NCBI GenBank assembly: GCA_944383695.1
Contig: CALWQP010000026.1
Location: forward strand, 1 to 43,068
Reading direction: 5' to 3'
DNA: 43,068 nt
Origin: an uncultured Mediterraneibacter sp.
GTDB lineage: Bacteria; Bacillota; Clostridia; Lachnospirales; Lachnospiraceae
Of this stretch, positions 1 to 43,068 are shown one piece after another (the first letter of the stretch is position 1; each line of letters starts with the position of its first letter). Position numbers and translations under genes: made by a program. The notes under the pieces are model-generated. The model worked only from the letters and a program-made list of their open reading frames with translations, was not told the origin of the DNA and did not search any database.

Positions 1-88
1 CAAGTGGTAGGAGAACGAAACCAATCCACAGTATCTCCAAACAGTATAGCATACAGACCTTGGAGAGGGTCTATAAATACTACTACTT

Positions 89-119
89 TATAATACGAGG
101 AGAATAGAGGAGAATAGAT
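89..119 (+). promoter_or_regulatory. -10-like box and tandem ribosome binding site
   Basis: A TATAAT at 89-94 could be a -10 box, but no good -35 hexamer lies 16-18 bases upstream. Just before the first gene the segment GAGGAGAATA is repeated twice in tandem, so two Shine-Dalgarno sequences precede the ATG at 120. The TATAAT is only suggestive as a promoter; the duplicated ribosome binding site is directly visible. Confidence 0.35.
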
Positions 120-833
120 ATGAAAATGATTGCAGATACACATGCCCATACTCTGGCAAGCGGACATGCATACAGTACGATCAAAGAAATGGCGGCAGCA
201 GCCAGGGTAAAAGGGCTGAAAGCCCTGGCTCTTACAGAGCATGCGCCGGAGATGCCGGGAACATGCGGGCTCTTTTATTTTCAAAATCTGGATGTAGTTC
301 CAAGAGAAATGGATGGGATACGGCTCCTGATGGGCGCGGAGGTCAATATCATGGATCCGGATGGGACCATTGACCTTCCGGAAAAGACATGCATGGATAT
401 GGATATCGTCGTGGCGAGCATTCATCCGCCGTGCTATGGGCTGGATCATACCCCGGAGGAAAATATCAGGGCATATGTAGAAGTGATGAAAAAGCCGTAT
501 GTGAATATCATCGGGCACCCGGATGACGGAAGGTTTCCGTTTGATTACGAAATCCTTGTCAAGACGGCAAAGGAGACAGGGACTCTCCTTGAAATCAATA
601 ATTCTTCCATGCGGCCTCAGAGCAGCAGGAAAGGAACAAGGGAAAATATACTGACCATGCTGGATCTGTGCAGGCAGTACGAGGTGCCTGTGACGACCGG
701 AAGCGACGCCCACGTGGATGTGGACGCAGGGAATTTTACCTATGTCAGAGAGGTGCTGGAGTACTGTAAGTTCCCGGAAGAATTGGTGGTGACAGCAGAC
801 TGGGATTGGCTGAGGAAGGTTCTTGACTTTTAG
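120..833 (+). CDS. PHP-domain phosphoesterase (YcdX-like)
   Basis: A 237-residue cytoplasmic protein of the PHP (polymerase and histidinol phosphatase) superfamily, YcdX-like branch, whose members are metal-dependent phosphatases. The metal-ligand motifs appear in order: DTHAHT near residue 6, LTEHAP near residue 38, an Asn/His-rich middle ending in GHPDDG, and SDAHVD near residue 195. Length fits the family (about 240-250). The ATG follows a duplicated AGGAG site. It appears to be a single-gene unit with an intergenic gap on its 3' side. The substrate cannot be read from sequence; histidinol phosphate is possible, but no his genes are nearby, so a general phosphatase role is safer. Confidence 0.85.
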   Translation: MKMIADTHAHTLASGHAYSTIKEMAAAARVKGLKALALTEHAPEMPGTCGLFYFQNLDVVPREMDGIRLLMGAEVNIMDPDGTIDLPEKTCMDMDIVVASIHPPCYGLDHTPEENIRAYVEVMKKPYVNIIGHPDDGRFPFDYEILVKTAKETGTLLEINNSSMRPQSSRKGTRENILTMLDLCRQYEVPVTTGSDAHVDVDAGNFTYVREVLEYCKFPEELVVTADWDWLRKVLDF

Positions 834-940
834 GATGTCCTTTCCTGACCAGGCGTTTGTGCGTTTTGTCCGGATAATAAATAAAGAATGTGCGGGATGT
901 TTTGGAAAAGCCGCAGGGCGCGGCAGATTGAATAAAGTGG

Positions 941-969
941 TGGACTTTAAAAGTTTAGTGTGCTAAAAT
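941..969 (+). promoter_or_regulatory. Candidate sigma-A promoter for the yerC-like gene
   Basis: TGGACT (941-946), a 17-base spacer and TAAAAT (964-969) match a vegetative promoter at 4/6 and 5/6 positions. It lies about 100 bases before the ATG at 1071, in a 237-base gap with no other coding signal, leaving an untranslated leader of roughly 95 bases. Confidence 0.45.
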
Positions 970-1070
970 ATAGGAGTGATTTGGAACGACAGGAGTTGTG
1001 CCGGTATATAACACACGCTTGTGTTCCGGTCAGATTTATGCCGCGGGGCTTGTAAAGGAGAACGTATTCT

Positions 1071-1367
1071 ATGAGTAAGAAGATCAGGACAGAGGCAGTG
1101 GACTATCTTTTTAAAGCCATTCTAAGTCTGGAAAATAAAGAAGAATGTTATACTTTTTTTGAAGATATCTGTACCATCAATGAGCTGCTTTCGCTGTCTC
1201 AGAGATTCGAGGTGGCAAAGATGTTAAGGGAGCAGAAGACCTATCTTGAGATTGCGGAAAAGACTGGTGCGTCGACGGCAACGATCAGCCGTGTGAATCG
1301 CTCCCTGAATTATGGGAATGACGGATATGATATGGTGTTTGAGCGGATTGACAAAAAGGAAGACTGA
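1071..1367 (+). CDS. YerC/YecD family TrpR-like regulator
   Basis: A 98-residue protein of the YerC/YecD family, related to TrpR in fold: all-helical with a helix-turn-helix. The segment from about residue 30 (TINELLSLSQRFEVAKML) through TYLEIAEKTGASTATISRVN is the family hallmark, and the last part is the recognition helix. The family is widespread in Firmicutes and usually next to pcrA or purine genes; here pcrA is about 3 kb downstream. The ATG has AAAGGAGA upstream. A terminator follows at 1425-1472, so it is probably monocistronic. Its target genes and any ligand are unknown. Confidence 0.88.
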   Translation: MSKKIRTEAVDYLFKAILSLENKEECYTFFEDICTINELLSLSQRFEVAKMLREQKTYLEIAEKTGASTATISRVNRSLNYGNDGYDMVFERIDKKED

Positions 1368-1424
1368 CGTTTAAGGCAGACAGTCAGGGGTTCGGGCCAT
1401 AGAACAGAACATCGTAAAATGAGA

Positions 1425-1472
1425 AAACCGGAAACCGGCATGGATATATGCGGGGTCTCCGGTTTATTTTTT
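1425..1472 (+). terminator. Intrinsic terminator after yerC-like gene
   Basis: Inverted arms AAACCGG (1425-1431) and CCGGTTT (1459-1465) enclose a GC-rich loop and are followed by ATTTTTTG. The position, 58 bases after the stop at 1367, fits termination of the TrpR-like gene. Confidence 0.75.
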
Positions 1473-1492
1473 GAAAAATATTTCATAAAAAG

Positions 1493-1520
1493 TGAACCGG
1501 ATCAGAAGTGGCGGCGAATA
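1493..1520 (+). promoter_or_regulatory. Candidate ECF-type autoregulatory promoter
   Basis: TGAACC (1493-1498), 16 bases, then CGAATA (1515-1520) resembles the -35 (TGAAAC) and -10 (CGT/CGA) elements used by ECF sigma factors, and it sits directly before the sigma-factor gene, as expected for autoregulation. The match is loose and the assignment is inference. Confidence 0.3.
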
Positions 1521-1561
1521 TAGAGTGAATAGAGAGATAAAAAGAGAATGGAGGTGAGGCT

Positions 1562-2095
1562 TTGGAAGCGAAGGAGATCGAGAGATGTATCGATGAGTTC
1601 GGAACGGATATATACCGGTTCTGCCTGAAGCTCTGCATGTGCAGGCAGGATGCGGAAGACCTGTACCAGCAGACTTTTCTGAAAGCATTGGAGAGCAGCT
1701 ATATACTCGACTGGGAAGAAAATCCAAGGGCATTTTTCTTTTCCGCAGCTCACAATCTTTGGAAGAGCGACAGGAGAAAAGCAGCACGGCGGAGCGCCAT
1801 TGCGCCGTGTACGAGTATAGATGAGGGGCAGGAGCATCTGATACAGTCTGGCGGAAATCCGGAGCAAGACTATTTTCGCAAAGAGGCGGCCGCGGAGATC
1901 AGCCGGATCATCGAGGCGCTTCCCGAAAAGTTCCGGATACCGCTGGCATTGTTTTACCTCTTTGATTTTAAGGTGGAGCAGATCGGCAGGATGATAGGGA
2001 AGCCTCCCGGAACTGTGAAAAGCCGTCTGTTTAAAGGAAGAAAGATGATCAAAAAGAGATTGGAGGAAGCCGGTTATGGGGAAGAAAGATTTTGA
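1562..2095 (+). CDS. ECF-type RNA polymerase sigma factor
   Basis: A 177-residue sigma-70 family protein with only regions 2 and 4, the ECF architecture. Region 2 covers roughly residues 8-75 (DIYRFCLKLCMCRQDAEDLYQQTFLKALE, then a KSDRRKAARR stretch) and region 4 roughly residues 105-170, including ALPEKFRIPLALFY and GTVKSRLFKGRKMIKKRL. The start is TTG at 1562, chosen because GGAGGTGAG lies just upstream and no better ATG precedes region 2. It overlaps the next gene by 20 bases, so translation is probably coupled. The overlapping membrane protein downstream is the likely anti-sigma factor. The inducing signal is unknown; cell-envelope stress is the usual role. Confidence 0.88.
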   Translation: MEAKEIERCIDEFGTDIYRFCLKLCMCRQDAEDLYQQTFLKALESSYILDWEENPRAFFFSAAHNLWKSDRRKAARRSAIAPCTSIDEGQEHLIQSGGNPEQDYFRKEAAAEISRIIEALPEKFRIPLALFYLFDFKVEQIGRMIGKPPGTVKSRLFKGRKMIKKRLEEAGYGEERF

Positions 2096-2453
2096 TACAG
2101 AATTTGATAAGCTGCTCCGGGCTGCGGTTCAGACAGAAGATGAGCCTCCGGTACAGCTTAACAACGCAATAAAAGCAGAGCTCTATGAGCGGGAGCGCCT
2201 GCAAAGGAGCAGGCAGACAGGGCGGAGCGTCTCTGTCTGGTATCTGCCCATGGTGCTGAACCTGGTCGTGTTTGCTATGCTGGGGGCTGCGGCCGTCCTG
2301 CTGAGCGCTGATCCGTATGTGACGGCGCTGGCAGTGGGGGGCTGCTCGTATATGGGGCTTGCGGGCGTGATCATCACGGTCATTGGAGTGAAACGCGCAA
2401 ACCTGAGAGAAGATATTGCCATCAACATAAAGAAAGGGGGCGTCCGTATATGA
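2076..2453 (+). CDS. Probable anti-sigma membrane protein
   Basis: A 125-residue protein not assigned to a named family. The first 55 residues are soluble and charged (about FDTEFDKLLRAAVQ, then a basic YERERLQRSRQ stretch), followed by two hydrophobic segments near residues 56-78 and 82-104 and a short cytoplasmic tail. An N-terminal soluble helix bundle plus membrane anchor, with the gene overlapping an ECF sigma gene by 20 bases, is the usual layout of an anti-sigma factor. The function is inferred from context. It overlaps the next gene by 4 bases (ATGA). Confidence 0.62.
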   Translation: MGKKDFDTEFDKLLRAAVQTEDEPPVQLNNAIKAELYERERLQRSRQTGRSVSVWYLPMVLNLVVFAMLGAAAVLLSADPYVTALAVGGCSYMGLAGVIITVIGVKRANLREDIAINIKKGGVRI

Positions 2454-3364
2454 CATACAAAGAGGACAGAAAAAAACCTGCAGGTCGGAGCCGCTGGCTG
2501 CTGATTGCAGCGGCAGTGATCTTACTGGTGATTATGGGGAGTTTTGGGCTGATTTTTGCATTGAGCGGGGGATTTGACGGTCTTTCCATCCTTCTTCCTC
2601 TGTTCCTGCTCGGCGTGCTCTTTTTCTGGCTGCTCATGTCCGCGTTTTTCGGCGCATGGGTATATCAGGACTGTAAAAAGCGGGGAGACGACCCGGTGCT
2701 GTGGGTCATCATCATCTTTTTTGTCACGCCGATGATCGGGTTTCTGCTGTATTTTCTCAGACGGCAGGAGATCAGGAGGAACTGCCCTGCCTGCGGACAT
2801 TCTGTGGCTCTTCGGGCAAAATATTGTGAAGAGTGCGGGGCATATATTGAAATACAGGAGGATATGGGTATGAAACAAAGGCAGAGGACACACCACAGAA
2901 AATTGATCGCCGGAGGAGTGATAAGCCTTGTACTCATGATGGCATGTCTGGCAGGGTTCATTGTAAGCGCGGCGACAGCCGGGAACGTGAATGCTGACCC
3001 ATCATCGGATGAGACCGTGTGGAACATGGGCGTTATCACCATGAGCGCGAGCAGCTACTGGGACGGCGTCTGGAATTTCAGTTTTAAGAGCGCCAGCGAT
3101 GGGTTTGTGGAGGAAAGGCGGATGGACATTGAGGATGCCGGTACACAGAAACTGTACGCGGATATTTCCTGCGGTTCAGTTCCCGATGGGGCCAGCCTCA
3201 TCTTGTGGCTTGTTCAGGGAGAAAAGGCGGAGTCAGTGGATGTGACCGACCTTTCAGAGCTCCTGGAATATCCTTTGGATGGATTTGAAAACGGAAAAAT
3301 CCGTGTCAGACTCCAGATCAATGGAGTCGAGGACACCAGTTCAAAGATTACGATCAAACAGTAA
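2450..3364 (+). CDS. Zinc-ribbon membrane protein, sigma-operon effector candidate
   Basis: A 304-residue membrane protein. Two hydrophobic segments lie near residues 16-40 and 45-70, a third near 85-105, then a zinc ribbon (CPACGHSVALRAKYCEECG, about residues 114-133), a basic linker, a fourth hydrophobic segment near 150-175, and a C-terminal extracytoplasmic part of about 125 residues with no motif I recognise. The cytoplasmic zinc ribbon joined to an external domain could transmit a signal. It overlaps the probable anti-sigma gene by ATGA, giving a three-gene operon. It may be the sensor or a third regulatory component; function is unknown. Confidence 0.65.
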   Translation: MTYKEDRKKPAGRSRWLLIAAAVILLVIMGSFGLIFALSGGFDGLSILLPLFLLGVLFFWLLMSAFFGAWVYQDCKKRGDDPVLWVIIIFFVTPMIGFLLYFLRRQEIRRNCPACGHSVALRAKYCEECGAYIEIQEDMGMKQRQRTHHRKLIAGGVISLVLMMACLAGFIVSAATAGNVNADPSSDETVWNMGVITMSASSYWDGVWNFSFKSASDGFVEERRMDIEDAGTQKLYADISCGSVPDGASLILWLVQGEKAESVDVTDLSELLEYPLDGFENGKIRVRLQINGVEDTSSKITIKQ

Positions 3365-3404
3365 AATACCGCACAGACCGGTCAGTCAGTTCCGGTCTGT
3401 GCGG
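3361..3404 (-). terminator. Terminator between convergent genes
   Basis: A perfect 13-bp stem (CCGCACAGACCGG at 3369-3381 and its complement at 3392-3404) with a 10-base loop. Read on the minus strand the hairpin is followed by TATTTTAC, so it terminates the DUF1836 gene; on the plus strand it follows the stop at 3364 but lacks a T run. The hairpin overlaps the last codons and stop of the DUF1836 gene. Confidence 0.8.
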
Positions 3405-3987
3405 CGAGTTCGTCGATGAGTTTTTCGATCATCGTCTTTTTCAAATATACATCAAAGCTTAAGCTGCACAGGAAGGTGAAAAGCTGCAGTTCATCCCGGT
3501 CTTTTCCTTCCGGCAGGTTCTGGAATGCCTGTCCTGATTTTTCATATGCTTCCTCCACGGAAGTTTTCATGGACTCGATGCGTGATTTCTCTATCTCGCA
3601 GATTTCCCGGTATACATCAGAGAGACTGAGAGGGCCTTCTTCGGGAAAATATTTTTCCCGGAGAGGTGTCAGGATCGTCTCGATATCTTTAATGGAAAGG
3701 ATGCTTTTAAAATAATAGATCAGGATGAGAAGGAGCACATGTTCCTTGGAATATTTTTTCTTCACCGACGGCGGCAGGAGGTTGTTCTTTGAGTAATTGT
3801 TGATCATAGTCTTGGTCAGTATCTTGTCCTCGCTGCAGCGCTTGGTGGAGGAGAGATGCTCGTCCATAAAGGTGGTCACCTGATCCATGTACAAGTCAAT
3901 ATTAGGAATCTCTTCCGGCCGGATGTAATCCACATGATCCAGGCCTTTGAGTATGCTGTTTAGTATATCATTTGTGTCTATTTTCAT
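3382..3987 (-). CDS. DUF1836 domain protein
   Basis: A 201-residue protein matching DUF1836, a Firmicutes family of presumed DNA-binding proteins. The central part (KILTKTMINNYSKNNLLPP followed by KKYSKEHVLLLILIYYFKSILS, about residues 57-95) has the MerR-like winged-helix pattern typical of the family. The C-terminal half is helical. The ATG on the minus strand follows AGGTGATA. It is transcribed convergently with the sigma operon and divergently from pcrA. Targets are unknown. Confidence 0.85.
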   Translation of the reverse strand: MKIDTNDILNSILKGLDHVDYIRPEEIPNIDLYMDQVTTFMDEHLSSTKRCSEDKILTKTMINNYSKNNLLPPSVKKKYSKEHVLLLILIYYFKSILSIKDIETILTPLREKYFPEEGPLSLSDVYREICEIEKSRIESMKTSVEEAYEKSGQAFQNLPEGKDRDELQLFTFLCSLSFDVYLKKTMIEKLIDELAAQTGTD

Positions 3988-4193
3988 ATTATCACCTCAG
4001 TGTATTCATTATATAGTAACAAAAACCAGATGGCAAGGGTAAAATAGCAGGGAAAGATAGAAGGGAAAGAACTGTTTTCTGAGAAAGGGAAAATAAGGTT
4101 GACTTTGACGAAAATATGTTCGATAATAAACAGGAATCAAAATGGGACAGATGGCTGTAGTTTATCGGATTATATGATTTTAAGGAGATACGG

Positions 4194-6425
4194 ATGAGCA
4201 TATATGATACATTAAATAAACCGCAGAAAGAGGCTGTCTTCCACACGGAAGGTCCGCTTCTCATCCTCGCAGGGGCGGGCTCGGGCAAGACCAGGGTGCT
4301 GACCCATCGTATTGCATATCTGATCGAGGAACAAGGGGTAAATCCATGGAACATCCTTGCCATTACATTTACGAACAAGGCGGCGGGAGAAATGCGGCAG
4401 AGAGTCGACAGTCTGGTAGGTTTCGGCTCAGAGAACATATGGGTGAGCACCTTCCATTCCGCATGTGTGAGGATCCTCCGGCGCTATATAGACCGGCTGG
4501 GATATGACAATCGTTTTACGATCTATGACACGGACGATCAGAAAACACTGATGAAAGAAGTATGCCGCAAGGTGGATCTTGACACGAAGCGTTTTAAGGA
4601 GAGGATGCTTTTGTCAGTCATTTCTTCTGCGAAGAACGAAATGATCATGCCCGAGGAGTTCGAGCTGAACGCAGGAGGGGATTTCGCTCAGCTCCAGATA
4701 GCCAAAGCATATCGGGAGTATGAGGCGCAGTTGCGTTCCAACAATGCGCTGGATTTTGACGATCTTCTGGTCAGGACAGTGCAGCTTCTTGATACGCAGC
4801 CGGATGTGAGGGAGAGCTATCAGGAGCGGTTCCGCTATATCATGGTGGATGAATATCAGGATACGAATACCGTGCAGTTCAAGCTGGTCAGCCTGCTGGC
4901 GGGGAAATACAGGAATCTCTGTGTTGTCGGGGATGACGATCAGTCCATTTATAAATTCCGGGGAGCGAATATCCGGAATATCCTTGACTTTGAAAAAGAA
5001 TTTCCGGACGCCCGGGTGATCAAGCTGGAGCAGAACTATCGTTCCACAGAAAATATCCTTAATGCGGCAAACGGAGTGATCCGCAACAATAAAGGCCGAA
5101 AGGACAAGACTCTCTGGACAGACAACGGTGAGGGCGAGAAGATCACTCTGCGGCAGTTTGATACAGCATACGATGAGGCGGAATTCATTGCAGAGGATAT
5201 CAGGAAGAGTATCTCTGAAGGAGCATCTTACAATGACAGCGCCATCCTTTACCGGACGAACGCCCAGTCTCGTCTATTTGAAGAAAAATTCGTGGCAATG
5301 AATATCCCTTATAAGATCGTGGGTGGCATTAACTTCTATGCGCGCAGGGAAATCAAGGATATCCTTGCCTATTTAAAGACCATTGATAATGGGAAAGACG
5401 ACCTTTCCGTGCGCAGGATCATCAATGTGCCGAAGAGAGGGATAGGGCTGACGACCATCAACCGGATCCAGGAATCCGCGTCTGAGAGGGGGATCGGATT
5501 TTATGAGGCGCTCCTTGCGCCGGAACTGATTGCCGGAGTGGGGCGGAGTGCGTCCAAGCTGGATTCATTTGCGGCTTTGATCGAGTATTTTAAGGGACAG
5601 GCGGAGCGGGAGAGCCTGACAGACCTGTTAAATGAGGTGATCGTGAAGACCGGATACATTGAAAATCTGGATGCGGACAACCCGGAAGATGCCGAGGCGA
5701 GGATACAGAATATCGATGAGCTGGTCAGTAAGGCTGCGGCTTATGAGGAGGACTGTGCGGACCGGGATGAGGCGGCAACGCTCAGCGGATTTCTGGAAGA
5801 AGTCGCTCTTGTGGCGGATATTGACAGTCTCGATGAGGACCAGGATTATGTGGTGCTCATGACCCTGCACAGCGCAAAGGGACTGGAGTTCCCAAGGGTG
5901 TACCTGGCGGGGCTAGAGGACGGACTGTTCCCCAGTTACATGACCATTACAGGAGATGATCCGGAGGAACTGGAAGAAGAGCGCAGGCTCTGCTATGTAG
6001 GGATCACCCGCGCGGAACAGAAACTGACCCTTACCTGTGCGAGAAAGCGTATGGTGAGGGGAGATGTCCAATATAATAAAATGTCCCGGTTTATCAGAGA
6101 AATTCCCATGGAGCTGATGGAGACCGGAGGCGGGAGAACAGGCGGTACAAGGACAGCCGACGATACAAGGACAGCCGCGTTTAATGCCGCACCTGCCGGG
6201 AAGATGCCTTTCTCCGCTCTTCAGAAAGGAAGCCAGCTCACAGCAGAAAAAGGCGGCGCGCTGCCCTATGGAACAGGAGACCGGGTCCGCCATGTGAAAT
6301 TCGGGGAAGGAACTGTGCTGGATATCAAAGAAGGCGGAAGAGACAAAGAAGTGACAGTGGAATTTGATTCTGCCGGCGTAAGAAAGATGTTCGCGATGTT
6401 TGCAAAGCTGGTGAAGGTGCAATAA
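4194..6425 (+). CDS. pcrA: ATP-dependent DNA helicase PcrA/UvrD
   Basis: A 743-residue superfamily 1A 3'-5' DNA helicase acting in repair and in removal of RecA or replication roadblocks. Visible motifs in order: Q motif LNKPQKEAVF near residue 7, Walker A AGAGSGKTRVL near residue 27, motif Ia AITFTNKAAGEMRQR, Walker B VDEYQDTN near residue 222, motif III GDDDQSIYKFRGA, motif IV QNYRS, motif V TLHSAKGLEFPRVY and motif VI YVGITRAEQ. The C-terminus ends in a Tudor-like fold (GDRVRHVKFGEGTVLDI), as in Firmicute PcrA that contacts RNA polymerase. Length is normal. The ATG has AAGGAGAT seven bases upstream. No ligase or pcrB is seen next to it. Confidence 0.96.
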   Translation: MSIYDTLNKPQKEAVFHTEGPLLILAGAGSGKTRVLTHRIAYLIEEQGVNPWNILAITFTNKAAGEMRQRVDSLVGFGSENIWVSTFHSACVRILRRYIDRLGYDNRFTIYDTDDQKTLMKEVCRKVDLDTKRFKERMLLSVISSAKNEMIMPEEFELNAGGDFAQLQIAKAYREYEAQLRSNNALDFDDLLVRTVQLLDTQPDVRESYQERFRYIMVDEYQDTNTVQFKLVSLLAGKYRNLCVVGDDDQSIYKFRGANIRNILDFEKEFPDARVIKLEQNYRSTENILNAANGVIRNNKGRKDKTLWTDNGEGEKITLRQFDTAYDEAEFIAEDIRKSISEGASYNDSAILYRTNAQSRLFEEKFVAMNIPYKIVGGINFYARREIKDILAYLKTIDNGKDDLSVRRIINVPKRGIGLTTINRIQESASERGIGFYEALLAPELIAGVGRSASKLDSFAALIEYFKGQAERESLTDLLNEVIVKTGYIENLDADNPEDAEARIQNIDELVSKAAAYEEDCADRDEAATLSGFLEEVALVADIDSLDEDQDYVVLMTLHSAKGLEFPRVYLAGLEDGLFPSYMTITGDDPEELEEERRLCYVGITRAEQKLTLTCARKRMVRGDVQYNKMSRFIREIPMELMETGGGRTGGTRTADDTRTAAFNAAPAGKMPFSALQKGSQLTAEKGGALPYGTGDRVRHVKFGEGTVLDIKEGGRDKEVTVEFDSAGVRKMFAMFAKLVKVQ

Positions 6426-6543
6426 TATTTCTTTAGTGAGTTGATTTTAAGATTTTGGAATAAACTAGTAGTAATCTGAAAATGTTAGTGGTATAATATC
6501 AGAAAGTAAGCGCTGTCTCAGAGACAGAGAAAGGACGTGTGTT

Positions 6544-6783
6544 ATGAATAAGATAGAAGAGATGATCGCTGAATCAAAGTTAAGTGAGATCCTTCATAAA
6601 AATGAGGCAGAAAAACAGAAAAATACAGTGATATGGGTGTTGGCGATCATAGGAGCAGTTGCAGCGGTCGCTGGAATCGCATATGCAGTATACCGTTTCT
6701 TTACGCCGGATTATCTGGAAGACTTTGAAGATGATTTTGACGATGACTTTGATGACTATTTCAGCGAAGATGATCAGGTATAA
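6544..6783 (+). CDS. Small single-pass membrane protein with acidic tail
   Basis: A 79-residue protein: a charged amphipathic N-terminus (residues 1-27), one membrane segment (about 28-52), then a tail that is almost entirely Asp, Glu, Phe and Tyr, with DDFDDDFDDYF. I recognise the pattern from Lachnospiraceae genomes but know of no function. A TATAAT at 6492-6497 could be its -10 box. The ATG at 6544 follows AAAGGACGTGTGTT. An intrinsic terminator follows, so it is likely an independent, possibly abundant, transcript. The acidic tail could bind cations or a basic partner; that is speculation. Confidence 0.75.
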   Translation: MNKIEEMIAESKLSEILHKNEAEKQKNTVIWVLAIIGAVAAVAGIAYAVYRFFTPDYLEDFEDDFDDDFDDYFSEDDQV

Positions 6784-6813
6784 TCGACTGGGGAAAGAGG
6801 AAAAAGAGCAGAG

Positions 6814-6849
6814 CAGGCAGGATGTGGGAAACAGCACCCTGCCTGTTTT
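6814..6849 (+). terminator. Intrinsic terminator
   Basis: Arms CAGGCAGG (6814-6821) and CCTGCCTG (6838-6845), with further pairing of ATGTG/CAC inside, followed by TTTT. It lies 31 bases after the stop of the small acidic membrane protein gene. Confidence 0.8.
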
Positions 6850-6950
6850 GTCGTAAGAATTTGTGAACCGGGTCATGTGAACTGAATCATACTTCTTCGG
6901 GAAGGGGATGAGCTTCCCGGGGAGAATGTTTTAAAAACTTGGAGGAAAAG

Positions 6951-8366
6951 ATGAAAAAAGGGCAGATTTTTGAAGGTATCATAGAGAGGGTGGATTTCCC
7001 GAACAAAGGAATCGTGTATGTTCCGGAGGAAGAAAAATACGTTACGGTGAAGAACGGTATCCCCGGGCAGAAAATCCGCTTTTTGATCAACAAGTTCAAG
7101 CGGGGGAACGCAGAGGGAAGGCTACTTGAAGTCCTGGAAAAATCTCCTCAGGAAACGCGGCAGCCGGTGTGCAGTATCTTTCCGGCATGCGGAGGCTGTA
7201 TGTACCAGACCATGCCCTATGAAGCACAGATGAAAATGAAGGAAGGGCAGATCCGCCGGATCATGGATGAGGTGGTAAAAGGTGACTATGTGTTTGAGGG
7301 CGTGAAGGCGAGCCCCAAGGAGTTCGGCTACCGAAATAAGATGGAGTTCTCCTTCGGGGATGAGTACAAGGACGGACCGCTCTCCCTGGGCCTTCATAAA
7401 AAGGGGAGTACGTATGATGTGCTCACTGCCGCGGACTGCAAACTTGTCCATGAGGATATGAATAAAATCCTAGTCTGCGTGCTGGAGTATTTCCGGAAGA
7501 GGAATGTCAGCTACTATAAGAAAATGCAGCACATGGGCTATCTGCGACATCTACTGCTGCGCAGGGGAGACACCACAGGGGAAATCCTTGTGAATCTGGT
7601 GACAACCACCCAGGAAGAACATGACTTGCAGCCGCTTGTTAATGAATTGCTTACACTGGAGCTGGAGGGACGCATTGTGGGTATCCTGCATATTCTCAAT
7701 GACTCCCTCTCTGATGTGGTGAAGAGTGATGAGACCCGCATTCTTTATGGACAGGACTTTTTCTACGAAAAACTTCTCGGTCTGGAGTTTAAGATTACGC
7801 CGTTTTCTTTCTTCCAGCCGAATACAAGAGGCGCGGAGGTGCTGTATGAGACTGTGAGGGAGTACATCGGCGATATTCGTTATATGACTGTGTTCGACCT
7901 TTTCAGCGGGACAGGGACGATCAGCCAGGTACTGGCTCCGGTGGCAAAAGAAGTCGTTGGCGTGGAGATTGTCGAGGAAGCAGTTGAGGCGGCGAAAGAA
8001 AACGCTGCCAGGAACAGAATTTTCAACTGCAAATTCATAGCAGGCGATGTGTTTCAAGTGCTGGATACGATCGAAGAGAAGCCGGATGTGATCGTGCTGG
8101 ACCCGCCGAGAGACGGGATTCACCCGAAGGCGCTGCCAAAGATTCTGGACTACGGTGTGGAGAGGATTGTGTATATCTCGTGCAAGATGACAAGCCTGGC
8201 GAGGGATTTGGAGATGATGCAGCTTGCGGGGTACAGGGTGGAGAGGATGACGGCGGTGGATCAGTTTTGCGAGACGGTGCATTTGGAAAGCATCGTGCTC
8301 TTATCCCACAAATCACCAGATAGTGTCATCAATGCGAAAGGGGAATTAGGGGGAAGGAGAAGGTAA
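6951..8366 (+). CDS. rlmD: 23S rRNA (uracil-C5)-methyltransferase RlmD, C-terminus truncated
   Basis: A 471-residue class I RNA m5U methyltransferase (TrmA/RlmD family) that uses SAM to methylate uracil in 23S rRNA. An N-terminal TRAM domain (residues 1-60) is followed by the Fe-S motif CSIFPACGGC, the SAM motif FDLFSGTGTISQVL, the LDPPRDG motif and the catalytic YISCKM cysteine. I start at ATG 6951, with GGAGG at 6941-6945, not at the in-frame TTG at 6939, which overlaps the ribosome binding site. Relatives carry an extra C-terminal domain of about 90 residues; here a G5 tract at 8349-8353 shifts the frame and the protein ends at 8366. The catalytic core is intact, so activity is probably kept. 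Confidence 0.9.
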   Translation: MKKGQIFEGIIERVDFPNKGIVYVPEEEKYVTVKNGIPGQKIRFLINKFKRGNAEGRLLEVLEKSPQETRQPVCSIFPACGGCMYQTMPYEAQMKMKEGQIRRIMDEVVKGDYVFEGVKASPKEFGYRNKMEFSFGDEYKDGPLSLGLHKKGSTYDVLTAADCKLVHEDMNKILVCVLEYFRKRNVSYYKKMQHMGYLRHLLLRRGDTTGEILVNLVTTTQEEHDLQPLVNELLTLELEGRIVGILHILNDSLSDVVKSDETRILYGQDFFYEKLLGLEFKITPFSFFQPNTRGAEVLYETVREYIGDIRYMTVFDLFSGTGTISQVLAPVAKEVVGVEIVEEAVEAAKENAARNRIFNCKFIAGDVFQVLDTIEEKPDVIVLDPPRDGIHPKALPKILDYGVERIVYISCKMTSLARDLEMMQLAGYRVERMTAVDQFCETVHLESIVLLSHKSPDSVINAKGELGGRRR

Positions 8367-8631
8367 AGTGCCTTTGAAGGCGATTGCGGAAAGGGCGTAG
8401 AAATATCAGCCGAAACCGAAAATTACATATAAAATGATACAAGAATATGTGGAGAAGAAATATGGATTTAAGGTGCATACTGGGTATATTGTGGAGATAA
8501 AGAGGTCATTAGGTCTGACAATGCATGATGCTCCTAATGCGGTAGAAGAATTGAAACAGCCAAGAAAATGTCCGCCGAAAGAAAAGATAAAAGCGATAAC
8601 GGAAGCACTTAAATATTTTGAGGTGATTTGA
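8367..8631 (+). pseudogene. Detached C-terminal extension of RlmD
   Basis: From 8368 one frame reads VPLKAIAERA, a TAG at 8398-8400, then KYQPKPKITYKMIQEYVEKK and on to a stop at 8629-8631. From memory this matches the C-terminal extension of Lachnospiraceae RlmD proteins (GEGEGKVPL...KEYIEAKYGFKVHTAYI...PNAVEELKQPRK). Removing one G from the G5 tract at 8349-8353 would restore the join GEGKVP, so the extension was lost by a one-base insertion plus a nonsense change. A 65-residue open frame remains from ATG 8434, but that ATG has no convincing ribosome binding site. A sequencing error could explain the G tract but not the separate TAG. Confidence 0.7.
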
Positions 8632-8919
8632 TGGAGGAAAGGATTCATCAGATTGCAGAGGAGATAGTTCAAATACATCAAAAAGCCTATGAGATTTATT
8701 TATCGTTGGTTGAAGGTGTGTGTAGCAGAACCGTGTCAGTAGATGAATTGTCATATTTGTTAGATTATTTACTGGACTATGCATGTGATAAAAAATGTTG
8801 GGATTGTATAAAAGGATGTGTAGAAGACATTTGTATATCCTAGTTGCATTAAGTTTTATATTGAAGCATATCGGGAAATGTGGGAAGCCGAAAATAGTTA
8901 TTCAGTAGAATTTTCTTAA
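8631..8919 (+). pseudogene. Frameshifted small helical protein gene
   Basis: An ATG at 8631, overlapping the preceding stop and preceded by GAGGTG, opens a 70-residue frame beginning MEERIHQIAEEIVQIHQKAY. After an A6 run at 8790-8795 the sensible frame changes: the next frame reads KMLGLYKRMCRRHLY, and a further shift near 8838 gives YPSCIKFYIEAYREMWEAEN and ends at TAA 8917-8919. The three pieces join into one plausible helical protein of about 95 residues, so I read this as one gene broken by two indels. Family and function are unknown. It sits immediately downstream of the decaying rlmD tail. Confidence 0.55.
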
Positions 8920-8973
8920 AAGGAAAGAGGATAAGGCATTTCAGAACATTATGATGTGATTACAGGAGGCGCA

Positions 8974-9640
8974 ATGGGGGAAATAATTAAAGATACAATT
9001 CACGCAGAATAGATATTGGAATTTATACGCAGGATTTTGGGAATGAATTTATTTCATTGACAGACATTGCCCGATACAAGAGCGATGACCCAACAGCGGT
9101 TATTCAAAATTGGATGAGAAATCGTGATGTGATAGAATTTCCTAGATTATGGGAAAGGCTGCATAATCCGGATTTTAACCCCCTCGAATTCGAGGGGGTT
9201 AGAAAACAGGCAGGAGCAAACGCATTTACAATGTCACCCAAGAAGTGGATAGAAGTTACGAATGCTATCGATATTGTTTCAAAAGCGGGACGCTACGGCG
9301 GACATATGCTCATAGCGATATTGCCATGTCTTTTGCAACTTGGATTTCTCCTGAATTCCAGTTATATATCATGAAGGATTACAGGAGATTGAAGACGGAT
9401 GAGAATAGTCGGGTATCTCTAAATTGGAACTTAAACAGAGAAATTTCTAAGTTAAATTACAAGATACATACTGATTCAATTAAAGAAAATCTGATTCCGC
9501 CAGAATTAACATCGGCACAGGTTGCATATACATATGCGAATGAAGCAGATATGTTGAATGTTGTTTTATTCGGAAAAACAGCGAAGCAAGCGAGGCGTCA
9601 ATATGGCATTGAAACACAGAATCACGATCAATGTCTCTGA
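8974..9640 (+). pseudogene. KilA-N domain gene broken in two places
   Basis: Three frames together give a KilA-N domain protein, a DNA-binding family of phages and mobile elements. ATG 8974, after ACAGGAGGCGCA, encodes 12 residues to TAG 9010. The next frame gives DIGIYTQDFGNEFISLTDIA, then RYKSDDPTAVIQNWMRNRDVI and a stretch to AGRYGG near 9300. A one-base deletion there shifts to the frame reading TYAHSDIAMSFATWISPEFQ through NEADMLNVVLFGKTAKQ, ending at 9640. The usual C-terminus after GKTAKQ is missing, apparently replaced by fusion to the next remnant. The gene is dead. Its AT-rich composition differs from its neighbours. Confidence 0.8.
9177..9200. repeat. 24-bp perfect palindrome inside the KilA-N remnant
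   Basis: AACCCCCTCGAA followed by its exact reverse complement, centred on GAATTC, so all 24 bases are self-complementary with no loop. It encodes NPLEFEGV, a stretch that is normal for KilA-N proteins at this position, so it is part of the reading frame and not an insertion. Confidence 0.9.
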
Positions 9641-9819
9641 CCCGGACAGAAAAAAACCTGCATCCTCAAAGGGGCGCAGCGGCGCCTGCCTGCGAGGATC
9701 GTGAAGTTCCTCTTCGGAGGGTTCACCCAGGTATATCTTCTGACTCCGGGGCAGATCCGGGAACGGGCTTAGGGCCGGAACCGCAGGATACCGAAGCGGA
9801 GGTGCCGGATGGAGAGTAA
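9603..9819 (+). pseudogene. Remnant of a small mobile-element-type protein
   Basis: ATG 9603 opens MALKHRITINVSDPDRKKPA. A shift near 9680 leads to RLPARIVKFLFGGFTQVYLL followed by TPG, and a second shift leads to ADPGTGLGPEPQDTEAEVPD, ending at TAA 9817-9819. The KFLFG.FTQVYLLTPGQ segment recalls small proteins seen in conjugative elements and prophages of Lachnospiraceae, but I cannot name the family. The start overlaps the KilA-N remnant. Reading it as one gene with two indels is inference from the frame continuity. Confidence 0.5.
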
Positions 9820-10090
9820 GGGTTCTGGAAGAAATGAGGGAGGATCAAACAACGTCCAAAGAAGCCATGCCCTGTTGTTCCCTTCCAGCTCCCACCGGTG
9901 GCTGAACTGCACGCCCAGGAAGGAGTGGGCCGATCCGCTGGTACTGATTGAACAGTGGGATTGTCCTGCAAAAACATACATAGAAAACCGCACATTGGGA
10001 GGTGCGAATATTGTCGATATTTACCGAATATCCTTTTTGAATGATCAAAAAAATTTAAACATTTAAAAAGGGAACTATGACAAGAAAGGG
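9809..10090 (+). other. Degraded stretch with weak coding signal
   Basis: An open frame of 85 codons from ATG 9809 to 10066 has low-complexity, shifting character. A second frame reads EEMREDQTTSKEAMPCCSLP, then APTGG and a stop at about 9902, and looks at least as protein-like. I recognise neither. The start overlaps the stop of the preceding remnant, as in a compact phage-like operon. The stretch is most likely the tail of the same decayed element. Nothing else is visible up to the pilus promoter. Confidence 0.35.
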
Positions 10091-10140
10091 TTGCATTCGT
10101 TGGTGAAAATGGTAGAATTGTATCGTCGATAAGATCGACA
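10091..10140 (+). promoter_or_regulatory. Candidate promoter and dyad of the pilus operon
   Basis: TTGCAT (10091-10096), 16 bases, TAGAAT (10113-10118) is a fair sigma-A match about 75 bases before the first pilus gene. A perfect short dyad follows, GTCGAT-AAG-ATCGAC at roughly 10126-10140, at or just after the expected transcription start. That could be an operator or a 5' hairpin. No other promoter of comparable quality lies between 9820 and 10192. Confidence 0.42.
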
Positions 10141-10191
10141 GGGAAATGACACAAATATGGACAAGGAGGATAAGAGTATAAGGGAGGTGCA

Positions 10192-11055
10192 ATGAAACAG
10201 AAAAAGTATAATCTGGCGAATGAGGAAGGGAGCGTATTGGCATTCTCTGTAGTCATGCTAACAGTGATGATTTTTTTGGTCACCATTATTTCTCTGACTA
10301 CTGTTAACCGTATTGCGGTGGCGAGAAGAGTATCTGAAAACAGCCGGGAAACCAGTGAAGTGGAGAATCTCAATGCTAGTCTGGATAAAACGATCAAAGG
10401 CATCGTACTGCAGACTGACGAGCTGACAAGGTATTATCTGGTTCAGGAATATTATCAGGCAAGTGATAATACGGGCTTCGACAGTGATGTGAAACCGGAA
10501 TTTGATGCCAGTCTGAGAACGCTGGTCGACAATGGGTTCCAAGCTAGAATCCAGCAGGAGTATCTGGGGGCAAGTGGAAACGTGGATACGATGAACAAGA
10601 TTGCGGATATGCTTTTTGCGCATATGCTTGCGCATCGAACAGGGAGTGCACCTTTGCCGGTTGGCGGCGGCGCGTATCTGTACAGCTTCTCATCCAGAAC
10701 AGGAGAGTTGATTACGAATGATCCGATTTATCTGAACGGTACGGGAGACGGAAGCAGCAAACTCGAGGTGAAATCAGATCCTGCATATGGCTTTAGAGAT
10801 CCCTATGATAATTTAGCGTCAAAACATTCAAAAAGAAATGAAACGGATATCAGTGCCAGCAGTTATCTGAAGATTACTATGGACGCATCTTACAAATTGC
10901 CGGAGTCCGGTAATCAGATAACCACTGACATAGAAGTGTTATTTACATTTCCGAAATACAGTTATGCCGGACTTGATGTGTCATATCCGAACGATTCCGA
11001 AACGTTGTATAATAACGTGATTCATTATACAACAAATGTGCTTACATATCAATAA
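10192..11055 (+). CDS. PilX-like pilus assembly protein
   Basis: A 287-residue protein with a short basic N-terminus, then EEGSVLAFSVVMLTVMIFLV, a membrane helix of about 25 residues, and a large extracytoplasmic domain. This is the layout of PilX N-terminal proteins: a class III-like leader with G before the helix but no Glu at position 5. In other bacteria PilX is a minor pilin-like component affecting pilus assembly and aggregation. It opens the pilus operon, 90 bases before the major pilin. The ATG has GGGAGGTG upstream. No cysteine pair or repeat is seen in the external domain. Confidence 0.7.
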   Translation: MKQKKYNLANEEGSVLAFSVVMLTVMIFLVTIISLTTVNRIAVARRVSENSRETSEVENLNASLDKTIKGIVLQTDELTRYYLVQEYYQASDNTGFDSDVKPEFDASLRTLVDNGFQARIQQEYLGASGNVDTMNKIADMLFAHMLAHRTGSAPLPVGGGAYLYSFSSRTGELITNDPIYLNGTGDGSSKLEVKSDPAYGFRDPYDNLASKHSKRNETDISASSYLKITMDASYKLPESGNQITTDIEVLFTFPKYSYAGLDVSYPNDSETLYNNVIHYTTNVLTYQ

Positions 11056-11145
11056 TATTTCAACAAAAGAATTGTATGTACATGTCCCGGAATGCGGAGT
11101 TCCCTTATAGAAACAGAAAGAGTATATTAGGAGGATGAAGAAAAA

Positions 11146-11649
11146 ATGAAGAAAATGAATTTCAAAAGTGAATCTGGTTTCACATTGATGGAGCTTATGG
11201 TAGTGATTGGTGTACTGGCAATCCTGATCGCCATTCTTCTGCCGCAGTTTACAGGCTACACAGCGCAGGCTCAGGCGATATCCGCAGCATCAGAGGCGAA
11301 GAATGCTTTGACAGCAGGTTATTCTTACTATGTATCTGTTACATCGAGAGGTACGGGTACGGGGGCAGCTGCATCTACATTTAATCCAGATACGGCGAAG
11401 GCGAGAATGGAGAAAGCTGCTAAAACTTCTGCTAGCGGTGGTGTTGTTTCTGTTACTGATGCGACTAAGGCTAGCTATTCTGTGAAAAAAGGAGATTTGA
11501 CATTTACAACTCACTTTAATTTAAGTACTGGTAGTATTGTATCGGAGTCTGATTCAACTCAGGTGACAGGTACAATGGTATGTGAGCCTGGCGGTCAGGG
11601 CAGTGTATGTGCTGACTTAGAGGCTGAGGGTGCTTTAAAGGTACAGTAA
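11146..11649 (+). CDS. Type IV major pilin
   Basis: A 167-residue prepilin. The leader MKKMNFKSESG ends in Gly and the mature protein would start FTLMELMVVIGVLAILIAIL, with Glu at position 5, the class III consensus read by PilD. The C-terminal domain is small and rich in Ser, Thr and Ala, with a Cys pair (VCEPGGQGSVC) near the end that could form the disulfide-bounded loop common in pilins. The RBS is AGGAGG. It is the best major-pilin candidate because it is short, comes early in the operon, and is followed by an intrinsic terminator that would raise its transcript level above the downstream genes. Confidence 0.9.
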   Translation: MKKMNFKSESGFTLMELMVVIGVLAILIAILLPQFTGYTAQAQAISAASEAKNALTAGYSYYVSVTSRGTGTGAAASTFNPDTAKARMEKAAKTSASGGVVSVTDATKASYSVKKGDLTFTTHFNLSTGSIVSESDSTQVTGTMVCEPGGQGSVCADLEAEGALKVQ

Positions 11650-11687
11650 TCACTCTAACACAATTAATCAATATAACCTTAAAACAG

Positions 11688-11730
11688 AAGAATGGAGGAG
11701 AATGGCATTGCTTCTTCTCCATTCTTTTTT
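11688..11730 (+). terminator. Intra-operon terminator after the major pilin
   Basis: A 15-bp stem (11688-11702 with 11712-11726, one G-T wobble) with a 9-base loop and a TTTTTT tract ending at 11730. It stands between the major pilin and the minor pilin genes with no clear promoter after it, so it likely acts as a partial terminator setting the ratio of pilin to assembly proteins. Confidence 0.88.
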
Positions 11731-11782
11731 CTGAAATAATTAAGCCTCCAATGAGGTGTGTAACAATGGGAGGGTGAAGAAA

Positions 11783-12283
11783 ATGAAATTGGCAAAAGAA
11801 TCAGGCTTTACGCTCGCTGAGACGGCAATAGTCATCAGCATCCTTGGAGTTTTACTTATTTTAGGAATAATGAACTACACGGGAATCATTGAATCCAATA
11901 AGATCGCGGAGGCGAGGACTGACGCCCGGCTCGGGGCGGACACCGTCTTTAGTTGTCTGATGTCCAAAGGGACGCTGCGGGAAGAGGAATGTAAAGAACA
12001 GCTGAAAACGGCGCTGCCTGCCTATACGGACACGGCGCCAGGGGACTCGTACTATCGGCTCGTAAAGGGCGACCCATCGGATCCTGATAAGATATCCGCG
12101 GTAGATTTTTGCAAAGTTCTGGATGGGAGTCTGACGATTCAGCATCGGTACTGGGTTGACCGGGATGAGCTCGAATCCCGGGCTGTGACCTCTGACAGTA
12201 CAAGGGGGAATGAATTAGAAAATGCCGGAGAGGTGGACGGAGTCTGCGGCCCGGGGGCAGAAGGGTGGTGTAACTATTGGTAA
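11783..12283 (+). CDS. Minor type IV pilin
   Basis: A 166-residue prepilin: leader MKLAKESG, mature start FTLAETAIVISILGVLLILG with Glu at position 5. The globular part has four or more cysteines (FSCLMSK, EEECKEQL, FCKVL, DGVCGPG), so disulfides are likely. The ATG at 11783 has GGGAGGGTG upstream; a GTG at 11756 in the same frame lacks one and would lengthen the leader abnormally. It overlaps the next gene by 7 bases. Probably a minor or tip-associated pilin. Confidence 0.85.
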   Translation: MKLAKESGFTLAETAIVISILGVLLILGIMNYTGIIESNKIAEARTDARLGADTVFSCLMSKGTLREEECKEQLKTALPAYTDTAPGDSYYRLVKGDPSDPDKISAVDFCKVLDGSLTIQHRYWVDRDELESRAVTSDSTRGNELENAGEVDGVCGPGAEGWCNYW

Positions 12284-12684
12284 GACGGGAAGACGGATTT
12301 ACGCTGGTGGAAACAGTAGTCGTTCTGGCTGTGGTAGCCATTCTCATGGGCGTCATCGGAGTCGGTTCCAATTACTGGCTGGAAGAGCAGAGAAAAATGA
12401 ATCTGGAGACGTTAAATGAGCAGGCGAATCAGGCGCTCATCACATACTATACCATGTATGGAAGATTTCCCTTTGAGGTCTGTGTAGACGCGGGCGGTGC
12501 CCAGGCGGTAAACCCGGGAGATCCGCCGGTGATCCTGACCGAAGACCAAAGCGAGAAGCTGATGGATGAGATCGGAAAGGTGACAAGTCAGAGAGTTGTG
12601 CAGGAATATGATCCTGGAGACTATACACTGACGGTCACATACAGCAATGCATATGTGGCCGGAATGGAGTTTGAGAGGCGGTGA
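12277..12684 (+). CDS. Minor type IV pseudopilin
   Basis: A 135-residue prepilin with a short leader (MVRREDG), mature start FTLVETVVVLAVVAILMGVI and Glu at position 5. The start is TTG at 12277, overlapping the previous stop; GGGTGGTG upstream serves as a ribosome binding site. The helix continues as ERKMNLETLNEQANQALITY, then a small beta domain. It resembles GspH/FimT-type minor pseudopilins in size. It overlaps the next gene by 4 bases. Confidence 0.82.
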   Translation: MVRREDGFTLVETVVVLAVVAILMGVIGVGSNYWLEEQRKMNLETLNEQANQALITYYTMYGRFPFEVCVDAGGAQAVNPGDPPVILTEDQSEKLMDEIGKVTSQRVVQEYDPGDYTLTVTYSNAYVAGMEFERR

Positions 12685-13247
12685 AGTATGGCATGAAAAT
12701 GTGGAAAAGTGAGACGGGATTTACGCTTGTTGAGCTGACGGTCGTTATGGCTGTCATGGGAGTGTTCATAACTGCGATGACGAGTATTTTGATGGTTGCT
12801 TTTGATGTGCATGCAGAGATTGTGCAGGAGAACAGAGAACAGGCAGGCGCTGTGCTTGTGACGCAGCATCTGGAGAGGATGATCAAAAGCAACGACCGTT
12901 TAGGGTGTTTCGATCTTAAGGATAATCCGTTGGATTCCGCTGTCACTGATGACGCTCTTGCGATTAAAGTTGGCGAGGATATGTCCGGGAATGATCTTTA
13001 TGTTTTTTATTATGTGGACCCGGATAAAAAGACAATGTGTTTTGAGTATGGAAGTTCGATAGATCTAGCCAATCCCAATCCCAGTATGGAGCTTGGAAGC
13101 GGCATACAGTCTGTCAGTTGGGAGATCGGGACGAAATCCGTTGGCTGTACGCTGGTTCTGGAATCGACGGCGGCAGGAGGAACGACCTATACGGAGAGCA
13201 TGAAATTTGCCTTAAAATCAGAACAGACATCAAAATCAACACCATGA
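12681..13247 (+). CDS. Minor pilin, PilW/ComGF-like
   Basis: A 188-residue prepilin: leader MKYGMKMWKSETG, mature start FTLVELTVVMAVMGVFITAM, Glu at position 5. The helix leads into VTQHLERMIKSNDRLGCFDL, which resembles the PilW/GspJ/ComGF group of minor pilins. The start is GTG at 12681 in a GTGA overlap with the previous stop, implying coupled translation; an ATG a few codons on is possible. Part of the minor-pilin set that likely forms the tip complex with the 952-residue prepilin at the end of the operon. Confidence 0.82.
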   Translation: MKYGMKMWKSETGFTLVELTVVMAVMGVFITAMTSILMVAFDVHAEIVQENREQAGAVLVTQHLERMIKSNDRLGCFDLKDNPLDSAVTDDALAIKVGEDMSGNDLYVFYYVDPDKKTMCFEYGSSIDLANPNPSMELGSGIQSVSWEIGTKSVGCTLVLESTAAGGTTYTESMKFALKSEQTSKSTP

Positions 13248-13281
13248 ACACCATAAGAACAGAAAAAGGAAGGAACAGACA

Positions 13282-15249
13282 ATGATTAATACATTTGTAT
13301 TTACAGACAGCAAATTATATATCGGGCTGACCACTTATGGAAAGAGGGATCCTAAGATCAAGAAGCAGATCGCGATGGATTATCCCAATAAGACTTATGC
13401 AGACGGAAGGATTTTGGATGCCACGCTCCTGGCGCATGAGATCGATGTTGCACTGAAGCGGAAAAAGATGAAAGCCCAGAATGCGATTTTTGTTATTGGT
13501 CACAGTGACATCAGCGTGGTGGATTTCACCATCCCCAATGTAAAGGGCAAGCTGACCCAGGCGGTACATCAGGTGCTGGCGGGACGTTTTGTGGGTATCC
13601 AGGACAAAAACTATATTGGCTACAAGTTGAGAAGGATGGAAGGACAGCGCTACAAAGGATACAGTGTTGTTGTCCCCAAGATGATCTTGGGAGAATATTA
13701 TGACCTCTCCAAGAAGCTGGGGCTGAAGCTGCAGTCTGTGGACTACATGGGAAATGTTCTGTATAAGAGCGCGCTTCTGGCAGAGCCGAAGCTCAAGAAG
13801 GCAACCGGGATTATTATGGATAATAATGTGTGCGGACTGCGCACCTATTTCTTTACAGAAGGGGGAATGGTATTCTCCAGAGGGGAGAATGAGAGCAACT
13901 TGTTTGCGGCGGACGGCGATCAGGATGCGGAGTTCTCCTTTGAAGAGCAGCTGGAGATGGAAGATGCAGATGTGGAGGCAGTACAGAAAAGCTACGAATC
14001 TGTCCCCAAAAAATTGGATGAACTGATGGATTTCCAGGGCACGATCACCTTCTTTTTGAACCGCTATGCGGCAAAGCAGCAGGAAGGCGTGGAGCGGATG
14101 CAGGAGGCAAAGGAAGAGGCGGTCACTGAGGTGATCGAGTTGCGCAATCTGTGTGACAGGCCTTTTGAATTCGTGCCAAACTGCGAGAAGAGAGGATTTA
14201 CTTATTTCTCCAAACTGAAGAAGAAGGTCCAGGGGCTGACCAATATATACAGCAGGATGAAAGCGGCGAATCCGGCGTTTTTTGAGGAAGTCAACGAGGT
14301 CCTGGTAGAGATCGAAACGGAATTCAACACCTGTATCGAGCGGTTTCGTAAGTATCTGGAGGAAGAGCAGAGTCCGGAAGAATATCAGAGGAATATGCTG
14401 ATCCAGAGAGCCTGCAAGCTGTTAAACAGTACGATGATGATGGTGGACTTAAACGGCGGCTACAGCTCCATCGACTATGTACTCGTGGATGGCATGGAGC
14501 TGACGGATAAAGAGAAAAAGCTAATCCAGCAGAATGTGGCCAGATACTACACCGGAAAGATACAGGAGTACAGCGAGTGGGGGAGCGCTCCGGGAGAGCG
14601 CTGGATCGGGGCGTCATATAATGAATACAGCTATTTCAGCGATCTGGATCTGTCGGCAGAGATGGAGAAGAATGACAAGTATAACCGGACCAATCTGGAT
14701 AACTTTGTCCTTGGACTTGGAATCGTTGCCTGCCTGTTCGTGGTGACGAGGATCGGATTGGCAGGCTGGAATTTCTACCAGATCCAGCAGATGGATCAGC
14801 AGATCAATGAGAATGAAGCGTTCCTTACGGCAAATGAAGAGGTCAGAGCGCTGGCGGAGCAGGAAGGACAGCTGCAGGCGGATCTGGAAGAAGTGGATCA
14901 TTTTGAGAGTTATTTCGAGGCGGCGAGATTTGACCTGAGTCAGGAATATTCCCAGGTATCCGGGGTGTACAGCTCAGTGCAGGTCGTATCTATCAGCCAG
15001 GAGGAGGACAATACGATCCGCCTTCAGATCGACACGAATGATTTGAGCAACGTCTCCAGATTCGTAGAGTTAATGCTGCTGAGCGGCTATGAGGATTGTG
15101 CGTACACCAATGTCACCAGGTCAGAGACGGGATACAGGGCAGAGGTGACTTATAAATACAGACCTGACGAGGCAGTACAGGATGATGCGCAGGCGGAAGC
15201 GCAGGAGGATACTCAGGTGCAGGAAGAGGAGGTACAGGTAAGTGAGTAA
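13282..15249 (+). CDS. PilM-PilN fusion of the pilus inner-membrane platform
   Basis: A 655-residue protein. The first half is PilM-like, the actin-fold cytoplasmic ring component: FVFTDSKLYIGLTTYG, then SDISVVDFTIPNVKGKLTQA and KATGIIMDNNVCGLRTYFF. A variable acidic and helical region follows (about residues 210-440). One membrane segment (about 474-494, FVLGLGIVACLFVVTRIG) and a coiled coil with a small external domain then look like PilN. PilM (about 350) and PilN (about 190) are normally separate; here they are one chain of larger size, so the PilM-PilN contact is covalent. The RBS is AAAGGAAGGAA. It overlaps pilO by 8 bases. The PilM half has diverged and its ATP site is not obvious. Confidence 0.75.
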   Translation: MINTFVFTDSKLYIGLTTYGKRDPKIKKQIAMDYPNKTYADGRILDATLLAHEIDVALKRKKMKAQNAIFVIGHSDISVVDFTIPNVKGKLTQAVHQVLAGRFVGIQDKNYIGYKLRRMEGQRYKGYSVVVPKMILGEYYDLSKKLGLKLQSVDYMGNVLYKSALLAEPKLKKATGIIMDNNVCGLRTYFFTEGGMVFSRGENESNLFAADGDQDAEFSFEEQLEMEDADVEAVQKSYESVPKKLDELMDFQGTITFFLNRYAAKQQEGVERMQEAKEEAVTEVIELRNLCDRPFEFVPNCEKRGFTYFSKLKKKVQGLTNIYSRMKAANPAFFEEVNEVLVEIETEFNTCIERFRKYLEEEQSPEEYQRNMLIQRACKLLNSTMMMVDLNGGYSSIDYVLVDGMELTDKEKKLIQQNVARYYTGKIQEYSEWGSAPGERWIGASYNEYSYFSDLDLSAEMEKNDKYNRTNLDNFVLGLGIVACLFVVTRIGLAGWNFYQIQQMDQQINENEAFLTANEEVRALAEQEGQLQADLEEVDHFESYFEAARFDLSQEYSQVSGVYSSVQVVSISQEEDNTIRLQIDTNDLSNVSRFVELMLLSGYEDCAYTNVTRSETGYRAEVTYKYRPDEAVQDDAQAEAQEDTQVQEEEVQVSE

Positions 15250-16105
15250 GAAGGATATGAATAAGGATGTGGGGGAAGTATTCCAGTCCGTTGTAGAGTC
15301 TGTAAAGCAGAAGCGAGAAGAAGCGGGAGACGGCGGTGTCGGAAAACTTTTGGGATCTATGGTAAACCGCAAAAAAGATAAAAAGGTGAAGCGGAAATTT
15401 AAGCAGATTGAAAAAGGCGTTCTCCTGCTTGTAGGCGCCATCGGCATCGGATACGTTTCAAATGCCCTCCTTATTACAAAAGTGGACGAGCAGCTGAGCC
15501 AGACCCAGGACACATACAGGCAGTCCCAGTCTGAGCGGACGGAGGTACAGGCCCTGGTTGATAATCAGGAAGCGACGAAAGAACACATCCAGGAGATGCA
15601 GCAGCAGCTGACGGAAGTCGGAAATAAATATCCAAACTACCGTACAGAGAATGAGATTCTCATCGTGTTGAATGATCTCTTTGCCCCCAGCGGCGTCGGG
15701 GTCTCTTCCATCGCTGTAACCCCCTCCGCCCAGGTGCAGAAAGCAGAGATCAGTGCGTTGATTTCCCAGAAGGGCTTAGCAGAGTATGTGGAAAATGCAC
15801 AGTATTTTAATACCGGAGCAGCGACGGAAGAACAACCGGCAGCTGGCACCACCACAGAAGAAGGGGCGGAAGCAGCGGCAAGAGAGACGAAGTTTGATGT
15901 TACGGAAGTTACCTTCAGTGTGGATCAAATCTCCCGAGAGCAGGCGCTCGGGCTTGCGCAGAGGCTCCACTCCTCTTTTCGTATACTCATTCCGAAGAAT
16001 CTTTCCATAGTGGGAGGAAACGGAGCGGAGAATGTGTATTCTCTTCAGGGCACGCTGATGTTTTATTCCTATCGTATCAGTGAAGATACAGAAAGTCTGG
16101 TGTAG
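15242..16105 (+). CDS. PilO-like pilus platform protein
   Basis: A 287-residue bitopic protein: a cytoplasmic basic N-terminus (1-57), one membrane segment (about 58-76, VLLLVGAIGIGYVSNALLI), a coiled coil (77-125) and an external alpha/beta domain, the PilO/GspM layout. A low-complexity linker of Ala, Thr, Glu and Gly lies near residue 195-215. The start is GTG at 15242, within the end of the PilM-PilN gene, after AGGAGGTA. It is expected to pair with the PilN half of the preceding protein. Confidence 0.8.
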   Translation: MSKKDMNKDVGEVFQSVVESVKQKREEAGDGGVGKLLGSMVNRKKDKKVKRKFKQIEKGVLLLVGAIGIGYVSNALLITKVDEQLSQTQDTYRQSQSERTEVQALVDNQEATKEHIQEMQQQLTEVGNKYPNYRTENEILIVLNDLFAPSGVGVSSIAVTPSAQVQKAEISALISQKGLAEYVENAQYFNTGAATEEQPAAGTTTEEGAEAAARETKFDVTEVTFSVDQISREQALGLAQRLHSSFRILIPKNLSIVGGNGAENVYSLQGTLMFYSYRISEDTESLV

Positions 16106-16108
16106 GTC

Positions 16109-17788
16109 ATGAGGACATATCCGATCGGCAGACTGCTGCTGAAACACCAGTACATAACAAACGCTGCCTTTGAACAGCTCAAGGAAGAAGGGGAGAAGCG
16201 GGACACAGAGGAGTATGATCTTCTCCGGGAATTGAATATTATATCGGTTTCCAGACTGATGCAGGCATTCAGTCATATTTTCAGTCTGGAAATCGTAGAT
16301 CTGGATCTTGTAGAGATTGATGAAGGGCTTCTGGAACTGTTTCCCCAAAAAAGTATGCGAAAGCTTGGCATAATCCCCTTACAGGAGACAGAAAAGGAAT
16401 TGATTCTTGCTGTCAGCAATCCCACGTTGATCGCGGAGATGGAGCGGCTTCGCTATTATACGGAGAAGAAGTTTGTGCTGCGGATCGCGGACCGGGAGCA
16501 GATCATCAAAAGGCTGAACCTGTATTCTGCGGAAAGTGAATCCGCCGAAGCGATTGAGAAGCTGGAAGATGCAATGGAGCAGCAGAAGAGGCCGGAAGAA
16601 ACCATATTGGCAAACATTCTGGACGATACTTCGGACGCTCCCACGATCCGGCTGACCAACTCCATTATCTCGAAAGCCATTACCGAGGGAGCCAGCGATA
16701 TCCACATTGAACCCTATGAGAAGAACGTGACCGTGCGCTATCGGATCGACGGGCGGCTGATCGTACAGCAGAGGCTTCCCATGAATGTTTTCCCGGCGCT
16801 GATTACCCGGTTTAAGCTGATGGGCGGCATGGATATCGCGGAGCGCCGCGTCCCCCAGGAGGGACGTCTTGAGATCATGATGGATAACGTGGGCACGGAC
16901 CTGCGTTTCTCAACCATCCCGAATATTTTCGGAGAGAAGCTCGTTATCCGTCTGCTGAGAAAGAACGCGCTGAATAAAGGGGTTGAGGAGCTTGGATTCG
17001 ATGAAGAATCTCTTGAAAAAGTGAAAGCCATGCTGGACCGTACCAATGGGATCATCCTCGTTACCGGGCCTACCGGAAGCGGAAAGAGTACGACTCTTTA
17101 CTCCTTTCTCAAGCATATAAAATCGGATGAAACAGCGATCGTGACCGTAGAAGATCCGGTGGAGTATACGATCGAAGGCTTTAACCAGACGCAGGTTTCC
17201 GTGAAGCAGGGAATGACCTTCCCGGTGGCGCTTAAAGCAATCCTCCGTCAGGATCCGGACATTATCATGATCGGAGAGATCCGTGATGAGGAGACCGCGC
17301 ACATTGCCGTGCGGGCAAGTATTACCGGACACCTTGTGCTCTCCACGCTCCACACCAACAGCGCGGTCAGCAGTATGGGGCGCCTGCTCAATATGGGCGT
17401 GGAATCTTATCTGCTGGCGGATTCTCTTCGGGGAGTGGTGGCGCAGCGCCTGATACGGCGTCTGTGCCCATACTGCAAAGAAAAGTACCTGGCAAGTGAA
17501 GATGAAAAGCAAACACTGGGCGTAGACTATCCTGTCTTTCTATACAAAGCAAAAGGATGTGCCCGCTGCAATGATACCGGCTATCAGGGCAGGTTCGCTA
17601 TATTTGAAGTGCTCCATGTCACCCCGGAGATAGAGCATATGCTCCAAAGCGGGGAAGAGGTCTCCAGGATCGCGGCAAGGCTCGAGGAGCGGGGAGACTA
17701 CCAGACACTGGCGCAGAGCGTGAAAAAGGCGATATTAAAAGGCGAGACTTCGATGCAGGAAATTAAGGAGGTAGACATAGATGATTAA
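16109..17788 (+). CDS. pilB: Type IV pilus extension ATPase PilB
   Basis: A 559-residue GspE/PilB AAA-type ATPase that powers pilin extraction and assembly. The N-terminal domain (1-150) is of the T2SSE-N/MshEN type; some MshEN domains bind cyclic di-GMP, but I cannot confirm the motif here. Walker A GPTGSGKSTT is at 320-329, the Asp box EDPVEY and Walker B IIMIGEIRDEETA follow, then the His box HLVLSTLHTN. A zinc tetracysteine (C453, C456, C484, C487) is present as in PilB. The ATG comes 4 bases after the pilO stop with a weak ribosome binding site. It overlaps pilT by 8 bases. Confidence 0.95.
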   Translation: MRTYPIGRLLLKHQYITNAAFEQLKEEGEKRDTEEYDLLRELNIISVSRLMQAFSHIFSLEIVDLDLVEIDEGLLELFPQKSMRKLGIIPLQETEKELILAVSNPTLIAEMERLRYYTEKKFVLRIADREQIIKRLNLYSAESESAEAIEKLEDAMEQQKRPEETILANILDDTSDAPTIRLTNSIISKAITEGASDIHIEPYEKNVTVRYRIDGRLIVQQRLPMNVFPALITRFKLMGGMDIAERRVPQEGRLEIMMDNVGTDLRFSTIPNIFGEKLVIRLLRKNALNKGVEELGFDEESLEKVKAMLDRTNGIILVTGPTGSGKSTTLYSFLKHIKSDETAIVTVEDPVEYTIEGFNQTQVSVKQGMTFPVALKAILRQDPDIIMIGEIRDEETAHIAVRASITGHLVLSTLHTNSAVSSMGRLLNMGVESYLLADSLRGVVAQRLIRRLCPYCKEKYLASEDEKQTLGVDYPVFLYKAKGCARCNDTGYQGRFAIFEVLHVTPEIEHMLQSGEEVSRIAARLEERGDYQTLAQSVKKAILKGETSMQEIKEVDIDD

Positions 17789-18860
17789 GGAGTTGCTGCA
17801 CCAGATACTGCAGATGTCAGGAGAATTTAACAGCAGTGATATTCATTTGGTGGAGAAAGCTCATCCGGTGTTCCGCATTAATGGAATGCTGCAGCAGTGC
17901 GACCGCTTTCCGGTGCTGACGCGGGACACAACAAAAGAAATTTCACAATACATAATGGAAGAGCTGTGCGATACGCAGTTCTTCGACCAGAAGGAAATAG
18001 ATGCTGCCTTCAGCATCGAGGGTCTGGGACGTTATCGTTTAAATATTTATAAAGAGCGGGGAAGCTACGCTCTGGCTCTCAGGGCTCTGCCGAATGTGGT
18101 CAAATCCATGCGCGAACTGGATCTTCCCACTCAGCTTGACGAGCTCTGTGACAGAAAGCGGGGACTGATCCTTGTGACAGGCCCCACCGGAAGCGGGAAA
18201 AGCACCACTCTGGCGGCGATGATTAACGAAATCAACCGGAACAAGCGCTGTCATATTATCACCATTGAGGACCCGGTGGAGTATCTGTATGAGCACGATA
18301 AGGCGATTGTAAACCAGAGGGAAGTGGGAGCGGATTCCGGCAGTTTTGCCGATGCCCTCCGGGCAGCCATGCGAGAGGATCCGGATATCATCCTTGTAGG
18401 AGAGATGCGTGATCCGGAGACGATCCAGACCGCACTGACAGCTGCGGAGACGGGGCATCTTGTATTTTCCACCCTGCATACCACCGGGGCGGCGAAGACA
18501 GTAGACCGTATCATTGACACCTTTGAGGGCGGGAAGCAGAATCAGATTGCCCAGCAGCTTGCGACCGTGCTGCAGGCAGTTATTTCTCAGGTGCTGATCC
18601 CAAGGGCGGACGGGAAGGGACGTATCATGTCCTGTGAGATCATGAAAACAACTCCTGCGATACAGAACCTGATCCGTGAGAGGAAGCCCCATCAGATCCG
18701 CAACAGTATCCAGAGCGGTGTGGATATCGGTATGCAGCTGCTGGATAATGATTTGATCCGTCTTGCAAGACTGCGTGTGATCGACCGGACAGAGGCGATT
18801 TCGTATGCGCAGGACAGCGAATATGTCAGCCGAAATTTGACGGGAATAGGAGGAGTATAG
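17781..18860 (+). CDS. pilT: Type IV pilus retraction ATPase PilT
   Basis: A 359-residue PilT ATPase. Walker A GPTGSGKSTT is at 134-143, then IEDPVEYLY, ILVGEMRDPETI and HLVFSTLHTTGA. The AIQNLIRE motif, diagnostic of retraction ATPases, is at about residue 293, and the N-terminal PilT sequence SDIHLVEKAHPVFRINGML is present. Length fits (about 345-370). Its presence predicts retractile pili and twitching or DNA uptake. The ATG overlaps the pilB end; AAGGAGG precedes it. Confidence 0.95.
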   Translation: MIKELLHQILQMSGEFNSSDIHLVEKAHPVFRINGMLQQCDRFPVLTRDTTKEISQYIMEELCDTQFFDQKEIDAAFSIEGLGRYRLNIYKERGSYALALRALPNVVKSMRELDLPTQLDELCDRKRGLILVTGPTGSGKSTTLAAMINEINRNKRCHIITIEDPVEYLYEHDKAIVNQREVGADSGSFADALRAAMREDPDIILVGEMRDPETIQTALTAAETGHLVFSTLHTTGAAKTVDRIIDTFEGGKQNQIAQQLATVLQAVISQVLIPRADGKGRIMSCEIMKTTPAIQNLIRERKPHQIRNSIQSGVDIGMQLLDNDLIRLARLRVIDRTEAISYAQDSEYVSRNLTGIGGV

Positions 18861-18863
18861 AAA

Positions 18864-20054
18864 ATGGCAAAATATATCTACCGGGCAATGGATGAAAAAG
18901 GGTTCTACTCCAATGGGGAGCATGAATGCAACTCTAAAAAGGAACTAGAACAGTTTTTGAATGCCAAAGGTCTGTTTTTGGTTTCCTGTTCTCAGCCTGC
19001 GAAATTCAAATTGTCTGCGGAAAAGATCAAACTGAGGGATATTATTATATTCTCCCGTCAGTTTTCGGTTCTTTCCAATGCGGGCATTTCACAGGATGAG
19101 TGCATCCGCACCATAGCGGTACATACAGAAAAGGATTCCATGAGGACGATCCTCAACGAAATCGCGGAAGAGATGCAGCATGGAAAGCCTCTTTCAGAAT
19201 GTATGGAAAAGCACGAGAAGGTGTTTAAATACTTTTTCGTCTCCATGATGAAAGTCGGAGAGTTCAGTGGAGAGGTAGACCGGGTGCTCAAGGATGTGGC
19301 GGACTATTATGAAGGCGAGGGAAAGCTCCAGTCCAAGATCCGGGGCGCGATCACCTACCCGATCATCCTGGGAGTTATGATCGTGGCTATTGTAATCTTT
19401 CTCATGAATGGGATTGTCCCACAGTTTCAGGACATGTTTGTTTCAATGGGAGCGGATCTGCCCTTCATTACACAGATGCTGATCAATGTCAGTGACTTCG
19501 TCCGGCAAAACGGACTGCTTCTGGCCCTGTTTCTGGTGCTTCTCATTCTCGGGATCCGGTTTTATGTAAAGACGGAGAAAGGAAGATATCACGTAGACCG
19601 GCTTACCATTTCCCTGCCAGTGATCAGTGGAGTGTACACCAAGGTCGTAACAGCCAGATTTGCCCGTTCCATGAGTATCCTTTTAAACAGCGGGATCAGT
19701 CTGATGCAGTCCTTTGACATCATCGATTCCCTGATCTCAAACGGAGTGGTGCTGGAGCGGTTTAAGGAATGTAAGGAAAGTGTTTCCCTGGGATATACAT
19801 ACTCCTCCTCTCTGGAGAAGATGAACTTTTTTCCGAGCATCCTCCTGAACATGGTTGCCGCAGGTGAGAAAGCCGGTTCTCTCGGCGAGGTCTTTGAGAA
19901 GACAAGCTCGTTCTTTGACGATGAGGCAGACCGGGAGATCGACGCCATGATCAAACTGATCGAGCCTGTGATGCTTGTGATCGCAGGAGCGGTCATTGTG
20001 CTGGTATTCCTCTCGATCATGCTTCCGATGTTTGATATGATCGGAAACGTATAG
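18864..20054 (+). CDS. pilC: Pilus inner-membrane platform protein PilC
   Basis: A 396-residue GspF/PilC family protein with the duplicated T2SSF domain. The N-terminal half includes FSRQFSVLSNAGISQDECIR, the second copy FARSMSILLNSGISLMQSFD. Membrane segments lie near residues 165-190, 213-233 and 365-392. The start ATG is 3 bases after the pilT stop with GGAGGA upstream. Length and topology are normal. It couples PilB and PilT to the pilus base. Confidence 0.94.
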   Translation: MAKYIYRAMDEKGFYSNGEHECNSKKELEQFLNAKGLFLVSCSQPAKFKLSAEKIKLRDIIIFSRQFSVLSNAGISQDECIRTIAVHTEKDSMRTILNEIAEEMQHGKPLSECMEKHEKVFKYFFVSMMKVGEFSGEVDRVLKDVADYYEGEGKLQSKIRGAITYPIILGVMIVAIVIFLMNGIVPQFQDMFVSMGADLPFITQMLINVSDFVRQNGLLLALFLVLLILGIRFYVKTEKGRYHVDRLTISLPVISGVYTKVVTARFARSMSILLNSGISLMQSFDIIDSLISNGVVLERFKECKESVSLGYTYSSSLEKMNFFPSILLNMVAAGEKAGSLGEVFEKTSSFFDDEADREIDAMIKLIEPVMLVIAGAVIVLVFLSIMLPMFDMIGNV

Positions 20055-20064
20055 GAAGGAGAAG

Positions 20065-20841
20065 ATGATGCAGAATGTACTTTTCTATGTGGTGTTAGCA
20101 GTGCTTGGCCTTGTGCTGGGATCTTTTCTGAACGTTGTTATTTACCGGGTCCCCAGAAAAGAGGGATTGGCGTTCCCGTCAAGCCACTGCGCGAACTGCG
20201 GGCACAAGCTGTCCCCTCTTGATTTGATCCCAGTGTTCAGCTGGATCTTTCTGAGGGGAAAATGCAGATACTGTAAAGAGAAGATTTCCATTCAGTATCC
20301 TCTGGTGGAACTTCTGACAGCGGCGCTGTTTGTCCTTACGGCGACCCGCGCCGGCAGTGTGTGGGAGCTCGTCCTCTCTCTGGCAACTGTGTTGTTTTTA
20401 ATTCCGATTGCCGCAATTGATTTTCGACATTACATCATTCCAAATAAAATTCTTCTGGCATTTTTGCCGGTGGCTGTGGTGTCCGCGGTTTTACAGGTCG
20501 TAAGTCAGGAACAGGTGAGTCTGTTCTATGACAGCGCAAGTCCTTTCAGTCCGCTGCTCGGAGCCGTGGCCGCATCAGGGATCCTCTTTCTCATCGCCCT
20601 TCTGGGATTTTATCTCCACGGCAGAGAAGAGGTCATGGGAATGGGAGACATCAAGCTGCTGGTCATCTTAGGCGCGCTGTGCGGTCCGAAAAATATTTTG
20701 CTGGTCTTACTTTCCGCGGTGATTCTTGCCGGAGTCGCATCCATTGTGATGCTGGTGCTTCGGAAAAAGGGACGAAAAGATAAAATAGCGTTTGGCCCGT
20801 ATATCATATTAGCATTTTACGTTATTGTATACTGGCTGTAG
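20065..20841 (+). CDS. pilD: Prepilin peptidase / N-methyltransferase PilD
   Basis: A 258-residue type 4 prepilin peptidase with the N-terminal methylase part. FLNVVIYRVPR near residue 20 and the two Cys pairs CANC (about 43) and CRYC (about 70) are present. The catalytic Asp residues are D119 (IDFRHYIIPN) and D195 (GMGDIKLL), the GxGD motif. Six to eight hydrophobic helices. It processes the five or six prepilin-like proteins of the operon. The start ATG follows AAGGAGAAG; an adjacent in-frame ATG one codon later is equally possible. Confidence 0.95.
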   Translation: MMQNVLFYVVLAVLGLVLGSFLNVVIYRVPRKEGLAFPSSHCANCGHKLSPLDLIPVFSWIFLRGKCRYCKEKISIQYPLVELLTAALFVLTATRAGSVWELVLSLATVLFLIPIAAIDFRHYIIPNKILLAFLPVAVVSAVLQVVSQEQVSLFYDSASPFSPLLGAVAASGILFLIALLGFYLHGREEVMGMGDIKLLVILGALCGPKNILLVLLSAVILAGVASIVMLVLRKKGRKDKIAFGPYIILAFYVIVYWL

Positions 20842-20856
20842 AGACAGGAGGAAAAA

Positions 20857-21480
20857 ATGAAGAAAAAAGCGGCGATCCTGTTCCTTTGTCTTGCATGGTG
20901 CCTGACAGGCTGCACTGTGAAAACAGAGGATCCGGATCTGGCAGAGATCATGGATAAAATGGAGGTAACAGAAAACACTTCCGGGGAAAACACATCTGAA
21001 GAAAATACTTCCGGATCGGAGATCAGCGGATACCCTTCTCTGGAAGGAGAGGAGACCGCCTATGTAAAGAAGACCTTTTCCGATGTGTTTAACAGTATCG
21101 AACAAAAAGAGAACAGGCTGTACTATATCGGATATCCGGGGTGCGAGTGGTGTCAGAGCATGGTGGCGATTTTGAATCAGGCGGCAATGGAGGCAGGAAA
21201 GGAAATCTGGTATGTGCCGCTGTATGACGAGCAGGGGAACCAGATATACGAGATGGAGGACAGAGAAGAGTTTGTCGCATATGCAGAAGAGCATCTGGAA
21301 ACGAACGATGAGGGGGAACCGACCTTATATTCTCCGTATGTATTTGTACTAAGAGACGGAGAGATCGTCTCCTCCCATGTGGGCACGCTGGACGGTCACG
21401 AATTAGAGGAAGGCATGACTTCGGAGCAGGAGGAAGAACTACTTAATATTTATAGGGCCATGTTTGAAGAAGTAGAATGA
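20857..21480 (+). CDS. Thioredoxin-like lipoprotein in the pilus operon
   Basis: A 207-residue lipoprotein: signal peptide and lipobox LTGC with the lipidated Cys at 19, then a Ser/Thr/Glu-rich linker (about 25-65) with a repeated ENTS motif. The rest is a thioredoxin-like fold with IGYPGCEWCQSMVAILNQA, a CEWC redox motif near residue 95, and SPYVFVLRDGE as the cis-Pro strand. Anchored outside the membrane, it could form or isomerise disulfides; the pilins of the same operon contain Cys pairs. The role in pilin folding is inference. It overlaps the kinase gene by ATGA. Confidence 0.8.
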   Translation: MKKKAAILFLCLAWCLTGCTVKTEDPDLAEIMDKMEVTENTSGENTSEENTSGSEISGYPSLEGEETAYVKKTFSDVFNSIEQKENRLYYIGYPGCEWCQSMVAILNQAAMEAGKEIWYVPLYDEQGNQIYEMEDREEFVAYAEEHLETNDEGEPTLYSPYVFVLRDGEIVSSHVGTLDGHELEEGMTSEQEEELLNIYRAMFEEVE

Positions 21481-22823
21481 TTTCCATACTTGAGAAAATC
21501 ATGCAGATTTTAAATATCCCCCTGCTGATATTCATCGCTCTTTTATTTACCCGCTTCCAGGTTATTTTCTCAGAGGAAAAGCGGCGAAGTTCTTTTTGGG
21601 CCATTATCATCATTGCTGTGCTGATCGCTCTTTGCTACGGAAGCTATCCAGGAGGAATTATCTCATATTTCCTGATTCTGGAATTGCTGGTACTGGTTGT
21701 AAAAGGACTCTTTCACATGGGAAGCCTGGATACACATTTTCTGCTGGGAAAATGGGCGATGTATCTGTTGATTATTAAAAATGTGCTGTACTGCCTTGCT
21801 TCTGTCATCACGGATTACAGTATCGAAGGGCTGAAGGCTTCCCCGAGAATGCGGCAGAATATAAGTTTTTTCATATATTTATTCGGAGTGGTGGTACTTC
21901 TTCTGCTGCAGAGGCTCTATCCTAAGGAGCGAGTGCGGAAGCTTTTGAAGAATCGGAGCGCAGTGAAGATTCTCGTACTCATGGAGTATGGTTTTTCCTT
22001 CATATGCGTCATCTTTCTGGACTATTTGCTGACCAACGTCTCCTATGAAGGGGTCTATCTGTACCACATTCTGACTCTGTGTATCGGGGGCGCCCTGTAT
22101 TCTGCAATCTTTTATATGTTTGTATTTTTTCAGGAGCGGGATGAGGAAAAAGAGCGGGCGGAGAAGCTGGAGCTGCTGCATCAAAGAAGCAAGGAATACT
22201 ATGAACAAGAGCTGCAAGGGATGCAGGAGCTGCGGAAAGCCCGCCATGATTATAAAAATCAGCTGTTTATTATCCGCTGTCTGTTGGAGGAAGGGGATAT
22301 AGAGAAAGTCAGAGAGTATGTGACAAAGCAGGAGGAGCAGACCCAGCGTCTGGAAAGGGAGACGCTGTGCAACTGGAGAATTTTAAATTACATTCTTGTC
22401 CGGGCGAAGACATATCTCGAAGAACGGAAGATCCGCTGTCAGATTGGACTTTGGATACCGGATATCCATGTAAAGGAAGAAGATATGTATCTGGTCTTTC
22501 TGAATCTTCTGCACAATTGCCGGGAGGCGCTGCTGCGCCAGGATGAGGCAGAGGACAGGTATTTGAAGATCTGGGGGGAGGGAGAATCAGAGGGACGATT
22601 TGCGATTTATCTGGAGAATTCCTTTTCCGGTGAGATCCTGCTCAATGACAGGCAGGAAATCATGTCGGTAAAAGACGACAAAGTGAACCATGGGCTTGGG
22701 CTTAAGATTATCAAGTCAGTTCTGAAACAGAACAAGGGGACAGCGGAATACCACTTTGATGTGCAGGAAAAATATTTTCTGGTGAAATTAACGCTTGAGG
22801 AGGGGGATGGGAATGGAAGCTGA
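21477..22823 (+). CDS. GHKL-type sensor histidine kinase (AgrC-like)
   Basis: A 448-residue membrane kinase. Six hydrophobic segments lie between residues 1 and 220, followed by a coiled coil (221-250) and RKARHDYKNQLFIIRCLLEE, where the His of RHDYKNQ is the phosphoacceptor. The GHKL ATP domain has LVFLNLLHNCREALLR (N box) and KVNHGLGLKIIKSVL (G box). This class partners with LytTR response regulators; one is encoded at 27692, past the end of the pilus operon. The membrane domain has no peptide-export or AgrB-like gene nearby, so its signal is unknown. It overlaps the next gene by 11 bases. Confidence 0.88.
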   Translation: MISILEKIMQILNIPLLIFIALLFTRFQVIFSEEKRRSSFWAIIIIAVLIALCYGSYPGGIISYFLILELLVLVVKGLFHMGSLDTHFLLGKWAMYLLIIKNVLYCLASVITDYSIEGLKASPRMRQNISFFIYLFGVVVLLLLQRLYPKERVRKLLKNRSAVKILVLMEYGFSFICVIFLDYLLTNVSYEGVYLYHILTLCIGGALYSAIFYMFVFFQERDEEKERAEKLELLHQRSKEYYEQELQGMQELRKARHDYKNQLFIIRCLLEEGDIEKVREYVTKQEEQTQRLERETLCNWRILNYILVRAKTYLEERKIRCQIGLWIPDIHVKEEDMYLVFLNLLHNCREALLRQDEAEDRYLKIWGEGESEGRFAIYLENSFSGEILLNDRQEIMSVKDDKVNHGLGLKIIKSVLKQNKGTAEYHFDVQEKYFLVKLTLEEGDGNGS

Positions 22824-24678
22824 GAGCTTTTTTCTTAAATCCAATGTTTATTTCAAAGAATTGAAAGAGATACGGGGCATTCACGAAGATGCTGCAAAAG
22901 AAGTCTGTACCTATCCTTTTTCATGGCAGGAGCTGAGATCCGGCAGGCTGCTCGATACCGAGTCCTGGAAAGAGCAGTTTGAGGAAGCCGGCGCACAGTC
23001 TTTTCAGGGGATTCTTATCCTTTTACCGTTGAAAGACTCTGCATCGCTTTGCATTCCGGCATGGATCGACCGCAGCGGCGCATTTATCCACGGCGGAGAT
23101 TACCGGACTCTTCCATGGATCCGGGGACAGGAGGAAGACGGCGGACTTTATGGCAGAGCAGAAGCTTTTCTGGAGACCCACTTACAGGATTTTCTGGATA
23201 CGAGAGAATGGCGGCAGTTTTTTAAACTGTGTGTGCAGCTGTTTGAGAGTCTGAACCTGGGAGGGGAATGGAAAGAGCATATCGTCTGCCGCAAACTGTC
23301 TGGCCAGCAGGATGGGATGCAGGAACAGTTCTATGATACCATTTTGCATGAAAATAACAGTAACCGGTTATACCGCAATCTGTTTTATCGAATAGAGTCT
23401 TTGGGAAAGCGTTCCGCCATGGAGTATGAAAGCGAACTTCGCGGACAGCTCCAGATATGTGAACAGGGGCAGGAGCAGGAACTGCTGCTCGGGGAGTATA
23501 TACAGAGTGTAAAAAAGATGAAGCGGGCGCCGCTCATCGCAGTGACGGGAAGGGACGAGTCCTGGGTGAGAGGGAAGATCCTCCCCTTTTGGGAAGAGGT
23601 TACGTCAAAAGACCGATATTCCCACGGCGATTCCGATTTCCTGATGATGCCGGAGGAAGAGGATGAGAAAGAATGGTACCGTCTGCTGGAAAAAGCCGAA
23701 TCAGAAGGCAATGAATTTAAAGAAAAAATGGATCTGCTGCTAAATGAAGTGCAGGGAAGTATCCAGGAGACTAAGGCTGATCTTAAACGGCGGGTGCAGG
23801 AGACGGAGGCGCGTCTTCAGAAGATGGAGAAGAGCCTGCGGAAACGGAACGGGGAAATAGACCGGGCTGTCAGCCGTAAAAATGAGTGGATCATTTTTCT
23901 GGACTCCGTATCTGGAGGAAGGTACAAGCTTAGCATATGGCAGAAAAGGCTTGCCAAAAAGGTAGAGGGATTTTGTGAGGAGCAGGATCTGCCGGTTCTA
24001 GGCAGCAACAGGGATGTACAGGAAATCGTGGAGGTCTATGACACATATATAAAAAAGATGCTGCAGGCGCTTCGAAAACGAAACGACATATACAATGAAC
24101 AGAAAGAAAAAAACAACCAGAATAAGAAGCGGATCGATATCCTGGAAACAAGTCTCCCAGTCATGAGTAAAATGGTAGAAATATCCATGGGAAAGGCGGA
24201 GCGGGACACCGTGGACTGGGAGGCGCTGGAAACAGCATCCCTCTGGCAGCTGGAGCAGATTTTAAAGGACGTGTTCCGGAAGTTTCAGCTTAAGACAGCG
24301 TGGACTGCATTCCGTTACTGTAAATGCACTCAAAATGATGGGGAAAACACGGCATACTCCCCGGGCAATTCCGAAATCATACTCTGTGACTTTCAGGAGT
24401 TCTCGAGAAGATTTTACAGTGGAACGCAGGGGATTGATTCTCTGGATCTTCTGATAATTTTGGATGCGGACAACGTTCCGGTGGAGGATGGGATTTTGCT
24501 TGGGAATTTTGCCAGGCGCATGATCTTGCTTAAAGGGACTAAAAGATGGAAAGGAGGTGTTGCCGATGGCATACGGAGATTATTGATGCAGAAGCTGGAA
24601 TTAGGAGAGAAACAACAAGAAGTGTATTGCCGGACAGAAACACTGTGGGATATGGCAAATGAGCTGTTAACCGGTTAG
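22813..24678 (+). CDS. Unknown coiled-coil protein resembling a degenerate SF1 helicase fragment
   Basis: A 622-residue soluble protein I cannot assign to a named family. Residues 239-255 (APLIAVTGRDESWVRGK) sit where an SF1 helicase would have xxAVNGPPGTGKTT, but the P-loop residues are gone. Long coiled coils cover about 300-360 and 405-450, like the insertions in DNA2/Upf1-type bacterial helicases. Residues 527-570 (IILCDFQEFSRRF, then SLDLLIILDADNVP) parallel the helicase stretch xxTTFASFxRMF ... LLIDEAGQA, with the Walker B DE replaced by DAD. The protein ends where the second RecA domain would follow. I start at ATG 22813 (GAGGAGGGG seven bases before) in preference to 22795 or 22807. 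No signal peptide or membrane segment. It is cotranscribed with pilus genes, overlapping the kinase gene. Confidence 0.6.
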   Translation: MEAESFFLKSNVYFKELKEIRGIHEDAAKEVCTYPFSWQELRSGRLLDTESWKEQFEEAGAQSFQGILILLPLKDSASLCIPAWIDRSGAFIHGGDYRTLPWIRGQEEDGGLYGRAEAFLETHLQDFLDTREWRQFFKLCVQLFESLNLGGEWKEHIVCRKLSGQQDGMQEQFYDTILHENNSNRLYRNLFYRIESLGKRSAMEYESELRGQLQICEQGQEQELLLGEYIQSVKKMKRAPLIAVTGRDESWVRGKILPFWEEVTSKDRYSHGDSDFLMMPEEEDEKEWYRLLEKAESEGNEFKEKMDLLLNEVQGSIQETKADLKRRVQETEARLQKMEKSLRKRNGEIDRAVSRKNEWIIFLDSVSGGRYKLSIWQKRLAKKVEGFCEEQDLPVLGSNRDVQEIVEVYDTYIKKMLQALRKRNDIYNEQKEKNNQNKKRIDILETSLPVMSKMVEISMGKAERDTVDWEALETASLWQLEQILKDVFRKFQLKTAWTAFRYCKCTQNDGENTAYSPGNSEIILCDFQEFSRRFYSGTQGIDSLDLLIILDADNVPVEDGILLGNFARRMILLKGTKRWKGGVADGIRRLLMQKLELGEKQQEVYCRTETLWDMANELLTG

Positions 24679-24701
24679 ATACACTCGGAAAGGAGGAATC
24701 T

Positions 24702-27560
24702 ATGAAGAGATTCACATCAGAGAAGGCCTTTACTTTGGTCGAAATGTCCGTGGTGCTTTCGGTTGTTGCTCTAATCGGGTCTCTGTTAGTAGGAGGCGTT
24801 GTTACGGTAAATAACAACAGAGTGTCAGCGGATGTTTTGGAATTCTTTGACAAAGAAATTGAAGAGGCAAATGAAAACTTTAAGTTGGAACCCCAAAAAG
24901 TTCTTAAACAAGCCATAGACCGGCCGGAGCCATATCTAAGCATGAGCTATTCTACTTTGGGAAACCAAACTCCCGGTTTTCAGTATACGGGATATTATGC
25001 GGAAGATCTGACTCCACAGAGCGGATCCACCACTGGTCTTGCAAAGTATCAGCTTATCGTTCGTTTTGAGCAGGAATTCGAAACGGCAGCAAGCAAGGCG
25101 GACGAGGTAGAAGGATTCTCCAGGAATCTACTTTCTTTTCAGATGAAGGCCATGGTTGTGGAACTGGTAGGCGAGGGAACAGAGCAGAAATATGATTATG
25201 ACAATCCTATGCTTGAACGTGTGTATAGAGGGATCTCGGTAGATGTTGACGAGGTAGAACTGAATAAGGAGAAAGATATTACTGTAATTTATAAGATCAA
25301 AGAGGAAGATCAGAATGCGGTGATCAGTAACCTGTCTACCAGTACGACTGCTGAGAATACACTGGAAGTAAAGTTCGCAAAAGGCGATCATTTCTATTCC
25401 CAGAAGGTAACTGCGGTATCAGATAGCGGCAAAGCTTTTGTCGGGTGGGCCGCGGATTCTACCTCAAGGGATATTATTCCTGCAGGACAGAAAATCACCG
25501 GGGATATGACGGTATATGCTGTGTTTTCCGAGTATCGGCTGGAGTTCCAGCTAGCGGAAGGACAGCAGTTTAGTACATCCGTGATTCCGTCTCCGAATAA
25601 TAAGAAAAATTATTATATCGAGAGGGAATTCGCTGATTTCCCGGGAGAAGAAACAACGATCGGTGAGATACCGGATACTCCAGAGCAGAAATTGGTGGTA
25701 CAGAAACTGTTAGAGGATACTCCCGCAGGACAGGTCCTTCAGGTAGGATATACTTTCAAGGGATGGCAGAATGCAGTGACCAAGCAGCCGATAAGTAAGA
25801 GTCTGGGCGGCGATGGATTAGCGACTGTGTTGACGAAGGACGATCCATATTTACAGCTTGAAGCGGTTATGGAAAAGATTGATAAAGCTGATAAAACCCA
25901 GCCATTGAAACTGAATCTGGATTTGACTAACTATCAGGATGGAGGCAGAAAGTTCTTCATATATGATATCACAGATCTGGAATATGCATTCAGCTATGAT
26001 GACAACAGGGATACGCTAAAATTAGTACAGAAAGAATATAATACCTGGGATGGAGAGCGGGAACTGGTTAGTACAGAAGAGTTCGCACTCGAAGAAGACA
26101 GCTGTCTGAGCATTGTCGGTGAGGATAATACAAAGTGGACTGATTTTAAAGCATATATTCAAGACCTAATGAAGGAAGGACTGTACATACAGCTGGATCG
26201 CATCGAGTTGACTGTTAATGCTCCGAAATTCGACAGTTCCACCTATCGGAACGCTACAGGAAACGTTGAAAAAGATAAGGTTTACCTGGCGGATACAAAT
26301 GTGGTCGTAACAGATAAGCAACTGGCGTCTTTAGATGCATCTGCTTTTCAGGAGTACGATAAAATGAAGTATCAGACAATGGCTTTGGACGAACAGGTGA
26401 CAGAGCTTCCTTTGGATGAAGCAAGTTATGATGCTTTGAATGAAGACCTGCTATCATGGTATGAAGGAAACACAACCAATAATGGACAGGTGGAAATTCT
26501 CAATATGGCAGCGTCGATAGAACTTGGCGCTGGTAACGATACGGGCGTGTATACGACCGAATATAGCAAGGATGTTTCCACGACTAAAAAGGAGTTGATT
26601 GGCTCCAGAGAAATCAGCTTCCAGATGGTTGTTCCGATTAGTCTGGTGGATCGCGGGGCACATGCGCCGGGTGAGGATAATTATATACTTTGGGTTCGAG
26701 AGGGTGTGGATGAGAGTGGTTACATCTTTCTGCAGATAAGAGGACAATCAAAGCCGACCTACAGCACTGGGGCATGGACCGAATTGTATCGTTATGATTC
26801 TGACAGCGAGTTCTGGGAGACCATTAAGACAGGAATCCCATACAAAGATACCTACACCGACAGTAACGGCACGTACACAGTCTATAATCGGATTTCAACT
26901 GTGGATGTTATAGGAGATATTGCTGAAAAGTGGTATACTGTACTCCCTGATGTCGGGATTTTGTCGGGAAATGGTCCAACGGAAGACGGGTGGTTTCCGA
27001 AAGAGACCGGATTAAACGAAGTATATGATAATAATAATGTTAAAATTAAAGCAGTGAAGGTACAGTGGCAGGGTGATCTTGAAGCCAAGCTGATGGAGTG
27101 GGGGTATTGCAGGAATGTTAATCGACCGTATTGTGAACCTTATGATCCGGGCGGCATACACCTGCAGCTAAATAGGGGACTTTATGACGTAAGACCTGTT
27201 CCCATAACCAATTATCAGTATGAGGATGCTATTTACATTTTGAGCAGTTCATATGATGAGAATATAACAGAATCTGATATACATTGGGGCAACAAAATTC
27301 CGTATGTGGCTTATACGGGTTCTGCGTATTGGACTGATTCTGAGTTAAAAGAAGCGTTAAGGACGAATCTTACAAACAAGGGAGGCGACTCAGCTAAGTT
27401 TAATTCCATATGGTCGCAAACTACGAAAAAGCAGATAATGATTGGAAGCAACGCTACCCATGTAAGTAATGAAACAATAAAGATGACTCGTTACTCTTTT
27501 AACTACAGCAAGGGAGATAGCGGTTATACAAGCTTACCAGGCAAATTCGTTTGCAAATAG
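24702..27560 (+). CDS. Giant prepilin, probable pilus tip adhesin
   Basis: A 952-residue protein starting MKRFTSEKA, then FTLVEMSVVLSVVALIGSLL: a class III prepilin leader and helix with Glu at position 5, but Ala in place of Gly at position -1. The rest is extracytoplasmic. Residues about 220-285 (from LEVKFAKGDHFYSQKV through VYAVFSEY, with FVGWAAD) resemble an InlB B-repeat / Listeria-Bacteroides repeat, and a second, weaker copy lies about 345-395 (YTFKGWQNAVTKQ). The C-terminal 500 residues are beta-rich, with no motif I know. It has few cysteines. Single-copy large pilins are usually placed at the tip and bind surfaces. The ATG follows AAGGAGGAA. It is the last gene of the operon. Confidence 0.82.
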   Translation: MKRFTSEKAFTLVEMSVVLSVVALIGSLLVGGVVTVNNNRVSADVLEFFDKEIEEANENFKLEPQKVLKQAIDRPEPYLSMSYSTLGNQTPGFQYTGYYAEDLTPQSGSTTGLAKYQLIVRFEQEFETAASKADEVEGFSRNLLSFQMKAMVVELVGEGTEQKYDYDNPMLERVYRGISVDVDEVELNKEKDITVIYKIKEEDQNAVISNLSTSTTAENTLEVKFAKGDHFYSQKVTAVSDSGKAFVGWAADSTSRDIIPAGQKITGDMTVYAVFSEYRLEFQLAEGQQFSTSVIPSPNNKKNYYIEREFADFPGEETTIGEIPDTPEQKLVVQKLLEDTPAGQVLQVGYTFKGWQNAVTKQPISKSLGGDGLATVLTKDDPYLQLEAVMEKIDKADKTQPLKLNLDLTNYQDGGRKFFIYDITDLEYAFSYDDNRDTLKLVQKEYNTWDGERELVSTEEFALEEDSCLSIVGEDNTKWTDFKAYIQDLMKEGLYIQLDRIELTVNAPKFDSSTYRNATGNVEKDKVYLADTNVVVTDKQLASLDASAFQEYDKMKYQTMALDEQVTELPLDEASYDALNEDLLSWYEGNTTNNGQVEILNMAASIELGAGNDTGVYTTEYSKDVSTTKKELIGSREISFQMVVPISLVDRGAHAPGEDNYILWVREGVDESGYIFLQIRGQSKPTYSTGAWTELYRYDSDSEFWETIKTGIPYKDTYTDSNGTYTVYNRISTVDVIGDIAEKWYTVLPDVGILSGNGPTEDGWFPKETGLNEVYDNNNVKIKAVKVQWQGDLEAKLMEWGYCRNVNRPYCEPYDPGGIHLQLNRGLYDVRPVPITNYQYEDAIYILSSSYDENITESDIHWGNKIPYVAYTGSAYWTDSELKEALRTNLTNKGGDSAKFNSIWSQTTKKQIMIGSNATHVSNETIKMTRYSFNYSKGDSGYTSLPGKFVCK

Positions 27561-27597
27561 CAAATAACTACAAAGCAGAAACAATAAATATAGTACG

Positions 27598-27643
27598 CGC
27601 ATCTTCCCCAAAACTTGATTTTGGGGAAAATGCGTGGTAAAAT
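27598..27643 (+). promoter_or_regulatory. Sigma-A promoter with overlapping dyad
   Basis: TTGATT (27615-27620), 17 bases, TAAAAT (27638-27643) is a strong vegetative promoter for the response-regulator gene 49 bases on. A 10-bp perfect inverted repeat, TTCCCCAAAA and TTTTGGGGAA (27604-27613 and 27619-27628), overlaps the -35 box, extended by CGCAT/ATGCG outside. That is an operator-like arrangement; the same repeat could end the pilus transcript, but no T run follows. Confidence 0.7.
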
Positions 27644-27691
27644 AAACTAAAATCAGAAAATCTTTAGAAAGTACGATTTTAGGAGGATAAA

Positions 27692-28417
27692 ATGATTAGA
27701 ATTTGCGTTGTGGAAGATGAAAATATCATTTTAAACTATTATAAAGAGTTGTTTCGGTGTTATCAAGAAGAATTTTCTGGCAAAAAAAATTTTGAAGTAA
27801 AGTATTACCACTCTGGTGAGGATTTATTAAGAAAAGAAGATATTAATGAACTGGATGTGCTATATTTAGATTGTTTCATGGGTGAGGGAAAGATGGACGG
27901 CATGGCTGTTGCCTCTGCTGTTCGAAAGATAAACAGTGAAGTAAAGATTATTTTTTTGAGCAGTACACCAGATTTTGCCCTGAAAGCCTATCAGGTAAAG
28001 GCGTGGAATTATGTTGTTAAGAATACGATCACGAAATCGTCTTTCCTGAAAGATTTGGACGAGCTGCTGAATAGTCTGACTGTTCAGCCTCTTAAATTTG
28101 TCTGGAGATTTAACGGTCAGATGGAAATAATCGATCTCACGGAAATTATGTATGTCGAGCGAATCAGACGGAAAAACATTATTAGTACAACCTTTGGAGA
28201 ACGGCAGTGCTATGATACTCTTTCTTCATTGGAGGAACAGCTGGGAAGCAAGATGTTTGTCCGAGTGAATCGTTCTACATTTGTGAACGTTCATTACATA
28301 AAAGGAATTAATAATGAAGAAATATTTATGAAAGATGGGAAACGCTTTTATATCTCAAGCAAGAATTATAAAAGTGTTAAGAATTTAATTTCAATGAAAG
28401 TTTCTGGATGGAGGTGA
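27692..28417 (+). CDS. LytTR-family response regulator
   Basis: A 241-residue response regulator. The receiver domain (1-120) has the acidic pair VVEDEN at 7-10, the phospho-Asp in LYLDCFMG near residue 55 and the switch residues FLSSTPDF; the DNA-binding LytTR domain (about 140-240) includes IMYVERIRRKNIISTTFG and KMFVRVNRSTFVNVHYI. This is the ComE/AgrA class, the usual partner of GHKL kinases; the only one here is in the pilus operon. Its stop is directly followed by the Rrf2 start, so the two are co-expressed. Whether it activates the pilus operon is unproven. RBS AGGAGGA. Confidence 0.9.
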   Translation: MIRICVVEDENIILNYYKELFRCYQEEFSGKKNFEVKYYHSGEDLLRKEDINELDVLYLDCFMGEGKMDGMAVASAVRKINSEVKIIFLSSTPDFALKAYQVKAWNYVVKNTITKSSFLKDLDELLNSLTVQPLKFVWRFNGQMEIIDLTEIMYVERIRRKNIISTTFGERQCYDTLSSLEEQLGSKMFVRVNRSTFVNVHYIKGINNEEIFMKDGKRFYISSKNYKSVKNLISMKVSGWR

Positions 28418-28419
28418 AC

Positions 28420-28875
28420 ATGCAGATTAATGTGACAACAGATTATGCAATCCGGATCATTGTGTTTTTGGACCAGGCAGGGGTAGGAACTTCAAAAACA
28501 GCAGATGAGATTTCGGAAGCAATGCATATTCCAAAAGGCTATCTGGCAAAGGTTTTGAAAAAATTAAGAAGTGGGAATCTGGTAGACAGCGTTATTGGGC
28601 AGAAGGGCGGATATTATCTTGTAAAAGATAAAAAAGAGATCACGTTGCTGCAGATCATGGAAAATATGGAAAAAACAATGTATATAAACCGGTGTCTGGA
28701 GCCGGACTATTACTGCAACAGGGCCGCTACCCAAAGCTGTAAGATAAGAAGGTATTATCAGGAAGTTCAAGAGGAAATCAGAGAGAAATACTTTAATATC
28801 TCTATAGAAGAACTGATAAACAGATATTCTGATTCCGAGCGTGAGCTATTATGTAAAAAAGGCGAGGAGAGCTGA
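28420..28875 (+). CDS. Rrf2-family transcriptional regulator
   Basis: A 151-residue winged-helix regulator. VTTDYAIRIIVFLDQ is the N-terminal helix, ADEISEAMHIPKGYLAKVLK the DNA-binding helices, GQKGGYYL the wing, and three cysteines (CLEPDYYC and C of TQSC) match the Fe-S ligand spacing of IscR-like Rrf2 proteins. I start at ATG 28420: GGAGGTGA is at 28410-28417, the end of the preceding gene, and the ATG at 28408 overlaps that site. It is followed by the CooS-like operon and probably controls it in response to redox, oxygen or Fe-S status. Direct target sites are not identified. Confidence 0.85.
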   Translation: MQINVTTDYAIRIIVFLDQAGVGTSKTADEISEAMHIPKGYLAKVLKKLRSGNLVDSVIGQKGGYYLVKDKKEITLLQIMENMEKTMYINRCLEPDYYCNRAATQSCKIRRYYQEVQEEIREKYFNISIEELINRYSDSERELLCKKGEES

Positions 28876-28919
28876 GCAATTTAATTTATAAAGGAGAAGC
28901 CGGGAAAGGAACAAAAGAA

Positions 28920-30800
28920 ATGAGAGAATATTATGGATGCAGAACGTGCAAAAGCGCTGACAAGCAATTAGAAGAATACATAAGAGCATTGCCAATGGAG
29001 ACATCGCATCACAGGGTGGATTCTCAGGATACAAAATGCGGATTTGGTCTGCAGGGTGTTTGCTGCAGATTGTGTTCCAATGGACCCTGCCGCATTACCC
29101 CGGAAGCGCCAAAGGGAATCTGTGGGGCGGATGCGGACACGATTGTTACAAGAAACTTCTTAAGAGCAGTTGCTGCAGGCTCCGGCTGTTATATTCACGT
29201 GGTGGAAAATACGGCGAAAAATGTCAGAGATATCGCCCGCAGCAAAGGGGAAATCAAAGGCGTGGACGCATTGAACAGATTAGCGGAAATGCTGGATATT
29301 ACAGAAGAAGATATGTACCTCCGTGCTGAGAAAGTGGCGCAGGCTGTGCTGGATGATCTGCACAGACCGGAATACGAGACTATGAAACTGCTCCGGAAGA
29401 TGTCTTACGGTCCCCGCTACGAAACATGGAAACGGCTTGGAATTCTTCCAGGAGGCGCAAAAGCGGAAGTGTTCAAAGGGGTAGTAAAAACATCTACAAA
29501 CTTAAATTCCGACCCGATGGATATGCTCAAAGATTGTTTGAAGCTTGGGATTTCAACGGGAATCTATGGTTTGGTCCTGACGAACCTGTTAAACGATATT
29601 GTACTGGGCGAGCCGAAGCTGAGAGTCGCTCCGGTGGGACTTCGCGTCATCGACCCGTCTTATATTAATATCATGATTACCGGACATCAGCATTCTATGT
29701 TTACATATTTACAGAAACGGCTGATTGAACCGGACATCGTGGAGAAGGCAAAAAAGGCCGGGGCAAAAGGCTTCAAGCTGGTAGGATGTACCTGCGTAGG
29801 GCAGGATTTACAGCTTCGCGGAGCCCATTATGAGGAAATATTTGCCGGACATGCAGGCAATAACTATACAAGTGAGGCGGTTTTGGCAACAGGAGCGATT
29901 GACGCGGTTATTTCAGAATTCAACTGTACATTGCCGGGGATTGAACCGATTTGCGATAAACTGCAGATTAAACAGATTTGTGTGGACAGCGTTGCGAAAA
30001 AGGCGAATGCGGAATTAAAAGAATTTGATTTTGAGAACAGAGAGCGCGTGACAGAAGAAATTATTGATTCTATTGTGGAAACGTACATGAAAAGACGCGG
30101 GGGCAGATTAAATCTGTTGATGGATCATGGAAATGATGATACTTTGACCGGTGTAAGCGAAGGTTCTTTGAAAGAATTTTTGGGCGGAGACTGGAAAGCG
30201 CTGATCCGTCTGATCATATCAGGAAAAATTAAAGGGGTTGCCGGTATAGTAGGCTGTTCAAACCTGACAGCAGGCGGGCATGATGTGCTGACAGTAGAAT
30301 TGACGAAAGAATTGATTTCCAGAGATATTCTTGTTCTGTCAGCGGGATGTTCTTCAGGAGGTCTCGAGAACTGCGGCCTGATGACGAAAGAGGCTGCGAA
30401 ATATGCAGGACCGGGACTGAGAGAAGTCTGTGAACAGCTGGGAATTCCGCCTGTGCTTAACTTTGGTCCTTGCCTGGCAATCGGAAGACTGGAGCTTGTG
30501 GCAATCGAATTGGCCGAAGCTTTGGGAATTGATCTGCCGCAGCTTCCGCTTGTGCTTTCAGCGGCGCAATGGCTGGAGGAACAGGCGATCGCAGACGGGT
30601 GCTATGGACTGGCACTTGGACTGCCGCTTCACTTAGGGCTGCCGCCGTTTGTAACGGGAAGTCCAAAAGCCGCAAAGACTCTGACCCAGGATATGAAACA
30701 TTTGACAGGCGGTCATGTAATCATCAATGATGACGCAAAAGAGTCAGCGGAAATTCTGGAGAAAATTATTCAAGAAAAACGTTCTGGACTTCAGATATAG
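28920..30800 (+). CDS. CooS-like Ni,Fe carbon monoxide dehydrogenase homologue, divergent
   Basis: A 626-residue protein with the CooS fold. The D and B cluster cysteines are all present: C40, C48, C49, C52, C57 and C68, in CGFGLQGVCCRLCSNGPC and GICGA. For the active-site cluster, the His (H256, ITGHQH) and five Cys (VGCTC, EFNC, VGCSN, SAGCSSGG, FGPC) align with C. hydrogenoformans CODH-II ligands as I recall them. However, the catalytic Lys (K563 of CODH-II) aligns with Gln555, and the His series after the first cluster (H93-H102 region) is missing: the segment reads AAGSGCYIHVVENTAKNV. CO oxidation may therefore be lost; a different small-molecule redox reaction is possible. The ATG has GGGAAAGGA upstream. 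Operon partners are a ferredoxin and a flavoprotein. Confidence 0.85.
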   Translation: MREYYGCRTCKSADKQLEEYIRALPMETSHHRVDSQDTKCGFGLQGVCCRLCSNGPCRITPEAPKGICGADADTIVTRNFLRAVAAGSGCYIHVVENTAKNVRDIARSKGEIKGVDALNRLAEMLDITEEDMYLRAEKVAQAVLDDLHRPEYETMKLLRKMSYGPRYETWKRLGILPGGAKAEVFKGVVKTSTNLNSDPMDMLKDCLKLGISTGIYGLVLTNLLNDIVLGEPKLRVAPVGLRVIDPSYINIMITGHQHSMFTYLQKRLIEPDIVEKAKKAGAKGFKLVGCTCVGQDLQLRGAHYEEIFAGHAGNNYTSEAVLATGAIDAVISEFNCTLPGIEPICDKLQIKQICVDSVAKKANAELKEFDFENRERVTEEIIDSIVETYMKRRGGRLNLLMDHGNDDTLTGVSEGSLKEFLGGDWKALIRLIISGKIKGVAGIVGCSNLTAGGHDVLTVELTKELISRDILVLSAGCSSGGLENCGLMTKEAAKYAGPGLREVCEQLGIPPVLNFGPCLAIGRLELVAIELAEALGIDLPQLPLVLSAAQWLEEQAIADGCYGLALGLPLHLGLPPFVTGSPKAAKTLTQDMKHLTGGHVIINDDAKESAEILEKIIQEKRSGLQI

Positions 30801-30815
30801 GGGGAGGTGCCGGCA

Positions 30816-31265
30816 GTGAGACGTATTATCATTGATTATAAGAAATGCGACGGTTGTATCAACTGTACGATTGCATGTATGCAGGCACACCGAGAGGATG
30901 AAGGTACGATTTATGATCTGGATTTAACAGATCCCGCGAATGAATCCAGAAATAAGAGCGTAAGAGCGGAAGATGGCACGTATCGTCCGCTGTTTTGCAG
31001 ACACTGTAAAGAGCCGGAATGCGTAATGACCTGTATGAGCGGGGCGCTACGCAAAGACGCGGAGAACGGATTGGTCACATATGATGAAACAAGGTGCGCA
31101 GCCTGTTTTATGTGTGTCATGCACTGCCCATATGGAACGATCAAACCGGCAAATTCATTACAGAAGATTATTAAATGCGATTTCTGCGCCGCTGACGGAT
31201 ATGAACCGAATTGTGTGAAAGCCTGCCCGAAAAAAGCAATCCATGTGGAGGAGGTAGAAGCATGA
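30816..31265 (+). CDS. CooF-like four-cluster ferredoxin
   Basis: A 149-residue electron-transfer protein with four Cys groups: CDGCINCTIAC, CRHCKEPECVMTC, CAACFMCVMHC and CDFC...CVKAC, giving four [4Fe-4S] clusters as in CooF/HycB proteins. I start at GTG 30816, six bases after GGGGAGGTG at 30801-30809; the in-frame GTG at 30807 lies inside that site. It probably passes electrons between the CooS-like protein and the flavoprotein downstream. It overlaps the next gene by ATGA. No membrane segment. Confidence 0.9.
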   Translation: MRRIIIDYKKCDGCINCTIACMQAHREDEGTIYDLDLTDPANESRNKSVRAEDGTYRPLFCRHCKEPECVMTCMSGALRKDAENGLVTYDETRCAACFMCVMHCPYGTIKPANSLQKIIKCDFCAADGYEPNCVKACPKKAIHVEEVEA

Positions 31266-32503
31266 GGCATGTAATCATAGGAAGCAGTGCGGCAGGAATT
31301 GCTGCTGCGGCAGAGATCAGAAAGCACCAGAAAGACGCTGTGATCGTTATGATCAGCAAAGACGAGCATGTACATTCGCGCTGTATGCTGCATAAATATA
31401 TCTCACATGAGCGGGATGTTAAAGGACTGGATTTTACAGAAGAAAATTTCTTTGAAAATCAAAAAGTTGACTATATCCAAAACGAAGTGATTTCCGTTTT
31501 GGAGGATGAAAAATGTGTGCTGCTCCGTTCGGGAGAGCAGATTCCGTATGATAAGCTTTTGATCGCTTCCGGAGCAGGCAGCTTTATTCCGCCGATTGGA
31601 GATTTGAGGACGGCTGACAATGTGTTTGGCATGCGTAACCTTTCAGATGCCCAGGCGATTGATAAAATGGCAGACTCCGCCCAGAATGTTCTGGTGATCG
31701 GAGCCGGACTGGCAGGGATGGATGCGGCTTATGCAATGCTGGAGCGGGGAAAGAAGGTTACGGTTCTGGAGATGTCTCACAGAATCCTTCCGGTGCAGTT
31801 GGACGCCCATTCTGCCGAGGTATATCAGAGAAAGTTTGAGTCAAAAGGCACGATCTTTTATCTTGGAAGAAGGCTCGAAAAGACGATTAGCGGCACCGGA
31901 GGACAGATTTGCAGAGTGGTTCTCGACACAGGAGAAAACATCGACTGTGATGTGATTATTGTTGCGGCCGGTGTGCGCCCAACGATTGACTTTTTAGATA
32001 AGAGCAAGGTTGAGGCAGGGCGTGGAATTCTTGTGGACGCATGCCTTCAGACAAATATACGGGATATCTATGCGGCAGGCGATGTTACCGGTCTTTCCGG
32101 TATCTGGCCAAATGCCGTAAAACAGGGGACTGTTGCCGCCAGAAATATGTGCGGAATCGCAGAGAAGTACACGGATACATTTAATGAAAAAAATATGATG
32201 AATTTCTTTGGAATTGTAACTCTGTATTTGGGGCAGATCTGTACGAGGAAGGATGAGGTCGTGCTGACAGAAGAGGATAGGAACGTTTATCGCAGAGTCA
32301 GCATCCGGGAGGGAAAAGTAACCGGAGTTCTGCTTCAGGGGGACATTTCCAATGCAGGTGTCTGGCAGTACCTGATTAAAAATGAGATTGACATCAGTCA
32401 TATAAAAAAGAATATCTTTCAAATCTCATATGCAGATTTCTTCTCTGTAAAGGCAGATGGGGAATACAGGTGGAAGTGTGAAGGGCAGAACTTCAAGTTT
32501 TAA
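31262..32503 (+). CDS. FAD/NAD(P)-dependent oxidoreductase
   Basis: A 413-residue pyridine-nucleotide-disulfide oxidoreductase-type flavoprotein. The N-terminal FAD fold has HVIIGSSAAGIAAAAEI, the NAD fold VLVIGAGLAGMDAAYAML (about residue 142), and IYAAGDVTG near residue 276 is the second FAD motif. A Cys at 41 (HSRCML) sits near the catalytic Cys position of NADH oxidases and CoA-disulfide reductases. Such flavoproteins commonly accompany cooS and cooF and are proposed to pass electrons to NAD(P). The start at 31262 is in an ATGA overlap, with GGAGGAGGT upstream. Confidence 0.88.
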   Translation: MRHVIIGSSAAGIAAAAEIRKHQKDAVIVMISKDEHVHSRCMLHKYISHERDVKGLDFTEENFFENQKVDYIQNEVISVLEDEKCVLLRSGEQIPYDKLLIASGAGSFIPPIGDLRTADNVFGMRNLSDAQAIDKMADSAQNVLVIGAGLAGMDAAYAMLERGKKVTVLEMSHRILPVQLDAHSAEVYQRKFESKGTIFYLGRRLEKTISGTGGQICRVVLDTGENIDCDVIIVAAGVRPTIDFLDKSKVEAGRGILVDACLQTNIRDIYAAGDVTGLSGIWPNAVKQGTVAARNMCGIAEKYTDTFNEKNMMNFFGIVTLYLGQICTRKDEVVLTEEDRNVYRRVSIREGKVTGVLLQGDISNAGVWQYLIKNEIDISHIKKNIFQISYADFFSVKADGEYRWKCEGQNFKF

Positions 32504-32668
32504 GCATTGGCCTGGGAGATGCATAGATGCAGTATGTTCCAAATCACAGTAGTTTTTATATTCCAGGCGCTTATCCGGCTTGTGTTTTTTATCGGAAGGA
32601 AAATTGCCGATTGTTACAGGCGGAGAAAAAAATAAGTTGCTTAAAGAAAAGTGAACCTTCCCAGGCAG

Positions 32669-32720
32669 TTCAGAAGTAATGATAAGAAGGATAAGGCTCA
32701 GGCTGAAATGCCTGCTCCTT
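32669..32720 (+). repeat. First copy of a 52-base leader element
   Basis: These 52 bases match 35503-35554 at 46 positions. Internal arms CAGGC and GCCTG enclose TGAAAT, and AAGG/CCTT can pair outside. It lies 165 bases after the flavoprotein gene and is followed by a terminator sharing its CCTT. No plus-strand gene follows, so it is a stand-alone RNA, an end of the redox operon, or a relic leader. The rest of 32504-32814 has nothing else I can support. Confidence 0.6.
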
Positions 32721-32758
32721 GGGGCACCCTCCGTAAGGAAGGTGCCCCAAGGCTTTTA
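32717..32758 (+). terminator. Strong intrinsic terminator
   Basis: A 16-bp stem with one mismatch (32717-32732 with 32737-32752), loop GTAA, then CTTTTAT. The left arm shares four bases (CCTT) with the outer stem of the repeated element just before it, so the two structures compete. It would end the CooS operon transcript or the element's own RNA. Confidence 0.85.
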
Positions 32759-32814
32759 TATCTTAAATTAAATCTCCCTGAAAGAAATATCGCAATTGCT
32801 ATGTTCGGCTCCAG

Positions 32815-33135
32815 TCAATTATTCCGGTAATACGCCTGAGTGTGTACCATGACCTTATCCAAATAGCCAGCTTCATCAAAGTTCAGCTTCCAATAAGCCA
32901 GGGAAGGATCATCTTTTTGGTAGGTTAAGCTGTACTCCTCAAAGCTATCGTCTGGATCGCCATATTGTTTCAGAATGTATTCCCTGGTGGACCACCCCAG
33001 CATCAGCCCGCCGGGAAGCCGGAGATTTGTCCCAGCAAAATCATAATTCCCATAAATCACATAGACAGTCCCCACGATACCCTGAGTAACATTTATGGTC
33101 TGCTCTGCCGCATTGTAGACGGTATCTGCTCGTTT
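32815..33135 (-). pseudogene. C-terminal fragment of an unknown protein
   Basis: A minus-strand open frame of 107 codons, with stops immediately upstream at 33136 and beyond. It reads KRADTVYNAAEQTINVTQGI, then VGTVYVIYGNYDFAGTNLRL and on to HTQAYYRNN. The sequence is protein-like from the first codon, but only internal GTG or weak starts exist (for example 33075), so I think the N-terminal part is lost and what remains is the end of a larger, possibly secreted, protein. It begins 10 bases after the MerR stop on the same strand. I do not recognise the family. Confidence 0.45.
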
Positions 33136-33144
33136 TTATCAACG

Positions 33145-33972
33145 TTAAATAGAGGAACGTATTCTGATCCGGATTCTTATGATCTGTCCTTCTTTTTCTG
33201 AGCTTCCTACTTCGTCGATGAGCCTTTCTTCACAGGCGCCACCGATGATCTGAGAGTGGGTTTCTTCTATGAAATTAAATATTCGGCTATAAACCGCTGC
33301 CGTGTCTTCCAGCCCGCCTTGTCCATAGGCAGTTATATATTGTCCCGCGGGAAGGATTCTGTTCGCGTATCGGGCATCGTTGACATAAGCTATGATATTG
33401 GAGACTTCTTTGGTCTGTTTTTTTATCAGACTGTCTTTGGGTACAAGATATCCTTCTGGATATCCAAAAGAAATCTGCTTTTTCTTACATTTCATATAAA
33501 AATCCAGCCATGTGTCATCCGGGATATGAGCCCGGTCTGCCCGGAAATCATTGCTGATAAAGACCGGAGTTTCATCAAAATGTGTGATCTGGACTGCATC
33601 CATATCCTCTCCACATCCTTCTTCCAGCTTTTGGAGCTTGATATTAAGCATATCCCGCACCGACTGAAGTTCTTTTATTTTCCGGCTCAGATGAACGCCC
33701 TGTTCCTTTAGCAGGGCGATGGCGTTTTCCGGCGTAATGTCTGATGTGTATTGCCTGACCTGAGAGAGGGGCATTCCAAGTTCCTTCAAAATATTGATCA
33801 CGGAAATGATATAAATCTGCTCATGGGCATAGTACCGGTATCCGTTTGGCGCGGTGTATTTTGGGGAAAATACTCCGGTATTATCATAAAAGATCAATGC
33901 TTTTCTGCTGATTTCCGAGATGCGGGAGAACTCGCTTATCGTAAGGAGACGGCTTTTTTTATTCTCATCCAT
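33145..33972 (-). CDS. MerR-family regulator with effector domain
   Basis: A 275-residue regulator. The MerR helix-turn-helix is at the N-terminus (LLTISEFSRISEISRKALIF then YDNTGVFSPKY, NGYRYYAHEQI), followed by the dimer coiled coil (95-125) and a C-terminal domain of the GyrI/BmrR-like drug-binding type (about 130-265). It is divergent from a MATE exporter whose promoter has a 19-base spacer, so it likely activates that gene on binding a drug or metabolite. The last residues RIRIRIRSSI are a low-complexity end, perhaps produced by the deletion that left the fragment downstream. Confidence 0.88.
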   Translation of the reverse strand: MDENKKSRLLTISEFSRISEISRKALIFYDNTGVFSPKYTAPNGYRYYAHEQIYIISVINILKELGMPLSQVRQYTSDITPENAIALLKEQGVHLSRKIKELQSVRDMLNIKLQKLEEGCGEDMDAVQITHFDETPVFISNDFRADRAHIPDDTWLDFYMKCKKKQISFGYPEGYLVPKDSLIKKQTKEVSNIIAYVNDARYANRILPAGQYITAYGQGGLEDTAAVYSRIFNFIEETHSQIIGGACEERLIDEVGSSEKEGQIIRIRIRIRSSI

Positions 33973-33988
33973 TTTATAAATCTTCCTC

Positions 33989-34019
33989 TTGACTGTCTAG
34001 TTACTATACAGAATATACT
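33989..34019 (+). promoter_or_regulatory. MerR-type promoter of the first MATE exporter
   Basis: TTGACT (33989-33994), a 19-base spacer, TATACT (34014-34019). The spacer holds a dyad, CTGTCTAG-TTA-CTATACAG (33993-34011), with 7 of 8 pairs. A long spacer with a central dyad is the hallmark of promoters that MerR proteins untwist to activate; the regulator gene starts 17 bases away on the other strand. Confidence 0.85.
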
Positions 34020-34112
34020 GTGTTACGCGGCAGATGTCAAGAAGCTGCTCTGGTCTGATATGCCCGGCTTTTTCCGGCGATCAGGATAAATCGATTTCAG
34101 GAGGAAAACATA

Positions 34113-35435
34113 ATGAATTCAAAGAACAGGCAGATCCTTTCCTACATACTTCCTTCAGCAGGAGGGCTGTGCGTCACTTATCTGTACAATATCGTGGACG
34201 GAATCTTCGTAGGCCGCGGCGTAGGCGCGCTGGCGCTGGCGGCGGTCAATATCACGGTTCCGTTTATTACTACACTGGTGGCTATTTCCACCTTGTTCGC
34301 CATGGGTGGCTCCACAGTCATTGCGATCCGCCTTGGGAGAGGGGACAAGAAGGGGGCAAACGATGCATTCATGACAGCGCTGGTGCTGACTTTTCTGCTT
34401 TCAATCCTTTTGCTGATCGTGGGAATGGCGTTCCCCGAGCAGATCGCGCGTCTGTGCGGGAGCAGTGATGCTGTTCTGCCGCTGGCGAAAGAGTATCTGT
34501 TTTTCTACACGGCATTTGCAATTCCGTTTCTTCTGAGTAACTGTCTGGCGATCTTTGTCCGAAATGACGGCGCGCCGGGACTGGCGTTCTGGGGAATGTG
34601 CGCGGGAGCGGTGGCGAATATATTCCTGGACTGGCTCTTTATTTTCCCCATGCAGATGGGAATCATGGGAGCGGCGGTGGCTTCCGGACTGGGACAGGCA
34701 CTTTCCTTCGTGATCCTGATCAGTCACTTTATCGGGAAGAAAGGCGACCTGAGAATATGCAGATATACGAATTCATTTGCACTGGTTAAAAAAATCTGCA
34801 ACAGGGGAGTCCCGGAGTGCTTCTCCCAGTTGAACACACCTGTTACGGCATTCTGCTATAACTGGGTACTGGCTGGCACTCTGGGAGATATGGGTGTGGC
34901 GACATTCAGTGTGTTAAGCTTTATCTATTCACTGGCAAATGCCATACTCTCCGGTGTGGCGCAGAGACTTCAGCCATTGTGGGGACAGGCGTTCGGCAAG
35001 AAAAAGCAGGAAGAACTGAGGACTGATTTTCGTGCAGGTTTAAAAATCAATCTGACTGCTTCAGCAGTAATCTATGTCATCCTTGCGGTATTCCGTGTTC
35101 CGGTGGTGACACTGTTTAACAATGAGCCGGAACTGGTAGACATGGCGTCCGGCGCTCTTCCGGTGTTTGCGGTGTCGTTCCTGTTTATGGCGGTGAATCT
35201 GATCTTTACAGCTTACTATTATTCGACCAAACAGACATGGAAATCCAATATCATTGCAGTCAGCAGAGGAATCATGGTGAAGGCAGCGGCAATCTTCTTC
35301 GTGCCGGTGCTGCTCGGTGAAACATGGGTGTGGGCATCCGCGGCAGCAGCGGAAGCGGTCACCCTGATCATTATCCGGGTAATACAGGTCGCTGCAGCGG
35401 ATAAGAAAAAAACTGGTGCAGAAAAAGGAGAATAG
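34113..35435 (+). CDS. MATE-family multidrug exporter
   Basis: A 440-residue membrane protein with about 12 hydrophobic segments in two similar halves, the MATE fold. NIVDGIFVGRGVGALALAAV near the N-terminus and the second-half counterpart around 235-260 are family signatures. MATE proteins export cationic drugs or metabolites using Na+ or H+. The RBS is CAGGAGGA. The promoter upstream has MerR features, so it should be induced by the ligand of the divergent regulator. It is the first of two MATE genes, only moderately similar, 157 bases apart. Confidence 0.93.
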   Translation: MNSKNRQILSYILPSAGGLCVTYLYNIVDGIFVGRGVGALALAAVNITVPFITTLVAISTLFAMGGSTVIAIRLGRGDKKGANDAFMTALVLTFLLSILLLIVGMAFPEQIARLCGSSDAVLPLAKEYLFFYTAFAIPFLLSNCLAIFVRNDGAPGLAFWGMCAGAVANIFLDWLFIFPMQMGIMGAAVASGLGQALSFVILISHFIGKKGDLRICRYTNSFALVKKICNRGVPECFSQLNTPVTAFCYNWVLAGTLGDMGVATFSVLSFIYSLANAILSGVAQRLQPLWGQAFGKKKQEELRTDFRAGLKINLTASAVIYVILAVFRVPVVTLFNNEPELVDMASGALPVFAVSFLFMAVNLIFTAYYYSTKQTWKSNIIAVSRGIMVKAAAIFFVPVLLGETWVWASAAAAEAVTLIIIRVIQVAAADKKKTGAEKGE

Positions 35436-35447
35436 AGTAAAAACCTG

Positions 35448-35475
35448 TTGACAATAAAAATATAAGTATTATAAT
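35448..35475 (+). promoter_or_regulatory. Consensus sigma-A promoter before the second MATE gene
   Basis: TTGACA (35448-35453), 16 bases, TATAAT (35470-35475): both hexamers are perfect. The start should fall near 35482, giving an untranslated leader of about 110 bases before the ATG at 35592, which contains the terminator described next. Confidence 0.9.
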
Positions 35476-35481
35476 AGGTGA

Positions 35482-35570
35482 TGCTTGCTCGGAGGCAAAT
35501 CATTCAGAAGAAATGATAAGCCGGATAAGGCACAGGCTGAAACGCCTGCCCCTTATCCGGCTTTCTTTAT
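35482..35570 (+). ncRNA. Structured leader ending in a terminator (second copy of the 52-base element)
   Basis: From the predicted start the RNA has three hairpins: TTGC/GCAA (35485-35498), ATCATT/AATGAT (35499-35517) and a long stem GCCGGATAAGG / CCTTATCCGGC (35520-35530 with 35551-35561) whose interior carries CAGGC/GCCTG, followed by CTTTCTTTAT. The last is a strong intrinsic terminator placed before the MATE gene. It could be an attenuator or riboswitch, or a roughly 85-base sRNA with read-through. I do not match it to a known riboswitch class. Bases 35503-35554 recur at 32669-32720. Confidence 0.6.
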
Positions 35571-35591
35571 GTTTGAAGGGAGGCATTTACA

Positions 35592-36935
35592 ATGGATTTT
35601 CTGAATGGCAAGATCAAAACAATCTATTATAAGTACCTTGTGGCGGCCTTTGGAAGCGCCCTGATCACCTCGATCTACTCGATCGTCGACATGGCGATGG
35701 TAGGGCAGTACCACGGTCCGGACGGCTCTGCGGCACTGGCGGTGGTGAACCCGGTCTGGAATATCATTTACAGCCTGGGGCTTCTTATGGGAATCGGCGG
35801 CTCGGTGCTCTTCAGCGCCATGAGAGGAAAGACCGAGGGAAAAGAAGACCGCTCAAACGAATATTTTACGGCGTCTGTGATCGGAGCCGTCATCCTTGCG
35901 GTCATTGTCTGGATTGTAATCGGTTTTTTTGATAAACAGCTTTTGATCGCATTCGGAGCAGAAGAGAATCTGCTTCCCCTGGCGAGAGAATATGTACTTC
36001 CGGTAAAATTTGCGGTGCCGCTCTTCCTTTTCAACCAGATGCTGGCGGCGTATTTAAGAAATGACAAGAACCCGGGGCTTGCAACAGCGGCAGTGTTATC
36101 CGGCGGTATTTTTAACATATTCGGGGATTATTTCTTTGTCTTTACATGCGATATGGGAGCCTTCGGCGCGGGACTTGCAACGGCTATCGGGTCGGGGATC
36201 ACCTTTATTGTGATGCTCTCCCATTTCTTTACAAAGAAGAATACCCTCCGTCTCATGAAGCCGGAGAAGCTTTTCGGCAAACTGAGAGAAATCTGCGTGA
36301 CCGGATTTTCCACGTTTTTCATCGATGTGGCGATGGGTATCCTCACGATCCTGTTTAACAGGCAGATCGTGAAATATCTGGGAACCGATGCGCTTGCCGT
36401 ATATGGCATCATAGTGAATATCAGCTCCTTTGTGCAGTGCTGCGCGTACAGCGTGGGGCAGGCGGCACAGCCCATTATCTCCACCAACTTCGGCGCAGGA
36501 AACGGCAGGAGGATACGCGAGACTCTCAAGTATGCACTGGGCACAGCAGCGGTTTTCAGTATCTTCTGGACCGCGCTCAGCCTGGCAGCTCCGAATTTAT
36601 ATGTGCGGATCTTCATGTCGCCCACAGAGGAAATACTGCGGATCGCACCCAGGATCATCCGATGTTACAGCATCTCCTTTTTGCTGCTGCCGCTCAATAT
36701 ATTCTCTACATATTATTTCCAGGCAATGCTCAAGCCTAAGGCGGCATTCATCGTCTCGGTGGCAAGGGGACTTGTGGTCAGCGGTATTTTCATATACCTG
36801 CTTCCGATCATCGCCGGACCGGACTCTATCTGGTTCGCCATGGTATTCACAGAGGCGATCGTGGCGGTATATGTGGTAAATAAAATGCTCAGATATACGA
36901 GAGAGATCAGTAGGAAAACGGAGGTGTCAGCATGA
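35592..36935 (+). CDS. MATE-family exporter, second copy
   Basis: A 447-residue MATE protein with 12 predicted membrane segments. IYSIVDMAMVGQYHGPDGSA and LAVVNPVWNIIYSLGLLMGI near the N-terminus are typical. It belongs to the same family as the upstream gene, but the two are not recent duplicates. The RBS is GGGAGGC. Its own promoter and terminator-bearing leader set it apart from the MerR-controlled copy. It overlaps the kinase-like gene downstream by ATGA, a pairing I have seen in other Firmicutes genomes from memory. Confidence 0.93.
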   Translation: MDFLNGKIKTIYYKYLVAAFGSALITSIYSIVDMAMVGQYHGPDGSAALAVVNPVWNIIYSLGLLMGIGGSVLFSAMRGKTEGKEDRSNEYFTASVIGAVILAVIVWIVIGFFDKQLLIAFGAEENLLPLAREYVLPVKFAVPLFLFNQMLAAYLRNDKNPGLATAAVLSGGIFNIFGDYFFVFTCDMGAFGAGLATAIGSGITFIVMLSHFFTKKNTLRLMKPEKLFGKLREICVTGFSTFFIDVAMGILTILFNRQIVKYLGTDALAVYGIIVNISSFVQCCAYSVGQAAQPIISTNFGAGNGRRIRETLKYALGTAAVFSIFWTALSLAAPNLYVRIFMSPTEEILRIAPRIIRCYSISFLLLPLNIFSTYYFQAMLKPKAAFIVSVARGLVVSGIFIYLLPIIAGPDSIWFAMVFTEAIVAVYVVNKMLRYTREISRKTEVSA

Positions 36936-37534
36936 ACAGAATCATCACAGTGAGTCGTGAATTCGGTAGCGGCGGGAGAGAGTTCGGGCGGCGACTGTCC
37001 GAAGCACTGGGAATCGCGTACTATGACCACGAGATTATAACAGAGATCGCGAAGCGAACTTCGCTTTCCGAAAGGTATGTGCAGGATATTGTGGAGCATA
37101 ATCCGATCCGGTCTTTCCCGATCACCATTGGCAGGAGCTTTTATCCGGCGCCGAACCCTGTCTTTGAGCAGAGTATCTCTGTCTATCAGAAACAGACAGA
37201 GATCATTGAGGAAATGGCGTCAAAATCCGACTGCGTGATCGTAGGCCGGTGCGCGGATTACATCCTGAAGGAACAGTCGCCGTTTCGGATCTTCGTATAT
37301 GCGGATATTAAGAGCCGGATAAGCCGGTGCAGGGAGAGAGATTCCCAAAATGCGCTGTCGGATAAAGAGATCAAGGAAAATATCGCACTGATCGACAAGA
37401 AGCGTGGGAAATATTACAGGGACTATACAGGAAAGCAGTGGGGAGACAGACTGAACTACGACCTGTGTATTAATACGACTAATATGTCCATCAAAGAGAT
37501 GGTTCCCGTGATCGCGAAACTTTTTACAACATAA
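36932..37534 (+). CDS. Cytidylate kinase-like family protein
   Basis: A 200-residue P-loop-type protein. ITVSREFGSGGREFGRRLSE at the start is the modified Walker A of the cytidylate-kinase-like family; YYDHEIITEIAKR, CVIVGRCADYIL and RDYTGKQWGDRLNYDLCINT follow in family order. Substrate is unknown; it is not the housekeeping cytidylate kinase (Cmk), which lacks this pattern. It is translationally coupled to the MATE gene by an ATGA overlap. A terminator follows. Confidence 0.87.
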   Translation: MNRIITVSREFGSGGREFGRRLSEALGIAYYDHEIITEIAKRTSLSERYVQDIVEHNPIRSFPITIGRSFYPAPNPVFEQSISVYQKQTEIIEEMASKSDCVIVGRCADYILKEQSPFRIFVYADIKSRISRCRERDSQNALSDKEIKENIALIDKKRGKYYRDYTGKQWGDRLNYDLCINTTNMSIKEMVPVIAKLFTT

Positions 37535-37589
37535 ATGAATCATCTGAGGACCAGCAGCCGCAGCTGCAGAGTCGGAGAAGATGTCGGGT

Positions 37590-37628
37590 GCGCCCGGTTA
37601 TTGTCAGGATAACCGGGCGCATATTTTA
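37590..37628 (+). terminator. Intrinsic terminator of the MATE-2 operon
   Basis: A perfect 11-bp GC-rich stem (GCGCCCGGTTA at 37590-37600 with its complement at 37610-37620), loop of 9 bases, then ATATTTTA. It is 56 bases after the stop of the cytidylate-kinase-like gene. Confidence 0.85.
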
Positions 37629-37796
37629 TGCGATACGCCCGGAGGGCGACCGCCGTGCTTGCACGAGCGGGCATCCGACGGGCAACGGACAGCGAGCGGC
37701 TTTGCCGTGAGCCGCCCGAGGTATCGCGCTAATCGGATAGGGGGAAGGAACTTCCCCTATCCGATTGGCCTCAGGAAGGTTCCCAGAACCTGACTG
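37629..37796. other. Highly structured non-coding block
   Basis: GC-rich, with nested inverted repeats: GCGATAC (37630-37636) pairs with GTATCGC (37721-37727) around several GC hairpins (for example CGGC/GCCG and GCGGC/GCCGC between 37696 and 37715); then a long hairpin AATCGGATAGGGG...CCCCTATCCGATT (37731-37766) and a short one, AGGTTC-CCA-GAACCT. The open frame on the plus strand (37581-37793) is an artefact of composition. The architecture suits a repetitive extragenic element or structured RNA. I cannot name a class. Confidence 0.6.
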
Positions 37797-37877
37797 ACAG
37801 TTTTATGGATGGCATCAGACGTGGACAGAAGTGCCGGTCTGTTGACCATAGATATGAAAAAGAAAGGAAGGCAGATT

Positions 37878-39611
37878 ATGAGATTAGTCTTAAAATTTCT
37901 GAAACCACACTGGAAACTCTGTGTGGTCACCGTTTTACTTTTGATCATCGACGTCGCAGGGGCGCTGTATATCCCTACACTGGCGGCGGAGATACTGAAC
38001 CAGGGAACTTCAGGCGCTACATTTGATGCGCTGCTTGGCACAGGTGCTCAGATGGCGGCAGCATCCCTCCTGTCAGGAGTATGCGCTATCACAGGCGGCT
38101 ATACCTGCGCCATGCTCTCGGCAAGGCTGGGAAAAGACATGAGAGTAGCTGTCTATGAAAAGTCCCTGAAGCTGTCTATTTATGATTTCCGGCAGTTTGG
38201 GACCGCTTCCATCACGACGCGTACTGTGTCTGACATTACGACAATCCAGTTCGCAGTCACAAGCTGCATCCAGATGATCCTGCCGGTACCGGTCATCTTC
38301 GTGATCGCGCTGGCGCTCTCTTTCAGCCTGGATGTGGAGATGGGATTTATCCTGCTTGCCGTGGTGCTTGTGGTACTGATTCTTGCATTCATCATTATAA
38401 AGAGCGCATCGCCTCTCTTCAAGCGGCTGCAGAAGCTGCTTGACCGCATGAGCACAGTGCTGCTGGAAAATATCACAGGCGTCAGGGTAGTCCGTGCGTT
38501 TAACAACGAGAGAAGAGAAGAAAAACGTATGGCAGAGTCCTTCGCAAACTATGCGGACACATCGATCAGGGCAAACCGCCGTTTTGCCAACCTGGACGGA
38601 CTCTCCTTCTTCTGTATTAATTTCTTCGTAGTGACCGTCTACTGGCTCAGTGGAGGGCGCATCAGCTCAGGGCATCTCCAGATCGGCGATATTACCGCTG
38701 TGATCGAGTACGCAATGATGGTGCTCTTCTTCCTGATGATGGCGCAGATGGTCATCCTGACCCTGCCCCGCGCTCTGGAGTGCTGTGAGAGGATCCGCGA
38801 GGTGCTGGACCACTCTCCTGAGATCACGGACATGGTGACAGAGAACCCGAAAGAAACAGAGGCGGACGATAAGGATAAAGAAGTGCTTTCATTCCGGGAT
38901 GTGTCCTTCCGGTTCGCGGACGCGGAGGAAAATACACTTCACCGTCTGAACTTTACCTGCCGGAGAGGAGAGACGACAGCGATCATCGGAGGCACCGGAA
39001 GCGGAAAGTCCACGATCGCGCTCCTGATGCTGAGATTCCACGATGTGACCGCGGGGAGCATCCGGCTGAACGGAACAGATATCCGTCAGGTAACTCAGGA
39101 ATATCTGAGAGATCATATCGGTTATGTGCAGCAGAAAGCATGGCTTTTCTCCGGGACGATCGCAGATAACTTACGCTACAGCAGCCCGGAGGCAACAGAC
39201 GAGGAGCTGATGCATGCAGCAGACGTGGCGCAAGCAGGAGATTTCATACGTTCCCTTCCGGATGGCCTGAACTCCTATGTGGCACAGGGCGGGACCAACT
39301 TCTCAGGAGGACAGAAGCAGCGTCTTTCTATCGCGAGAGCGCTCGTCAAGAAGCCGGAGCTCTATATCTTCGACGACAGCTTCTCAGCGCTGGACTTCAA
39401 GACAGACGCAGCGCTCAGAAAAGCGCTTGCCCCGGAGACAAAGGATGCGGCGGTGGTGATCATCGCGCAGAGAGTCAGCTCGATCCGCCATGCAGACCAG
39501 ATCATCGTGATCAACGAGGGCGAGATGGTCGGGAAAGGAACCCATGACGAGCTGATGGAGAACTGTCCGGTATATAAGGAAATCTCAGATTCACAGACAA
39601 AGGAGGCGTAG
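37878..39611 (+). CDS. ABC exporter half with degenerate ATP site
   Basis: A 577-residue type IV ABC exporter (six membrane segments in about residues 15-290, then the ATPase domain). Walker A GGTGSGKSTI is near 371, signature NFSGGQKQRLSIARALVKKP and Walker B LYIFDDSFSALD follow. In Walker B the catalytic Glu is Asp (FDDS where FDES or LDEA is normal), so one of the two ATP sites is degenerate, as in heterodimeric exporters such as TmrAB or BmrCD. I start at ATG 37878, six bases after AGGAAGG, rather than the far upstream ATG 37809. It is paired with the next gene, 4 bases away. Confidence 0.9.
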   Translation: MRLVLKFLKPHWKLCVVTVLLLIIDVAGALYIPTLAAEILNQGTSGATFDALLGTGAQMAAASLLSGVCAITGGYTCAMLSARLGKDMRVAVYEKSLKLSIYDFRQFGTASITTRTVSDITTIQFAVTSCIQMILPVPVIFVIALALSFSLDVEMGFILLAVVLVVLILAFIIIKSASPLFKRLQKLLDRMSTVLLENITGVRVVRAFNNERREEKRMAESFANYADTSIRANRRFANLDGLSFFCINFFVVTVYWLSGGRISSGHLQIGDITAVIEYAMMVLFFLMMAQMVILTLPRALECCERIREVLDHSPEITDMVTENPKETEADDKDKEVLSFRDVSFRFADAEENTLHRLNFTCRRGETTAIIGGTGSGKSTIALLMLRFHDVTAGSIRLNGTDIRQVTQEYLRDHIGYVQQKAWLFSGTIADNLRYSSPEATDEELMHAADVAQAGDFIRSLPDGLNSYVAQGGTNFSGGQKQRLSIARALVKKPELYIFDDSFSALDFKTDAALRKALAPETKDAAVVIIAQRVSSIRHADQIIVINEGEMVGKGTHDELMENCPVYKEISDSQTKEA

Positions 39612-39615
39612 ACTT

Positions 39616-41439
39616 ATGGCACAGAATGCAAAGAAAATACAGAATGTAAATCACGTGCAGGATGTAAATAAAGCGCAGAATGTGTGGAAGACGACTGCGC
39701 GCCTTGCAGGCAGGCTCCATGGGCAGCGTATCCGGCTGACTGTGGTGGGGATCTCCATCGTGATCTATGTGGGCCTCAGCATCTGGAATCCCCTTTACAG
39801 CGCAAAGGTCATTGACCTGCTCTGGACGAATATCCAGGCAGCGTGGAAAGAGGGAACGCCGTTTGTCATCACATGGGACCACATGGGCAGAGAGCTTGCC
39901 CAGCTTACGGTACAGTATTTCTTCACATGGATTTTTTACTACCTGCAGTCCTACCTGATGGCAAACGTGGCAGAGACGCTGACCTGCACGCTCAGGACCG
40001 AGATTTCCTGCAAGCTGAACCGTCTGCCTTTGCGGTTCTTTGACCAGAACAAGGCGGGTGAGATCTTAAGCCGTGTGACCAGCGACCTGGATAAAGTCGC
40101 GGAAGTCCTGCAGACCGGACTTCTGAAACTGATCGTTGCCATCGGCACGATCATCGGCTCTCTGATCGTTATGTTCATGTACAGTGTCCCGCTGACGCTC
40201 ATTTTCCTGCTATTCATGCTGGCGGCGCTCCTGGTGACAAATACGGTGGCGAGAAAGAGCCTGGAGAGCGCCGCGGCAAGGCAGGAGACGATCGGTACTC
40301 TGACCGGTATCGCGGAAGAGTATTATAAGGGAAGAGACGTGATAAAGGCATATAACCATGAACGGCAGAGTATTGAGCAGGTAAAGGAAGCGGCGGAAGA
40401 GAACCGGCTTGCCAACCAGAAGGCAGACTTCCTTACCAACTGCGTCAACCCACTGATCCGACTTCTTACAAGGATCGCCCATGTGGTGATCGCGGTCATC
40501 GCCGGAAAAGCAATGCTGGACGGCAGGATGACAGTGGGAGTGGTCCAGGCGTTCTTCCAGTATGTGAACCAGACGGCAGAGCCCATGACAGAGGCGTCTT
40601 ATATGATCAACTCACTGCAGTCGGCGCTTGCCTCGGCGGAGAGGACCTTCGAGCTTCTGGATGAAGAGGAAGAAATCCCGGACAAAGAGGTGGCGTCAGC
40701 CATCGGCCGGGCGGAAGGCCAGATCAGCTTTGAGCATGTGAGCTTCGGGTATGACCCGGGCAAGCTTCTGATGAAAGATATCAGTTTCAAGGCAGAGCCG
40801 GGACAGAAGATTGCCGTAGTAGGGAGCACGGGAGCGGGCAAGACGACGCTGATCAACCTGCTCATGTGTTTCTATGAGATCAACGGCGGAAGCATCACCG
40901 TAGACGGCGTGCCCACCACAGAGATGAGCCGCAGCGGACTGCGCAGGAACTTCGGCATGGTGCTCCAGGACACATGGCTCTTCGGAGGAACCATCGCGGA
41001 AAACATTGCTTATGGAAGGGCGGACGCCAGCCGGGACGACATCATCGCGGCGGCAAAGGCTGCAAAGGTGTATTACTTCATCCGCACCATGCCCAAGGGC
41101 TATGACACGGTACTGGACAATGAGGCGTCCAACCTGTCCGCCGGACAGCGGCAGCTTCTCACCATTGCCAGGGTATTCCTGTGCGACCCGCCTGTCATCA
41201 TTCTGGATGAGGCGACATCCAGCGTGGATACCAGGACTGAGGTAGAGATCGGAAAGGCGATGAAAAAGCTGATGAAAGGGCGCACCAGTTTCGTAATCGC
41301 TCACCGTCTGTCCACCATCCGCGACGCGGATATGATCCTGTTCATGGAAAAGGGAAATATCATCGAGCAGGGGAACCATAAGGAACTGCTGGCGAAAGAC
41401 GGGGCTTATGCGAAGCTGTACTACAGCCAGTTTGAGTAA
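39616..41439 (+). CDS. ABC exporter half with canonical ATP site
   Basis: A 607-residue ABC exporter subunit with a longer N-terminal cytoplasmic segment (KKIQNVNHVQDVNKAQNVWK, about 1-30, with a repeated QNV/QDV pattern), six membrane segments and an ATPase domain: Walker A GSTGAGKTTL at 403, signature NLSAGQRQLLTIARVFLCDP, Walker B VIILDEATSSVD with the catalytic Glu intact, and the H-loop AHRLSTIRDADMI. It pairs with the previous subunit as a heterodimeric exporter. RBS AAAGGAGG. Substrate is unknown; the neighbouring MATE and MerR genes suggest drug or metabolite export. Confidence 0.92.
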   Translation: MAQNAKKIQNVNHVQDVNKAQNVWKTTARLAGRLHGQRIRLTVVGISIVIYVGLSIWNPLYSAKVIDLLWTNIQAAWKEGTPFVITWDHMGRELAQLTVQYFFTWIFYYLQSYLMANVAETLTCTLRTEISCKLNRLPLRFFDQNKAGEILSRVTSDLDKVAEVLQTGLLKLIVAIGTIIGSLIVMFMYSVPLTLIFLLFMLAALLVTNTVARKSLESAAARQETIGTLTGIAEEYYKGRDVIKAYNHERQSIEQVKEAAEENRLANQKADFLTNCVNPLIRLLTRIAHVVIAVIAGKAMLDGRMTVGVVQAFFQYVNQTAEPMTEASYMINSLQSALASAERTFELLDEEEEIPDKEVASAIGRAEGQISFEHVSFGYDPGKLLMKDISFKAEPGQKIAVVGSTGAGKTTLINLLMCFYEINGGSITVDGVPTTEMSRSGLRRNFGMVLQDTWLFGGTIAENIAYGRADASRDDIIAAAKAAKVYYFIRTMPKGYDTVLDNEASNLSAGQRQLLTIARVFLCDPPVIILDEATSSVDTRTEVEIGKAMKKLMKGRTSFVIAHRLSTIRDADMILFMEKGNIIEQGNHKELLAKDGAYAKLYYSQFE

Positions 41440-41529
41440 AATGAGTTTGAGCAGGAGAGAACCTGCAGAAATAGAAAGGACCGCCGGGTTTCGGCAGCGG
41501 CCCATAAGGAAGTAAAAAGAATTTTGGTC

Positions 41530-41567
41530 GGAACCGGCGTGACTTAACACGCCGGTTCCGATTCGTT
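41530..41567. terminator. Terminator between ABC exporter and the minus-strand genes
   Basis: A perfect 12-bp stem, GGAACCGGCGTG (41530-41541) with CACGCCGGTTCC (41548-41559), loop ACTTAA, then ATTCGTTT on the plus strand and T-rich sequence on the minus strand. It serves the ABC operon and perhaps the convergent transcripts. Confidence 0.8.
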
Positions 41568-41723
41568 TAAGGTCTCCTTTCCAATCTTCAAAGGAATGTG
41601 GATTTGCCCCACATAGGTGAAATGCAGGTCGATTTGAACCTGCTTCCTTCTGTTCTCCTTTAACGGGCTGTGTACCACAATCCTGCTCACAAGCTCATTG
41701 AGAATAGCGGCATCAAGTTCCAT
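41544..41723 (-). pseudogene. C-terminal remnant of a large serine recombinase
   Basis: The minus strand reads MELDAAILNELVSRIVVHSP, then LKENRRKQVQIDLHFTYVGQ and IHIPLKI, ending at 41544. From memory this is the C-terminal domain (DUF4368-type) of TnpX-like large serine recombinases. Only about 60 of roughly 550 residues remain; the catalytic domain is absent, and the methyltransferase gene abuts it one base away. It marks the end of a former integrative element, whose other edge may be near here. Confidence 0.75.
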
Positions 41724-41724
41724 T

Positions 41725-42540
41725 TCACTTCTTTCCCACCAGCATTCTCGACTCACCAAGCATTATCATGGCCGCCCGGCGGCGGGAACCGAAGGCTTCT
41801 TCCGCGGTATCGATCAGCCGTACATCCTCATAGCCCATGTCCCGGAGCCTTTGCGCGAAGGTCTCCATATCCCCGTACATCCGGGGCTTCATCTCATCGT
41901 TCAGGGCGAACATACCGCCCTTTTTCAGCACCCGCAGGGTCTCCAACAGCAGCTCATACTTATCCGCCCCAGTAATGTTGTGATAGACATAGTTGCTTAC
42001 CACGGCGTCAAAACTCTCATCGGGAAAATCCAGCCTGTTGGCGTCGCCATGCTGAAAGGTACACCGGGAACCCACGCCTTCACTGGCAGCGTTTTTCTCG
42101 CACATAGCCTGGCCGTATCCGTAGGTCGCGCCCCAGTAGTCGATGCCCGTTACTTTTGCCTCCGGCCACGTCAGGGCGGCCCGGATGGTCAGCGCGCCGG
42201 AGCCGCAGCCCACATCCAGCAGCATACCCTTTCCGTCGTAATTCAAATGGGAAAGGATGGTGTGATGCACCCGTTCCATCATGCCGCCCCCGCCAAAGGC
42301 ATACTGCCGCCGGATCCAGGCGATCCAGCAGAGTAGTGCCAGCAAGAGAACAACTGCAATCACGAATATCACGCCAAGCACTGTAAGACGGAACACTGTA
42401 AACGACAGCACGGCCAGCACTACTGTCAGGGCAAGGAGCCCTCCTACCAGTCGGAGCATCGAGACCGGCATCCAGTTTCCATAGTCTTCGCCGTGGGTAC
42501 CAAGGCAGATTGCCGCCTGTCGGGAATTGCTGTCTTGCAT
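41725..42540 (-). CDS. Membrane-anchored SAM-dependent methyltransferase
   Basis: A 271-residue class I methyltransferase. After a 25-residue polar N-terminus there are two hydrophobic segments (about 27-75, VGGLLALTVVLAVLSFTVF and VIFVIAVVLLLALLCWIAW). The SAM-binding motif I is LLDVGCGSGALTI near residue 108, followed by TGIDYW, FQHGDANRLDF and SFDAVVSNYVYHNI. The ATG on the minus strand has AAGGAGATGA upstream. Methyl acceptor unknown; a membrane lipid or small hydrophobic molecule would fit the anchor. It follows another methyltransferase gene by 39 bases on the same strand. Confidence 0.85.
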   Translation of the reverse strand: MQDSNSRQAAICLGTHGEDYGNWMPVSMLRLVGGLLALTVVLAVLSFTVFRLTVLGVIFVIAVVLLLALLCWIAWIRRQYAFGGGGMMERVHHTILSHLNYDGKGMLLDVGCGSGALTIRAALTWPEAKVTGIDYWGATYGYGQAMCEKNAASEGVGSRCTFQHGDANRLDFPDESFDAVVSNYVYHNITGADKYELLLETLRVLKKGGMFALNDEMKPRMYGDMETFAQRLRDMGYEDVRLIDTAEEAFGSRRRAAMIMLGESRMLVGKK

Positions 42541-42579
42541 GATACTATCATCTCCTTACTTAGCTAAATCCTTCTTGTT

Positions 42580-43068
42580 TTATTTCACATACACCATCTT
42601 CACCATACAAAATCGGTCGGATACGATCATGCTGAGTTTTGTGGAAAGCTTCAGCCCGGTCTTGTCGATATGACGGTAATAGGATTCCTCCGTAATGGCG
42701 CAGGCATCACTACCAATTTTCCGGGCAAGCTCCGCCGCGGAATCAACATAGAAAAACATCCTTGCATCAGCATGACCCATCTGCTTCATGTATTTCTTCC
42801 GCATCATATCCATTCCACTTTTATTCACGCTGTCGAACACTAGCTCCATATTTCCGAAGCTTTGCAGCATCCGCAGAAGGGCAAGCACTTTTTCCTCTTC
42901 AAAATAGTGGAACAGACCGCCGGCAGTAACCAGCACCGGCGCATCCGGTGCATCGATACGAATCTGCCTGATCCAGCCATCTAAAAAGGCATCGCCGGCA
43001 AAGTATGTCTGCCGTTCCGGTTCCGGGAGCAGCGTCTTTCGATATTCCATTACATCCGGCAGATCGAC
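42580..43068 (-). CDS. Leucine-carboxyl-methyltransferase-like protein, 5' end outside window
   Basis: The frame is open to the window edge and reads VDLPDV before MEYRKTLLPEPERQTYFAGD, so the gene starts upstream of this window and the ATG at 43050 is internal. 162 residues are visible. The pattern (xDLPxVxxxRxxLLP, then PVLVTAGGLFHYFEEEKVLA) fits the LCM/PPM1-type O-methyltransferase family of bacteria. The missing part should contain SAM motif I. It is probably in one operon with the following methyltransferase. The methyl acceptor is unknown. Confidence 0.8.
   Translation of the reverse strand, partial: VDLPDVMEYRKTLLPEPERQTYFAGDAFLDGWIRQIRIDAPDAPVLVTAGGLFHYFEEEKVLALLRMLQSFGNMELVFDSVNKSGMDMMRKKYMKQMGHADARMFFYVDSAAELARKIGSDACAITEESYYRHIDKTGLKLSTKLSMIVSDRFCMVKMVYVK

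Follow-up and report, generated by a model that had tools for sequence, protein, structure and literature searches.

The window, a stretch of 43,068 nucleotides from the gut bacterium Mediterraneibacter, carries a type IV pilus (T4P) operon, and all features described below lie on its forward strand. As a rule, T4P machines draw on much the same set of parts. Four prepilin-like genes (starts at 11146, 11756, 12277 and 12681), occupy positions 11146..13247. The next gene (13282..15249) encodes a PilM-PilN fusion-like protein, which has no Pfam match of its own and is 30% identical (4e-14) to the PilM_2 and PilN protein of L071. Further downstream are the genes for a PilB-type ATPase (16109..17788; T2SSE, MshEN), a PilT-like ATPase (17781..18860; T2SSE), PilC (18864..20054; T2SSF) and the prepilin peptidase PilD (20065..20841; Pfam), and then for a GHKL sensor kinase (21477..22823; HATPase_c_5, SPOB_a). 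A giant prepilin of 952 aa, with the start AFTLVEMSVV, is encoded at 24702..27560; its matches to N_methyl (E 0.018) and Flg_new (E 1.5e-5) are both under Pfam's cut-offs. A LytTR response regulator is encoded at 27692..28417.

The gene between the kinase and the giant prepilin is a real open reading frame at 22813..24678, as the first-pass annotation had it, with an ATG at 22813; the length of 622 residues given there includes the stop, so that the protein itself has 621 aa. Translation could equally well begin at an in-frame ATG at 22807. The frame is preceded by a purine-rich stretch resembling a ribosome-binding site (gaggaggggg), overlaps the GHKL gene by 11 bases if translation starts at 22813, and is separated by 23 bases from the prepilin gene, whose start is preceded by aaggagg. 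Hence the gene is probably co-expressed with the pilus genes as an operon, judging from the overlap and the spacing.

The protein belongs to a family of eight homologues, itself included (alignment A1), that are 618–664 aa long and 57–95% identical to the window's protein. When the A1 profile was run against the protein database, with 7995 candidates scored, no homologue came up beyond the seven others. The protein is predicted to be soluble; the maximal 19-residue hydropathy is 1.42–1.76 across the eight members, without a transmembrane-like stretch, and all are acidic (pI 4.93–5.9). Searches of Pfam, NCBIfam, PADLOC and PDB sequences with the protein or with A1 gave no credible domain, the weak matches being mostly to coiled coils. 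Pfam and NCBIfam gave neither a known T4P protein family nor a prepilin signature, and AAA_12 matched none of the eight members. A tblastn search of plasmids produced one chance match (E 0.4, 20% covered), and a search for relatives in phages found nothing.

The order of this gene, the prepilin and LytTR is the same in all three genomes with DNA context (the window, L066 and L182; P0001–P0007 are left out of this count), and each copy lies beside pilus genes, in line with the earlier expectation that homologues would sit in T4P loci. A T4P operon surrounds the gene in the window and in L066, and in L182 the neighbours are the prepilin and LytTR. The contig of the third genome, G286, holds only the pilin and LytTR genes beside it. 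When the A1 profile was applied to the ORFs of 41 T4P loci (40 and L004), the only match was at the G285 locus, which is that of both L066 and L004.

The first-pass annotation proposed a truncated helicase ancestor of the DNA2/Upf1 kind that had lost ATP binding. Comparison of profiles bears this out far beyond chance. Aligned by hhalign with A2, an alignment of 40 intact SF1 helicases, A1 gives a score of 65 (Prob 92.3, E 5.4e-7) over 516 colinear columns, and E 4.6e-9 in the global mode; the highest score in 600 column shuffles is 33.2, and reversed controls score 21.8 and 18.5. The strength of the match depends on the helicase sample, E being 0.0033 with the first 10 rows of A2 and 0.0014 without L146 and L147, and the mapping obtained with subsets of A2 is nearly unchanged. 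Other SF1 helicase alignments score 25.6 (5 rows), 16.6 (3 rows) and 24.3 (10 rows) against A1; thus the L128 type, the L133 type and the L172–L181 set, tried as sources, were rejected with scores of at most 25.6, although they have fewer rows than A2. In a search of 2008 sequences, 2000 of which were block shuffles, the A2 HMM placed the eight real proteins in eight of the top nine positions (7.4–14.7 bits; best shuffle 7.6). Only the profile discriminates: taken singly against A1, seven A2 members (18.0–29.7) are not set apart from SF1 helicases outside A2, of which 21 were compared (14.2–25.6).

All 11 tested blocks map in the same order in the protein and in the helicases. The non-coiled N-terminal block 1–225 is significant alone (score 45.7, E 3.4e-5), as is block 370–520 (33.4), neither score being reached in 200 shuffles. 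The two short stretches that the first-pass annotation cited are not significant alone: of 200 shuffles, the real score is reached by 22 for block 225–275, by 20 for block 505–621 and by 8 for block 540–600.

The helicases of A2 appear to belong to the SF1 family that matches PADLOC's model of MkoC, a Mokosh protein (PDLC03924; PF13086/PF13087), since the two members tested, L146 and L147, match it over nearly their whole length (1.8e-279 and 7.4e-300). They cover about 85% of the model, and its C-terminal positions past 972 are uncovered. MkoC is placed in SF1_Upf1 in a passage of PMC10925250. On these profile comparisons, descent of the pilus-operon protein from an MkoC-type (Upf1-like) SF1 helicase, with loss of catalysis, is very probable.

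The MAFFT alignment of the family with the helicases (A3) suggests which segments were kept. Residues ~29–192 (22897..23388; block 1–225) correspond to the N-terminal domain in helicases of the MkoC type and contain the segments SWQEL..GRL, CIPAWID..G..LPW, EWRQFF..C..LFE and FYDTIL. Between residues 221 and 222 (23473..23478) 28 helicase residues are absent, namely 272–299 of L146 with the P-loop included. The first-pass annotation had put APLIAVTGRDESWVRGK at the P-loop. However, the P-loop segment is a gap in the MAFFT alignment, and both hhalign and MAFFT place APLIAVTGRDESWVRGK on the motif Ia strand (APLIVASSTNNQAVTNII). The putative remnant of this strand and its helix (KRAPLIAVTGRDESWVRGKILPFWEE) spans residues 237–262 (23521..23598); it is not significant alone, and the helicase residues STNNQAVTN of motif Ia are replaced.

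The coiled-coil stalk follows (residues 281–459; 23653..24189; pLDDT 69–95 per ten residues in the second AF2 model), with long helices at 281–312, 317–367 and 402–459 in that model and similar ones in the first; the coiled coils noticed at first pass are thus present. The stalk contains FLDSVSGGRY (362–371), conserved in all eight members. The degenerate motif II/III region (DSLDLLIILDADNVPVEDGILLGNFARRMILL) lies at residues 542–573 (24436..24531), and here the parallel drawn initially was right, SLDLLIILDADNVPVED aligning over YIDLLIVDEAGQVSPEI. The Walker B aspartate position is Leu550 in 8/8 members, and the glutamate position is Asp in seven and Asn in one. The protein ends 48 residues past the motif III strand, and RecA2 with motifs IV–VI is missing. 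A RecA2 remnant in the tail (577–621) is not claimed: the pLDDT there is 24–34 and the local hhalign match ends at residue 576, while in the MAFFT alignment six of the 102 columns conserved in RecA2 fall on similar residues, in this tail and before it. The absence of motor motifs was correctly noted, neither GxxxxGK[ST] nor [ILVF]DE[ACS] occurring in any of the eight proteins. Hence the alignments suggest that the N-terminal domain, the motif Ia strand, the stalk and the motif II/III strands (a partial RecA1 sheet) were retained. What has been lost is the P-loop, motif III, the acidic residue of Walker B and RecA2. With the catalytic residues gone, the protein is not expected to hydrolyse ATP the way helicases do.

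The AF2 model from the eight homologues alone is too poor to use (mean pLDDT 45.9), and the second model (pLDDT 70.0, pTM 0.54) is not independent, being built with helicase rows. Foldseek on the latter gave a best E of 0.031, above 0.001 for every PDB match, with Senataxin (8ftm_B) at rank 9 (E 0.11); VIA-align rows fall mainly on residues 277–507. Among the best 50 rows of each program most are coiled coils, and 8ftm_B is the sole recognised SF1 helicase.

T4P accessory proteins include PilM, PilN, PilO, PilZ and the like. The protein resembles them in its gene's place in a T4P operon and its predicted solubility, and differs in having no pilus-family match in Pfam or NCBIfam. Mokosh type II MkoC is an active helicase with a C-terminal phospholipase-D (PLD) part, whereas the family described here has no motor motifs, no MkoC match by PADLOC (0/8) and no PLD match in Pfam. 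With MkoC-type helicases it shares the N-terminal domain, the order of segments, the motif Ia strand, the stalk, the EFWLAVHYYEC / TAWTAFRYCKC segment and the DLLI strand of motif II; unlike them, it lacks the P-loop, DE, motif III and RecA2, and its gene is in a pilus operon. Two other helicase relatives are described as pseudohelicases, Utp25p in ribosome assembly (PMC9539457) and Deinococcus PriA in replication restart (PMC4504706). These are other proteins in other systems, and the pilus-operon protein is distinct in lacking the whole P-loop segment and all of RecA2. The open-licence papers that were searched contained no description of a helicase-derived pilus protein of this kind.

We slightly favour, as a whole, the explanation that the protein is a remnant of an MkoC-type helicase and serves at the base of the pilus as a scaffold or regulator that does not depend on ATP. 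The ancestor lost its motor motifs and RecA2, and the product would stay cytoplasmic, with the stalk and the N-terminal domain binding a conserved partner. The likeliest candidates for this partner are the PilM-PilN/PilB platform, the GHKL kinase and the giant prepilin's constant N-terminus. The scaffold or regulator role itself is tentative, a little short of an even chance, and so, roughly, is the conversion of a phage-defence-type helicase without motor and RecA2 into a lineage-specific, ATP-independent cytoplasmic T4P subunit or regulator. The protein can scarcely belong to the core motor, since it evolves faster than PilB, PilT and PilC (dN 0.196 against 0.034–0.038). If the explanation is true, a pilus part can arise by reuse of the stalk and N-terminal domain of a nucleic-acid motor, which would also offer a lead on the binding partner of this domain in MkoC-type helicases.

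Helicase ancestry would also suit a retained nucleic-acid binder that, without ATP, holds RNA or DNA and either controls the expression of pilus genes or aids DNA uptake through the pilus. Such uptake is conceivable, as the genome has matches to PF03772 (Competence, ComEC-type) and PF12836 (HHH_3, the kind found in ComEA), but many bacteria that have no T4P carry competence genes of these types, and the replaced motif Ia residues, the missing RecA2 and the acidity make such a binder unlikely. The constant adjacency to the giant prepilin, whose first 40 aligned residues are nearly invariant (39, 37 and 36 identical in three pairs), would fit a dedicated cytoplasmic chaperone or targeting factor for it. 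However, the alleles do not travel together: the identity between G000 and G286 is 87.1% for the protein (a 387-residue fragment) and 51.7% for the prepilin, and between G000 and G285 68.3% and 79.4%. Moreover, in G266 a T4P locus includes a prepilin-like gene of 2489 aa, and that genome has no match to the A1 profile. We consider the chaperone or targeting role unlikely, and slightly less probable than nucleic-acid binding.

Pili are phage receptors and the intact relatives match a defence model, so the remnant might sense or block pilus-binding phages; this is highly improbable, as helicase activity is not expected, the C-terminal part is missing, and neither the family itself nor, past position 972, L146 and L147 match MkoC. 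That the likeness is an accident of an unrelated coiled-coil protein, as the near-chance scores of the cited stretches and the coiled-coil rows of Foldseek and VIA-align might suggest, is quite improbable in view of the non-coiled N-terminal block and the colinearity. Large deletions relative to the helicases, and a rate of change above that of the pilus motor genes, would be expected of a decaying pseudogene. Yet all eight members keep similar lengths and identities, and the gene is under purifying selection, its dN/dS of 0.151 (G000 against G285) arguing against decay, which leaves this reading barely credible.

As for the source of the ancestral gene, no intact donor matched A2 at 1e-5 in the bacterium's own genome (two of 12 first-look candidates scored), and the A2 HMM revealed no helicase intermediates in the ORFs of the 41 T4P loci. 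A2 matches at this cut-off occur in 57 of 299 genomes of the bacterial family, mostly in the C-terminal part of the helicase, and the strongest of them is a piece of 127 residues at the end of a contig in G170.

The target gene (22813–24678, forward strand) encodes a 621-aa protein within a complete-looking type IV pilus (T4P) operon. Four prepilin-like genes are followed by those of a PilM-PilN-like protein, a 287-aa protein, PilB, a PilT-like ATPase, PilC and PilD, and then of a lipoprotein-like protein with a CxxC motif, a GHKL kinase, the target, a giant prepilin (952 aa) and a LytTR regulator. The target ORF shares 11 bases with the kinase gene, and 23 bases separate it from the prepilin gene downstream. 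The lipoprotein-like gene (20857–21480) features GCEWCQSM, a thioredoxin-like CxxC, and has no credible Pfam match. Directly after the operon (28408–30800) there are an Rrf2-type regulator and a prismane/CO dehydrogenase-family gene, in an order kept in L004, a contig of G285 from the same genus, taken to be Mediterraneibacter.

Direct searches of Pfam, NCBIfam, PADLOC and PDB sequences with the target, or with the profile A1 (the target and its database homologues P0001–P0007), did not reveal its origin. The helicase alignment A2 has 40 rows: the intact SF1 helicases L146 and L147, and 38 of the best 120 of 2639 L146 relatives matched among 7993 candidates. Both intact helicases match the PADLOC Mokosh model MkoC (E 1.8e-279 and 7.4e-300, respectively; about 85% of 1136 positions covered), and MkoC is included in the SF1_Upf1 subfamily in PMC10925250. 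The hhalign comparison of A1 with A2 yields Prob 92.3 and E 5.4e-7 over 516 columns, spanning target residues 29–576 (E 4.6e-9 in the global mode). The score is 65.0, versus at most 33.2 in 600 column shuffles; reversed alignments score 21.8 and 18.5. When target blocks were considered separately, none of 200 shuffles reached the real score for residues 1–225, 105–225 and 370–520, two did for 1–110 and for 460–520, eight for 540–600, 20 for 505–621, and 22 for 225–275. All 11 blocks tried map onto the helicase in the correct order.

The strength of the match depends on the sequence sample. The odd and even rows of A2 give E 7.9e-7 and 6.6e-6, the last and first ten rows 1.1e-7 and 0.0033, and A2 stripped of L146 and L147, 0.0014. 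With A1 cut down to the target sequence, E is 4.2e-5; with P0004–P0007 kept, it is 1.2e-6, and with P0007 alone, 0.047. The mappings agree wherever the match is long. Other SF1 helicase alignments score 25.6 (five rows), 16.6 (three rows) and 24.3 (ten rows). Single sequences do not discriminate A2 members (18.0–29.7 for seven) from other SF1 helicases (14.2–25.6 for 21). A sister SF1 helicase gene in G645 (L144, L139; G645:C1:2098702-2100879) matches in two neighbouring pieces, one with two internal TAA stops, and hence looks broken.

The P-loop, the Walker B Asp and RecA2 are lost. The main idea of the first-pass description, that a pilus operon encodes an SF1-derived protein which is catalytically dead, stands. 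Half of its motif assignment was right: the motif II strand is retained, as DLLI, but in the joint MAFFT alignment the supposed P-loop stretch KRAPLIAVTGRDESW lies over the helicases' motif Ia strand (kAPLIVASSTNNQ). There, the P-loop-bearing residues 272–299 of L146 have no counterpart in the target, whose residues 221 and 222 flank the gap. The position of L146 D684 is Leu in all eight family members; that of E685 is Asp in seven and Asn in P0007. Where a helicase column is conserved across 90% or more of the helicase rows, the target family matches 5/17 such columns in helicase region 1–110, 10/26 in 111–250, 3/32 in the Q motif and motif I, 5/23 in 301–345, 1/22 in 346–400, 6/17 in the stalk, 3/27 in 601–675, 7/31 in motifs II–III, and 6/102 in RecA2.

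The AF2 model from the eight homologues has pLDDT 45.9. Adding helicase rows gives pLDDT 70.0 and pTM 0.54, in a model leaning on the assumed homology. Its strands are 242–246, 523–526, 544–549 and 567–574; the first, third and fourth coincide with the aligned motif Ia, II and III strands, as modelled with the helicase rows. Structure comparison of this model with PDB gave no match at E 0.001 (Senataxin ranked ninth, E 0.11), and the VIA rows covered mainly the coiled coil. P0005 has a low-complexity insertion of repeated AADGQESA-like units near target residue 515, in a loop with pLDDT below 50 (509–520) in the target model.

The lost residues exclude the helicase mechanism. The acidic pI, together with the replacement of the motif Ia residues and the missing RecA2, argues against nucleic-acid translocation. 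The structural or regulatory pilus role put forward in the first-pass description is a candidate function. The lack of a hydrophobic segment points to a predicted cytoplasmic location.

The seven database homologues are 57–95% identical to the target, and profile search added none. The target is present in three of 58 genomes of the genus (its own, G000; G285; and G286, where a contig end truncates it) and, in a family sample, in one of 250, its own. PilB (E < 1e-100) is found in five of the 58, among them G000; it is 93% identical in G285 and 97% in G286 (239-residue fragment), both with the target, and 40% in each of G266 and G297, which have no match to the target. In a wider family sample PilB (E 1e-60) occurs in at least 164 of 397 genomes, up to three candidates having been scored in each, with 36–51% identity among the matches listed, own genome excluded. 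Of 40 T4P loci, several of them incomplete at contig ends, the G285 locus is the only one coding for a target relative; the remaining ORFs match at E 0.32 or worse. Thus, the target is a part specific to one lineage and to one type of T4P.

Between G000 and G285, the target dN/dS (Nei–Gojobori) is 0.151 (dN 0.196; dS 1.3, near saturation), compared to 0.034–0.053 for PilB, PilT and PilC; hence it is constrained, yet evolves faster than the pilus motor parts. The ratios are 0.079 for PilD, 0.093 for the PilM-PilN-like protein, 0.109 for GHKL, 0.129 for the lipoprotein-like gene and 0.589 for the giant prepilin.

The target and giant prepilin alleles do not move together: identities are 68.3% and 79.4%, respectively, between G000 and G285, and 87.1% (387-residue fragment) and 51.7% between G000 and G286. 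Its partner would thus more likely be found in the pilus machine, in the kinase or in the constant N-terminal end of the prepilin than in the variable outer part.

The giant prepilin is encoded at 24702–27560, at 16450–19293 of the G285 locus (L066) and at 404–3154 of the G286 contig (L182). Its alleles look exchanged between lineages, given the 51.7% identity between G000 and G286 despite 87.1% for the target, and a G000–G285 dS of only 0.208 (dN 0.122), the dS of eight other genes being 0.7–1.3. In G266, which represents a different species of the genus, the T4P locus codes for a prepilin-like protein of 2489 aa (L065, 11385–18854).
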